48,097 bases of DNA, from the NCBI GenBank assembly GCA_017435615.1, contig JAFSET010000068.1, forward strand, positions 1-48,097. The letters run 5' to 3'. Each line of letters opens with the position of its first letter. The stretch's first letter is position 1. Below are positions 1 to 48,097 of the stretch, piece by piece. The stretch comes from Oscillospiraceae bacterium (GTDB taxonomy: Bacteria > Bacillota > Clostridia > Oscillospirales > Oscillospiraceae). The position numbers and the translations under genes are program-made. Under the pieces are notes generated by a model. It made no database searches. It was given only the letters and a program-made list of their open reading frames with translations, and was not told the DNA's origin.

Positions 1-63
1 TATTTATTATTTCAGGTCCCTAATATCCTTTGGCACCATCAACGAATAAAGTTTCCCTTTGAG

Positions 64-98
64 ATTGCCACGGGTGCTGCGCACCCTCGCAATGACAC
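64..98. repeat. Degenerate copy of dispersed hairpin repeat
   Basis: Matches the first hairpin of the repeat described at 292-374, in the opposite orientation. It has the same outer blocks (ATTGCCAC and CGCAATGACA), but the stem is replaced by GGGTGC/GCACCC. The stem sequence differs while pairing is kept. No gene was seen in 1-421; this stretch holds this copy, the copies at 154-200 and 292-374, and nothing else recognisable. Confidence 0.6.
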
Positions 99-153
99 CA
101 CTGTGAGTTTCTTGCTTTTTATCGACCGGGTGGAAGGGTTGTTCCTTAGAGAA

Positions 154-200
154 ACGGATTGCCACACCAGTGACATAGGTCACTGGTTCGCAATGACACC
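154..200. repeat. Dispersed hairpin repeat, hairpin 1 only
   Basis: Outer blocks CGGATTGCCAC and TCGCAATGACA enclose the stem ACCAGTGAC/GTCACTGGT. It lies in the opposite orientation to the copy at 292-374 and in the same orientation as the one at 23678-23760. Only the first hairpin of the unit is clear here. Confidence 0.7.
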
Positions 201-291
201 GCTGTAGCTTTTTGGTTTTATTGTAAATGGCGCAAAGATGTTGCGTATCAGCGGTTTTCCTGTTTAATAAGGCAATAAATACCTACCAATA

Positions 292-374
292 TGTCATTGC
301 GAGCCAGTGCTCACACTGGCGTGGCAATCCGTTCCCCCGGCATTTATAGAAGGCCATTGCCCGTCAGGGCAATT
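292..374. repeat. Dispersed three-part hairpin repeat
   Basis: An element of about 83 bp. It begins TGTCATTGCGA, followed by hairpin 1 (GCCAGTG/CACTGGC), the block GTGGCAATCCGTT, a second imperfect hairpin around GGCATT, and a third hairpin TTGCCC-GT-CAGGGCAA. The reverse complement of 23678-23760 matches it nearly base for base, and 23852-23940 has the same layout with different stem sequences. It is intergenic, downstream of the polyamine transporter operon. Confidence 0.75.
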
Positions 375-421
375 AACTCGACAAACTAAATTTTACGACT
401 TGCTGCTTCATTTGACAGCAA

Positions 422-462
422 AACCCGGTGTTGTCCTTTGATATCATTGGCAACACCGGGTT
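422..462 (-). terminator. Terminator of the polyamine transporter operon
   Basis: A perfect 12-bp inverted repeat (AACCCGGTGTTG / CAACACCGGGTT) just past the potCD stop codon. In the minus direction it is followed by a short T run (GGGTTTTGC). The loop is 17 nt, so efficiency is uncertain, but position and orientation fit. Confidence 0.7.
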
Positions 463-468
463 GTTTGA

Positions 469-2376
469 TTATTGAATACGCACCTGCATGAACAGGTTTT
501 CCACATACCGGGTAATTTCCTCCGGCAGGAAGGCGTAGCTGGTGCCATTGGCAAGGACCTCATCCGAGGGGTAGACCACCGGATTATTGGCCAATGCCTC
601 ATCCATATGGTCCCGGGCACCCTCAATGGGGGAGCCGTAGCAGATATAATCCATATTGGCGCCGGAAATCTCCGGGCGGCACATAAAGTCAATAAACAGC
701 TCAGCCTCTTTTTTGTTTTCCGCACAGGTGGGGACACACATAGCATCAATGAACAGGTTGAAGCCCTGATCCTCCGGCAGGTAGAACTGCAGGTTGGGGT
801 TATTCTCCATCATCATCATGCAGTCACCGGCATAGTAGGCCGCCACATAGGCGTTTTCCCCTTCCATAGCCGCATAGATCTGATCCATCACATACTGGCG
901 AACCACAGGCCGCTGCTTGGCAAGCTCATCAGCGCACTGCTGCAAAAGTGCCTTGTCGGTGGTGTTTACATCAATTCCCAGCTTATACTGGGCAACGCCA
1001 AAGGCATCCCGGGAATTATCAAACATCAAAATCTTATCCTGATATTTTTCATTCCACAGCAGTTCCCAGCCGGTCACATCTGCCTCGTCCACATATTTAG
1101 TGTTGTAGATGATGCCCACTGTACCCCAGGTGTAGGGCACAGAATAGCGGTTTTCCGGATCATAGGCCGTGTTTTTGAAATTCTCCTGCACGTTGGCATA
1201 ATTGGGAATGTTGTCAAAATCCAGCTCCAGCAGCATATTCTCCTGAATGAGCCGGGCGATCATATAGTCAGACGGAATGATCACATCCACCGTCAGGCCG
1301 CCGCCGGCCAGCTTGGAATAGAGTGCTTCGTTGGAGTCGTAGGTAGAGTAATTGACATCAATGTTGGGATACGCTTCCTCGAAGGCCGCAACGATGTCCA
1401 CGGTGCCGTCACTGCCGTCGGCAATGTTTTGGCCCCAGTTCATCACATTTAAGGTCACCTTATTCTGCCGGGTACCAAAGATCAAATATCCGCAGCCCAG
1501 CAAAATCGCTACCACGCACACACCGGCGCAGACCCGGCGAATTACACGCACAGCCTTGCTTTCCACCTTGACCCGCTTTTCCTCTTTCTTCCGCTCGCCA
1601 CGGATCTGCAGCAGGTTCATAGCCACCATCAGGGCAAAGATCAGCAAAAACAGCAGAGTAAACATTGCATAGATCTTAGGATGGATCGGCTTTTTGGTAT
1701 AGGAATAGATTTCCACCGGCAGGGTAATAAAGCCGGATCCGGTGACAAAATAGCTGATGACGAAATCATCCAGGCTCATGGTAAAGGCCATAATGGCACC
1801 GGAGATCACGCCGGGCATGATCTCGTGGATGGTCACCTTAAAGAAGGATTGCAGCGGCGTGCAGCCCAAATCCATTGCCGCATCCTGCAAAGCTGGATTC
1901 ATCTGCTGCAGCTTGGGCATCACATTCAGGATCACATAAGGCAGGCTGAAGGTGATATGGGCAATGAGCAGTGTCCAAAAATTCAGGCTATCCTTCTGCC
2001 CCAGCATATTGGTACCCAGGAACACAAACAGCAGCGAAAGGGAGATACCGGTAACGATATCCGGGTTGGTCATGGGGATGTTGGTCAGGCTCATGACCAC
2101 CTTGCGCATTTTCGGCTTCAGGCTGTGGATACCCACAGCGGCAAAGGTGCCGAAGGCGGTAGCTGTCAACGTGGAAATGATGGAGATCAGCAAGGAGTTC
2201 CCCAATAGCCGCAGAAGGTCCTCATCCTTAAACAGCTCCCCGTACTGCTGCAGCGTGAACCCCTCAAAGACAGACAAATTTTTACCTGTATTGAAGGAAC
2301 CGACGATCAGCACCAGCATAGGAACATACAAAAACAGGAAGATCAGTACCGTTAAGACGCGGTTCGTCTTTTTCAT
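469..2376 (-). CDS. potC/potD: PotC-PotD fusion: polyamine ABC permease joined to its substrate-binding protein
   Basis: This 635-residue protein combines two normally separate parts of a spermidine/putrescine importer. Residues 1 to about 262 are a six-helix PotC-like permease. A basic stretch and one further membrane helix follow (about 277-300). The rest, starting near the motif TLNVMNWGQNI, is a periplasmic-binding-protein-like PotD domain displayed outside the cell and tethered by that helix. PotC permeases are usually about 260 residues and PotD about 350, so the sum fits a fusion. The start ATG overlaps the potB stop by 4 bp (ATGA), implying translational coupling. Polyamine specificity comes from family resemblance; the exact substrate cannot be read from sequence. 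Confidence 0.92.
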   Translation of the reverse strand: MKKTNRVLTVLIFLFLYVPMLVLIVGSFNTGKNLSVFEGFTLQQYGELFKDEDLLRLLGNSLLISIISTLTATAFGTFAAVGIHSLKPKMRKVVMSLTNIPMTNPDIVTGISLSLLFVFLGTNMLGQKDSLNFWTLLIAHITFSLPYVILNVMPKLQQMNPALQDAAMDLGCTPLQSFFKVTIHEIMPGVISGAIMAFTMSLDDFVISYFVTGSGFITLPVEIYSYTKKPIHPKIYAMFTLLFLLIFALMVAMNLLQIRGERKKEEKRVKVESKAVRVIRRVCAGVCVVAILLGCGYLIFGTRQNKVTLNVMNWGQNIADGSDGTVDIVAAFEEAYPNIDVNYSTYDSNEALYSKLAGGGLTVDVIIPSDYMIARLIQENMLLELDFDNIPNYANVQENFKNTAYDPENRYSVPYTWGTVGIIYNTKYVDEADVTGWELLWNEKYQDKILMFDNSRDAFGVAQYKLGIDVNTTDKALLQQCADELAKQRPVVRQYVMDQIYAAMEGENAYVAAYYAGDCMMMMENNPNLQFYLPEDQGFNLFIDAMCVPTCAENKKEAELFIDFMCRPEISGANMDYICYGSPIEGARDHMDEALANNPVVYPSDEVLANGTSYAFLPEEITRYVENLFMQVRIQ

Positions 2377-3194
2377 ACCACCACACCGCCTTCCTCATCG
2401 GAGCCGAAGCGGTTCATAATGCCGGTGCATACCAGCACCAAAAGCATCAGCACCAAGCTCAGCGCTGCGCCCAAATTAGGGTTCTGAGCAGACTTAAACT
2501 GCCGCTCGATCACGTCACCGATCAGCATGGTCTCCGTACCGCCCAGCTTTTGGGAAATATAGAAGGTGGATACCGCCGGGACAAACACCATGGTCACGCC
2601 GGAAAAAATTCCAGGCATAGACAGGGGCAGGATCACCTTGGAGAAGACCTGCACGCTGTTGCAGCCCAAGTCCTCTGCCGCCTCGATCAAGCGGTTATCG
2701 ATTTTTACAATGATGGCATACAGCGGCAGGATCATATAGGGCAGGTAGTTATACACCATACCCAATACCACTGCCCCGGGGGTACCGATCATATTCAGCG
2801 GTCCAATGCCAAGCTTACCCAGCAGGTTGTTAACGATACCGGTTGTTTCCAAAATGCCTACCCAGGCCAGGGTCCGCAGCAAAAAGCTCATACACATGGG
2901 CAGCATCACCAGCATATACAGAAGCTTTTGCACCACGGGCTTCTGATGGGCAATGAAGTAGGCCACAGGATAGCCCAGCAACAGGCAAATCAGTGCGGAC
3001 ACCAGGGCATAGCCCACAGAAGATCCCAGTACCGGCAAATAAAGCCCCAAATTCTGCAGATTGCTCAGGGTAAAGGCGCCGGTATCCGGATCGGTCAGGG
3101 CATAGTACGCCACAACGCCCAACGGAATCAGGGTGAACACCAGCATCCACAGGATGTAGGGTCCGCTGAGCAGCAAAGACTTATTCTTCTTCAT
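2373..3194 (-). CDS. potB: Polyamine ABC transporter permease PotB
   Basis: About 273 residues with six predicted membrane segments and the cytoplasmic EAA-type loop characteristic of ABC permeases ([20 protein letters not shown]). It forms the transmembrane channel together with the PotC part of the downstream fusion protein. The start chosen is the ATG at 3194, because the Shine-Dalgarno GGAGG lies 9 bases before it; the in-frame ATG at 3203 directly abuts that GGAGG. The gene overlaps the end of potA by 14 bp and is coupled to potCD by a 4-bp overlap, so the three are one operon. Confidence 0.92.
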
Positions 3195-4302
3195 CCCCGG
3201 CATCCTCCGTCAGCTCATCATACTCAGCGGAGTAGGAGCTGTAATCTCCATACATACCGGAATACTCACTTTTGTGCATAATGTGGATATCCTCCGGGTT
3301 CAGGCGAATACCAACGGTAGAGCCCTCGCTCTGGAAGTCAGTGGTCTGAATCAGCCATTTGAAGCCCTTGAAATCCACAATAATATCATAGTTGAGCCCC
3401 TTGAAGGTAACGGAGGTAACCGTGCCGGTCAGGTGGCCCTCCTCCGGAGGAACAAAGTCAATATCCTCCGGGCGAATCACCACGTCTACCGGCTCATTGG
3501 GCTCAAAGCCGGCATCCAGGCACTTGAAGGTCCGTCCGAAGAACTTGACCTTGTAGTCAGCCAGCATCACGCCGTCCAAAATGTTACTTTCGCCGATAAA
3601 GTCCGCCACAAAGGCGTTCTTCGGCTCATTATATATATCCTCAGGTCTGCCGATCTGCTGGATACGGCCCTTGTCCATCACCACCACGGTGTCGGACATG
3701 GACAGTGCTTCCTCTTGATCGTGGGTCACATAGATAAAGGTAATGCCCATTACCTGCTGGATACGCTTCAGTTCGTTCTGCATATCCTTGCGCAACCGCA
3801 GATCCAGTGCGGCCAAAGGTTCATCCAAAAGCAGGACCTTCGGCCGATTCACCAGCGCCCGAGCAATGGCAACACGCTGCTGCTGACCGCCGGAAAGCGA
3901 GTCAATACTACGGCGTTCATAGCCCTTCAGTCCCACCACGTTCAGCATTTCCTGCACCCGTTCGTGAATTTGGTCCTTCGGAAGCTTGGCAACCTTCAGG
4001 CCAAAGGCGATGTTGTCGTATACATCCAGGTGGGGAAACAGGGCATACCGCTGGAAAACGGTATTGATCTGCCGCTCGTAGGGGGGTACATCATTGATCC
4101 GTTTGCCGTCAAAAAACACATCTCCGGATGTGGGACTTAAAAAGCCGCCGATGATCCGCAGTGTGGTGGTCTTGCCGCAACCGGAAGGGCCCAGCAGTGT
4201 GAGAAATTCTTGATCGTTAAAATAGAGGTTGATCCCATCAAGGATCTTTTCCCCGTCGAACTCCATTACAAGATCCTGGAGTCTGATGAGTTCTTTGGAC
4301 AT
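3181..4302 (-). CDS. potA: Polyamine ABC transporter ATPase PotA
   Basis: A 373-residue ABC ATPase that powers polyamine import. Visible motifs in order are Walker A (GPSGCGKTT), the signature [15 protein letters not shown], Walker B ([12 protein letters not shown]) and the switch histidine in YVTHDQEEA. After the nucleotide-binding domain comes a C-terminal TOBE-like regulatory domain (about 270-350), typical of PotA/MalK-type subunits. The last residues are very acidic. The start has a strong GGGGGAGGATA ribosome site. It is the first gene of the potA-potB-potCD operon and has its own promoter upstream. Confidence 0.95.
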
Positions 4303-4350
4303 TATCCTCCCCCGTTTCTGTCTTTATTTGTTCATATTACGACAAGTATA

Positions 4351-4379
4351 GATATACCCCAAAATCCTGCAATTGTCAA
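4351..4379 (-). promoter_or_regulatory. Sigma-A type promoter of the pot operon
   Basis: On the minus strand, TTGACA (4379-4374) is separated by exactly 17 bp from TATATC (4356-4351), about 50 bp before the potA start codon. The -35 is consensus and the -10 is a 4/6 match. Confidence 0.7.
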
Positions 4380-4431
4380 CGGATTTTTATGATTTCCAAT
4401 GCGTTTTTTTCACATGCCTGAAAATGCGGAA

Positions 4432-4461
4432 GGCCGTGCCGGGGAAAAGCCCGGCACGGCC
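4432..4461 (-). terminator. Terminator-like hairpin after the LCP gene
   Basis: GGCCGTGCCGGG and CCCGGCACGGCC form a 12-bp GC-only stem with a short A-rich loop, 17 bp beyond the LCP stop codon. The T tract on the minus side is poor. It would separate the polysaccharide cluster from the pot operon. Confidence 0.65.
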
Positions 4462-4478
4462 TGTCAAACCAGCGGTTA

Positions 4479-5459
4479 TCAGTTTTTGGGCGCATACAGC
4501 AATCGCAGGATCATTTCATCCAGCTTCTTTTCATCAGCATAGAATTCATAATACTGGGTCGCCATCACATTTTCACCCTCCGGCGAAACGATCTCATTGA
4601 GGGTATATTCGGCATAGCGGCTGATCATGCCGGTCAACGCCTTGGCGGAACAGTCTGTTACAATATACGGCGAAACCGCGTCATAGGTCTCCAGGACAAA
4701 CAGCTCGTCTTCAGCCGCGATTTTAAAGGCCGTCAGGAAGTTCTGAATATACTCCTCCTGCCGCTTCATACGGGAAATGTTTTTCTGATCCCCCACATCC
4801 TTACGGACACGGACATAATTCAATGCCTGCTCCCCCATCAGCGTCATTTCACCCATGGTGATGGTAGGGTCCACATCGGAAAAATCCTCTGTAACGTTGA
4901 CCGTTACACCACCTACCGCATCATTGAGGATCGTGATGGCATCCATATTCAGGGACACATAGTAATCCACCGTCAGGCCATACAAAAAATCCGATACGGC
5001 TTTGCGGGTATTTTCGCAGCTATCCTCCAGGCCGCTGCCATAGGTATGCGCCAGGGCAAGCTGACCGAATTTGGTGCCGGCCTGTTTGCCGCCAATGCCA
5101 AGCACCGGCATTTCCAGCATAGTGTCACGGTTCAGGCATATGACATCGCACTTTTCATTCTTCTCGTCAAAGATCAGCAGCGCGATCATATCCGCTTCAC
5201 CGGTATTGTTATAGGAGCCGCTGTCCTTTACCGGCCCAAACTCATCGATACCAAGCACCATCATCACCTTCATATCCTGGCGCGGATAATAGTCCACGCC
5301 ATCCCGGGTGACGGTCCTGGATACATAGGTATCCACCTGCTCCGGTTTATGAAAAACAGTGGACTCCAGGATCCGGAGCCCACTGAAGATCATAACAAGC
5401 ACCAGGATCAGGATGATACAGAAAAATACAAGCTGTTTTATATGCCTGATTCTGCTCAT
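4479..5459 (-). CDS. LytR-CpsA-Psr (LCP) family wall-polymer ligase
   Basis: About 326 residues. A short basic N-terminus and one membrane anchor (about 10-32) precede an extracellular LCP domain containing MVLGID, the conserved arginine in NRDT and VRVRKDVGD. LCP enzymes transfer undecaprenyl-pyrophosphate-linked polymers (teichoic acids, capsule) to peptidoglycan. The start is the ATG at 5459, with AAGGATAAGG upstream; a TTG six bases earlier is possible. It is the last gene of the polysaccharide cluster, which fits the final attachment step. The polymer it attaches cannot be told from the sequence. Confidence 0.9.
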   Translation of the reverse strand: MSRIRHIKQLVFFCIILILVLVMIFSGLRILESTVFHKPEQVDTYVSRTVTRDGVDYYPRQDMKVMMVLGIDEFGPVKDSGSYNNTGEADMIALLIFDEKNEKCDVICLNRDTMLEMPVLGIGGKQAGTKFGQLALAHTYGSGLEDSCENTRKAVSDFLYGLTVDYYVSLNMDAITILNDAVGGVTVNVTEDFSDVDPTITMGEMTLMGEQALNYVRVRKDVGDQKNISRMKRQEEYIQNFLTAFKIAAEDELFVLETYDAVSPYIVTDCSAKALTGMISRYAEYTLNEIVSPEGENVMATQYYEFYADEKKLDEMILRLLYAPKN

Positions 5460-5499
5460 AATCAAAACCTTATCCTTTTGTTAATCCGTCAATTTCCAA

Positions 5500-6219
5500 T
5501 TATACAAATTTGCGGCGGAACAGGACCACTGCGGCCAGTGCCACGGCGGAAACAGTCAGCAGTGTGACCCACAGAGTCAGGTCGGCTGCGTCACCGGTCT
5601 CAGAGGGCTTGCTGTCGGTGCCGGTACGAACGGAGAACACCACAGGGCCTACATCCTCCAGGGTAACACTCACTGTGCCGTTACCGTTGTTCGCAACAGA
5701 AACAGCAGGGATCCATTCGCCGTTGTGGTAGTGCATCACATACACATCTGTATTGGCAGAAACGCCCAGATCAAAGGTCAGGGTCAGGGTCACGCCGGGA
5801 GCGCCAACGATCTCCGGATGATCGTCACACAGCCAGGAGATATCCACCATATCCCGGATCACCATATGGTCAGGATCCAGATCCTCGGAGATCTTATCGT
5901 AAGGCAGTGTCATCGTGCCCTCGCTGAGCTGTTCGTACAAAGACAGCAGCTGCTCCTTTGCAGCCTCAGGAATCTTATCAGACTCCTCAGCCTGAGAAAC
6001 CGGCGTGATTACAATGCACTCTTCATAGACGTGGTCAATAAACTCGCCATTCTCGTCTTCCACTTCGCCCACAACTTTGTTGCCGTTGTTATCCGGTGTG
6101 ACCACCAGATCCGGCGCATTTTTGTCAGTGATGCTGGGCACGAAGGTATCGGCACACACCGGTGCTGCCAGGCAGATACACATAACGATCGCTGTCAACA
6201 AAGAAATAGTTCTTTTCAT
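5500..6219 (-). CDS. Secreted, C-terminally membrane-anchored protein of unknown function
   Basis: A 239-residue protein with a clear signal peptide (cleavage near PVCA-D, residues 21-24) and a C-terminal anchor: a hydrophobic helix (about 212-232) followed by RRKFV. There is no LPxTG motif before the helix, so simple membrane retention is more likely than sortase attachment. The part between is acidic and contains a beta-rich segment (about 125-200). No family is recognised. It sits between the CpsB phosphatase and LCP ligase genes, so a role at the cell surface linked to polymer attachment is an inference from position only. The start has GGAG about 10 bases upstream. Confidence 0.75.
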   Translation of the reverse strand: MKRTISLLTAIVMCICLAAPVCADTFVPSITDKNAPDLVVTPDNNGNKVVGEVEDENGEFIDHVYEECIVITPVSQAEESDKIPEAAKEQLLSLYEQLSEGTMTLPYDKISEDLDPDHMVIRDMVDISWLCDDHPEIVGAPGVTLTLTFDLGVSANTDVYVMHYHNGEWIPAVSVANNGNGTVSVTLEDVGPVVFSVRTGTDSKPSETGDAADLTLWVTLLTVSAVALAAVVLFRRKFV

Positions 6220-6274
6220 TGAGTATCATCTCCATCAAAATATTATATGCGCAGGCGCGCAATAGTTTAAAACT

Positions 6275-6988
6275 TTAAAACTGCCCCAGGATATCCTGCT
6301 GATTGTCGCAAATTCTCTCAATGGCCCTCTGACCAAGCCGATGGCGAATCAACTCAACAGCTTCCCCAAGATTGGGTTTCCGGTCGGAAAGGTTGTGGCA
6401 GTCAGAGCCCAGCAAATGAATACATTCGTTTTTCAGCATACGCATAGCCATGGACCGGGTTGAACGCTGCAGGAAAAACTCCGCGTTTGCCTGAACCATA
6501 ACCGGAAGCTGTGCCAACCGCTGTGGGATATGGAATGTCCGCAGGGGTGCGATGTACCGATCTATATGGGCGATCACAGGGACTAAATTTCGCTTGATCC
6601 AAATTCCCTCCAGGTCCCGGTACATCCGGTCCGTCCAGGGGGGAAGCGGCATTTCTATTAGAATAAAGCTTTTTTCGTCAATTGTCAATTCCGAAATGAT
6701 ATCAGAATCCGCAATTCCGCCGAAATAGTAGACCTCTGCGCCTACACGAAGTTCCGGAAGGCCCGGATGCTTTGCCATTTCCTCACGCAGCCGTGCCTCC
6801 GAGGCTGCACGCTTTTCCAGAAAACGGACAGGATCGTCGTGCTGTGCATAGAAATGGGGCGTTGCCACCACACAGCCGATCCCCTGCTTTGCTTCCTCCT
6901 GAAGCATGGCAATGGACCGCTCCAGTGAGGAGCTTCCGTCGTCGATTTCCGGTAAGATATGACTGTGAAAATCTATGATCCCACTCAT
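6275..6988 (-). CDS. cpsB: CpsB/CapC-type PHP-fold tyrosine-protein phosphatase
   Basis: A 237-residue PHP-domain metal-dependent phosphatase. Visible metal-binding features are HSHILPEIDDG near the N-terminus, ATPHFY, the histidine in VIAHIDRY, and the C-terminal GSDCHN. The family (Wzb/CpsB/YwqE) dephosphorylates the tyrosine-rich tail of the CpsD kinase and so controls polymer length and export. Its start codon overlaps the stop of the upstream CpsCD fusion by 4 bp (ATGA), so kinase and phosphatase are translationally coupled. Length is normal for the family. Confidence 0.93.
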   Translation of the reverse strand: MSGIIDFHSHILPEIDDGSSSLERSIAMLQEEAKQGIGCVVATPHFYAQHDDPVRFLEKRAASEARLREEMAKHPGLPELRVGAEVYYFGGIADSDIISELTIDEKSFILIEMPLPPWTDRMYRDLEGIWIKRNLVPVIAHIDRYIAPLRTFHIPQRLAQLPVMVQANAEFFLQRSTRSMAMRMLKNECIHLLGSDCHNLSDRKPNLGEAVELIRHRLGQRAIERICDNQQDILGQF

Positions 6989-8553
6989 TTACGCTCTCCC
7001 GTTCCGTTGTCTGCATTCTTGCGGGCTGCATAAGCACCTTCATAGCGCCGGTAGGATCTGCGGTAGTAACCTCTATAGTATCTGCGGTAGTACTTTTTGT
7101 AGTAACCCTTGCCGTATCTGCCGCCGCCTTCCACGGTGCAGTTGTAAACCACGCCCAAAATCCTGGTGTTGATAAAATCAAACTGGCGGACAGCATCCTT
7201 GAGCACCAATCGGTCACAGTAGTTCTGACGAACCACTAAAAGCATACCGTCGGTCTCCTTGGCTACGGCCATGGCGTCACTGACTTCGCCCACAGGGGGT
7301 AAGTCCAAAATAATGTAATCGTATTTTTCCCGGAGCAGGATCAGGAATTTGGTCATTTTCTCAGAGCTGAGCAGCTCGATGGGATTAGGTGGGTTCTGAC
7401 CTGCCGCGATCACGTCAAATGCCTGCTCGTCATTTTTCAGGTTGCAGCACTGAACCATATCCTCCAGGTTATGCTGACCGGTAAGATAACCGGACAGACC
7501 GGGCATTTTGTTAATAGCCAGCTTTTCCGCCAGGGTGGGCCGGCGCATATCGCAGTCGATCAGCAGGACCTTCTTATCCAACTGAGAAAGGGTATAGGCC
7601 AGGTTAACTGCGGAAAGGCTCTTGCCTTCACCGCTGAGAGCACTGGACAGGCCGATCACACGGCTGCGCTTTTCGTCTGTGAATGAAAACTGCAGTTTTG
7701 TACGCAGCAGCTTGTAGGCTTCCGACGCGGCAAAGCTGATATTGCCGCCCATCAGTACCGGCGCGGCACTGTGGTTGGTGGTGGCATATTTGGAGCCACG
7801 GCGCTTGCTGCCATAGCCATAATAATAGTAGCTGCCTTTGCTTGGGGCACCCATATCCGGCACCGAAGCCAAAACCGGGTGGTGGCATACCTGTTCCAAA
7901 TCCTCTTCGGACCGGATGGTCACATCAAAGACCTCCTGCAGGATCACAACCGCGGCGGACAGCGCAAGACCGACCAAAAAGCCCATCAGTGTGCTGTTGA
8001 TATAGTTCGGCGAGCTGGGCCTGGAGGGTTCAATTGCCGAGTCCACAATTCGGGCGGAGGTTCCTTCGATGATGCTGTCGATCCGCTTGGGCAGAATGTA
8101 GGAAATCGCATTGGCAATATTCTCTGCCTCTTTGGGATCGGGACTGGTGACCACCACTTCAAAAATTTCCGTGGATTGCACCGCTGCCGCGGAGATCATA
8201 TCCTCCAGTTCCCCGTAGGACATATCCAGGCCTGCATAATCGATCACCTCATTTAGAGAGGTCCTCGTTTTTAAAATGACGATGTAGGACTCCACCAGAT
8301 CCTTTGCCGCCGTAATATCACCGGCAGTAATGTTCAGCACCGTATCGCCTACGGATACATCACTGTTGTTGACATAGAACATGGCAGAGGCCTGATACAG
8401 CGGTGTCACAAAAGAAAACACCACGCCAAAGGTAAGTCCGGCACACAGAACCGCCACCAAAACGATCAGCCACAGACGATACCAAAGAGCATTGAAAATC
8501 CGGCTCAGGCCGATTTGTACATTATTCTCTTTTTTTGTTGCTTGTTCGTTCAT
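6985..8553 (-). CDS. cpsCD: CpsC-CpsD fusion: chain-length regulator with BY-kinase (copy 1)
   Basis: About 522 residues. The N-terminal half is a Wzz/CpsC domain with two membrane helices (about 25-50 and 190-210). The C-terminal half is a bacterial tyrosine kinase with Walker A (SGEGKS), Walker A' (LLIDCDMRRPT) and Walker B (YIILDLPP). The tail holds about 13 tyrosines spaced between Lys/Arg and Gly, the usual autophosphorylation cluster. Such kinases govern length and export of the polymer. In most Firmicutes CpsC and CpsD are separate; here they are one chain, as in the proteobacterial Wzc arrangement. The start is the ATG at 8553, placed after GGGAG; an upstream in-frame ATG has no ribosome site. 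Confidence 0.93.
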   Translation of the reverse strand: MNEQATKKENNVQIGLSRIFNALWYRLWLIVLVAVLCAGLTFGVVFSFVTPLYQASAMFYVNNSDVSVGDTVLNITAGDITAAKDLVESYIVILKTRTSLNEVIDYAGLDMSYGELEDMISAAAVQSTEIFEVVVTSPDPKEAENIANAISYILPKRIDSIIEGTSARIVDSAIEPSRPSSPNYINSTLMGFLVGLALSAAVVILQEVFDVTIRSEEDLEQVCHHPVLASVPDMGAPSKGSYYYYGYGSKRRGSKYATTNHSAAPVLMGGNISFAASEAYKLLRTKLQFSFTDEKRSRVIGLSSALSGEGKSLSAVNLAYTLSQLDKKVLLIDCDMRRPTLAEKLAINKMPGLSGYLTGQHNLEDMVQCCNLKNDEQAFDVIAAGQNPPNPIELLSSEKMTKFLILLREKYDYIILDLPPVGEVSDAMAVAKETDGMLLVVRQNYCDRLVLKDAVRQFDFINTRILGVVYNCTVEGGGRYGKGYYKKYYRRYYRGYYRRSYRRYEGAYAARKNADNGTGERK

Positions 8554-8616
8554 TTTCTGTCTCCCGTGCGGCATTTTTCTCACTGTGCGCCACGATATAA
8601 TTACTTCATTTTATAA

Positions 8617-8645
8617 ATTATAACACACGATCTGTCTGCCGTCAA
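8617..8645 (-). promoter_or_regulatory. Strong sigma-A promoter in front of cpsCD copy 1
   Basis: TTGACG (8645-8640), a 17-bp spacer and a perfect TATAAT (8622-8617) on the minus strand lie in the 139-bp gap between the two cpsCD genes. The distance to the start codon is about 64 bp. It would let cpsCD1, cpsB and the downstream genes be expressed separately from the biosynthetic genes. Confidence 0.8.
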
Positions 8646-8692
8646 TACGCAAACCCCTTCGGTTTTTACTCTTTTCCGGCAGTTTTGGCCTA

Positions 8693-10243
8693 TTACTGCG
8701 CTTTTCCGGCATCCTGTTTTGCCGGAGCGTACTGCTTGCGATAGCTTCTGTAGTAACGGGAATAGCCCTTATAATAGCGTCGATAGTATCGCTTGCCGTA
8801 CTTCCCGCCGTGTTCACTGGTACAGTTGAAGACAACACCCAGGATCCTGGAGTTGATAAACGCAAACTGGCGGGCAGTTTCTCCCAGTTCTCCACGGTCA
8901 CAGTAGTTCTGACGAACCACCAGCAAAATACCGTCCGTTTCCTTGGCTACCGCCAGTGCGTCACTGACCTCACCCACAGGCGGCAAGTCCAAAATGATAT
9001 AATCGTACTTCTTCCTCAGACCCTTGAGCACACCGGCCATTCTGTTGGAGCTGAGCAGCTCAATGGGGTTAGGCGGATTTTCGCCGGCAGTGATCACATG
9101 GAAGGCCTCTTCATCGGATTTGATACCGCAAAAGCGGATCAGGCCCTCTGTGGTGCTCTGACCGGTCAGGAAATCTGACAGACCGGGCCGGCTTTGAATT
9201 CCCAGCTTTTCCGCCATAGTAGGACGGCGCATATCGCAGTCGATCAGGATGACCTTCTTGTCAAGCTGGGACAGGCTGTAGGCCAGGTTGATGGCGGATA
9301 AGCTTTTTCCTTCGCCGCTGAGGGCACTGGATACGCCGATCACATGGCAGTTATTTTCGTCGGCAAAGGAGAATTGCAGCTTTGTTCTGAGCAGCTTGTA
9401 GGCCTCCGACGCGGCGAAGCTGATATGACCGCCGATCAAGGTGGTCTGTTTTTCCGTATTCTGTGCCGCCGACTGGACCGCATACTTTTTCTTGGAGGAC
9501 TTGGGATTGTAGGTATAATAACTGCCGCCCTTGGTGTGGGCATTCATATCCGGAACAGACGCCAGGATCGGATGCTTGCACACCTGGCTAATGTCCTCTT
9601 CTGTCCGGACCGTGGTATCAAACAGCTCAAGAAGCACGATCAGGCCCGCGGATAATACAAAGCCGATCAAAAAGCCCATCAGGGTATTGACGGTATAGCT
9701 CGGTGAGCTCGGACCGGAGGGAACCACGGCAGTATCCACGATTTTCGCCGAAGTTCCTTCCACAATACTGGATATCCGCTTTGGCAGGATATAGGCGATG
9801 GAAGACGCGATCCGCTCCGCCTCTACAGGATCCTCTGAGGTGACAACCACTCGGAAAACCTCTGTTTCATTCACTGCGCTGGACTCAATCATATCCTTGA
9901 TTTCAGAGTATGTGCGCTTCACGCCGGCATAGTCGATCACATCGCTCAGAGTCTCTCTGGTGTTGAGGATGACGATATATGTGTTGACCAGGCTCTTAGA
10001 CGCAGAGATGTCGCCGGAGTCTATGCTCAGCGCCGTATTAACAGAAATGGCGTTGTTATTCACATAAAACATTGCCGAGGCTTTGTACTGGGGTGTGATA
10101 AAGAAGAAAGTAACCGCAATCATGATCACCGCTCCCAAAACGGACGCGATCACCACCGTCCACGCACGGCTGAGCAAGGCATCCAAAAGGCGTTTGAAAT
10201 CCACCTCAGAGAGTTCATCATTGCTTTTTATTTGTTCATCCAT
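8693..10243 (-). CDS. cpsCD: CpsC-CpsD fusion: chain-length regulator with BY-kinase (copy 2)
   Basis: About 516 residues, with the same layout as the copy at 6985-8553 and strongly similar to it throughout. It has a Wzz domain with two membrane helices, then a kinase domain with SGEGKS, LIDCDMRRPT and YIILDLPPVGEVSDA. The C-terminal tail is tyrosine-rich (RRYYKGYSRYYRSYRKQY). The pair is evidently a tandem duplication that has diverged. The start at 10243 follows AGGGAGG; the reading frame stays open further upstream, but that part overlaps the wzy gene and lacks a ribosome site. The start overlaps the wzy stop codon by 8 bp, so the two are coupled. Confidence 0.92.
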   Translation of the reverse strand: MDEQIKSNDELSEVDFKRLLDALLSRAWTVVIASVLGAVIMIAVTFFFITPQYKASAMFYVNNNAISVNTALSIDSGDISASKSLVNTYIVILNTRETLSDVIDYAGVKRTYSEIKDMIESSAVNETEVFRVVVTSEDPVEAERIASSIAYILPKRISSIVEGTSAKIVDTAVVPSGPSSPSYTVNTLMGFLIGFVLSAGLIVLLELFDTTVRTEEDISQVCKHPILASVPDMNAHTKGGSYYTYNPKSSKKKYAVQSAAQNTEKQTTLIGGHISFAASEAYKLLRTKLQFSFADENNCHVIGVSSALSGEGKSLSAINLAYSLSQLDKKVILIDCDMRRPTMAEKLGIQSRPGLSDFLTGQSTTEGLIRFCGIKSDEEAFHVITAGENPPNPIELLSSNRMAGVLKGLRKKYDYIILDLPPVGEVSDALAVAKETDGILLVVRQNYCDRGELGETARQFAFINSRILGVVFNCTSEHGGKYGKRYYRRYYKGYSRYYRSYRKQYAPAKQDAGKAQ

Positions 10244-11570
10244 AACGATCCTCCCTTGGAACCGATTGCGGGATCTGTTCCTGCTCAAGATACCGCATTG
10301 CGTCAAACATATACCACTGCAGCAGGAAAAATTCATCAAAGAACAGTGCATCAATGGCCATCCACGGCATAAATATACCAACCGCAAGAAGCAGTGTATC
10401 TATTTTATTCTTTCTTATTCTTCTGCCTTGATAGGCACCGCCGCGGAAAAAACTGATGCTCCAATACAACAAAAAAGGAATTCCCACGAAGCCAAACTGA
10501 TAGATGATTTGGATCAGTGTATTATGAGAGCCGCGGTCGTTTACCTTTACATTGGTAAGGCCCTTGCCAATGAAGAAGGTTTTCACATTTTTCAGAATGT
10601 CAGCGATATAGGATTGCCAAAGACCGGTTCTGCCTGTTGTAAAGCTGTCCAGGTCATTGGCGTAGGAAAAGCGGGTAGCCACGACCTCGATCAGTTCGCC
10701 GAAAAGGGCTGATGTGGCGACAAATGCCGCAAATATGATCACAACCACCAGCAGCACGACCTTCAGTGCTACTCTGCCCTTCATTCTCAGCAGGGCAATG
10801 CCCCACAGCACGACCATACAGGCCGTTACCAGAACAAAGGATTTTGACGCCGACAAAAAGCCGCAATAGATCAGCAAAACCAGCAGGCTCACCAAAACCG
10901 CGATGTGTCCGCGTTTTTGTTCCTTGAGCACCATCATCAGGCCGCCGCCCAGGGCTGCTGTGATCTGCGCGGTATAAAAGTTCGCGTCTCCGTAGAAACC
11001 GCTTCGGCGTGTAATGGTGGAGTAAGAGTCCACCCGGATATACTTTGCGATATTCGGGAACATATCAAAGCTCAGCGCACACAGCGCGGCGATGATCACG
11101 CCCAGGGAAAAAAACAGTACTACCTGATAAAAATCATAATTTTTGACGGTCCATTCCGCTTTCACCACGGGAAACAGCACGATCAGCATCATAAAAGCAA
11201 TGTAATCAAAGGAAATCATATATCCGTCGATCACCTTGGATACCAGGGTCAAAAACAGCAGCACGATACCTGCCACAATGGGATATTTTTTAAAGCGGAA
11301 GCGTTTTTTGATCACGCTGATGGCGCACACCAAAACCAACGCAAAGGTAAAGAAGGAATAACCGTCCGGGGAGGTTCTCAAAATTGGGGACCAGGGCAAA
11401 AAGAACAGCAGTACCGAGAGTGTGCAATTGTTGGAACAGCTCCATCCGACAAATACCAAAAACGCAGCCAGGCACAGCACGATCAGCAGCGTGCTGCCGA
11501 TGATCTGCGTCAGGCAAAGCAGCAGCACCAGCGCAACGCTAATGGCCAGATATGACTTTTTAATGGGCAT
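10236..11570 (-). CDS. Wzy/O-antigen ligase-like polysaccharide polymerase
   Basis: A 444-residue, very hydrophobic protein with roughly ten to twelve membrane segments and a large loop near residues 310-360 containing TTGRTGLWQSYIADI and GSHNTLIQIIYQFG. These are typical of the Wzy_C/O-antigen ligase superfamily. It is expected to polymerise repeat units on undecaprenyl pyrophosphate on the outer face of the membrane. It lies between the GT4 gene and the kinase genes and overlaps the latter. The ribosome site GGGGGAGGACA directly precedes the ATG. Polymerase versus ligase cannot be separated by sequence alone; the cluster context favours polymerase. Confidence 0.85.
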   Translation of the reverse strand: MPIKKSYLAISVALVLLLCLTQIIGSTLLIVLCLAAFLVFVGWSCSNNCTLSVLLFFLPWSPILRTSPDGYSFFTFALVLVCAISVIKKRFRFKKYPIVAGIVLLFLTLVSKVIDGYMISFDYIAFMMLIVLFPVVKAEWTVKNYDFYQVVLFFSLGVIIAALCALSFDMFPNIAKYIRVDSYSTITRRSGFYGDANFYTAQITAALGGGLMMVLKEQKRGHIAVLVSLLVLLIYCGFLSASKSFVLVTACMVVLWGIALLRMKGRVALKVVLLVVVIIFAAFVATSALFGELIEVVATRFSYANDLDSFTTGRTGLWQSYIADILKNVKTFFIGKGLTNVKVNDRGSHNTLIQIIYQFGFVGIPFLLYWSISFFRGGAYQGRRIRKNKIDTLLLAVGIFMPWMAIDALFFDEFFLLQWYMFDAMRYLEQEQIPQSVPREDRYG

Positions 11571-11601
11571 TGTCCTCCCCCCCTTCCCTGTTTTTTGGAT
11601 C

Positions 11602-12768
11602 CTAAGTATCTATCAGTTTTGCAAACTGCAGTATGGCATTTTGATTATTCAGCGTACTGTCGGCTAAGCACATCTTTTTTTCTTTTAAAGCTTCCGGCGC
11701 ATTCAGCAGCTCCTCCAGTGTTTCTTTTATAGCAGCCTCCGTATTGCCGCACACCCAGCCAAAGCCGGTCCGCGCGATCATTTCTCTGGCCGAGGAGGTT
11801 TCTGTAGACAACACCGGTGTGCCAAGATACGCGGCTTCGGCGATCACCAGCGGTGCCGCCTCACTGTAGGACGGGATCAGCAGCAGGTCCGCCGCCTTCA
11901 TATATCCGTAAGGATTATCCAGCATGCCGCACAGCGTAACGGTATTTTGCAGCTTTTCCTCTTTTATGATCTGCTGCAGCAGAGGTTTTTGAATTCCGTC
12001 TCCCACAACATAGTAGTGAAGCTTGTCTTTCACGGGCCCCAACCGGGCAATGCTGCGCAATGCCCGTTCCACGCCCTTTTCCTTGCCCAGCCGGGCAACG
12101 GTGAGCACATTGATCGTTTCTTTGGAAAGGGTCACAGCAGAAGCCGCTGCTTTTTTCTGAATGTCATCAAACCGATGGCAGTTACAGACCACCTGAACCT
12201 TTTCCGCCAATTGGGGATGGACCTTTATAAAGCTGTCCGCGCAGCCTTGGGAGCAGGCGGCAATACAATCAAACCTTCCGTACTGTTCCGCATTTTGCCG
12301 GGTATCCGCACCGCAGCCCGAAAAATCACAGTGCAGGAACGTGACCTTCTTTTTTGCCGAAACACAGTTCAGTACAAAATCATTGCATCCGCCGTAAAAC
12401 ACCTTGTCTGCACTGTTGTGCAGATAGGATATGGCCACATCGTAGCCCTTCAGCTTTTTTTGTCCCAGTGTCATCAGGGCAATGGCGTACCGTCTGCCAA
12501 ACAGCCTGGTAATGCCTGCGAAAAAGCTGCGCTTCAGGCGGTCGCCTGCGCTGAGGGTATCGTACTTGGTCATACCCAAACAGCGGTACGCCGAAGAGGT
12601 TGTGATCACCCGGACCTTCGGTGGCAGCTCCTGCATATAAGCACCGGCATCGTGAAACAGCAGCAGCGTAATATCATACTGCTCACAAACGGACCACAGC
12701 AGGCTCACCAGTGCTTTCTGTACACCGCCGATGTGCATATTGTTATTAACGATCAGGATTTTCTTCAT
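11602..12768 (-). CDS. GT4-family glycosyltransferase
   Basis: About 388 residues in a GT-B fold. The N-terminal domain opens with MKKILIVNNNMHIGGVQKAL, the glycine-rich motif of GT4 enzymes. The C-terminal donor domain has VARLGKEKGVERAL and the E-x7-E pair in EAAPLVIAE. It probably adds a sugar to the lipid-linked repeat unit in the cytoplasm; donor and acceptor cannot be assigned. The start chosen is the ATG at 12768 with CAGGAG upstream. An alternative start at 12810 would overlap the stop of the cytidylyltransferase gene (ATGA) and add 14 residues, but it has no ribosome site. Confidence 0.9.
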   Translation of the reverse strand: MKKILIVNNNMHIGGVQKALVSLLWSVCEQYDITLLLFHDAGAYMQELPPKVRVITTSSAYRCLGMTKYDTLSAGDRLKRSFFAGITRLFGRRYAIALMTLGQKKLKGYDVAISYLHNSADKVFYGGCNDFVLNCVSAKKKVTFLHCDFSGCGADTRQNAEQYGRFDCIAACSQGCADSFIKVHPQLAEKVQVVCNCHRFDDIQKKAAASAVTLSKETINVLTVARLGKEKGVERALRSIARLGPVKDKLHYYVVGDGIQKPLLQQIIKEEKLQNTVTLCGMLDNPYGYMKAADLLLIPSYSEAAPLVIAEAAYLGTPVLSTETSSAREMIARTGFGWVCGNTEAAIKETLEELLNAPEALKEKKMCLADSTLNNQNAILQFAKLIDT

Positions 12769-12806
12769 GCCGGTCTCCTGTTTTGGTAAGTTGTGCATAC
12801 TTTCGC

Positions 12807-13235
12807 TCATTTTTGGACAATGGCATGCAGCGTTTGGGTCAAAAGCGTTGAAGAAGTCCCCTGGGTGTGGGGAAGAAATACCAGATCGCAGCCAACCGCC
12901 TGCAGTTTTTTTTCAACATCATTGTACAGGTTTGTGCCCTTCCAGTCATCTCCGTGGAAGATCACATCAAAGTGCAGTTCCTCCCAGGCAACCGTTTTAT
13001 CCATCGTTGTTTGCGGAACGACCCGGTCTACATACCGAATAGCTTCCACAATGGCAACACGCTCCGCAAACGGAATGATGGGGGTCTTCTTTTTATACTC
13101 CGCAGTCAGCTCATCGGTGCTGACACCGACGATCAGGTACTCGCACTCCTGCTTTGCACGGCGCAAAATATTCAAATGGCCTATGTGGAACATATCAAAT
13201 ACGCCAGTGGTATATCCTACCTTATATTTCTTCAT
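12807..13235 (-). CDS. TagD-like glycerol-3-phosphate cytidylyltransferase
   Basis: About 142 residues, the usual size for this family. Motifs: GVFDMFHIGHLNIL with the HxGH nucleotide-binding signature, GDDWKG, and a C-terminal TQGTSSTLL in the place of the canonical RTxGISTT. These enzymes activate glycerol phosphate (or a related alcohol phosphate) as a CDP derivative. In this cluster the product could feed the LicD proteins, which transfer phospho-substituents from CDP donors. The altered C-terminal motif leaves the exact substrate open. The start is the ATG at 13235, 9 bases after GGAGG; the upstream ATG at 13244 directly abuts that site. Confidence 0.85.
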   Translation of the reverse strand: MKKYKVGYTTGVFDMFHIGHLNILRRAKQECEYLIVGVSTDELTAEYKKKTPIIPFAERVAIVEAIRYVDRVVPQTTMDKTVAWEELHFDVIFHGDDWKGTNLYNDVEKKLQAVGCDLVFLPHTQGTSSTLLTQTLHAIVQK

Positions 13236-13295
13236 TTTTAACATCCTCCAAAGCCTGTTGCTTTTTACGCCGACAGCACTGCCGGTGTGGTTTGA

Positions 13296-14750
13296 TCAGT
13301 CGTGCTTATTTTTTATCGTATGGATCACATTCAGCAAGGTCCTTCTTTTCCAAACACAGCCAACGATTAGAACAATCAGCAGACTGTACCGAATAACCGG
13401 CCTTGTATAAAACAGCATAATCAGGGCTGCACCTGCCAAAAGCGCGGCACCGAGTACAATGATAATTTTTATATCGTAAATTTTAGTGCCTTCCATGTGA
13501 GCTTTGACCACCTTACGCATAAAGCAATAATGGGCCAATGCGTAGAGTATATAACAAAAAAGGGTCGTATAGCCCGCGGCCACAAAGCCGAATTTGGGAA
13601 TAAATACAGCGTTGAGTAAAATATTCAACGCCGCACCGGCTACCGTGGCAACGGTAACATAATGGGTCTTTTCAAAGTAATATTCAAAGGTTGCGAACAG
13701 ATTATACAAAAAAGTAAAATATACGCTGGCCGTCACCGGTGGCACCACCCAAATTGCTGCCATATAGTTTGGCGGAGCCAAGAGACCCATAATTTCCGGA
13801 GCCACCAAAATGACCGCCAGATTCATCAGCGCAATGATACCTAAAATGCTGTAGGACACCTTGCCGATCTTGTGTGCCTGATCATTCTTGATGGATTTGT
13901 AGATCCAGGGATTCATAGTAGCGGAGATGGAGTTATTTAAGATCAGCAGCACCATAGCAAGGGTGTAGGCCACTGTATAATATGCCGTTTCCGTGGGACC
14001 GCAAAAGCGGTTGATCATCAAACGGTCTGACTGACTGAGCACCATCTGTGACAGATAATGGGGAATTAAAGGAATATTGAATTTCAGCGCATACAGCCAG
14101 TATTTTTTGCTGAAAAACTGCTTTCCTTTTTTGGTGATCACAATATACAGCACCGAGAACAGCGCCAAATTGACCAGCACTGTGGTCAGCACCCGGGCTT
14201 CCACCTGATGCTGCTCGTCCACCTGAAGCACGCACAGCACACCAAGCAGAGGCCGTAAGATCACATACGCCAGTGTTAAAACAACTAACTTTTTGTATCG
14301 GTAGTGGACCCGTTCCCGGTTGGACCAAAACTGGTACGCCTCATGAGCCCACACCTCCACCAGCATTGCCGTCATCAGCAGGGTGCTCAGTCCCAGCCAC
14401 TGATTGATGGCTTCGTGGAACAAAAAATAGATCACGGACCATATCAAAATGCTGGTTGTGGATAATCCCAGCATAGATGAAGAAAACCGGTCCTGATCCT
14501 CTTCATTTTTCACCAATCCCCGGGTATAGACACCTGCGGCCAAATTCAGGGAAACGATGATTTGCACAATACTCAGCCAGGAATTGTACACGCTGAACCT
14601 GCCGTATTCCGCATCCGTCATAATGCGGGTAAAGACGGGTGTCGTCAGCATGGATATTCCCTTTTGCAAAAAACCGCAGATCAGAAACCACAAAGAAGCC
14701 TTTACGGGTTCCGGTAATTTTATATAGTTCATTCCGAGTTTGCGAAACAT
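13296..14750 (-). CDS. Wzx-type lipid-linked oligosaccharide flippase
   Basis: A 484-residue MATE-superfamily polysaccharide exporter with about fourteen membrane helices. The N-terminal region (KGISMLTTPVFTRIMTDAEYG) is characteristic of Wzx/RfbX flippases. It moves the undecaprenyl-linked repeat unit from the inner to the outer face of the membrane, where the Wzy-like protein would polymerise it. The ribosome site AGGAGAAAAG precedes the ATG. Its neighbours are a LicD gene upstream and the cytidylyltransferase gene downstream, all on the minus strand with short gaps. Confidence 0.92.
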   Translation of the reverse strand: MFRKLGMNYIKLPEPVKASLWFLICGFLQKGISMLTTPVFTRIMTDAEYGRFSVYNSWLSIVQIIVSLNLAAGVYTRGLVKNEEDQDRFSSSMLGLSTTSILIWSVIYFLFHEAINQWLGLSTLLMTAMLVEVWAHEAYQFWSNRERVHYRYKKLVVLTLAYVILRPLLGVLCVLQVDEQHQVEARVLTTVLVNLALFSVLYIVITKKGKQFFSKKYWLYALKFNIPLIPHYLSQMVLSQSDRLMINRFCGPTETAYYTVAYTLAMVLLILNNSISATMNPWIYKSIKNDQAHKIGKVSYSILGIIALMNLAVILVAPEIMGLLAPPNYMAAIWVVPPVTASVYFTFLYNLFATFEYYFEKTHYVTVATVAGAALNILLNAVFIPKFGFVAAGYTTLFCYILYALAHYCFMRKVVKAHMEGTKIYDIKIIIVLGAALLAGAALIMLFYTRPVIRYSLLIVLIVGCVWKRRTLLNVIHTIKNKHD

Positions 14751-14774
14751 CTTTTCTCCTTGCGTAACCGGAGG

Positions 14775-15599
14775 CTACGATAATTGTTCTATGGATGTAA
14801 AAGCCTTCAAATTCGCCTGACGCTTTTCAATGGGCGGAAGCTGCATATAATCACCATACAGCCGGGTCAGATACTCCGTATATTTTTCCGGAGCGTAGTA
14901 TTGTCTTCCCTCAAAGTCCAGCAGTGTTGGCGTTCCGTAAATCTCCACAGGCATACATTGCTTTGCGTAAGCATACTGACTTGCCATCGAGCAGAGGCAA
15001 GCAGTTTTCCCATCACTGTATTTTTTCATCAGCTTCTGTTGATACCTGTTGAGCTTTCTCACCGATATCCAGCTTAGCAAAAAGGAAACAGCGTAATGAA
15101 TATAACGCCGCCATCTTTTAAAAGAATAGCAGTAAGGAATTCTGCGTTCTATCAGCTGCCGAATACGCTTGAGCTTTTTCGCCTGCTTTTCACGCAGTTT
15201 CTCATTATCCGGAGCACTGTCCAGTGGGAAAATATCAATATATACACCTAAATCAAACATTTTCGGATTAGCCTGATCATATTTTAAGTGAACCCGAGTA
15301 TCATTTCTAACAACCAAAGCATGAGGCCGAAAGTAATTGCTGCAGTTCTCGTGATTCAGATAGCTGTATTTCTCCGGCAATTCAGCCAGAGCAACCTCTT
15401 TGAAGCGTTCGTAATCCTGCCTCGGCATTGCAATATCTATATCCAGATCCCAGGGTATGAAGCCTTTATGACGCACAGCACCCAGCAATGTCCCGGCTAT
15501 GATATAATAGGTAATTCCGTGCTTTACGCACATCCGGTGCACTTCGTCCATGATATCCAATTGAAGCACACTCATCATCTTTAATTCTTCCTGGGTCAT
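14775..15599 (-). CDS. LicD-family phosphotransferase (copy 1)
   Basis: About 274 residues. The LicD signature is intact: YYIIAGTLLGAVRHKGFIPW followed by DLDIDIAMPRQDYERF, with the aspartates expected to bind metal. LicD proteins belong to the nucleotidyltransferase fold and transfer phosphocholine or similar phospho-groups from CDP donors to glycans. The start at 15599 gives MTQEELKMMSVLQLDIMDEV, the normal LicD N-terminus; an upstream ATG at 15623 adds eight residues without a better ribosome site. A second LicD lies at 29294-30172. No choline-uptake or choline-activation gene is visible here, so the transferred group is unknown. Confidence 0.88.
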   Translation of the reverse strand: MTQEELKMMSVLQLDIMDEVHRMCVKHGITYYIIAGTLLGAVRHKGFIPWDLDIDIAMPRQDYERFKEVALAELPEKYSYLNHENCSNYFRPHALVVRNDTRVHLKYDQANPKMFDLGVYIDIFPLDSAPDNEKLREKQAKKLKRIRQLIERRIPYCYSFKRWRRYIHYAVSFLLSWISVRKLNRYQQKLMKKYSDGKTACLCSMASQYAYAKQCMPVEIYGTPTLLDFEGRQYYAPEKYTEYLTRLYGDYMQLPPIEKRQANLKAFTSIEQLS

Positions 15600-15666
15600 T
15601 GCACGAAACACCTTTCTACACATCTTTTATATTACGCCGGTGATCCTTCAATACCGAAGTTTATCC

Positions 15667-17478
15667 CTATCTGCGCAAAATTCGCTTAATGATTTTTTTG
15701 AGCTTCACGACCACTGTAACAAACTGCAGATACAGCCTGCTTTTTATTTTGATCGTTGCTTCGTGGCTGTTTAAAATGGAGCTAAGCTCCTGTGCGATAT
15801 GAAAATAGACCTTTTTTTGAAAGTGATTAATCGTATCTGTATAATCTTTTTGCGAATGGATGTGTTTGCTGATCTCGATCAAATACACATTTTCCTTATC
15901 CTTGGCCCACGCTTTGATTTTATCATTCAAAAGCTTGTGGAAAACCTGCCGGTCCTGATATGCGCAATTGATACACCCTTCAAAAGGACGCTCAGAGCCC
16001 AGCAACAATATGAGCTTTGTACCCTTTGCCAACACCTGATAAAGCACATCCAAATTGGATATGGTGATTTCTCCATCAGAATTATCCACAAACCTGTACT
16101 TTTCAGAGAAATCTTTTAAAGCATCTTCTGTAAAATTGATGAAAGAAGTAAAGATTGTCCCCTGAATGTAGGACTCCCAATTTTCAGGATTTGTAAGATC
16201 GTAGTATTTTTCACAAAGCGCAATTTGCAAACCGGTCTTTATATGCTGATATATGCCCAAATTGCCATCTGTCAGCATAGAAAACACAATTGCATCGTTA
16301 TTTTTCCAGCCTAAATGACTCAGCATTTCGTCATCGATCCATTGTGTGTCCGCGATCACTTTGGCCTTATCTGCATCACCGGCAGTCAGGGCGGTTACCA
16401 TCTGTGAAGTGTGGTTATGACCTTCTACACTTATGCCGGTATCATTGACATAGGTGAACTCAGTCGCAATGCAGTCCGTTTCCTCAATAAAGGAAAAAAT
16501 CTGGCTGATATCACAGGGGCCTTTGAATAATATCCGGCGGTTTCCTGTTCGCAGCTTTGTGTTTTGATCCGCAGCTGCTGCCCCGGATTGATTGATCCAT
16601 TGGGGGATATCCTGGGTATTGAGCTTGGTAATCACATCACCAACGGTGTTGAGCGCAGGACAGCCTATTTTTACATACACATACTGCTCAACCAACATTC
16701 CAAGCGTCCGGCAGGAGAAAAGATAATGCACCAATTCTCCGTGTACCATCATATAAAAGCCAACAATTCCGTAGTCACCGAAATTGTCCCGCACCGTGAT
16801 GTATGCCGCCTGTGTTTCCTGCTTACTTAGTTGTTCTATCAGCGCTTCCTTGCTTTGCCTGAATTTTGTATAATTGAGTTGATTGCTGCGCATGATCAGA
16901 TCGTGAATTCGGTCGATCTGCTCTGTGCAATCGTACTGGATATCCACCCGAATGTTGCAGGACATCAAAAAATCCTCATTTGAGGAATACGCTTTCTCCG
17001 AGATGTTCTTTTTCTCCAGTAATTTATATTGGGCAAGCCGGGGCCTGCCGGTATCGATCTTTGTAATGGACAGGATATTGCCCACCGATTGGGATAGCTC
17101 CTCCGGTGTACAAACCTGAAGCTCCGGACAGCAATAGACTGCCTCCTGAAGGTTAGACAAATTATCATCCACAAAAAGCGTATTCTGTGGGCGCAGCTTC
17201 ATTTCCTCGAGGATTCCCTTCACCCGGTTACCTTTGGGCTCCCAATTGATGGATGGGAAAACGAACAGGTCCCACAGTCCCTGGGTGATCAAAAAGCTTT
17301 TTGTGTCATCATAATCATTTTTTGAACAGATCGAATGAACGATCCCCCGATCCAGGGACGAATGAATAAACGCAACCAGCTCTTTGCGAAGACACACGGT
17401 ATCGTTGTCTGAAATCGTCCCCTTCCAAAGGGTCTCGTCCAGATCCCATATTATTAGCTTCACACTGGAAAAGTCCAT
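15667..17478 (-). CDS. FkbH-like HAD phosphatase / GNAT / SGNH-like three-part protein
   Basis: A 603-residue protein. Residues 1 to about 150 form a HAD-IIIC domain (IIWDLDETLWKGTI with DxDxT, and LFVDDN). Residues 150-290 resemble a GNAT acyltransferase-like module, as in FkbH proteins. From about 305 a third domain begins with ILFKGPCDISQI and ends with the D-x2-H arrangement DTINHF, as in SGNH hydrolases or acyltransferases; the usual GDS serine is not evident. HAD-IIIC proteins handle acyl or phosphoglyceryl groups, so it may supply a substituent of the polymer. The start has GAAGGGGGGGCGAAG upstream. The third domain is the least certain part. Confidence 0.75.
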   Translation of the reverse strand: MDFSSVKLIIWDLDETLWKGTISDNDTVCLRKELVAFIHSSLDRGIVHSICSKNDYDDTKSFLITQGLWDLFVFPSINWEPKGNRVKGILEEMKLRPQNTLFVDDNLSNLQEAVYCCPELQVCTPEELSQSVGNILSITKIDTGRPRLAQYKLLEKKNISEKAYSSNEDFLMSCNIRVDIQYDCTEQIDRIHDLIMRSNQLNYTKFRQSKEALIEQLSKQETQAAYITVRDNFGDYGIVGFYMMVHGELVHYLFSCRTLGMLVEQYVYVKIGCPALNTVGDVITKLNTQDIPQWINQSGAAAADQNTKLRTGNRRILFKGPCDISQIFSFIEETDCIATEFTYVNDTGISVEGHNHTSQMVTALTAGDADKAKVIADTQWIDDEMLSHLGWKNNDAIVFSMLTDGNLGIYQHIKTGLQIALCEKYYDLTNPENWESYIQGTIFTSFINFTEDALKDFSEKYRFVDNSDGEITISNLDVLYQVLAKGTKLILLLGSERPFEGCINCAYQDRQVFHKLLNDKIKAWAKDKENVYLIEISKHIHSQKDYTDTINHFQKKVYFHIAQELSSILNSHEATIKIKSRLYLQFVTVVVKLKKIIKRILRR

Positions 17479-17622
17479 TACTTCGCCCCCCCTTCTGCAA
17501 GATCTGTTTGTTTCTTCTTTATGTTGTTTGACAAAAAACGATCGTGTTTCGTCAGAATCTGCACCACTTTTCTAAAAACATACCACCGTATATTTTCACA
17601 AAAGCACCGCATATAGACAGTC

Positions 17623-17653
17623 TTAGGTAAGGGGGCTGTGCCCCCTTACCTAA
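17623..17653. terminator. Strong hairpin between FkbH-like gene and surface protein gene
   Basis: TTAGGTAAGGGGG and CCCCCTTACCTAA form a perfect 13-bp stem with a 5-nt loop, 36 bp beyond the stop of the large surface protein gene. The T run (AATTTTTG) lies on the plus-strand side, so for the minus-strand transcript it is a hairpin without a classical U tail. The rest of the 210-bp gap to 17478 shows no clear promoter. Confidence 0.6.
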
Positions 17654-17688
17654 TTTTTGTCATAAGCGAAACCGCTTTGCGCGGATCG

Positions 17689-20600
17689 TTACATTACAAT
17701 CTTGCCGTCTGCGCCAAAATAGTAAGTACCGGACTTAATGCCATAGGGATTGCTTCCGGATACCCATACATTCGTATTGACACACATGGCACCGCTGCCG
17801 GTGTTGAAGAAGTAGTAATCGTCACCGATCTTCACAAGGCCCTTGGCTCTAACCAGATCCTCATAGTAGTAGGTATAGCCGTTGCTTGCCGCCGCAAAGC
17901 CGGTCTTGATCAGCTTGCCGTCTGCACCGAAGGCGAAGTAGCCCTTGCCGGGAGCGATCAGGTCATTAAACTTGGACATGTATACGACCGTATTCACTGC
18001 CAGGGTGCCGTTGGAGTTGGCATAGTAGTACTCGCCGTCCAGCTCATTCAGGCCATTGGTCTGATTAACGCCGTCAATGGTGAAGTACAGCTTGCCGTCC
18101 TTCTCCACGATCGCCTTGGGGCCGTTGGGATCGGGTACATACATCGTGCCGTCCGCCTGGAAGTAGTAGTAGCCGGATGCAGTGCCGTAGGGATTGCTGC
18201 CGCCGATCCACAGGGTCTTATCGCACTCCATAGCGCCGCTGCCGTTGTTGAAGAAGTAGTACTTCTCGCCCAGCTTGGTGAAGCCCTTGGCGCGAACCAG
18301 ATCCTCATAGTAGTAGCTGTAGCCGTTGGGCGCTGCCACGAAGCCGGTTTTGATCAGCTTGCCCTCGCCGTCGAAAGCGAAGTAGCCCTTGCCGGGAGCG
18401 ATCAGGTCATTAAACTTGGACACGTAAAGCACAGTGTTTACAGCTAAAGTGCCATTGGAGTTTGCGTAGTAGTATTCGCCGTCCAGCTCGTTCAGGCCAT
18501 TGGTCTGATTGACGCCGTCAATGGTAAAGTACAGCTTGCCGTCCTTCGCCACAATAGCCTTGGGACCGTTGGGATCGGGCACATACATGCTGCCGTCCGC
18601 CTGGAAGTAGTAGTAACCGGATGCGATACCGTAGGGGTTGCTGCCGCCGACCCACAGGGTCTTGTCGCACTGCATAGCGCCGCTGCCGGCGTTGAAGAAG
18701 TAGTACTTCTCGCCCAGCTTGGTGAAGCCCTTGGCGCGGACCAGATCATTGTAGTAGTAGCTGTAGCCATTGGGTGCAGCTACAAAGCCGGTTCTGATCA
18801 GCTTACCCTCCGCGTCAAAGGCAAAGTAGCCGTTGCCGGGAGCAATCAGGTCGTTGAACTTGGACATATAAACCACAGTGTTAACAGCCAGGATGCCGCT
18901 GGTGTTGGCAAAGTAGTACTCACCTTCAAACTCGTTCAGCCCATTGGTCTGATTGACGCCGTCGATGGTCAGGTACAGCTTACCGTTCTTCTCCACAATC
19001 TTCTTCTCGCCGTTGGGATCGGGCACATACATGCTGCCGTCTGCCTGGAAGTAGTAGTAGCCGGAGGCAAAGCCGTAAGGATTGCTGCCGGAAACCCACA
19101 GATTGGCATCCTTCATCATGGTACCGTTGCCGGCGTTGAAGAAGTAGTACTTCTCGCCCACCTTGGTAAAGCCCTTGGCGCGGATGTAGTTGTTGAAGTA
19201 ATAGGTCTTGCCGCTGACGGTCACAAAACCGTCCTTGATGATGTAGCCGTCTGCGCCCACGCCGTAGTAGCCGTTTTGCAGGCCAGCCTTGGTATCCAGG
19301 CTGTCGGAAATATAGCAGCTACCGCCAACAGGCACATAACCGTTGGTGCCGCAGTAGACGATGCCGTTTGCGGTTTCCTTAGCACCGTAGAAGATCTCAC
19401 CGTTTTCGCAGTAATAGGTCTGACCGTCTCTTTGGATAAAGCCGTCGCAGATGCCCTGCAGCAAACCGGTCTCCTCGTCAAAGGCATACCACAGACGGTT
19501 CACACGGCCTTCCAAAATGACAGGATAGTTGCCATAGCAGATATAGCCGTCGTGGTCAGCACGGTAGGTGCCTTCCTCCAGCTCGATCCAACGGGATACC
19601 AAAACACGGCCGGCCCAATAGTATCTTGTGCCCTTGTCTGTCTTAACAAATACGCCGCGGACCAATACACCTTCGTCATTGAAGGTATACAGCTTGCCCT
19701 CAGCCTTTTTGGCACCGGTGTGCATTGTATAGGTGGCAGGATCAAAGTAATAGTAGTCCTCGCCGATGGTCTGCCAGCCGGACTTCAGCACGCCCAGAGA
19801 TGCATAGTAGCCGTTGCCATCCTTACGGAACAGGCCGGTGTAGGGGGTCTTGTTTGCCAGGTAGCCACTTTCGCCGAAGTCATAGTACAGATCTTCCGCA
19901 AGCTGGATACCGGTCAGTCTTTGACCTTCCACATAGTAGGCAAAGCCGGCATCCTCGTGGTACCAGCCGGACTTGAGCTGATTGACCAGCGTGTAGGAGT
20001 CGTTAAACTCTGTGTAAATGTCGGTGAAGTAGCCGCCCTTATCGTAGCTGTCATCGGGGTTGATGTAGTCGAACAGCTCGTAGTATTCCTGATTTTCCGG
20101 CTTGCTTGCAAAGCTGTGCAGAGCGCTTGCACGCATATAGATGGTATAGCCGATCTTGCCGGTCAGGGTGTTGGTGAGCTGGCTGCCGGAATCCCACTGC
20201 GCGCCATCCTTGGGGATCAGCTTCAGACCGTTGACGATGCACATAGGATTGGCCGCATTGGCATCGATCGCCTGGGTCTGCTTGATCCACTTCAGGGTCA
20301 GCTTCAGAGTGCAGTTTTCCTCATCATGAACCGTTTCTGTCAGGGTGAAGTAATCATTGATGATCTTCATTTGGCTGATATCCAGCTTGAAATTGGGATC
20401 ATACTTCACTTCCGCAGTGATCTCGGTCATAGCACTGATACGCTCGGCAAGCTGGCACAGGAAGGTCCAGGCATTGGCACCTTCGATGTCGGAGCCGGGC
20501 AGCATATAGGTCAGTTCGGAAAGGTTGCCGGGAATGGGGATATGGGTCATATCGATGGCCAGGATATAGGAGGCCTCCATTTTTTCCGCAGGATCGACCA

Positions 20601-23484
20601 CAACATATCTGCCATCTTCAAACAAAGCATTGGAGACCTCACGGTACCAGGCAAACTGACGGTTACCGCCGGTAGCCTGCTCGAAGTCGAAGGTCAGCTC
20701 GCCCTGCTTGTAAATGGCTACACGCAGGGAAGTCTTCACAGAGGTGTCATTTGCCAAAGCCGCATAGATCAGTGTATTGGTAATGCCGGAGTTTTCATCA
20801 CTGATAGCAGTGAAGCTCAGGCCGCTGAAGCTGCCAGCCTTCTTATTGCTCAGGGAGAATACGATATCATCGGCTGTAAAGGCCATTTCCTTGCCCTGAT
20901 ACAGCAGCTTAATGGGCAGCTCGCTGGTTGCGCCGTAAACGGTATCCAGGTTGCCCTTAACGAAGTAGAGGTTGTCAGGCTGTGTAACCGTCAGGGTCAG
21001 ACTGCCTACCACTACATCCTCCAGCATCAGGCAGACATCCACTTCACCCATTCCCCAGGCAGTAAACACACCGTCCTCGGTGATGGTGCCAACGGAGCTG
21101 TCGGACACTGCCCAGGTAGTACCCTCAGGCAGTGCCACAGCATTGCCGTTGGGGCTGATGCCCACAGCGGAAACCTGCGTGCTTGCGCCGGGGGTCAAAT
21201 ACTTGCTGCCGCTCTCCAAAACCGCGTGATCAAAAGCGGTAGAGCTGGGTGCGGTGGAAACGATCATCCAGGAGGTACTAACGCTACGGGCGTAGCCGTC
21301 AGAGGGACGGTTTACGATGCTCAGGTCCTCATCACCGGGCATCTGTGCCACAAAGGTAGTGGATCCGCCGCCGTCCAGGTTGGTGGCCTCCACGCAGCCT
21401 GCCTCCAGCAGGATCTGTGCCAGGGTGGCGTAGCCGCCGCCTGCGGAGAAGGGCTCCTGACGGCCGTCCAGGACCAGCATAACCACTTTACCGGTCTTGG
21501 TAAAGCCGATTGCGGTACGGCTGGCCAACTCATCTGTCAGGCCTTCGACGATCTTGCCGTCCTTGATCAAACGGGAGCCGAAGCAAGCAATAGCTTCCTT
21601 GACCTGGCCCTTATAGATGGTATTGTATTCTTCCTTGGTACCGATCACCGGGGTGCCGTCTTTCAAAATGCCAACGAAACCGGCAGAATCGATGGGATGA
21701 TGCTCTACGCCTTCCATCACCAGCACGCCGCTGGGCTCACCGGTACCCATATTGAAGCCTGCGCCGTTGGTGGCAACCACAACATTGTAGTTTTCAACAT
21801 ACAGCTCACTGTCAGGATCGCTGTGGCGCTGTTCTGCCGCCAGAGCCTGGTCCATAACACGCTGCATCTCCCAGCCCTGGGTGGGATCATTTTCGTGGTA
21901 GTTGGCATGCAGATTGACATCCTCACGGGTGATATCCGCGGTAGCCAGGTAATAAACGATCTGCTTGCCGGCAGCATTGGTAGCCATAACGGTCTGCTGA
22001 TTGACGCCGGGGGCCAGGTTGTTGTTCTCGGTGGAGAACACAGTGAACAGGCTGTTCTCGCCGGCATCCACATAGTCACCTGCCAGCTCACAGATGTAGT
22101 CCGCAAAAGCATAGCAAACTGCCTTACGCAGGGTTTCCAGATCATCTGTTACGAAATCCTCTGTGTTTTCCAGAGTGGTGATCAGCTTGTTGGTGGTGTA
22201 GACCTCGTACACAGCCGCACGGACCGCATTACGGGTGCTGACACCGTCCAGGCGGGTATTGAGCAGATATGCGGCACGGGTTTCCATGCTCAGCTCGCCG
22301 AAGAAGTAGCCCATCAGCAAAACTGCCAGACCGCTTTCCTCCGGAATATATTCATAGCCGTTCTTCTGGAAGTAATCCATCACATACAGCGCATCCAGGT
22401 CGCCGTACATATCGGTTTCGCTGAAGCTGCCTACCTCGCTGTCATCCGGGTACTGCAGCAGATAATTGGCACGGATCTCCTTAACCATATCCTCCAGAGA
22501 ACCGCTGACTCCGCCGTAGTCCGCAAACTCCAGCAGGTTGACCAGGTCACCTACCCAGCCGCCCACGTCAGCATGGTTCTGGCTGAACTTGTTATGGTAG
22601 GTCATATCCATGGTGCCGAACATATGGCCAATGTCGGTATAGTCGCCATTGGGCAGATCAAAGCAAGTCAGATCCTTCAGGCTCTTAAAGGAGATCATTT
22701 CCTCAACGGAAGAAACCTGGGAGTTGAGCATTTCCTCAACCTGATCCACGAATTCCGCAAAAGCCTTGTCTTCATAGCCGGCCATAATGCCCCAGGAGCC
22801 GTCGTTATAACGGTCCACGCCGGTACGAATGTACTTGATCATCAAATTCAGGGGGTCATTGCCGGGATTCTCCAGCACATAGACATTGGCGACCTCTTCC
22901 AGATACATCAGGTGGATCAGGAACATTTCGAAATTGTCAATGGCAGGGACATCCATCTTGGGAATTTCCACATAGGTATTGTGCTCGCAGCGGCTGCACA
23001 CTTCATACGGTTCGCAGCCGGCGCTGCCAAAAGTGGGCAGCTTGCCTTCATAAGGCTCCATATCGTGACCCAGCGCATCAATGGGCTCACGGCCGCTCAG
23101 GGTAATGCCACATACAGAGCAGTATGTACCGGCCGTCATGCCTGCGTTTTCACAATCCGGGAACACCTTGTGGCTCGAAACCTCAATGTGCTCATGGTCG
23201 TCAGTAACGACGGCCGTTTCGTTTTTCTTATTTTTGCGAACAGGGGCCTTCTTGGTCACCGGCTTTGTCTCCGGTTCGGTCTCAGGCTCCACGCCCTGCA
23301 GGGATTTTACCTTTTGGGCGGCTTCACGGACACGCTCCAACATATCTGCAGATGTTTCTGCAACAGGCTCCTGTACAGCGCTGCTGTCTTCCTCAGCTGC
23401 AAAGGCAGCAAAAGGCACTGCAGACAGCACCATTACCAGGGCCAAAATCATGGAAAGTCCGCGCTTTAAAAAGTTTTCAAGCAT
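17689..23484 (-). CDS. Giant secreted phosphodiester glycosidase with cell-wall-binding repeats
   Basis: A 1931-residue protein. A signal peptide (1 to about 30, ending AFAAEE) is followed by a region with a CSVCG motif. A phosphodiester glycosidase (NAGPA-like) domain lies at about 500-760, with GFTKTGKVVMLVLDGR and the hallmark TNLDGGGSTTF near 700. Next is a Big2-like beta domain (about 770-860). From about 1180 to the end are aromatic, glycine-rich repeats of the choline/glucan-binding type (GYYYFQADG, GEKYYFFN). These attach proteins non-covalently to wall polymers. NAGPA enzymes cleave sugar-phosphodiester bonds, so it may trim the phospho-substituents or polymer made by this cluster; that role is inferred. 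The start has GGAGG seven bases upstream. Confidence 0.88.
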   Translation of the reverse strand: MLENFLKRGLSMILALVMVLSAVPFAAFAAEEDSSAVQEPVAETSADMLERVREAAQKVKSLQGVEPETEPETKPVTKKAPVRKNKKNETAVVTDDHEHIEVSSHKVFPDCENAGMTAGTYCSVCGITLSGREPIDALGHDMEPYEGKLPTFGSAGCEPYEVCSRCEHNTYVEIPKMDVPAIDNFEMFLIHLMYLEEVANVYVLENPGNDPLNLMIKYIRTGVDRYNDGSWGIMAGYEDKAFAEFVDQVEEMLNSQVSSVEEMISFKSLKDLTCFDLPNGDYTDIGHMFGTMDMTYHNKFSQNHADVGGWVGDLVNLLEFADYGGVSGSLEDMVKEIRANYLLQYPDDSEVGSFSETDMYGDLDALYVMDYFQKNGYEYIPEESGLAVLLMGYFFGELSMETRAAYLLNTRLDGVSTRNAVRAAVYEVYTTNKLITTLENTEDFVTDDLETLRKAVCYAFADYICELAGDYVDAGENSLFTVFSTENNNLAPGVNQQTVMATNAAGKQIVYYLATADITREDVNLHANYHENDPTQGWEMQRVMDQALAAEQRHSDPDSELYVENYNVVVATNGAGFNMGTGEPSGVLVMEGVEHHPIDSAGFVGILKDGTPVIGTKEEYNTIYKGQVKEAIACFGSRLIKDGKIVEGLTDELASRTAIGFTKTGKVVMLVLDGRQEPFSAGGGYATLAQILLEAGCVEATNLDGGGSTTFVAQMPGDEDLSIVNRPSDGYARSVSTSWMIVSTAPSSTAFDHAVLESGSKYLTPGASTQVSAVGISPNGNAVALPEGTTWAVSDSSVGTITEDGVFTAWGMGEVDVCLMLEDVVVGSLTLTVTQPDNLYFVKGNLDTVYGATSELPIKLLYQGKEMAFTADDIVFSLSNKKAGSFSGLSFTAISDENSGITNTLIYAALANDTSVKTSLRVAIYKQGELTFDFEQATGGNRQFAWYREVSNALFEDGRYVVVDPAEKMEASYILAIDMTHIPIPGNLSELTYMLPGSDIEGANAWTFLCQLAERISAMTEITAEVKYDPNFKLDISQMKIINDYFTLTETVHDEENCTLKLTLKWIKQTQAIDANAANPMCIVNGLKLIPKDGAQWDSGSQLTNTLTGKIGYTIYMRASALHSFASKPENQEYYELFDYINPDDSYDKGGYFTDIYTEFNDSYTLVNQLKSGWYHEDAGFAYYVEGQRLTGIQLAEDLYYDFGESGYLANKTPYTGLFRKDGNGYYASLGVLKSGWQTIGEDYYYFDPATYTMHTGAKKAEGKLYTFNDEGVLVRGVFVKTDKGTRYYWAGRVLVSRWIELEEGTYRADHDGYICYGNYPVILEGRVNRLWYAFDEETGLLQGICDGFIQRDGQTYYCENGEIFYGAKETANGIVYCGTNGYVPVGGSCYISDSLDTKAGLQNGYYGVGADGYIIKDGFVTVSGKTYYFNNYIRAKGFTKVGEKYYFFNAGNGTMMKDANLWVSGSNPYGFASGYYYFQADGSMYVPDPNGEKKIVEKNGKLYLTIDGVNQTNGLNEFEGEYYFANTSGILAVNTVVYMSKFNDLIAPGNGYFAFDAEGKLIRTGFVAAPNGYSYYYNDLVRAKGFTKLGEKYYFFNAGSGAMQCDKTLWVGGSNPYGIASGYYYFQADGSMYVPDPNGPKAIVAKDGKLYFTIDGVNQTNGLNELDGEYYYANSNGTLAVNTVLYVSKFNDLIAPGKGYFAFDGEGKLIKTGFVAAPNGYSYYYEDLVRAKGFTKLGEKYYFFNNGSGAMECDKTLWIGGSNPYGTASGYYYFQADGTMYVPDPNGPKAIVEKDGKLYFTIDGVNQTNGLNELDGEYYYANSNGTLAVNTVVYMSKFNDLIAPGKGYFAFGADGKLIKTGFAAASNGYTYYYEDLVRAKGLVKIGDDYYFFNTGSGAMCVNTNVWVSGSNPYGIKSGTYYFGADGKIVM
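17749..19080 (-). repeat. Three in-phase 444-bp tandem repeats encoding wall-binding modules
   Basis: The landmark ATTGCTTCC/GTTGCTGCC before the SNPYG codons recurs at 17749, 18193, 18637 and 19081, exactly 444 bp (148 codons) apart. The intervening DNA is nearly identical between units 2 and 3 and slightly more diverged at both ends; a partial fourth unit follows. The near identity at DNA level suggests recent duplication or gene conversion. Confidence 0.9.
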
Positions 23485-23539
23485 TTTGTAACCTCCAATA
23501 TCGTTTTATATGACATCTTATTCAGATGGGATATACCTT

Positions 23540-23600
23540 GTAATACGGAAACGACTGTCAACCGTTCTCCCCGGACGGCTCACAGCCGCCTCCGTATTAC
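23540..23600 (-). ncRNA. Possible structured leader RNA of the giant surface protein gene
   Basis: A perfect 10-bp inverted repeat (GTAATACGGA at 23600-23591 with TCCGTATTAC at 23549-23540, minus strand) encloses two smaller hairpins. One is GGCGGC-UGUGA-GCCGUC; the other is closed by AACG/CGUU. The result is a compact three-way-junction shape ending 55 bases before the start codon. One pair in the first hairpin is G-U as minus-strand RNA but would be A-C on the other strand, which favours an RNA from this strand. No known riboswitch class was recognised. Confidence 0.4.
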
Positions 23601-23677
23601 GCTGGGTCGTACTGCGAGGGTCCATCCCTCTCCTCCCGAAACAGCATTTGCAGTACAAATTTCAGTTTATCGAGCAG

Positions 23678-23760
23678 ATTGCCCTGACGGGCAATGGCAT
23701 TCTTCGAATGCCAGGGAAACGGATTGCCACGCCAGTGTGCGCACTGGCTCGCAATGACAA
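23678..23760. repeat. Dispersed three-hairpin repeat
   Basis: The reverse complement of this stretch matches 292-374. It holds hairpin 3 (TTGCCC/GGGCAA), hairpin 2 (TGGCATTC/GAATGCCA, perfect here) and hairpin 1 (GCCAGTG/CACTGGC) with outer blocks GGATTGCCAC and TCGCAATGACA. It lies in opposite orientation to the copy at 23852-23940. Both lie in the 536-bp non-coding gap 23485-24020, which otherwise holds only the leader and a terminator. Confidence 0.75.
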
Positions 23761-23851
23761 GTCGGTAGGTTTCTACCGTTTCGTTAAACAGTAAAAACGC
23801 TGATGCGTAACATTTTTTCTCCTTTTGCAGCAAAACAAAAACCTAAAGCGG

Positions 23852-23940
23852 TGTCATTGCGAACCAGTGACCGATGTCACTGGTGTGGCAATCCGTTCTC
23901 TTGCAATGCGCAGCATTGCGCCGCCCGCAGGGCGGCAATT
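23852..23940. repeat. Dispersed three-hairpin repeat, compensated stems
   Basis: Same layout and outer blocks as 292-374 (TGTCATTGCGA ... GTGGCAATCCGTT), but all three stems have different sequences that still pair: ACCAGTGAC/GTCACTGGT, GCAATGC/GCATTGC and GCCGCCC/GGGCGGC. This pattern indicates selection or copying that preserves folding. Confidence 0.75.
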
Positions 23941-23976
23941 TGATACCAACAACAGCTCAAAAAATAAGAATTTGCG

Positions 23977-24010
23977 CCTGTGGGGACGGTGGGAGTGCCG
24001 TCCCCACAGG
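23977..24010 (-). terminator. Terminator of the CxxC-repeat surface protein gene
   Basis: CCTGTGGGGACGG and CCGTCCCCACAGG form a 13-bp stem with an 8-nt loop, about 10 bp after the stop codon. A T-rich tract lies further downstream on the minus strand. Confidence 0.8.
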
Positions 24011-24020
24011 TATTTTTTGA

Positions 24021-27000
24021 TTAAGCGGTGTAGCTTTGTGCGGCCATATAGTAGCCGTACAGAGCCTGGACCAGAGCCTTGATGGTATCGCCATCAGCGG
24101 ACTTGTTGTACATACGAACAATGTAGTCCAGAGGGCTGTAGCCAACGCTGACTTTTTCGGTTCCCTTGGTCACGGTGATCACCACATCATTACCCAGGTC
24201 CTGAGGATTGATGCCTGCAACCTCTACATAGAACATGTCGTTCTTTTCGGTGGGCGTATAGGTGTTACCGTTGGCATCGGTGAATACGCAGTCGGTGATG
24301 TCGCCGGTGAAGTAGAAGCGCACAGCGATCTTGTCCTTGTGGAGCAGGGATGCGCCGTAGAAGTTGACGCCAGCTACTGCGCCTTCCATGGCAACAGCAG
24401 ACTCACCCTCAGGTGCGGCAGCACTGAAGTCAATGCCGTCATTGGCCAGGTTGCCGGTATTATAAGCAAAGTGGAGCTGAGAAGCTGCGCCGTAGTTCAG
24501 CATAGCCTTGACCAGCTCATGGCAGTCGGCCTTGGTCTCGTCGGCCAGGATCACGTCGGCATACGCACGGACTGAGTAGGTCTCTGCCAAGGGCAGGCCA
24601 TTGACCTTGATTGTGATCTTGTCGGTCATCTGAGCCGCTGCCAGGGTGATCACATACTTACCGTCCTTCAAAACGGCTTCTACAGCTGCGTCATTGACAT
24701 AGAACTGTACATTTTCTTCATCGATGACGAAGTTCACACCGATGCTGTCGCCCAGGCTGACACTCCAGCCGGTAACCGGATTGGTCAGTACGGGGATCTC
24801 ATTCTGTGCAACGGTGACGGTACCACAGACAGAGCAGTGCTTGCCGTCAGTCAGACCGGTTTCCTTGTAAGTCGGTGCATAGCCTGCGTCTACCACTTCG
24901 CTGTGGCCCAGGGCTGCAACTTCCTGCTGTGCAACGATTACGGCGTTACAGACGGAGCAGTGCTTGCCTTCGGTAAGGCCGGTTTCGGTACAGGTAGCCG
25001 CAACAGCAGCGTCTACGACCTCAGTGTGGCCCAGCGCGGCAACTTCCTTCTGCGCAACGGTGACGGTACCACAGACGGAGCAGTGCTTGCCTTCGGTCAG
25101 GCCAGTTTCCGTACAGGTAGCTGCCACAGCAGCGTCTACAACTTCCTTGTGGCCCAGAGCGGGGGTTTCTTCCTGTGCGATGGTTACTTCACCACAGACA
25201 GAGCAGTGCTTGCCTTCGGTCAGGCCGGTTTCGGTACAGGTAGCTGCCACAGCAGCGTCTACAACTTCCGTGTGGCCCAGAGCAGGAACTTCCTCCTGAG
25301 CAACCAGCACCTCGCCGCAGGCGGAGCAGTGCTTGCCTTCGGTCAGGCCGGTTTCGGTACAGGTGGGCGCGACGGCTGCGTCAATCTCTTCTGTGTGGCC
25401 CAGGGCAGGAATTACCTCCTGTGCCTCCAGAATCTCGCCGCAGCGATTACACTTCCAGCCATCCGTCAGGCCGGTTTCCGTACAGGTAGCTGCCTTGCCG
25501 GCGATGATCACGGCATCGTGGGAGCCGGGGCACTCTACAATGTTGTCCTGATAGCTGTGGCCGCAAACGGTACAGGTATAGGTGGTATAGCCGTCAGTCA
25601 GACAGGTGGGGGGTGTCACCACACCAGCATCATAGCTGTGGCCCAGGGCTGCAACCTCTGTATCTTGGTAGCTGTTGCCGCAGGCGATACAGGTGTGCGT
25701 GGTGTAACCGGCTTCGGTACAGGTGGGAGCGGTTACCACGCTCTCATAGCGGTGGCTGGGTGTGCACCACTTGCCGGTAGAAGCATAGTAGGTGTAGGTG
25801 CCGGCCTCAGTTGCGTTGACCACTGTGCTGTCAGCGTCGTGCATGACCACGGGCTTCATAGCAATTTCCGGCCAACTGCCCACATCGGTATTGTTTGTAA
25901 TGACCTGATAGCCGACAGCGGTATCGGTGTTGGCTGTGATGATCTTACCGGTGCCGGTGGAATAGATGTTGGCGCCGCCTTCGGTCACATAAACAGAACC
26001 GTTGGAGGCATCCACCGTGCCGTCAACCTGGATCAGCGCATCCTTCAGTCTGCCGGTGGTACCGTTGCCGCCGGGCACATACTTCAGTGCCATGTAGGGC
26101 AGGTTGGTAGTGCCGGAATAGCCGTTGGCACCGTCATTGTACAGCCACTGGTCCAGGTCATACACATAAATGCCGTATCCGCCTGTGCCCAACTGACATG
26201 TGGCACCTTCTCTGATGTACAGCTCACTGCCGGGCAGGAACGCAACGCTCTGGCCCATGGTGATGGTGCCGCTTTGCACATCGATGGTCAAATTCTGGTT
26301 GATGGGCAGGGCATAATCGGAAGAATTGATCTTCAGGGCACTGCCTAATGTGGATACCTTCATAGAGATTTGGATTGCGGAAACCTCTACATCGCCGCAG
26401 ATCTTTACACTCAGTCGGCCGGTGCCTTCCACATAGTCCTTTACCACATAACCGGAGGTCATGGTAAACATCGAGTTATCGGTGCCAATGAAGGGAACCT
26501 CAGATTTCTGCGTGCCGGCCAGGGTAACCGTGATGGAGGTATAACCCTTTTCGGTAGCACCTGCGTGCAGGGTCATGGGGACTTCCACGTTCTGAATGTA
26601 GTACTGGTTAAAGGGGAAAACCCGATATGTTTCGGCTTTGTTTACGATTTGGGTCGTTGCGTCACCGCCACGGTAGTCAGCGATCTGGAAGTTTTCATAA
26701 ACGGTACCGCCGCTCTTGACTTCCACGCTGCCGGAGCCGGTAATATAGCCCCAGGCATACAGGCCTGCGTCGCTTTCAATGCTGATTTTACTGTTTTCTG
26801 CCATGTTGATAAAAGGCATCGGGCCGGAAGGCATGCCGTTATAAGCATATTTGGCGCTCATGCTTGCAGAAAGGCTTAAAGTGCCGTTCACAGTAATGTT
26901 CGCACCGCTTGCCATCTTCAAGGTGCGGAAAACAGAGGGAGTTGTATAATTTCCATCATGATTGCCCGGTACTGTCGTATACAGTGTTCCGGCTGCATCA

Positions 27001-27857
27001 CAGGGAATGTTCACGGAAACACCGGCAGGAATGGTATAGTTGCCTGCAGCCAGTGTGGCGTCGCTGGCCAGGGTGATAACCTTGTTCGAGGCTGTTTGGG
27101 CATAAGCAATTGCGCTATCCCAACCCTCGATCAGCTTCTGTGTGCCGTCTGCCCAAAATACCGGCTCTGCAGACGCGCTGGCAAATACAGCCCTTACGGA
27201 CATATCCGATACGGGTGTCACTGTATAAGTAGCAGCGGTAGAAAGCACAGAATTGTTCGCTGTATTGATCCAGCCCAGGAACTTCGCTCCGGATTTGGCT
27301 GTTGCCACAAAAGGAGCACCGGTAGATGCTACTTCGTGAACAGAGCCGGAAGCCGCCGCAGCGCCGTTAACGGTCACACTGCCCAATGCGCTGTTGTAGC
27401 CCACGGTTACATTGGAACTGGTGGCAGCTGCGTTGACGCTGAAATTCTTCATTGTCAAGGTGGCTGTTGTATTGCTGAAACCGCTGTTAGAGGTCACCGT
27501 GAAGCTCACCGTTGCTCCTGCAGTCAAAGTGGTCGTATAGGTGCCGCTGGTTGCGGGGAATGAGTGAGCGCTTGCTTTGGAGATCGTGTAGTCAAAGCTG
27601 ATCTCTGCCGTTGAACCGGAAGTATTGGTCACGGTAATGGTGGCAGTTGTCTTGCTCAGCAGGCCGCCCTTTGCCGTCACGGTAACGGTGCCGCTGGACT
27701 CTGTGGCAGTACCATTAGAGTCAACGCCAACTGTGACACCGCTAACACCGGTAACATTTACAGTTTCGCCGGCTGCCAATGCAGGCAACGCCATCATTGC
27801 TACCATGGCAGCAACAACGCTCAGCAAAGCAAGAACTTTTGCGAATTTGTTTTTCAT
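24021..27857 (-). CDS. Large secreted surface protein with tandem CxxC/H repeats
   Basis: About 1278 residues. A signal peptide (cleavage near LPALA-AG) is followed by beta-rich adhesin-like sequence and a stretch resembling the InlB/Listeria-Bacteroides repeat (near 190-250: [14 protein letters not shown]). A long beta-helix-like middle follows, then at least seven tandem modules with CxxCG and ALGH motifs (about 700-1030). The C-terminus (about 1040-1278) carries [11 protein letters not shown] and [13 protein letters not shown], seen in other clostridial surface proteins. There is no sortase motif or wall-binding repeat, so how it is retained is unclear. The start at 27857 has GGGAGG upstream; an in-frame start 15 bases earlier is less likely. 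Function unknown; adhesin or scaffold is a guess. Confidence 0.82.
24832..25446 (-). repeat. Five in-phase 123-bp tandem repeats (41-residue CxxC modules)
   Basis: GAGCAGTGCTTGCC, encoding the KHCS part of the module, starts at 24832, 24955, 25078, 25201 and 25324, exactly 123 bp apart. The neighbouring bases are almost identical between units. More diverged modules continue to about 25760. Each unit encodes a CSVCG pair followed by ALGH. Confidence 0.9.
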
Positions 27858-27937
27858 ATGATATCCTCCCAAATTAAAATACTATATAAACCGCCTTTTG
27901 CGGGAATTTCCATATTTTTTCTCTCAAAAACGAACAA

Positions 27938-28468
27938 TTACGGCCTTGAGGCGACAAAACGAGGGTCCTCGTGGAATTGGACGATGATATCGTTGACCCG
28001 TTCCTGAAGTTCATTAAGCTTGGTATACTGCTCCGGCGTCCAGTTGCCATTGGTGTGCTCCTGCACATCCACGCAAACCTTCAACTCCCCTGCCTCAGGG
28101 TCATTCAGCACGCCGAGCTCATAGCCCTCTGTACCGGATGCGCTGATGGAAAACCGAAACAGCTCCAGCGCCTCGCCGGTAAAATCCGTTGTGAAAATGA
28201 TCTGCTGGCCGTCCTGCAGCTCTTCATATCCGATCTGCACCAGACCTTCCATTTCCTCCGGATAGCGAAGCTCTATGTATTGGGTGTCAAAGGCAATTCC
28301 GGAAATTTCCTCGGTGACCGGCTCTGTTTCCGGCTCTGTGGTTGCCTGGGTGTAGGTGGGAAGTGACGGCTCTGTGGTGGTATCGGCAGGCTCTGCTGCC
28401 CCACAGGCTGCACCGCTGATCCCAACCGCGATCACAAGAACTGCTGCCAATATATGCTTCCTATTCAA
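27938..28468 (-). CDS. Small lipoprotein of unknown function
   Basis: About 176 residues, starting most likely at a TTG (28468) with AAGGAG about 11 bases upstream. The TTG overlaps the stop codon of the glycosyltransferase gene (TTGA), so it is translated by coupling. The N-terminus (NRKHILAAVLVIAVGISGAAC) is a signal peptide ending in a weak lipobox (GAAC), suggesting a lipid-anchored protein. A Thr/Glu/Pro-rich linker (about 30-55) follows, then an alpha/beta domain with no recognised motif. The frame is open further upstream but lies inside the neighbouring gene. A role with the polysaccharide cluster is suggested only by position. Confidence 0.72.
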   Translation of the reverse strand: MNRKHILAAVLVIAVGISGAACGAAEPADTTTEPSLPTYTQATTEPETEPVTEEISGIAFDTQYIELRYPEEMEGLVQIGYEELQDGQQIIFTTDFTGEALELFRFSISASGTEGYELGVLNDPEAGELKVCVDVQEHTNGNWTPEQYTKLNELQERVNDIIVQFHEDPRFVASRP

Positions 28469-29286
28469 TGTTCGCCATTCTCCTTTCCGGATACTGCTTC
28501 CCTGTAGGGTGTCAAATGTCGGAAGCCTTTCATGCCCCGGTTCATCAGTTTGATAATGCGGCCCAAAGGAACCTGGGTTTTTTTGCTGAGCTTTGCGGCA
28601 AAATACCACTTCAGCAGTCCCTTCATTTTGGGAAAGCCGCAGCAAAGCATCGCGCCCCAGTCATAAAAATATTTATCGTCATAGCCGGAAAACCAGCTGG
28701 AACTATCCTTGGCGCATTTGCCCAGCACATGGCTGTGGGAGTAAAGGTGCAGGCCGGCATGAAGGGCATCGATAATAAAGATGGTATCCTCGCCGCTGCT
28801 GTAGGGACAGCCGCCTCCAAACAATTTGGAGAACGAAAGCCGCTTCTTTTCCACCGCCTCCCGGCGCACCGCCATCCGGGCCGCCCCAAACCGCAGGGAG
28901 TTCCAGATATGCAGCCGTTTGATCTTATGCCGGCGCTTTTCATAAATCTCGCCGTTTTTGGTCATATCCAGCCCAAAGAAGATCACATCCGCATCCGGAA
29001 GCTGCTCAAAAGCGTCGAGCACGCCCTGCAAGGCCCCGTCATAATAGGTAATATCATCATCGGCGAAGAGCAAAATATCCGCCGTTGCTAACTGCAACGC
29101 TAAATTCCGGTTGATGCCGACGCCCCGTGTGTCGGATGAGAGCATCTGAACGGTGTTCCCTTCGTCCCGGGTCATGGTCCACTGGCCGCATTGATTGGCA
29201 ATGATGGCATTACGGGGGACGTTCATTTTCTCTGCCAAAGAAAGATCTGTCTGTCCCATTGTGGCCACCAATACTTCTATATCCAT
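28465..29286 (-). CDS. GT2-like glycosyltransferase
   Basis: A 273-residue GT-A type transferase. It carries ILLFADDDITYYDGAL, the DxD-like metal-binding motif after the conserved GVGINRNLAL helix, and SSGEDTIFI, which matches the acidic catalytic motif of GT2 enzymes. There are no membrane segments, so it acts in the cytoplasm or at the membrane face. It probably adds one sugar to the lipid-linked unit. The ribosome site AGGAG is five bases before the ATG. The gene follows the LicD gene with a 7-bp gap and overlaps the lipoprotein gene. Confidence 0.82.
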   Translation of the reverse strand: MDIEVLVATMGQTDLSLAEKMNVPRNAIIANQCGQWTMTRDEGNTVQMLSSDTRGVGINRNLALQLATADILLFADDDITYYDGALQGVLDAFEQLPDADVIFFGLDMTKNGEIYEKRRHKIKRLHIWNSLRFGAARMAVRREAVEKKRLSFSKLFGGGCPYSSGEDTIFIIDALHAGLHLYSHSHVLGKCAKDSSSWFSGYDDKYFYDWGAMLCCGFPKMKGLLKWYFAAKLSKKTQVPLGRIIKLMNRGMKGFRHLTPYREAVSGKENGEH

Positions 29287-29293
29287 AACGCTC

Positions 29294-30172
29294 CTATCTG
29301 ATACTGCGTGTAATCGTTTCGAATTTCATTTCATCGTGATAAGTCCTGTAGTGCTCCCATGACCGGGTCAGGTCCACCAGCACCGCATGCTCCTTGCACC
29401 GGCGTTCCTCTTCTGAGGGGATGCGCATATAGTCGTTGTACAAGGTTTTCAGGATCTCATCATATCCAACGGGCCCACAGAACTGTCCCTCCTCAAAAGG
29501 AAGCTCCACGCACTGTTTCAGACACCGGCTGGGAAATACACTTCTGGACAATTTGGATGCGCCGCCTAAGAAGCAGTGAACAAACGCTCCGGTTTTTTTC
29601 GGTCCGCGGACAATGCGGTGAAACAGGCCTCTTGGAAGCATACGGCAAACACCCATAAACAGCTTTTTTGCCTTGCTGTCGGTAATATAGCCATTGGCGT
29701 AAAGCCCTTTTGCGATCACGACCTTGGAAGCGGCAAACTGGAGCAACCTGCCCATCCGGCTGCTGTAGGCATTGTCGCAGGGAAAAATGTCCATATAAAC
29801 CCCGCGGTGCAGCATCGGATCCTTGGGATGGTAGGTTTCCAGGCAGGTCGTGCCGTTTAAGCGCAGCTTGGAAAAGAACATAGGCCAGTGCTGGGAGAAT
29901 TCTCCCTGCAAGTAAAACCGCTCCCGGTCCAACAGCTCCGGTGCTTGCTTCAGAAACCGCTCATAGTCCCGGCGTTTCATCAGCACATCCAGGTCATCAT
30001 CCCAGGGGATGAAGCCCTTGTGCCGCACCGCCCCCAAAAGGGTTCCGGCAAACAGGAAATAGGGAATATCCAGTTTTCTGCAAACTCGGTCAAACTCCGT
30101 CAGCAGACACTTTAGGGCTTGCTGGTGCTCCTGAAGCGTTGCCAGCTCCCCCTCCTGTCTGATCTGTTCCAT
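29294..30172 (-). CDS. LicD-family phosphotransferase (copy 2)
   Basis: A 292-residue protein with the LicD core YFLFAGTLLGAVRHKGFIPW followed by DDDLDVLMKRRDYERF. The aspartates expected to coordinate metal are present. Its similarity to the LicD at 14775-15599 is clear in the core but the rest has diverged, so the two probably modify different sites or sugars. LicD enzymes decorate glycans with phosphocholine or related phospho-groups from CDP donors. GGAG lies nine bases before the ATG. It sits between two GT2 genes in an apparent operon that starts at the promoter at 31823-31851. Confidence 0.88.
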   Translation of the reverse strand: MEQIRQEGELATLQEHQQALKCLLTEFDRVCRKLDIPYFLFAGTLLGAVRHKGFIPWDDDLDVLMKRRDYERFLKQAPELLDRERFYLQGEFSQHWPMFFSKLRLNGTTCLETYHPKDPMLHRGVYMDIFPCDNAYSSRMGRLLQFAASKVVIAKGLYANGYITDSKAKKLFMGVCRMLPRGLFHRIVRGPKKTGAFVHCFLGGASKLSRSVFPSRCLKQCVELPFEEGQFCGPVGYDEILKTLYNDYMRIPSEEERRCKEHAVLVDLTRSWEHYRTYHDEMKFETITRSIR

Positions 30173-30188
30173 AGCTCTTCACTCCGGA

Positions 30189-30953
30189 TTATATCCTCTT
30201 AAACTTCTTCACGCCGTAGTATCCGTATTGGATCATCAGGCTGACACACTGCCAAAGGGGCAGCTTCAGATGTTTTCTGTAGATCACCCACCGCCGGCAG
30301 GCACTTTTCAGCTTGTTGGCGGTTTTGGAGTCCGACCGCTGACGGTAGGCAGCCAAAATTTCCGGCATACCCCGGGCTTGCACGCCATCTCGCAGCAACT
30401 CAAACCAAAGGGCAATATCCTCGTGGTAAATATCCGCAGGAAACCGGTGGTTCCGGGCGATCTTCTTTGTCAGCAGCACGGTGGAGCAGGTGATCACACT
30501 GCGGATCATAGACTTTTTAAAATCCGTCTGCTCCGGCACGATAAAATCATTGCACAGCTTTTCTCCGTTTTCATCCACGATCTCATAGGAACAGTAAATG
30601 ATGTCAGCCTTTGTCTCCTGCGCACACGCAAGCATTTTCTCCAGCATTTGGCTCTGCCAGTAATCATCACTATCCAGCAGCGCTACATACTCGCCGCGGC
30701 TCATGTCCAGTCCCCGATTCCGGGTTCCGCCTGCGCCCATATTCTGCTCATTGGTCACCAGCCGTATTCTGGGATCCTGCTGTGCCAATTCCTCGACGAT
30801 CTGCCTTGTCCGGTCCTGAGAACCGTCGTCAATGACGATCAGCTCCCAATCCGATATACTTTGCGCCTGTACAGAGGAAACGGCCTCCCGGATGTATTCC
30901 TCCGAGTTAAAGGCCGGCATGATCACAGACACCAGCGGAGTACTATTCGGCAT
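30189..30953 (-). CDS. GT2-family glycosyltransferase
   Basis: A 254-residue enzyme with a textbook GT2 N-terminus: VSVIMPAFNSEEYIREAVSS, ELIVIDDGSQDRT and VALLDSDDYW (the DxD motif). The family transfers a sugar from a nucleotide-activated donor, probably as one of the early additions after the phosphoglycosyl transferase encoded just upstream. There are no membrane helices. The ribosome site AAAGGTG is modest. Donor and linkage cannot be predicted. Confidence 0.92.
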   Translation of the reverse strand: MPNSTPLVSVIMPAFNSEEYIREAVSSVQAQSISDWELIVIDDGSQDRTRQIVEELAQQDPRIRLVTNEQNMGAGGTRNRGLDMSRGEYVALLDSDDYWQSQMLEKMLACAQETKADIIYCSYEIVDENGEKLCNDFIVPEQTDFKKSMIRSVITCSTVLLTKKIARNHRFPADIYHEDIALWFELLRDGVQARGMPEILAAYRQRSDSKTANKLKSACRRWVIYRKHLKLPLWQCVSLMIQYGYYGVKKFKRI

Positions 30954-30972
30954 ATCTTACGCACCTTTCAAA

Positions 30973-31671
30973 TCATTTTGCTCCACGGGTATGAAGCACT
31001 GCTTCGACTGTTTTGAGAATAATTTTTATATCCCACCAGAAATTGGCATTTTCCACATAGCGCAGCTCCATTTGGATCCGCTGCTCATAGGAGCAGGTGC
31101 TGCGGGCGTAGGCCTGCCAGTAACCGGTCAATCCGGGAGGGGCACTTAAAAATTTATCCTTACTGTCCCCATAGCGCTCCAGCTCTTCTGCTACCACAGG
31201 CCGCGGTCCCACAACGGACATTTCTCCTTTGATAATATTCCAAAGCTGCGGCAGCTCATCCAAACTGGATCGGCGCAGAAATTTTCCGACTTTTGTAATA
31301 CGGGGATCGTCGTTGAGCTTGAAGTTTTCCTCCCACTCCGCCTTTTGTTCCGGCGTGAAGCTTTCCACCATCTGATCCGCATTGGCATACATCGTCCGGA
31401 ATTTCAGCACCCGGAGGGGCTTGCCATTCCTGCCGATGCGATTATGTACATAAAAGGGTGCGCCGGAAGATTCTTGCACTACCAGCAAGCTGATGATCAG
31501 CATTGGGATAATGCTCACAATCAACGCAACAACGGAAAACACAATATCAAACACGCGTTTTATCAAATAGTAAGCTTTTTTCGATTTTTGGGGTTGCGCA
31601 TCGATTGCTGCCACAGGGGAAGACTGCGCTGTTTCGCCGTCTTTCTGTTCATAGTTCAAAGCGTTTTTCAT
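30973..31671 (-). CDS. Small undecaprenyl-phosphate phosphoglycosyl transferase
   Basis: About 232 residues. It is a monotopic PGT (bacterial sugar transferase family, as in PglC/EpsL and the C-terminal half of WbaP). A hydrophobic re-entrant segment (about 37-62: KRVFDIVFSVVALIVSI) is followed by KFRTMYANADQ, the helix with SSLDELPQLWNII and GPRPVVAEE. It starts polymer assembly by moving a sugar-1-phosphate onto undecaprenyl phosphate. The start is the ATG at 31671 with GGGAG upstream; a longer start at 31719 is possible but would add only polar residues. It is the first gene after the cluster promoter, as expected for an initiating enzyme. Confidence 0.93.
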   Translation of the reverse strand: MKNALNYEQKDGETAQSSPVAAIDAQPQKSKKAYYLIKRVFDIVFSVVALIVSIIPMLIISLLVVQESSGAPFYVHNRIGRNGKPLRVLKFRTMYANADQMVESFTPEQKAEWEENFKLNDDPRITKVGKFLRRSSLDELPQLWNIIKGEMSVVGPRPVVAEELERYGDSKDKFLSAPPGLTGYWQAYARSTCSYEQRIQMELRYVENANFWWDIKIILKTVEAVLHTRGAK

Positions 31672-31822
31672 ACGCCATAACTCCCTTTGATTTATTTTGC
31701 CGGAGCAGTCTTTGCCCACATTCCGCGGCCCTGTGCGCCAAGGCCGGCCGGATCATCTTCATTGGGACAAAGCCACACATCCACGCAAAAAGGCATACAT
31801 CTCCAAGATATAATCCGCATCC

Positions 31823-31851
31823 AGTATACACCTTCCTTTACAAAAAAGCAA
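31823..31851 (-). promoter_or_regulatory. Promoter of the polysaccharide operon
   Basis: TTGCTT (31851-31846), a 17-bp spacer and TATACT (31828-31823) on the minus strand. The implied leader before the ATG at 31671 is about 145 nt long and contains GC-rich palindromic sequence (GGCCGGCC). The 311-bp gap 31720-32030 holds this promoter and the hairpin at 31940-31990. Confidence 0.65.
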
Positions 31852-31939
31852 TACATTCTGCCATATAAATATCTTTTTTTCTTCTTTTCCAACAATTGTA
31901 TTGTGTCAGCTTATCCTCCTGTCTGCGCCCCCAAAAAAC

Positions 31940-31990
31940 AAAGCGTCATCGCGAACCTGTGCCTGTATAACAGGTTTGCAATGACGCTTT
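31940..31990. terminator. Long hairpin derived from the dispersed repeat, likely terminator
   Basis: AAAGCGTCAT pairs with ATGACGCTTT, and inside it CGAACCTGT pairs with ACAGGTTTG. Outer blocks resemble hairpin 1 of the dispersed repeat (TCATCGCGAA / TTTGCAATGACG). It lies about 40 bp after the phosphatase stop codon and before the polysaccharide operon promoter, so it may act as a terminator. Confidence 0.55.
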
Positions 31991-32030
31991 GCTTCACAGC
32001 ATCCACGATGCCGCTGCATATTTTTGTTGT

Positions 32031-33449
32031 TTAATCACTCAGCAGAATACTGCGGATGGAGTCAAGCTCCTCCTGCGTAACACCGATCTGCTCCGTCAGG
32101 AAGGTCTCGATACGCTCTGAAAGATCCTCTCCCTGATAGCCGTTGAGGCCTTCGATGATCACATCCATGGAATTGGATCTGCCGTAGGTATAGGCAGCAA
32201 AGCCGGTACGCTGATACTCCCGGATCATATCCTCCTTGGACATGTTCAGCACGCCTTGCAGCAGGAATACGATGGTGCCGGTTCGGTCGGAGCCGTAGGT
32301 GCAGTGCATATACATAGGATAATTGGCAGGGTCTGCTAGATCCCGGAAAATCTGACGCAGAGATTGGGCATACTTCTGGCTGAAGATCTCTCCGTACTGA
32401 GGTGCGCCATAAAATTTATGACCTACCTCTGCCCCAAGCCGGGACTGATAGCTTCCGGTATAGACGCCGCCACGCAGATCAAAATCATACACAAAGCCAA
32501 AGGTGTTCTGCACGCTTTCCACCGATTCCACCGGAATGAAATAATGCTTCTCCACCAGTCCGTCGATCTCCGCGCCCCGGATCACCATACCCTGCTTTAC
32601 GGTTTTACCGTCTCGTGTAGTGTAACCACCAATATCTCGGGTGTTCACGCCTCCGGGGATGGATACGAACCGGGTAGACCGTGCGGTTTTGAAAGAACCG
32701 ACATAGCTCTCCTCCCCTGCGGTGATCTTGTAGTAGTAGGTGGTGTCGGTTTTCAGGTTATCGATATTCAGCTTGTTTTTATTGCGATCTAAAACATACT
32801 CCTTCGCACCGGACATATCCTGATTTTCGCTGAGCAGGAAGGTACCGTCCGTACCGTTGAGGCGATAGTCAAAGGAAAACTGGCGGTAGGGATCCCCTGT
32901 TTCCACAGCAGCTTCCGCAGTGATCTGCCCGTCATAAAGCTGCTTGGCAGCGCCGGAGCAAAGCAGGACCTCTTCTTCAAAGGGCGTGTAGGAGAAAGTG
33001 ACCGGTTCGGAGGGCTGAGCATTTTGAGGCTGCCCACCTGCAGACGGCAGGCCGTTGTTGTTCAGCGTAACCAGCAGCAATACCGCAACCAGCAGTGCCG
33101 CCGTGACACCGCCCAGCAGGATCCACCCCTGCTTTTTCTGTGGCTTTCTTGGCAGAACCCAGCGTTTGAAGCGTTTCGTGCTTTTCCGCTTTGTGCTTTT
33201 TTTCCGGCGCTTCTTGGGCGCAACATAAGAACCCTTGACCAGCTTATAATCTTCGCCAAAGGTATAGGTTCCCCGCTTTAAAAGTCCGTTTGACATATTG
33301 GCGTGGACAACATGATGTCCCTTTACCGCACGGCCCTTGGAACCAATATAGTATTTGCTGCCGTCAACCTCCACCACGCCTGCGTGGTAAGGATGATCGT
33401 CTTTATAATAAATCAGCTCTTCGCCTTCATAAAACAAGCCGTTCTTCAT
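32031..33449 (-). CDS. Membrane-anchored HCx5R phosphatase with N-terminal wall-repeat-like segment
   Basis: A 472-residue protein. Residues 1-75 look like wall-binding-type aromatic repeats ([33 protein letters not shown]). A strongly basic stretch (78-108) and a single membrane helix (about 110-131) follow. A fibronectin-III-like segment (about 155-260) comes next, then a tyrosine/serine phosphatase domain (about 265-460). That domain has [19 protein letters not shown] and the catalytic loop [11 protein letters not shown] (HCx5R). By the positive-inside rule the phosphatase domain should be outside the cell, which is unusual. AGGAG lies six bases before the ATG. Its substrate might be a surface phosphoprotein or phospho-glycan; unproven. 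Confidence 0.85.
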
Positions 33450-33514
33450 CTGTATCTCCTCTTGCCGACGATTTGCGCCGGCTTATTTTGCTATTGGCTA
33501 TAATTATTTAGGAT

Positions 33515-33543
33515 ATCATATCATATTCAGTCGATTATTTCAA
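33515..33543 (-). promoter_or_regulatory. Promoter of the membrane-anchored phosphatase gene
   Basis: TTGAAA (33543-33538), a 17-bp spacer and TATGAT (33520-33515) on the minus strand. It lies about 65 bp before the phosphatase start and just downstream of the sigK 3' half. Confidence 0.65.
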
Positions 33544-33568
33544 CACTTAGAAGAAAACTGCCGTTTTT

Positions 33569-33922
33569 TTACTGCAGCGCATTATAAAGCTTCCGGATCG
33601 CCTTTTTTTCGATACGGGATACATAGCTGCGGCTGATTCCGGTGATCTGCGCCACCTCACGCTGCCGCCGGGGCGTACCGCCGCCCAGTCCGTAGCGCAG
33701 TACGATCACCTGCCGTTCCTGTTTTGTCAGGACTCGGTCCACCGCTTCGATCATTCTGCGAATACACTCACGCTCACTGATTTTCTCCAGCAGGTCCTCA
33801 TCCTGGGCCACCACATCCATCAGTGACAACGCCGCCCCGTCGTTGCCGGTTTCAATGTAATCCGACAGAGATACATCCTGGGCTGTCTTTTTCTGACTGC
33901 GGAAATACATCAGGATCTCATT
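33569..33922 (-). pseudogene. sigK: sigK 3' half (sporulation sigma factor K, C-terminal part)
   Basis: This frame encodes NEILMYFRSQKKTAQDVSL and ends with region 4 of a sigma-70 protein, including TQ-like QREVAQITGISRSYVSRIEKKA. Both segments match sigma-K (ENEILM...RALKK and GISRSYVSRIEKRA in Bacillus subtilis, recalled from family knowledge). The homology starts exactly at the AAT codon at 33922-33920. Upstream the same frame runs into the 3' end of the recombinase gene, so this half has no start of its own. In skin-bearing species the gene is rebuilt in the mother cell by excision, joining it to the 5' half. That partner here lies at 47606-47842. Confidence 0.9.
33918..33922 (-). other. 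Putative recombination core (att) AATGA at the sigK junction
   Basis: AATGA on the minus strand marks where sigK homology begins and where the recombinase gene ends; its TGA stop codon lies inside the core. The same pentamer in the same sigK codons (Asn-Glu) is the known crossover site of the B. subtilis skin element. No matching second site was found beside the sigK 5' fragment. Confidence 0.7.
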
Positions 33923-35675
33923 TGCTATCCTCTCCCCAAGGACTTTTAGAAACAGCATCGGTGTCATCTGCTGTATTGGCTTTCTCTGTGTCGTTGATCA
34001 GTTCCTTTATATCCGGAAATTCAATCTCCCCTTCATCTGCACCGAACAGTACCACATGGGCATTGACGCCGTCCCAGATCACCTTGCGGACAACCGTCCG
34101 GACAGATGCCCTTTTTTCTTCCAATGACATACCATCCACACAGGACCGAAAAACTGTCAACATCCGCAGCAGCGCATCAAACTCCACTGCACTCAAGCTG
34201 TTGGCATTGCCTACCTGTTCCAGCTCGCTGATTCGTGTTTTGATTTCTGCGTTCACATCACTTAACTGCTCAATACGGCTGAGCAGCCGGGGCTTTGCAA
34301 CAGAATCTGTTGCCATACCCAATGCATCGATCAGACCATTGATTGTCTTTTCGTTCTCCGAAAGCTCATGCCGAAGGTCATTCAGCTGCACCTCATGCTG
34401 CTCCCCGCTTTCTACAAAGCGCCGCCGGCCCTTTTCCAATTGTTGCACGAAACTGCTGTCATCTTCCGTCAATGCCTTTAGCTGCTCGAGAATCGCCGCA
34501 TCCAAAATATTACCATTGGCATTTCGACAGTTACACCGTTCCCGTTTGCTTCGTTCCTTCATCTTACATACGTAGGAATAGATGATCTGCCCATCAGCCG
34601 TTTTGCGCTGAGAAAGCTTGGGATACATCCGCTTGCCGCAAGAGCAGTATATCAGGCCGGTCAGCAACGCCTCATTACTTCGGGCCTTACGGTAGCCTTT
34701 CAATTTATTTCTCTCCAAAGACTCCTGTACTGCGATCCACTGCTTAGAGGGCACAAGCCCCGGATGCTTGCCAATGGCTATGATCCACTGATTCTCAGGC
34801 AGTAAAACCGTGGATTTTCCTTTTTCCTGATCTGTTCGATTGTACGCCATAATGCCATAGTTGCCGTCAAAGGCTTCTTTAGGAAAGCATACGTCTGCTT
34901 CTTTCTCTGTGAAATATTTATAGGCATCCGCATCTGCCACCATATACACCGGGTTCTGCAAAATTGCTTTGATGGCAAAGCGGGTAAAATCCTTCCCTTG
35001 CTTTGTTTTGACTCTGCGTCGAAGCAGTTCTGCTTCCACCGCCGTCAAAGAATCCGTTTCGGTGTACAGATCGAAAATCATTTTGGGGATCGCTGCTTCC
35101 TCAGGAATCGGTACAAGCTTATAGGCCTTTCGAACTTTTCCGTCTACAGTTTCTTTACTAACTGCCTCCGACCGAAAACCTGTCGGCGCATTTCCGCCCA
35201 ACCACCGTCCAGATTTTGCCAATTCATGCATATTATCCCTAATTCTTTCTGCGATCGTCTCTCGTTCAAGCTGTGAGAACACTGAGATAATGAACATCAT
35301 TGCACGCCCCATAGGCGTGCTAGTATCGAACTGTTCCCGAATCGATACAAATGATATATCCCTTCTAGTCAACTCATCGATCAAGCCGGTAAAATCACTG
35401 ATATTTCGGCTGATTCTATCCAGACGGTATACCACAATGGCTTTGAACTTATGCTGGCGGGCATCTGCCATCATCTTCTGAAAAGCAGGTCGCTTCAGAT
35501 TGCGACCGGAGAATCCTTCATCCTCGAACACCACACAGCAATCCACATACTCCTCGCCGAACATGTTTCGCACATAATCCTTGCACAGCTCCACCTGATT
35601 GCCAACACTATCCCCCATGCCCGTAAATTTTGACTTACGACTATATATTGCAATCATTTCCTGATTTTTCTGCAT
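33918..35675 (-). CDS. Large serine recombinase, SpoIVCA-like sigK element excisase
   Basis: A 585-residue protein. The N-terminal resolvase domain has IYSRKSKFTG with the catalytic serine, FEDEGFSGRNLKRPAF, VYRLDRISRN and FSQLERETIAERIRDNM. The recombinase domain follows (about 165-270), then a zinc-ribbon region (YCSCGKRMYP ... CNCRNANGN) and a C-terminal coiled coil (about 395-510). The size and domain order match large serine recombinases such as SpoIVCA, which excises skin to restore sigK. Its stop codon lies inside the att core and its 3' end overlaps the frame of the sigK 3' half. GGAGG precedes the ATG by seven bases. All catalytic motifs look intact, so the enzyme may be active. Confidence 0.93.
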   Translation of the reverse strand: MQKNQEMIAIYSRKSKFTGMGDSVGNQVELCKDYVRNMFGEEYVDCCVVFEDEGFSGRNLKRPAFQKMMADARQHKFKAIVVYRLDRISRNISDFTGLIDELTRRDISFVSIREQFDTSTPMGRAMMFIISVFSQLERETIAERIRDNMHELAKSGRWLGGNAPTGFRSEAVSKETVDGKVRKAYKLVPIPEEAAIPKMIFDLYTETDSLTAVEAELLRRRVKTKQGKDFTRFAIKAILQNPVYMVADADAYKYFTEKEADVCFPKEAFDGNYGIMAYNRTDQEKGKSTVLLPENQWIIAIGKHPGLVPSKQWIAVQESLERNKLKGYRKARSNEALLTGLIYCSCGKRMYPKLSQRKTADGQIIYSYVCKMKERSKRERCNCRNANGNILDAAILEQLKALTEDDSSFVQQLEKGRRRFVESGEQHEVQLNDLRHELSENEKTINGLIDALGMATDSVAKPRLLSRIEQLSDVNAEIKTRISELEQVGNANSLSAVEFDALLRMLTVFRSCVDGMSLEEKRASVRTVVRKVIWDGVNAHVVLFGADEGEIEFPDIKELINDTEKANTADDTDAVSKSPWGEDSK

Positions 35676-35701
35676 ATAAAAACCTCCTCTGTATTTGTTT
35701 A

Positions 35702-36259
35702 TTAGTCTTCTTTATTAAGATTTGTTTTTCGTTTATTCTCTGGGAAACGTGCATCTTTTGAAATCACCCAGTCTCTGCCAATCCGTATTGCACCGGGTAT
35801 TCGACTATTCTGATGAAGATACTGCTTTACCTGCTCCGGGCTTCTTTTATGTAATGCAGCATACTGCTGCGTGGAAAGCAAATTTGTTTCCGTGGTAACA
35901 CATTTATCCAGTTCCGTTGGGATTATTTCCTCGAATTCCTTTTCTAAAATCTGCTGGAGTAATGCACTGCAGTCGCAGTTTTTCAATGCAGAAGCATACT
36001 CCAATGCCGCAAAGACCGTCCGGGACAATACAAATCCAAATAATCCTTTATTATTATAATGTGTATACCGCTCCAAATACGCCCGAATTGCATCCGCACT
36101 TTGATTGGCTTCATAATCTACTTTGAGCAGCCTTTTAATCCGCTTTGCATCAGGATTATTGCTACGGTTGAACAGCGGTTTCAGTTCACTGATTGCTGCT
36201 GCTTCACTCTCCTGCAAATGCTCCGGCGCACATTCAAAAAGATATATAATCAAAGGCAT
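35702..36259 (-). CDS. Putative excisionase-like protein beside the recombinase
   Basis: 185 residues. The first 125 are helical and unrecognised. The last 55 (LSTQQYAALHKRSPEQVKQY, then GAIRIGRDWVISKDARFP) match the small winged-helix HTH seen in excisionases and MerR-like DNA-binding proteins. Large serine integrases need a recombination directionality factor for excision, and such factors are often encoded next to them. The location, 26 bp upstream of the recombinase and in the same direction, makes this the best candidate here. The gene overlaps the preceding one by 10 bp and has no ribosome site of its own, so it is probably translated by coupling. Confidence 0.6.
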   Translation of the reverse strand: MPLIIYLFECAPEHLQESEAAAISELKPLFNRSNNPDAKRIKRLLKVDYEANQSADAIRAYLERYTHYNNKGLFGFVLSRTVFAALEYASALKNCDCSALLQQILEKEFEEIIPTELDKCVTTETNLLSTQQYAALHKRSPEQVKQYLHQNSRIPGAIRIGRDWVISKDARFPENKRKTNLNKED

Positions 36260-37002
36260 ATTTTTTGGAATGGGTCAAGCATCGGGCATATTGGGCTCTC
36301 GATTTTCCAACATATAAGAAGTACTCCTCCCCTGCATACATTCCACTCTAACAAGCGATTCAAGTACCATATGATACCTGCAAGAATATAGTCTTCAATC
36401 AAAACAAACTCCTCTTTGCATCTGCGCCAGGGATAGAGTATTTGCACAGCTACATCCTGTCGATATCCGCTTGCACACATAATTGTCTGCACCCGTTCTA
36501 TCACATCCTCCACATCATAATCCTGCCACAAAGGCAATATAGTGTTTTTAGAAAGTCTTGTAAGCGCCATCATTTTGGTTTCAAGCAGATCCGCATAACG
36601 CTGGGACGGAGCTTTCTTTTTACAGCACCCGTATACATTCAAGCAATTTTTTGCCCAAAATACACTCACGGCATTGTCCGATTCTAATTTCCCCTGGAGA
36701 AAATCCATTGCTTCCCCCTCCCCTTTTTCCCAGTTTAGACGGCAGCCCAAAGCTTTTTTCAGTTTGTATAGTGCATCTTCATTCCATGCTATTGCACATT
36801 CTTCTTGCCAGTCAAAAATAAGCTGACCTAGATTTCTTTCCCGAACAAACAACTCTTCTTGCGTTGTTTGTCCTTCCATAAACCTGTGCACATCCCGTTT
36901 CGAACCAACGACGATTCGTTCTTGTTGTGTTTGCCGGTTTAGCGTCAGTGCCATCACAACCGGCTTCGTCTGCTCCAAAAATTTCTTATTTTTTCTAAAC
37001 AT
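36250..37002 (-). CDS. Unrecognised element protein
   Basis: 250 residues with a strong ribosome site (AGGAGG five bases before the ATG). No family is recognised. Visible features: a basic N-terminus (FRKNKKF), RQTQQERIVVGSKRDVHRF, a CCKKK cluster near 147, and a mostly helical, tryptophan-containing middle. The last 30 residues are rich in Cys, Ile and Leu, and the frame ends by overlapping the next gene by 10 bp. It is the first of a three-gene unit (this gene, HTH gene, recombinase), so a regulatory or accessory role in excision is possible but only inferred from position. Confidence 0.6.
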   Translation of the reverse strand: MFRKNKKFLEQTKPVVMALTLNRQTQQERIVVGSKRDVHRFMEGQTTQEELFVRERNLGQLIFDWQEECAIAWNEDALYKLKKALGCRLNWEKGEGEAMDFLQGKLESDNAVSVFWAKNCLNVYGCCKKKAPSQRYADLLETKMMALTRLSKNTILPLWQDYDVEDVIERVQTIMCASGYRQDVAVQILYPWRRCKEEFVLIEDYILAGIIWYLNRLLEWNVCRGGVLLICWKIESPICPMLDPFQKICL

Positions 37003-37074
37003 TTTGACCTCCTATATGTTGTAATTCTGTTTTTATTTTTTATTTTTCGAATTATTTCGCGTAACTCCATTTTA

Positions 37075-37090
37075 CCTTACGATCCTTACG
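37075..37090. promoter_or_regulatory. Direct repeats in the divergent intergenic region
   Basis: CCTTACG occurs twice with a 2-bp gap (37075-37081 and 37084-37090) in the 182-bp region between two divergently transcribed genes of the element. It could be an operator for a regulator of excision. No clear promoter pair was identified there. Confidence 0.25.
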
Positions 37091-37184
37091 TACGAGGTGC
37101 CGCTAATCCATATACACAACCGAAATATTCTGCTATTCTGTTCTTAAAGCAGCAACTACAAAAATTCTTTAAGGGGGTGTGATA

Positions 37185-37412
37185 ATGCGTCAAGCCGGCA
37201 AAGTTAATGTGATCGTATACGTGCCGAATACAACCGCTGGCCGCGATGCGTTATCACACCGCGTTGCGACGATTCACGCGAATGCAGTCATCTCGCGGCT
37301 TCAAAAACTTGCTTGCCCATCAGAACAAAAACTACTATTGCTGGATTCCGTCATTGCACAGTGTAAGCAACCGTTTAATGACAAATCATACAATCCCGAC
37401 CGTCTTATTTAA
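37185..37412 (+). CDS. Small protein of unknown function, divergent from the recombinase unit
   Basis: 75 residues (ATG at 37185, with AAGGGGG seven bases upstream). It is the only convincing plus-strand gene in the window. The start is MRQAGKVNVIVYVPN; the middle holds HRVATIHANAVISRLQKL and the motif CPSEQKLLLLDSVIAQC. The first part looks like a beta strand followed by helices. The protein is not recognised. It faces the recombinase unit across a region with direct repeats and is followed by a strong terminator, so it is an independently expressed gene. A control role in excision is a guess. Confidence 0.55.
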   Translation: MRQAGKVNVIVYVPNTTAGRDALSHRVATIHANAVISRLQKLACPSEQKLLLLDSVIAQCKQPFNDKSYNPDRLI

Positions 37413-37459
37413 AAGCAGTACCACTTGACTCAATCGCAACAATCCCATACATAACAAAA

Positions 37460-37497
37460 AGCGCACTCACCTACTGTAAAAAGTAAGTGAGTGCGCT
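37460..37497 (+). terminator. Terminator after the small plus-strand gene
   Basis: AGCGCACTCAC pairs with GTGAGTGCGCT, with further pairing of TACT and AGTA inside; ATTTT follows. It is 48 bp beyond the stop codon. The A-rich other side could serve minus-strand transcription as well. Confidence 0.8.
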
Positions 37498-37500
37498 ATT

Positions 37501-37635
37501 TTACGCATTCCGCAGCAACTCTTGCTCCAAGTGCTGCAACTTATCTTTCAGCCTGTTCCCGGTCTGTTTCGCCCGGCTGTCCGTCTGGCCATACGTCAGC
37601 AAAATATTGTGGTCACTTTTTCCAACAAGTAACAT
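37501..37635 (-). pseudogene. Short 44-codon frame, possible gene remnant
   Basis: A minus-strand frame from the ATG at 37635 encodes 44 residues, ending in NRLKDKLQHLEQELLRNA, a plausible amphipathic helix. There is no good ribosome site. It looks like the C-terminal leftover of a mobile-element protein or a very small gene. Nothing else is seen in the 300-bp gap 37413-37713 apart from the terminator. Confidence 0.25.
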
Positions 37636-37713
37636 TCAAGTCATTTGTATTATACCTTAGATCGACTCAAAAACAAATAATTATCGATTTCTGCAGTAAA
37701 CAAAATACTGCAA

Positions 37714-38070
37714 TTATTCTTTATATTTTGCCCAATCGTTTTCACGGAAGCCGACCAGTACAAAATCATCACCGATCAGCAGCGGACGCTTTACCAGCAT
37801 TCCGTCGGTTGACAAAAGCTGCAGCATTGCCTCCTCGGTCATGCCGGGCAGTTTGTTTTTCAGATCCATGGATTTATACAGCAATCCGCTGGTGTTGAAA
37901 AACTTCCGGATAGGCAAACCGCTTTTTGCGTACCACCCAGTCAGCTCCGAGAGAGTTGGATTCTCTGACTTAATATCCCGCAGTTCATATTGGATGTTGT
38001 TGTCATCCAGCCACTTTTTCGCCTTCTGACAAGTAGTGCACTTGGGATAGCAAATGAATTTCAGCATCAT
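37714..38070 (-). CDS. ArsC/Spx-family thioredoxin-fold protein
   Basis: 118 residues. A thioredoxin-like fold is indicated by FICYPKCTTCQKAKKWLDD (CxxC) and the C-terminal LVKRPLLIGDDFVLVGF, which is the ArsC/Spx/YffB signature. Members are either glutaredoxin-type arsenate reductases or Spx-like RNA-polymerase-binding regulators. The length and lack of other ars genes do not settle which; an Spx/YffB-like role is more likely. AGGAG lies six bases before the ATG. It is 38 bp downstream of hsdR and on the same strand, so it may be cotranscribed with the restriction operon or be an older chromosomal gene. Confidence 0.8.
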   Translation of the reverse strand: MMLKFICYPKCTTCQKAKKWLDDNNIQYELRDIKSENPTLSELTGWYAKSGLPIRKFFNTSGLLYKSMDLKNKLPGMTEEAMLQLLSTDGMLVKRPLLIGDDFVLVGFRENDWAKYKE

Positions 38071-38108
38071 ATCACACTCCTGATATATTTTGTTTGCCGG
38101 AATTGTTT

Positions 38109-41100
38109 CTATGCAGCTGTCTTATAGCGCATATAAATATACTCGTAAATCTCCTTACGGTAAGTAGTAATACTCAGTTCATCGTAGCTTTCCGGAAGTT
38201 CTGCCCAAAGGGTATCACGAATCAGATTGTCCACGATTGCTTTGGTTTCCGGCTTGTCGGCCCAGTGATCCAGTTCTGCAATCTTCGCCTTGACTTTTGC
38301 CAAAAGATCAACCGCAACCTTCTTAATCTGTGATATTTCCTGCTTTGTCAAGTTTTCCTTAAACAGCTTATCAAACATGGACAGTTCTTCATCGCTGGAA
38401 AAGCCTTCCCGGATATACCGCTTTTCTTCCTGTGTCAGATCCTGAGCAAGTTTTGTAAGCTCATCAAAGATTCGTTCAATTTCAGCCCGGTTCTTTTCCT
38501 CGTTGTATTCCTTAATGATGGTCTGATAGCGATCATAATAGTCCATACGGCCGGGGTTCCGCAGCAGCATCTGCTTGATGCGTTCCTCCACAAGGTCTGA
38601 CAGATCCTTAATAATCAGCTTTTTGTGTGCAGCCTTTGCAAATTCTTTACGCAGCAATTCAAAGTCAATTTTGGAAATATCAAATTGCTTGGATTCTGCC
38701 AACCCTAGTGAAACGGGTTCCAAAGTCAGATTCTCACTAATGATACGGTTGATCTCCACCATCAAATCAGTGTTGTCAGCATGCTTGCGTTTCAGCTGCA
38801 GTTCCTTGTAAATGGCAACAATGGCATCCCGATACTGCACCTGATCCTCTGTCAGTTCATCTCGCTGCAGATATTTCATCACACGGACGAGCTCGGAAGC
38901 ATAGGTTTGGAATTCCTTTTTATCTTCCATATTGCCGCAAACCGCATTTGCTCCGGACTTGATCAATGCCTGCTTGGCAAAATCTTTTGCAGCAACCAAT
39001 GCAGAAAGATCAAAACCCAACTCGTCAAGGAATGCGTTGGTCTGCCCAATCAGTTCCACAATACGGGCAATCAGCAGATCCTTATCTACTGTGGGATCCC
39101 CGCCGTCCTGACCGCCGACATTGGCCGTATAATCTGCCAGTGCCTTTCTAAGGGCCTTCACAATACCGATGTAGTCCACAATCAGCCCGTTGCTCTTTCC
39201 TTCAGCCACACGATTGGCACGGGCAATGGTCTGCATCAGTGTGTGGGCTTTCAAAGGCTTGTCCAAATACAAGCAGGAAAGGGTCTTTACATCAAAGCCA
39301 GTCAGCCACATGGCGCAGACGAATACGATCCGGAAGGGATTGGCGGAGTCCTTGAATTCCTTGTCCAGCTCCCGTTTTTCCATCTTGGCTCGGTGGGGCA
39401 GAATATCCAGTCCCCACTTCTTGAAGGTTTGGATCTCGTTCTGCTCCTGGCTGATTACCACAGCCATTTCCGTTTCTTTCAGCCAATGCAGCTTGCGCTC
39501 CAGTTCCTGGTATGCCTGTTGAGATGTGGTCTTCTTCAGGGCAGCTTCGGTTTCGGTAATCTTCTCTGCCCAGTATTTCTGTGCCAGGTTGTACATCCGC
39601 ACGCAAGTCACTTTGTTGAGACAGACGAACATAGCCTTGCCGGAAGTCCAAACATTGGTGTAATGCTCCACGAAATCCTTGGCGATTGCCTCCAAACGAG
39701 GCTCTGCCGTCAGCACATGGATCTCCTTGGCAAATTCCAGTTCCAGCTTTTCCTGTTGGTTTACATCCAAATCTGCCGCTTCAATGGCATCGATAATCTC
39801 CTGGGTGATTTCCGGATTTTTGATCGTTCCCAGTTTCTCACCACGGTTTTCGTAGTAAAGCGGCACAGTTGCGCCGTCATCCACTGCCCTCTTAAAGTCA
39901 TACACAGAGATGTAACCGCCGAAGGTGCGCTCTGTGATGGCATCATTGGAGAACAGCGGTGTGCCGGTAAAACCAATACGGGAAGCGGTGGGCAGCAATG
40001 CCACCATATTCTCCGCAAAGATACCGTATTGGCTCCGGTGCGCCTCGTCGGACATAATGATAATATCGTAATTGGGAGTGATGGGTTCTGCGTCGCGCTT
40101 GTTGAATTTTTGGATCAGTGTAAAGATGAAGCTGGGATTGCTTTTCAGCTTGCCGATCAAGTCCTCGCCACTTTGTGCTATGTACTTGGAGGCCTTTACG
40201 CCACCCAGCAGACCGCAGTTCTCGAAGGTGTCACTGATCTGCTTATTCAGTTCATCACGGTCGGTCAGCACCACAAATGTGGGAGAACCTTCAAATTTGC
40301 GGCGAATCTTCTGTGCCAGGAATAGCATAGAGTAGCTTTTACCGCTGCCTTGTGTGTGCCAAAATACGCCCAGTTTTCCGTTGCGCAGCTTGCGCTGCTT
40401 GTACACCTCCACCGCTTCATTGACGCCCAAATACTGATGGTTCCGGGCAAGGATCTTGGCGGTGCGGCCACCGGAGTGGTCATAGAGAATGAAATTCTCA
40501 AACAGATCCATGAAGTTCCGCTTGTTGCAGATACCCCGGAGCATGGTTTCCAGCGCAACGGAGCCTTCCTCATCTTCCTTCAAGCGTTTCCACTCATGGA
40601 AAAACTCATACTTACTGCCCAGTGTGCCTACCTTGGCTTCGTAACCATTGGAGAGCATCAAAAAGGCGTTGTAGTAAAATAAATGAGGAATGGTATCCAA
40701 ATAGTCTGTATAGTTGCAGGTGTAGGCATCCTGCACATCCACATTGTGGTTCTTCAGTTCCAAGAACATCAGCGGAATACCATTGACGAAACCAACGATA
40801 TCTGTCCGTTTGCGGTATAGTTCACCGTGGATCTTAAGCTCCTTGATGGCAAGAAAATGATTGTTCTCGGGATCGTCAAAATCAAAGACCTGCACCCGTT
40901 CTTGCTCGATCTTGCCGTTGGGCTTTTTCACCATCACCGGAATACCGTCCCGGAGATAGCCGTACTTTTCCTCGTTGATCTGCATCAAAGAAGCGGAAGC
41001 CAAATGATGCTCCAGCTTTCTGACCGCATCTTGATAGACTGCTTCCGTCAGCCAGGGATTCAGCTTGAACACAGCATCCTTGAAGTACCGCCAGAGCACG

Positions 41101-41249
41101 ATCTCCCGATAGTTTTTCCGACCAAAGGTGCCGTTTACGCCCAGCTTCTCCGTGTTGTAGGCATAGGAAACCTCCCAGCCCAGTTCATCGTGTAACAGAT
41201 GCCCTGCGCTCTCCTGGACTAATGTATTTTCGGAATATTCGTAGCTCAT
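38109..41249 (-). CDS. hsdR: Type I restriction enzyme subunit HsdR
   Basis: 1046 residues, full length for HsdR. The N-terminal nuclease domain shows the PD-(D/E)xK pattern: D150, E164 and K166 in DIVGFVNGIPLMFLELK. A superfamily 2 motor follows, with Walker A (GSGKSYSML), SDEAHRSQYG (DEAH box), RIGFTGTPLF and VFVCAMWLTGFDVKTL with QTIARANR. The C-terminal DUF3387-like helical region (about 790-1046) contacts the methyltransferase. HsdR translocates and cuts unmethylated DNA as part of an R2M2S1 complex. It is the last subunit gene of the operon, downstream of the HEPN-like gene by 18 bp. No frameshift is seen. Confidence 0.96.
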   Translation of the reverse strand: MSYEYSENTLVQESAGHLLHDELGWEVSYAYNTEKLGVNGTFGRKNYREIVLWRYFKDAVFKLNPWLTEAVYQDAVRKLEHHLASASLMQINEEKYGYLRDGIPVMVKKPNGKIEQERVQVFDFDDPENNHFLAIKELKIHGELYRKRTDIVGFVNGIPLMFLELKNHNVDVQDAYTCNYTDYLDTIPHLFYYNAFLMLSNGYEAKVGTLGSKYEFFHEWKRLKEDEEGSVALETMLRGICNKRNFMDLFENFILYDHSGGRTAKILARNHQYLGVNEAVEVYKQRKLRNGKLGVFWHTQGSGKSYSMLFLAQKIRRKFEGSPTFVVLTDRDELNKQISDTFENCGLLGGVKASKYIAQSGEDLIGKLKSNPSFIFTLIQKFNKRDAEPITPNYDIIIMSDEAHRSQYGIFAENMVALLPTASRIGFTGTPLFSNDAITERTFGGYISVYDFKRAVDDGATVPLYYENRGEKLGTIKNPEITQEIIDAIEAADLDVNQQEKLELEFAKEIHVLTAEPRLEAIAKDFVEHYTNVWTSGKAMFVCLNKVTCVRMYNLAQKYWAEKITETEAALKKTTSQQAYQELERKLHWLKETEMAVVISQEQNEIQTFKKWGLDILPHRAKMEKRELDKEFKDSANPFRIVFVCAMWLTGFDVKTLSCLYLDKPLKAHTLMQTIARANRVAEGKSNGLIVDYIGIVKALRKALADYTANVGGQDGGDPTVDKDLLIARIVELIGQTNAFLDELGFDLSALVAAKDFAKQALIKSGANAVCGNMEDKKEFQTYASELVRVMKYLQRDELTEDQVQYRDAIVAIYKELQLKRKHADNTDLMVEINRIISENLTLEPVSLGLAESKQFDISKIDFELLRKEFAKAAHKKLIIKDLSDLVEERIKQMLLRNPGRMDYYDRYQTIIKEYNEEKNRAEIERIFDELTKLAQDLTQEEKRYIREGFSSDEELSMFDKLFKENLTKQEISQIKKVAVDLLAKVKAKIAELDHWADKPETKAIVDNLIRDTLWAELPESYDELSITTYRKEIYEYIYMRYKTAA

Positions 41250-41267
41250 AGTAACACCATCCTATGC

Positions 41268-43103
41268 TTAGTGTTCAAATTTGTATGCAATTAGGTACGG
41301 ATCGGGGCCGAATAAATATGTTTGAAAATTATTTTGAGACAATTCTTCAGCTGTTTTCAGTTGCTCGTAGTGAATCTTGTTATCATTTTTTGCTTCAAAT
41401 ACAACAGCAGATGTACTTTCAATGTAATCACCGTTCTCAGATTTGCAAAGCATATAATTGACAACATAGTCAAAATAATTGTGAAGATGGTTAAGCGCGA
41501 TTTCAATACCAGTTACTTCTGCCCCTAAATGAGTAGCAATATTTCTTATTCTATGAAGTCTCTTTAATTGCCACTCAATGCGTTGCTTGTGCATTTCGAG
41601 ATATGCAGAGATATCCTTTCCGTTAGACAAACGTTTCCTTATATTATAAAGCCTAGATCTTAAGAGCGGATTATGAGGAAGTAGCATATATATGGATTTC
41701 ATTTCGTCAGAATCTTGCCCATGTATTGCAAAGAATTCAACAAATGATACAAAGTCAACAATTTCGTGCTTTGCTAATTCTGTTGAAAGCACCGCCTCTT
41801 CCAACTGCGCATATACTCCTCTCAAAACTTTAAGAAGATAGGTTTTTTGAATTATAGGCAACACACTATTTATTACATTATCGCGGACACCATTACTTGA
41901 ATAGTTTGCAAACAGGGTTTCCAACGCAGTCCAAAATGTACGGAATAATGTGAGTGTATTTCTTGAGTCAAATGCTTCTGAGTGCATTTCTATGGCACGC
42001 GTCAGCGAATAAAACGAGGATTCTCCCATGGCCTTTGCATTCAAAAGATTACTAATGCGCATATCAATCATATCTTGATTAACAAATGGTCTCTTTTGCA
42101 GTTTGTTGGGCAATCTAATTTCGCGATACCGGCCATCACTGCATTTCTGTAAAATAAGGAATACCTGTTTGGAAAAATAAAAATGTTTAAAATATCGAGA
42201 AAAAGTTTGTAAAAAGCGAATGTAGTCTGTAAATCTTATTGCTGCAATATACGGGTCCAATTCCCTATCTTTAAATCTTACAATTGCAATTTTTTCGTGA
42301 GATCCCTTGTGATTCATCTTGCTGTCATATTCTCGCAATAGTTTTTGTCCAGCATAATCTTTTTCTATTTCGGAGCGTTCCTTTTTTATATCTATTCTTT
42401 CAATTTGACGACTGAACACTAAGTTATCACTAATGCTGTCCATATATTCGATTGAATCAACATCCATCAGAATTAGAAATTCATATTCTTCTCTCTGGCA
42501 AGAAAATAATCGCAAAAATGCTTTGATTTGGTTTGAATTGTTGATAGCGTTTGCATCATTATTGAAAAATCGTTTTGCTGTAGTATATAGATATTCTCGT
42601 GCATATCCAATGTGCGTCAAGGTGATAAAGTAATTTTTTGTGCATGTGATTAATTTTTGTTTTTCGGTTGTTGTAGTAACTAACCGCACTATTTCTCTTT
42701 CATACATCTCGCGATATTTCCGCATAGAACAAGCTTGCTTGAACACGCTAATCCAACCTGATAAATGCGCATGAGTTGTTTTAGCTTCTTCAAACCCCGT
42801 ACGGATACTAAACAGCCGATCTCCAACAATTTTCTTGAAAATATAGTCTTTCTCGGTTTGATCTATAAACTCTTCTATAATCGGAGGTATGTATTTCGCA
42901 TAGTACTCATCCAACATATTATGATTATTGATAAGATCAAACACCTCTTCTATTTCGCGCAGTAATGTCACAACATTATGTTGAGGCAATGCATATGTGT
43001 CAGGAGTAACCTCACTTAATAATTCATCAGCACACTGATAGAACAAATAAAGCATTTCAAGCGAATCGGAATATTCCCAATTATTTGGAACTGTATTTAT
43101 CAT
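41268..43103 (-). CDS. HEPN-like protein embedded in the type I restriction operon
   Basis: 611 residues, unlike any Hsd subunit. Most of the chain is helical. Near the C-terminus, residues 516-530 read KRLHRIRNIATHLGA. R520 and H525 form an R-x4-H motif within a long helix, the signature of HEPN ribonucleases and of Apea-type HEPN domains. Earlier, TLFRTFWTALETLFANYSSN resembles the first HEPN helix. There is no Walker A motif, so it is not PrrC or RloC. The gene starts 3 bp after hsdS with GAGGTG upstream. Its base composition is clearly more AT-rich than hsdR, hsdM and hsdS, suggesting separate acquisition. An RNA-cleaving guard function is inferred, not shown. Confidence 0.7.
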   Translation of the reverse strand: MINTVPNNWEYSDSLEMLYLFYQCADELLSEVTPDTYALPQHNVVTLLREIEEVFDLINNHNMLDEYYAKYIPPIIEEFIDQTEKDYIFKKIVGDRLFSIRTGFEEAKTTHAHLSGWISVFKQACSMRKYREMYEREIVRLVTTTTEKQKLITCTKNYFITLTHIGYAREYLYTTAKRFFNNDANAINNSNQIKAFLRLFSCQREEYEFLILMDVDSIEYMDSISDNLVFSRQIERIDIKKERSEIEKDYAGQKLLREYDSKMNHKGSHEKIAIVRFKDRELDPYIAAIRFTDYIRFLQTFSRYFKHFYFSKQVFLILQKCSDGRYREIRLPNKLQKRPFVNQDMIDMRISNLLNAKAMGESSFYSLTRAIEMHSEAFDSRNTLTLFRTFWTALETLFANYSSNGVRDNVINSVLPIIQKTYLLKVLRGVYAQLEEAVLSTELAKHEIVDFVSFVEFFAIHGQDSDEMKSIYMLLPHNPLLRSRLYNIRKRLSNGKDISAYLEMHKQRIEWQLKRLHRIRNIATHLGAEVTGIEIALNHLHNYFDYVVNYMLCKSENGDYIESTSAVVFEAKNDNKIHYEQLKTAEELSQNNFQTYLFGPDPYLIAYKFEH

Positions 43104-43106
43104 TTC

Positions 43107-44291
43107 TTACACCTCGATTTCTCCGTTCATCAGTTTGGGGAGCAAGCGGTCACGAGCTTCGGCCAATGCGTGGTTTTGAAGTGCTAATGCCTTAATCCGG
43201 CGCGTAATAGTCCAAATAGTGTCCTCAAATCGCTGCCTCACACCCTCATCCGGTATCAAAACTGGGTATTTCTCCATCTGATTCCAATCCGCGCGAGGCA
43301 TCTTTGCGCCTTCTTTACAGGTTTGATAGGTATACTCCACAAATGCCTTATCGAATACTGTCATCAGAAGCAGGCCCCACAATCCCTGTTTTGCTACCAT
43401 AACAAAACTATCTGTAGACACGACACCACTATTGAGTGTAAAGCCAACCTTATGAAAGTAAGGTCTGATTTTGCCAAAGATAATGTCATTTTCGGCATAA
43501 CGGAATTTATTACTAGTAGCATCTTCCGCTGTTCCCCAATTTGAAAGACAAAAATCGACACGCGGCATATGCTCTAAGCCAATGTAAGGAGTATCAGCAG
43601 AAATCTTACTTGCAAGAACAGCATCCTTCTTCAAGTTACATATACTACCAACCGTACTTGCTATCCACCCTTCAGGGATGCCGTCGGTGATGGGAGTGGT
43701 TTCGTGGCTGGGGAAGCGCAGATCCACAAACCACTCTTTATACAGCCGCTGCGCTGCTTCCTCCAACAGCTTGATCTGCTTCTGGTTGTTTTCAATCAGG
43801 TCATCATATATGGACAGCATATCCGCTATTTTCTTCTGCACCTCAATAGGTGGAGCCGGAAAGAGTATTGTTGAAAGCTTTTCCCACGACAGATTATCCT
43901 GCGCCGCTCCTTGTGATATTTTCTTACAATTCTGTTGCAAAATATCGAAGCAGTACTTCACAAAACGGACATCTGCTACTCCCTCATAGGGGAGGAAGCC
44001 CATGACGCTATCGGGGAAACATGCATCAATCGCTAAAATACCAGTATCAGCAATGTTGGCTGCAATAGTTATGCATAACGTTCCAGGATGCCACAGTTTG
44101 CTCTGTGCTAAGCCTTTTTCGTTATAAGTAGTGTCATACTCCGTAATGTAGAAATTTGCATTCTTAACATCCGCAGTTTGAATAAACGGATAATCTCCAC
44201 CAAAAAGCGACGGATCATTGCGAGGCCTGTGCTTAGATCGACCACGAGATACCTCTCCCAGCTGGTCAAGTGTTTTGTATTCCCAAGTCAT
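43107..44291 (-). CDS. hsdS: Type I specificity subunit HsdS
   Basis: 394 residues with two target-recognition domains. TRD1 is about 1-150 (LGEVSRGRSKHRPR, FIQTADVKN, SQGAAQDNLS) and TRD2 about 200-355 (GSICNLKKDAVLASK, DIIFGKIRPYFHKVG). Each is followed by a long coiled coil (IADMLSIYDDLIENNQKQIKLLEEAAQRLY, in the first case more than 20 residues, and ITRRIKALALQNHALAEARDRLLP). HsdS reads the bipartite DNA target and holds HsdM and HsdR. The sequence recognised cannot be predicted. Its start overlaps the hsdM stop by 4 bp (ATGA). It is intact; no inverted repeats for phase-variable switching were noticed. Confidence 0.95.
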   Translation of the reverse strand: MTWEYKTLDQLGEVSRGRSKHRPRNDPSLFGGDYPFIQTADVKNANFYITEYDTTYNEKGLAQSKLWHPGTLCITIAANIADTGILAIDACFPDSVMGFLPYEGVADVRFVKYCFDILQQNCKKISQGAAQDNLSWEKLSTILFPAPPIEVQKKIADMLSIYDDLIENNQKQIKLLEEAAQRLYKEWFVDLRFPSHETTPITDGIPEGWIASTVGSICNLKKDAVLASKISADTPYIGLEHMPRVDFCLSNWGTAEDATSNKFRYAENDIIFGKIRPYFHKVGFTLNSGVVSTDSFVMVAKQGLWGLLLMTVFDKAFVEYTYQTCKEGAKMPRADWNQMEKYPVLIPDEGVRQRFEDTIWTITRRIKALALQNHALAEARDRLLPKLMNGEIEV

Positions 44292-46243
44292 AGTCCCATC
44301 TCCTTCATGTTTTTGGAGATGGTCTGCATCAGTTCATTGGATTCTGCCTGCAAGGTCAGCAATTCTCGGTGAATCTCGCCCATGCGCTGAGCAAAGTCCA
44401 CACCGTCATCCTCCACCGCAGCTACACCGACATAGGCACCGGGTGTCAGAGAATAATTCTTCTCGGCAATCTCTGCCCGGCTTGCCATCTTGCACAAACC
44501 GGGGATATCCCGATATTCGCCTTCACCGAATTTATCTGTTAGCCATTTCGCATCCAGAATAATCTGGCAAAGGTTCTCTACACCTTCAATGAAAATATCC
44601 AAGTCTGTTGCTAATCCGCGTTTATACTCTGCCAGGGTTTTTATTTCTTTGGCCTTGACAATTTCTTTTTGTGCATCCTTTTGCAGATTTGAAACATAAT
44701 TTGTCCATTTTTCAATTTGCCTTTTAGCAACAGTAATCGTATTGCGCAAATCATCAAGAAGCGGATACACAGCAAAAATATCCTGTGTTTCTTTGGATTT
44801 GTGGACAACAGAAAGAAGAAAAGAATTAAAGGAGATCACAAATTCGTTATCAACATATCCACCAAATACCGCACCTGCCCGAAGAACATAATCAATTTCG
44901 TTCTGAACCGCTCTATAGTATTCTCGGCACAGTTCTGCGTACTTCTCCACCTCGCCACGGTACAGCCACACGATGGCGTTCAGATTCTTCAGCTGCCACT
45001 CGCTCCACTCGTTGAGGGTACGATCCACTACGGTATAATAATTCCGGGCATCGATGAACAGCACATGATCTTGGATAGCTTCTGCCTTGCCCTTATCGAA
45101 GAACCAGATGGAGCAGGGCAGAGATTTGGTATAGAAGAAGTTGTTGCCTACGCTCATCATTACATCCACATGACCGGTCTCAACCAGTTTTTGACGGATA
45201 TCACGATCCTTACCGGAGCTGTCGGTGGCAGAGGATGCCATGATAAAGCCTGCCCGACCCTTTTCGTTCAGGTAGGCATAGAAATAGGAGATCCACAGAT
45301 AGTTGCCGTTGCCGAATTCCTTGGCAGCATTGATAGAAGGCAGACCAAAGGGCAGACGGCCTGCATTCATGGCAGACTCGGACTTGACCTTGTCCACATT
45401 AAAGGGCGGGTTTGCCATGACATAGTCGCAGCAACCCTCCAAAGAATGGGCATCGTTATAGAAGGTATTGGCTTCATTACCGGAGAGGATCTTGCCATTG
45501 AGGCCATGGACAGCCATATTCATCAAACACAGCTGGGCATTGTACTCCACTTTTTCCTGACCGTAGAAGGTCATAGCCGCATTGGCAGACATACCGTGGA
45601 GGTTTACAAAGTCACCGGTCTGCACGAACATACCACCGCTGCCGCAAGCAGGATCCAGCAGGATGCCCCGCTTGGGTTCCAGGACATTGACAATCATCTT
45701 GACCAGGGATTTGGGCGTGAAGAACACACCATCGTCAGATGCGATGTTCTTGGCGAATTTATTGAGGAAGTATTCGTAGATTCGACCCAGGATATCGCCG
45801 CCCACCTCATCCAGTGCGCTGTTATTGAAGATACGCAGCAGTTCGGAGAGGATCTCGTCGGTGAACATGGTGTAGTCCTTAGGCAGGACACCCACCAGCT
45901 GCTCGCTCTGCTCTTCAATCAGTTCCATGGCACGGTTCACAGCCTTGCCGATATCTGCACTCTCAGGCAGGTTCACAAGGTAGTCATAACGAGCCTCAGG
46001 AGGCAGGTACAGCGCGCTCTTTTCTGCAAAGTCGCTGGCTTCCACAGGCAGGACACGACCATTCCGGACAGGACGGTTCTTGAGAATTTCAGCCTCTACC
46101 AGTTTGAATCGACCATGGGCATAGCGCAGGAAAATCAGGCCCAACACAGGCATACAATATTGATTGGATGTCAGCTTGGAACCGGCACGCAATAAGTCCG
46201 CAGAATCCCAAAGTTCCGCTTCCAGTTTTCTAATGTTTATCAT
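44288..46243 (-). CDS. hsdM: Type I DNA adenine methyltransferase HsdM
   Basis: 651 residues. An N-terminal helical HsdM domain is followed by the methyltransferase core with motif I (LLDPACGSGGMF, SAM binding) and motif IV (NPPF at 278-281, N6-adenine class). The C-terminal third contains a long coiled-coil-rich extension, making it longer than many HsdM proteins. It methylates the target to protect host DNA and forms the enzyme core with HsdS. The ribosome site GAGGATAGAG precedes the ATG. It is 10 bp after the ATPase gene and coupled to hsdS. Confidence 0.96.
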   Translation of the reverse strand: MINIRKLEAELWDSADLLRAGSKLTSNQYCMPVLGLIFLRYAHGRFKLVEAEILKNRPVRNGRVLPVEASDFAEKSALYLPPEARYDYLVNLPESADIGKAVNRAMELIEEQSEQLVGVLPKDYTMFTDEILSELLRIFNNSALDEVGGDILGRIYEYFLNKFAKNIASDDGVFFTPKSLVKMIVNVLEPKRGILLDPACGSGGMFVQTGDFVNLHGMSANAAMTFYGQEKVEYNAQLCLMNMAVHGLNGKILSGNEANTFYNDAHSLEGCCDYVMANPPFNVDKVKSESAMNAGRLPFGLPSINAAKEFGNGNYLWISYFYAYLNEKGRAGFIMASSATDSSGKDRDIRQKLVETGHVDVMMSVGNNFFYTKSLPCSIWFFDKGKAEAIQDHVLFIDARNYYTVVDRTLNEWSEWQLKNLNAIVWLYRGEVEKYAELCREYYRAVQNEIDYVLRAGAVFGGYVDNEFVISFNSFLLSVVHKSKETQDIFAVYPLLDDLRNTITVAKRQIEKWTNYVSNLQKDAQKEIVKAKEIKTLAEYKRGLATDLDIFIEGVENLCQIILDAKWLTDKFGEGEYRDIPGLCKMASRAEIAEKNYSLTPGAYVGVAAVEDDGVDFAQRMGEIHRELLTLQAESNELMQTISKNMKEMGL

Positions 46244-46253
46244 ATCTCTATCC

Positions 46254-47507
46254 TCACATATCCAGGCTGTCTGCGTTCAACAGGAAGTCGTACACGCTGA
46301 TGACCAAAATACCGTCATCGGTATACCAGGGCGCAGGGGTATCCTTGACAACGATGACCTTTTTGAAGGAATCATCAATACGGAGCAGAGAATTGGTTTC
46401 CTGCTGCATTTTGGCATCGTCAGGAACCGCAAATGCGGACTGCACATAGTAGCGTTTGGCACCCTTGTTGCACACAAAATCCACTTCCAATTGTTTCTGC
46501 TGCCGGTTACCGGACTCGTCACAATCACGGGTTACAACCAAGCCCACATCTACATTGAAATCTCGTCCGATCAATTCGTTGAACAGTATGTTTTCCATCG
46601 TGTGGTTTTCTTCGATCTGACGGAAGTTGATCCGGGCATTTCGCAAACCCACATCGCTGAAATAATACTTTTGAGGGGTGTCAATATACTTTCTACCCTT
46701 TATGTCGTAACGGGTAGCTCTGGTGACAACAAAAGCATCACACAGATAGTCTAAATAACTCTTGACGGTATTGACACTGATCTTAATCCGTTTCTTGGTT
46801 TTGAAAGTGTCTGCCAGCTTTTTGGGATTGGTCAGAGAACCGATTCCGGAGGAGAGAATGTTGATCAATTCCTCAAATTCGCCCTTGTTGCGGATCTTAT
46901 GGCGACCAACAATGTCGTTGATGTATGTCTCGTCAAACAGCCGCTTCAGCAGCTCGATCTTTTGCTCCGGAGTGGGCAGAAGAACTACTGAGGGCAGCCC
47001 TCCGTACAGCACATATTCCTTCCAACCGTCGTATTTGTTTCCATCATAAACGGACATAAATTCCGCAAAGGACAGCGGGTTCATATGCAGTTCGTCGCCA
47101 CGCCCACGGAACTCGGTAATGATGTCCTTGGAAAGGAACTTCGCGTTACTACCGGTGACATATACATCCACATTGGGAATCCGCATAAAACCATTCAGTA
47201 CAGATTCAAATTCACCCAAAAGCTGCACCTCGTCCAGCAGAATATAGTACATCTGATCATCAGAGATTTGTGCTTTTATGTGGGGATACAGCACTTCCGG
47301 ATCCCGGAAATGCTTATTCTCAAAAGAATCAAAAGCAAGCTCGATAATATGATCCTCCGTAACGCCACTGGCACGCAGGTGCTGCTTAAACAAGGTAAAC
47401 AGAAGATAAGACTTGCCGCATCGGCGCATACCGGTAATGACTTTTATCAGTCTGTTATGTTTCTTTGCAATTAATTTTTGCAGATAATAATCACGCTTTA
47501 TTTCCAA
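46254..47507 (-). CDS. AAA ATPase with C-terminal DUF4143 domain
   Basis: About 417 residues. Walker A is GMRRCGKSYLL (near 27-37) and Walker B is MYYILLDEVQLL; ITEFRGRGDELHMNPLSFAEF follows, and the C-terminal DUF4143 region is about 200-340. The late sequence DCDESGNRQQKQLEVDFVCN resembles the nuclease-like (D-ExK) motif of this family. Such proteins are widespread in gut bacteria and of uncertain role. The start is taken as the TTG at 47507, eight bases after GAGG, giving the usual N-terminus MEIKRDYYLQKLI; a GTG at 47516 is the alternative. It heads the restriction operon, directly behind a consensus promoter. Confidence 0.85.
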   Translation of the reverse strand: MEIKRDYYLQKLIAKKHNRLIKVITGMRRCGKSYLLFTLFKQHLRASGVTEDHIIELAFDSFENKHFRDPEVLYPHIKAQISDDQMYYILLDEVQLLGEFESVLNGFMRIPNVDVYVTGSNAKFLSKDIITEFRGRGDELHMNPLSFAEFMSVYDGNKYDGWKEYVLYGGLPSVVLLPTPEQKIELLKRLFDETYINDIVGRHKIRNKGEFEELINILSSGIGSLTNPKKLADTFKTKKRIKISVNTVKSYLDYLCDAFVVTRATRYDIKGRKYIDTPQKYYFSDVGLRNARINFRQIEENHTMENILFNELIGRDFNVDVGLVVTRDCDESGNRQQKQLEVDFVCNKGAKRYYVQSAFAVPDDAKMQQETNSLLRIDDSFKKVIVVKDTPAPWYTDDGILVISVYDFLLNADSLDM

Positions 47508-47560
47508 TGTAACCACCTCGGTGAAAATATATTGCCAAATGCCACTGTTTTTTCAATAGT

Positions 47561-47589
47561 ATTATACCCATTACACAATAAAAAGTCAA
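47561..47589 (-). promoter_or_regulatory. Consensus sigma-A promoter of the restriction operon
   Basis: TTGACT (47589-47584), a 17-bp spacer and a perfect TATAAT (47566-47561) on the minus strand, 54 bp before the ATPase start. It lies about 70 bp inside the right end of the element, so the cargo does not depend on transcription from sigK. Confidence 0.85.
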
Positions 47590-47605
47590 ACATATATTGA
47601 GAATT

Positions 47606-47842
47606 TCATGCCTGTTGGCAGCAAATTTTCAATAGTCTTTGATTAGTCCAATGGTTCCTAATGTAGGCTACCAATCGCAGATTGCGTTCGATCAGTATGT
47701 TCCGGGCATCAATATCCCCTTGAGCGGAAAGGGCCAAATATTGGGTTTCTTCCTCTTTCGTCAAAGGTTTGGGGAAGCTGCCGGTTTGCAGCTGCAGGGC
47801 GTACATCAAGCCGCTGAGCATCAGCCATACTGCGGCGATCAT
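47606..47842 (-). pseudogene. sigK: sigK 5' fragment (N-terminal part of sigma-K)
   Basis: Starting at the ATG at 47842 (GGAGG eight bases upstream), the first 61 codons encode a hydrophobic N-terminus and SFPKPLTKEEETQYLAL, then GDIDARNILIERNLRLVAYI. This matches sigma-K up to the start of region 2. After the ATT codon at 47662-47660 the frame runs into unrelated sequence for 17 codons and stops. Sigma-K should continue for about 46 codons (including the region 2 core) before the crossover codons Asn-Glu; those are missing. The hydrophobic start resembles a pro-sequence as in B. subtilis pro-sigma-K. Confidence 0.88.
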
Positions 47843-47924
47843 ACATACCACCTCCACCATCTCCCCTATTCACCCCGGCAAGTCCATTTTCCAACAATAC
47901 TCATAATGTTTGCTTTATAAAATT

Positions 47925-47958
47925 GGACCACAGCTTCAATTTTGAAGCTGTGGTCCAC
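47925..47958. terminator. Perfect 16-bp hairpin upstream of sigK
   Basis: TGGACCACAGCTTCAA and TTGAAGCTGTGGTCCA flank a 2-base centre. On the minus strand it is followed by ATTTTATAAAG, so it may end transcription arriving from beyond the window, just before sigK. Confidence 0.6.
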
Positions 47959-47973
47959 AGTCTGTCAAAGAAC

Positions 47974-48005
47974 CCCCTGTTTTCATTAAGCGAAAACAGG
48001 GGTTT
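47974..48005. terminator. Second terminator-like hairpin upstream of sigK
   Basis: CCCCTGTTTTC and GAAAACAGGGG form an 11-bp stem with a short loop; TTTTGG follows on the plus strand. The remaining sequence to 48097 shows no gene. Confidence 0.65.
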
Positions 48006-48097
48006 TGGTATAGTTAGGTGCAAATATAAGCAATATCTGCGAGAAAACGGAGTTATCCCAACTCCAATTTGCTAGCTTTTTCAGATTCATGGCAGCA

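Follow-up and report, generated by a model that had tools for sequence, protein, structure and literature searches.

In the genus Faecousia, sigK has two fixed sites at which elements reside, each site with a recombinase family of its own, and in some species, where both elements are present, the gene very probably lies in three exons that would be rejoined by two excisions. Exon 2, with 46 codons and most of sigma region 2, would then be an island between two mobile elements. In the sporulating mother cell both recombinases would excise their own elements, exons 1, 2 and 3 would be joined in frame, and sigma-K would be produced only once both recombinases had acted. For endospore formers with a three-exon sigK this probably amounts to a two-key lock, in which late gene expression waits until two independent recombinases have each acted in the mother cell. 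The window analysed here is a stretch of 48,097 nucleotides (contig JAFSET010000068.1 of assembly GCA_017435615.1, here C58) from the genome of a gut bacterium that bears most of the marks of such an arrangement: exon 1, the recombinase LSR-2 and exon 3 are in the window, and a second contig, C97, has the recombinase LSR-1, exon 2 and a site-2 element's left arm. The two contigs are unlinked in a metagenome-assembled genome (MAG) that is 77% complete and that also encodes SpoIVA.

Using the joined SigK sequence as tblastn query, exon 1, the N-terminal part with the end ...LRLVAYIR, was located at 47657..47860 (minus strand; E 1e-40), and exon 3, the C-terminal part beginning with NEILMYFRSQ, at 33569..33922 (minus strand; E 7e-73). 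The first-pass annotation had taken these two frames for opposite ends of sigK, and the searches bear this out. In 59 other genomes the joined query has complete SigK genes as its top matches, at identities of up to 81%, and exon 3 as sole query matches sigK copies at up to 80% identity as against about 35-43% for other sigma factors. Exon 1 has a single sigK-like copy in the window genome; its next match there is to a different sigma factor. A derivation of the frames from unrelated sigma factors, which would have spoken against the annotation, is ruled out by the searches with joined SigK and exon 3. The two frames had also been expected to form one continuous set of SigK matches, which they do not: 46 codons (KKYY...CVEN) are absent between exon 1 and exon 3, and tblastn with the joined query gave no match to exon 2 inside the window. 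Of the 11 matches that Pfam Sigma70_r2 has in the window genome, one is on C97 and the window contig has none; on C97, exon 2 is flanked on one side by LSR-1 and on the other by the left arm of an element of LSR-2 type. This exon is intact, with 46 codons and no stop, and conserved, and the reading frames of exons 1 and 3 are likewise open.

LSR-2 (33918..35675, minus strand), of the site-2 family, contains Resolvase, Recombinase and zinc-ribbon (Zn_ribbon_recom) domains. As had been noticed at first pass, this large serine recombinase abuts the 3' sigK part, and its stop codon falls within the exon 3 junction, where the AAT core of site 2 occupies 33922-33920. Each site has its own recombinase family, with LSR-1 abutting exon 2 in the same manner as LSR-2 abuts exon 3. 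On C97, LSR-1 is cut by the contig end, and its N-terminal third was searched for elsewhere in the window genome and not found. Site 1 follows the codon ATG of ...LVAHIM and has the core AA; site 2 lies inside ...CVEN/EILM and has the core AAT, and the two sites differ in both core and arms. Site 2 contains AATGA, which is also the core of the B. subtilis skin element. Exon 2 on C97 is flanked by a site-1 attR and a site-2 attL.

The pairing of recombinase and site holds across the genus. With about 9-10 best first-look candidates scored per genome in recombinase-rich genomes, LSR-1 (match of at least 230 residues, 52% identity) is carried by 19 genomes, comprising all nine that are split at site 1 only, all seven that are doubly split, two in which exon 1 is the sole piece and G132, where a second copy of sigK is split; scored likewise, the LSR-2 family (identity of at least 50%) is present in 18 of the 136 genus genomes, the window genome included, and none of these has an intact sigK. 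In the genome contig collection 29 loci with LSR-2 relatives were found, and sigK pieces were sought at all of them. A site-2 split of sigK is seen also at the loci of Anaerovorax odorimutans (L157) and of an uncultured Clostridium MAG (L156). No sigK piece occurs within the stretch examined at four C. difficile loci (38.8-39.3% identity), which are therefore no evidence for a shared skin. The viral collection yielded six pattern matches to LSR-2, none of which was confirmed.

The state of sigK was surveyed in 136 genomes of the genus, including that of the window. An intact copy, the uninterrupted relative with which comparison had been advised, is present in 75 genomes; the gene is split at site 1 only in 9, at site 2 only in 15 and at both in 7, with fragments in 8 and nothing in 22. 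Splits at one or both sites are therefore found in 31 of the 136, and exon 2 stands alone, separated at both sides, in 7. The assemblies lack exon 1 in four of the nine site-1-only genomes and exon 3 in four of the 15 site-2-only genomes. All three exons were found in five of the seven doubly split genomes, exon 3 being missing from G142 and exon 1 from G145, and in all five (G062, G020, G150, G152 and G000) the three pieces can be joined codon-exactly and without a stop. Like skin-type elements, those at the two sites across the genus have cognate ends (cores AA and AAT), with in-frame reconstitution in these five joins and empty sites in 75 of 136 genomes. G023, with an intact gene, and G035, split at site 1, have SigK sequences identical across 212 aligned residues and DNA about 97% identical, and this pair represents an empty and a filled site 1.

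The linear order of the pieces was assembled from overlapping half-contigs in different species, all three exons and both elements being on no single contig. On G145:C11 (27.5 kb), LSR-1 precedes exon 2, and a 20-kb element with LSR-2 at its end separates exon 2 from exon 3; on G062:C68 and G142:C26, exon 1 is followed by an element that terminates in LSR-1, then by exon 2 and a site-2 left arm. Together they give exon 1-element-exon 2-element-exon 3. The same junction of LSR-1, exon 2 and the site-2 left arm recurs on L195, a metagenomic contig from a viral catalogue. Exon 2 is under purifying selection, with dN/dS of 0.00-0.11 in the 17 calculable of 21 pairs among doubly split genomes, four pairs being saturated and the figures rough with many dS values above 1.

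Between the sigK ends of the window, on the minus strand, are encoded an AAA_14/DUF4143 ATPase (46254..47516; Pfam, and PADLOC PDC-S01), the type I methyltransferase HsdM (44288..46243; N6_Mtase 6e-75, HsdM_N; PADLOC MTase_I 2e-290), the type I specificity subunit HsdS (43107..44291; Methylase_S 5e-22; PADLOC Specificity_I), a 611-aa protein (41268..43103), the type I restriction subunit HsdR (38109..41249; HSDR_N 1.5e-38, SWI2_SNF2; PADLOC REase_I 5.5e-154) and an ArsC-family protein (37714..38070; Pfam ArsC 3.5e-15), tightly spaced from the ATPase through arsC. HsdR, HsdM and HsdS occur together, as in a type I restriction-modification (RM) system. Of the cargo first read as ATPase-hsdM-hsdS-HEPN-hsdR, all but one of the names agree with Pfam and PADLOC; the HEPN label was placed on the 611-aa protein, which matches no Pfam or PADLOC family. 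Fragments of HsdM relatives (E 1e-100 or better) were found in two of the 135 other genus genomes, G113 (97/95% identity) and G151 (90/86%). In G151 they are on contigs other than those with sigK pieces, and G113 has no sigK piece, which touches in part on the objection that relatives might carry the same genes outside any sigK locus. Nearer to LSR-2 are two minus-strand ORFs with no Pfam match and no relative among the compared loci, one directly upstream of LSR-2 (35702..36259) and one (36250..37002) between it and a small conserved ORF of 77 aa on the plus strand (37179..37412). The latter, with no Pfam or PADLOC match, is present in site-2 elements of relatives: by tblastn it matches loci from seven further genomes (G001, G018, G062, G094, G142, G145 and G150) at E 4e-12 or lower and G152 more weakly (8e-5). 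It is a candidate partner or recombination directionality factor, the latter being the role of CD1234 in C. difficile.

The window interval has sigK parts, N-terminal and C-terminal, on either side and a site-specific recombinase gene adjoining one end, however its two ends are of different kinds. The right end is a site-2 attR. The left junction (47633..47656, minus strand) is placed at site 1 and is without the site-1 element arm known from relatives: a weight matrix built from 13 such arms, which themselves score 12.3 to 32.0, gives it -27.5, the median across the plus strand of the window being -24.8. At the adjacent end of exon 1, two residues conserved in relatives are changed (H to Y and M to R). 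Judged by their sequence, the ends of the interval are not a cognate attachment pair that would restore the reading frame. Given the missing site-1 arm, the contig is therefore rearranged or misassembled, and C58, with the order exon 1-RM-LSR-2-exon 3 and exon 2 missing, reflects either a faulty join in the assembly or a rearrangement of derived origin.

We lean slightly towards a misjoin, in which the left part of the contig would come from a site-1 element and the right part from a site-2 element, and the absent middle, from the remainder of element 1 through LSR-1 and exon 2 to the left part of element 2, would be on C97 and in unassembled DNA. C97 holds exactly the piece demanded by the canonical order, which is itself seen in relatives; the elements of relatives have carbohydrate-related cargo of a kind also present on C97, and the MAG is incomplete. 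The tightness of the RM operon, however, confines a misjoin to the operon edges, and a simple misjoin inside an element leaves the odd exon 1 junction unexplained. That junction, with its absent arm and two non-synonymous differences, speaks for a real, derived contig, which we hold to be a fair way short of probable but quite conceivable. Here a deletion or rearrangement between the elements would have removed exon 2 and destroyed the site-1 junction, giving a strain without sigma-K or a bin that mixes deleted and undeleted strains. A similar topology is seen in G033 (stated at 2.4-fold coverage), whose exons 1 and 3 share a contig at a distance of 44 kb with exon 2 missing, which also counts against the three-exon order; the 22 of 136 genomes with no sigK piece suggest that loss may occur, incomplete assembly explaining some of them. 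The intact and conserved exon 2 and the open frames of exons 1 and 3 argue against it.

It is very improbable that exon 2 truly resides at a distant locus and that two crossovers swap the 13.7 kb for it, as this cassette exchange fits both contigs taken literally, including the site-1 attR and site-2 attL around exon 2, but requires a site-1 attL that is absent from the window and departs from the canonical order in relatives. Equally improbable is the proposal made at first pass, namely a single 13.7 kb skin with type I RM cargo between the sigK halves and one-step excision. Exons 1 and 3 do share contig and strand, with LSR-2 directly next to exon 3; nevertheless the left end belongs to site 1 and the right to site 2, with unlike cores and arms, and a single excision would leave sigK short of 46 codons of region 2 and so cannot restore it. 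This model is rejected, and a single skin is excluded as a route to full-length sigma-K unless the joined exon 1-exon 3 product were active. What survives of the proposal is the interrupted sigK, the skin-type recombinase at its 3' piece and the type I RM system between the ends; a defence island in one skin is unsupported for the window contig, and the RM operon there does not qualify as the cargo of a single excisable skin.

The two-site arrangement of Faecousia sigK can be set beside known systems. According to the cited parts of the sources, the skin elements of B. subtilis and C. difficile encode a large serine recombinase and their excision reconstitutes sigK, with the recombinase gene immediately upstream of the 3' sigK part in C. 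difficile and a core of five nucleotides only in B. subtilis (PMC5025042, PMC13141910). They are described as single elements that divide the gene into two parts, whereas Faecousia has two recombinase families for two sites and, in several species, a sigK in three parts. The skin element is called an exception in clostridia in the cited part of PMC5025042, in contrast to 31 of 136 split genomes within this one genus. The heterocyst interruption elements of cyanobacteria (nifD, hupL, fdxN) likewise cut developmental genes and are excised in a specialised cell type, although cell type, gene and lineage are different; multiple elements are reported for 10 of 87 interrupted genes, and four for one nifD (PMC4874684, in the part cited). 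SP-beta in spsM, gin in gerE and yin in yabG also interrupt spore genes, and spsM and gerE are rejoined during sporulation, but in the portions of the literature drawn on here there is one element per gene, as against two sites in Faecousia sigK. In open-licence PMC literature (preprints excluded), none of the titles and abstract openings listed under sigK elements, a divided sigK or sporulation in Faecousia concerns a three-part sigK.

If the three-exon reading is true, developmental genes of spore formers can be split by more than a single element each, and the activation of sigma-K can hinge on two separate DNA rearrangements. A contig with two sigK ends, moreover, is not necessarily one skin element. 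Empty, single (at either site) and double states occur within one genus, some among near relatives such as G023 and G035, which differ at site 1, and Faecousia is therefore a natural test bed for the arrival, persistence and loss of elements. Descent was examined with a SigK tree whose 61 rows comprised two outgroups and 59 Faecousia genomes out of the 136, each with a locus and at least 140 residues available, genomes with exons 1 and 3 only being counted as split at both sites. On this tree of one short protein, site 2 required 16 Fitch changes against a shuffled mean of 15.7 (P 0.68), which is no tree signal, and site 1 required 12 against 15.6 (P 0.022).

Two minus-strand frames of the window encode the N-terminal part of SigK (sigK exon 1, 47860-47657) and its C-terminal part (exon 3, 33922-33569), and a large serine recombinase, LSR-2 (33918-35675; Resolvase, Recombinase and zinc-ribbon domains), lies beside the 3' part, as the first-pass annotation had proposed. 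Its view of both frames as one continuous SigK split by a single skin element fails, and the sigK observation proved real yet incomplete: the frames do not meet, and 46 SigK codons, making up most of sigma region 2, were not found anywhere in the window, which is the entire contig C58. Across the genome (G000, a MAG of 77 % completeness in which SpoIVA is encoded), the Pfam region-2 model gave 11 matches; the window contig has none of them, and one falls at 1124-1270 of a second contig, C97. This middle piece, exon 2, is preceded by another large serine recombinase, LSR-1, of which C97 holds the C-terminal two thirds only, truncated by the contig end, and is followed by foreign DNA. A PF07508 search of the assembly found LSR-1 and LSR-2 as the only recombinases. 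At 1124-1163 of C97 (locus L009 of G000) the LSR-1 frame crosses its own attachment site and enters exon 2, so that exon 2 DNA, read in a different frame, supplies the last residues of LSR-1. The LSR-2 stop codon shares bases with the core of site 2, defined below (window 33918-33922).

Comparison of intact and split genes defined site 1, at the exon 1/2 junction, as atcatgAAaaagtac with core AA, and site 2, at the exon 2/3 junction, as gtggaAATgagatc with core AAT. On a single contig of G145 (C11), all in one orientation, LSR-1, exon 2, a 20-kb element with LSR-2 at its end and exon 3 follow one another, and contigs G062:C68 and G142:C26 carry exon 1, an element with LSR-1 at its end, exon 2 and a site-2 left arm; together these give the order exon 1, element, exon 2, element, exon 3. 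The same junction of LSR-1, exon 2 and site-2 left arm is also seen in an IMG/VR sequence (L195, IMGVR_UViG_3300010163_002043, 8199-10294). In all five genomes where the three exons were found, they join codon-exactly with zero stops. Exon 2 dN/dS was 0.00-0.11 for the 17 calculable of 21 doubly split genome pairs, four being saturated and many having dS >1, so exon 2 is maintained as coding sequence despite cuts on both sides. The second copy in G132 was looser (0.10-0.27). Values against the window genome were 0.095 for exon 1 (two calculable of five pairs) and 0.16-0.25 for exon 3.

LSR-1 runs into exon 2 at 17/17 exon 2 start junctions with element DNA, and LSR-2 (39-100 % identity) lies at most 150 bases upstream at 16 of the 22 such exon 3 start junctions. 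Three of the other six have a contig end within ~230 bases, G089 has LSR-2 ~11 kb upstream, in G011 another recombinase (31 %) sits at the left end, on the opposite strand, and no recombinase was found in the 7.8 kb preceding exon 3 of G018 (L061, G018:C25). On another contig of G018 (L060, G018:C8, 5332-8428), LSR-2 lies ~1 kb past exons 1 and 2, possibly reflecting stacked elements. Among the candidates scored, which were the best ~9-10 only in genomes with many recombinases, LSR-1 matches covering 230 residues or more at 52 % identity or above occurred in 19 genomes of the genus: 16 split at site 1, two with exon 1 only (G128, G005) and G132 with its second, split copy. This count leaves out three shorter fragments (G066, G137, G147), of which two come from genomes whose sigK is intact; the remaining matches fall to 43 %. 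LSR-2 at 50 % identity or more was found in 18 genomes among the candidates scored, none with an intact sigK, the next-best match being that of G011 (33 %). A small opposite-strand ORF (window 37179-37412), conserved at site-2-element loci of seven other genomes with a weak eighth match in G152, is a candidate for the role of LSR-2 directionality factor or partner.

A joined-SigK search of G000 and 59 other genomes returned whole genes and several split kinds within one genus, taken as Faecousia (NCBI family Oscillospiraceae). Exons 1, 2 and 3 were then searched separately over 136 genomes of the genus and states called by adjacency of the pieces; among the matches listed, sigK pieces rank above other sigma factors. 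As for the suggested comparison with uninterrupted relatives, an intact copy is present in 75/136. The gene is split at site 1 only in nine genomes (exon 1 absent in four) and at site 2 only in 15 (exon 3 absent in four), many assemblies being incomplete. Exon 2 stands alone, the doubly split state, in seven (G000, G062, G142, G020, G145, G150 and G152), of which G142 lacks exon 3 and G145 exon 1. Three genomes have exons 1 and 3 without exon 2 (G033, G031, G151), three exon 1 only and two exon 3 only. No sigK piece was found in 22, including the 98 % complete G002, reflecting either assembly incompleteness or lost sporulation.

The wider finding is a variant on known skin splitting, in which sigK offers two skin sites and several species have the gene in three pieces. 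Following established skin-element biology, as covered in PMC5025042 and PMC13141910, each recombinase would excise its own element in the mother cell, and where two elements are present sigma-K would require both excisions. Cyanobacterial genes with several interruption elements, described in PMC4874684, offer a parallel; a three-part sigK was not found in the literature searched at title and abstract level.

At its right boundary, the sigK-flanked interval of the window shows a normal site-2 attR. Its left boundary falls on the site-1 position, where the arm on the element side gets a score of -27.5 from a site-1 weight matrix built from the other exon 1 junctions (13 of 15 used, after dropping a duplicate and one of insufficient length), against 12.3 to 32.0 for the source arms and a median of -24.8 on the window plus strand. 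The exon 1 end also shows H to Y and M to R changes at residues conserved in the compared relatives. From this score and these changes, C58 is read as a misjoined or rearranged contig. In G033, exons 1 and 3 lie 44 kb apart on one contig without exon 2, but the recorded coverage of that contig is 2.4-fold.

Between LSR-2 and exon 1, domain and PADLOC matches identify a type I RM operon (HsdM, HsdS, HsdR), together with an AAA_14/DUF4143 ATPase and an ArsC-family protein. The ATPase and Hsd components of the cargo first annotated are therefore present, and its HEPN component, a 611-aa protein, found no match among Pfam or PADLOC models. C97 carries GH20, GH38 and solute-transport genes. A sample, rather than a survey, of 20 chosen ORFs from six genomes included glycoside hydrolases (G139), an ABC transporter (G062), a polysaccharide gene set (G094), a solute-binding protein and TOTE-type primase-helicase (G145), a YhcG nuclease (G033) and a pRiA4-type protein (G152). 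That relatives might carry the same genes outside sigK was partly realized: fragments of window-like HsdM (E 1e-100 or better) occur in 2/135 other genomes, on contigs without sigK pieces (G113:C92, G113:C65, G151:C88, G151:C1; 86-97 % identical). Defence is thus one cargo kind among several; the window RM, which may belong to either element, is probably a mobile RM cassette and does not look tied to sigK.

Additional copies of exon 1 were also observed. G152:C24 (L132) has exon 1 twice (6049-6255 and 10520-10726), protein-identical, with starts ~4.5 kb apart, each running into a site-1 arm, and a pRiA4-type protein and an ATPase resembling that of the window lie between them. G121 and G147 have one extra copy each, and on G144:C1 (L135) an exon 1 copy bearing a site-1 arm sits out of place at 15853-16062, ~9 kb upstream of an uninterrupted sigK.
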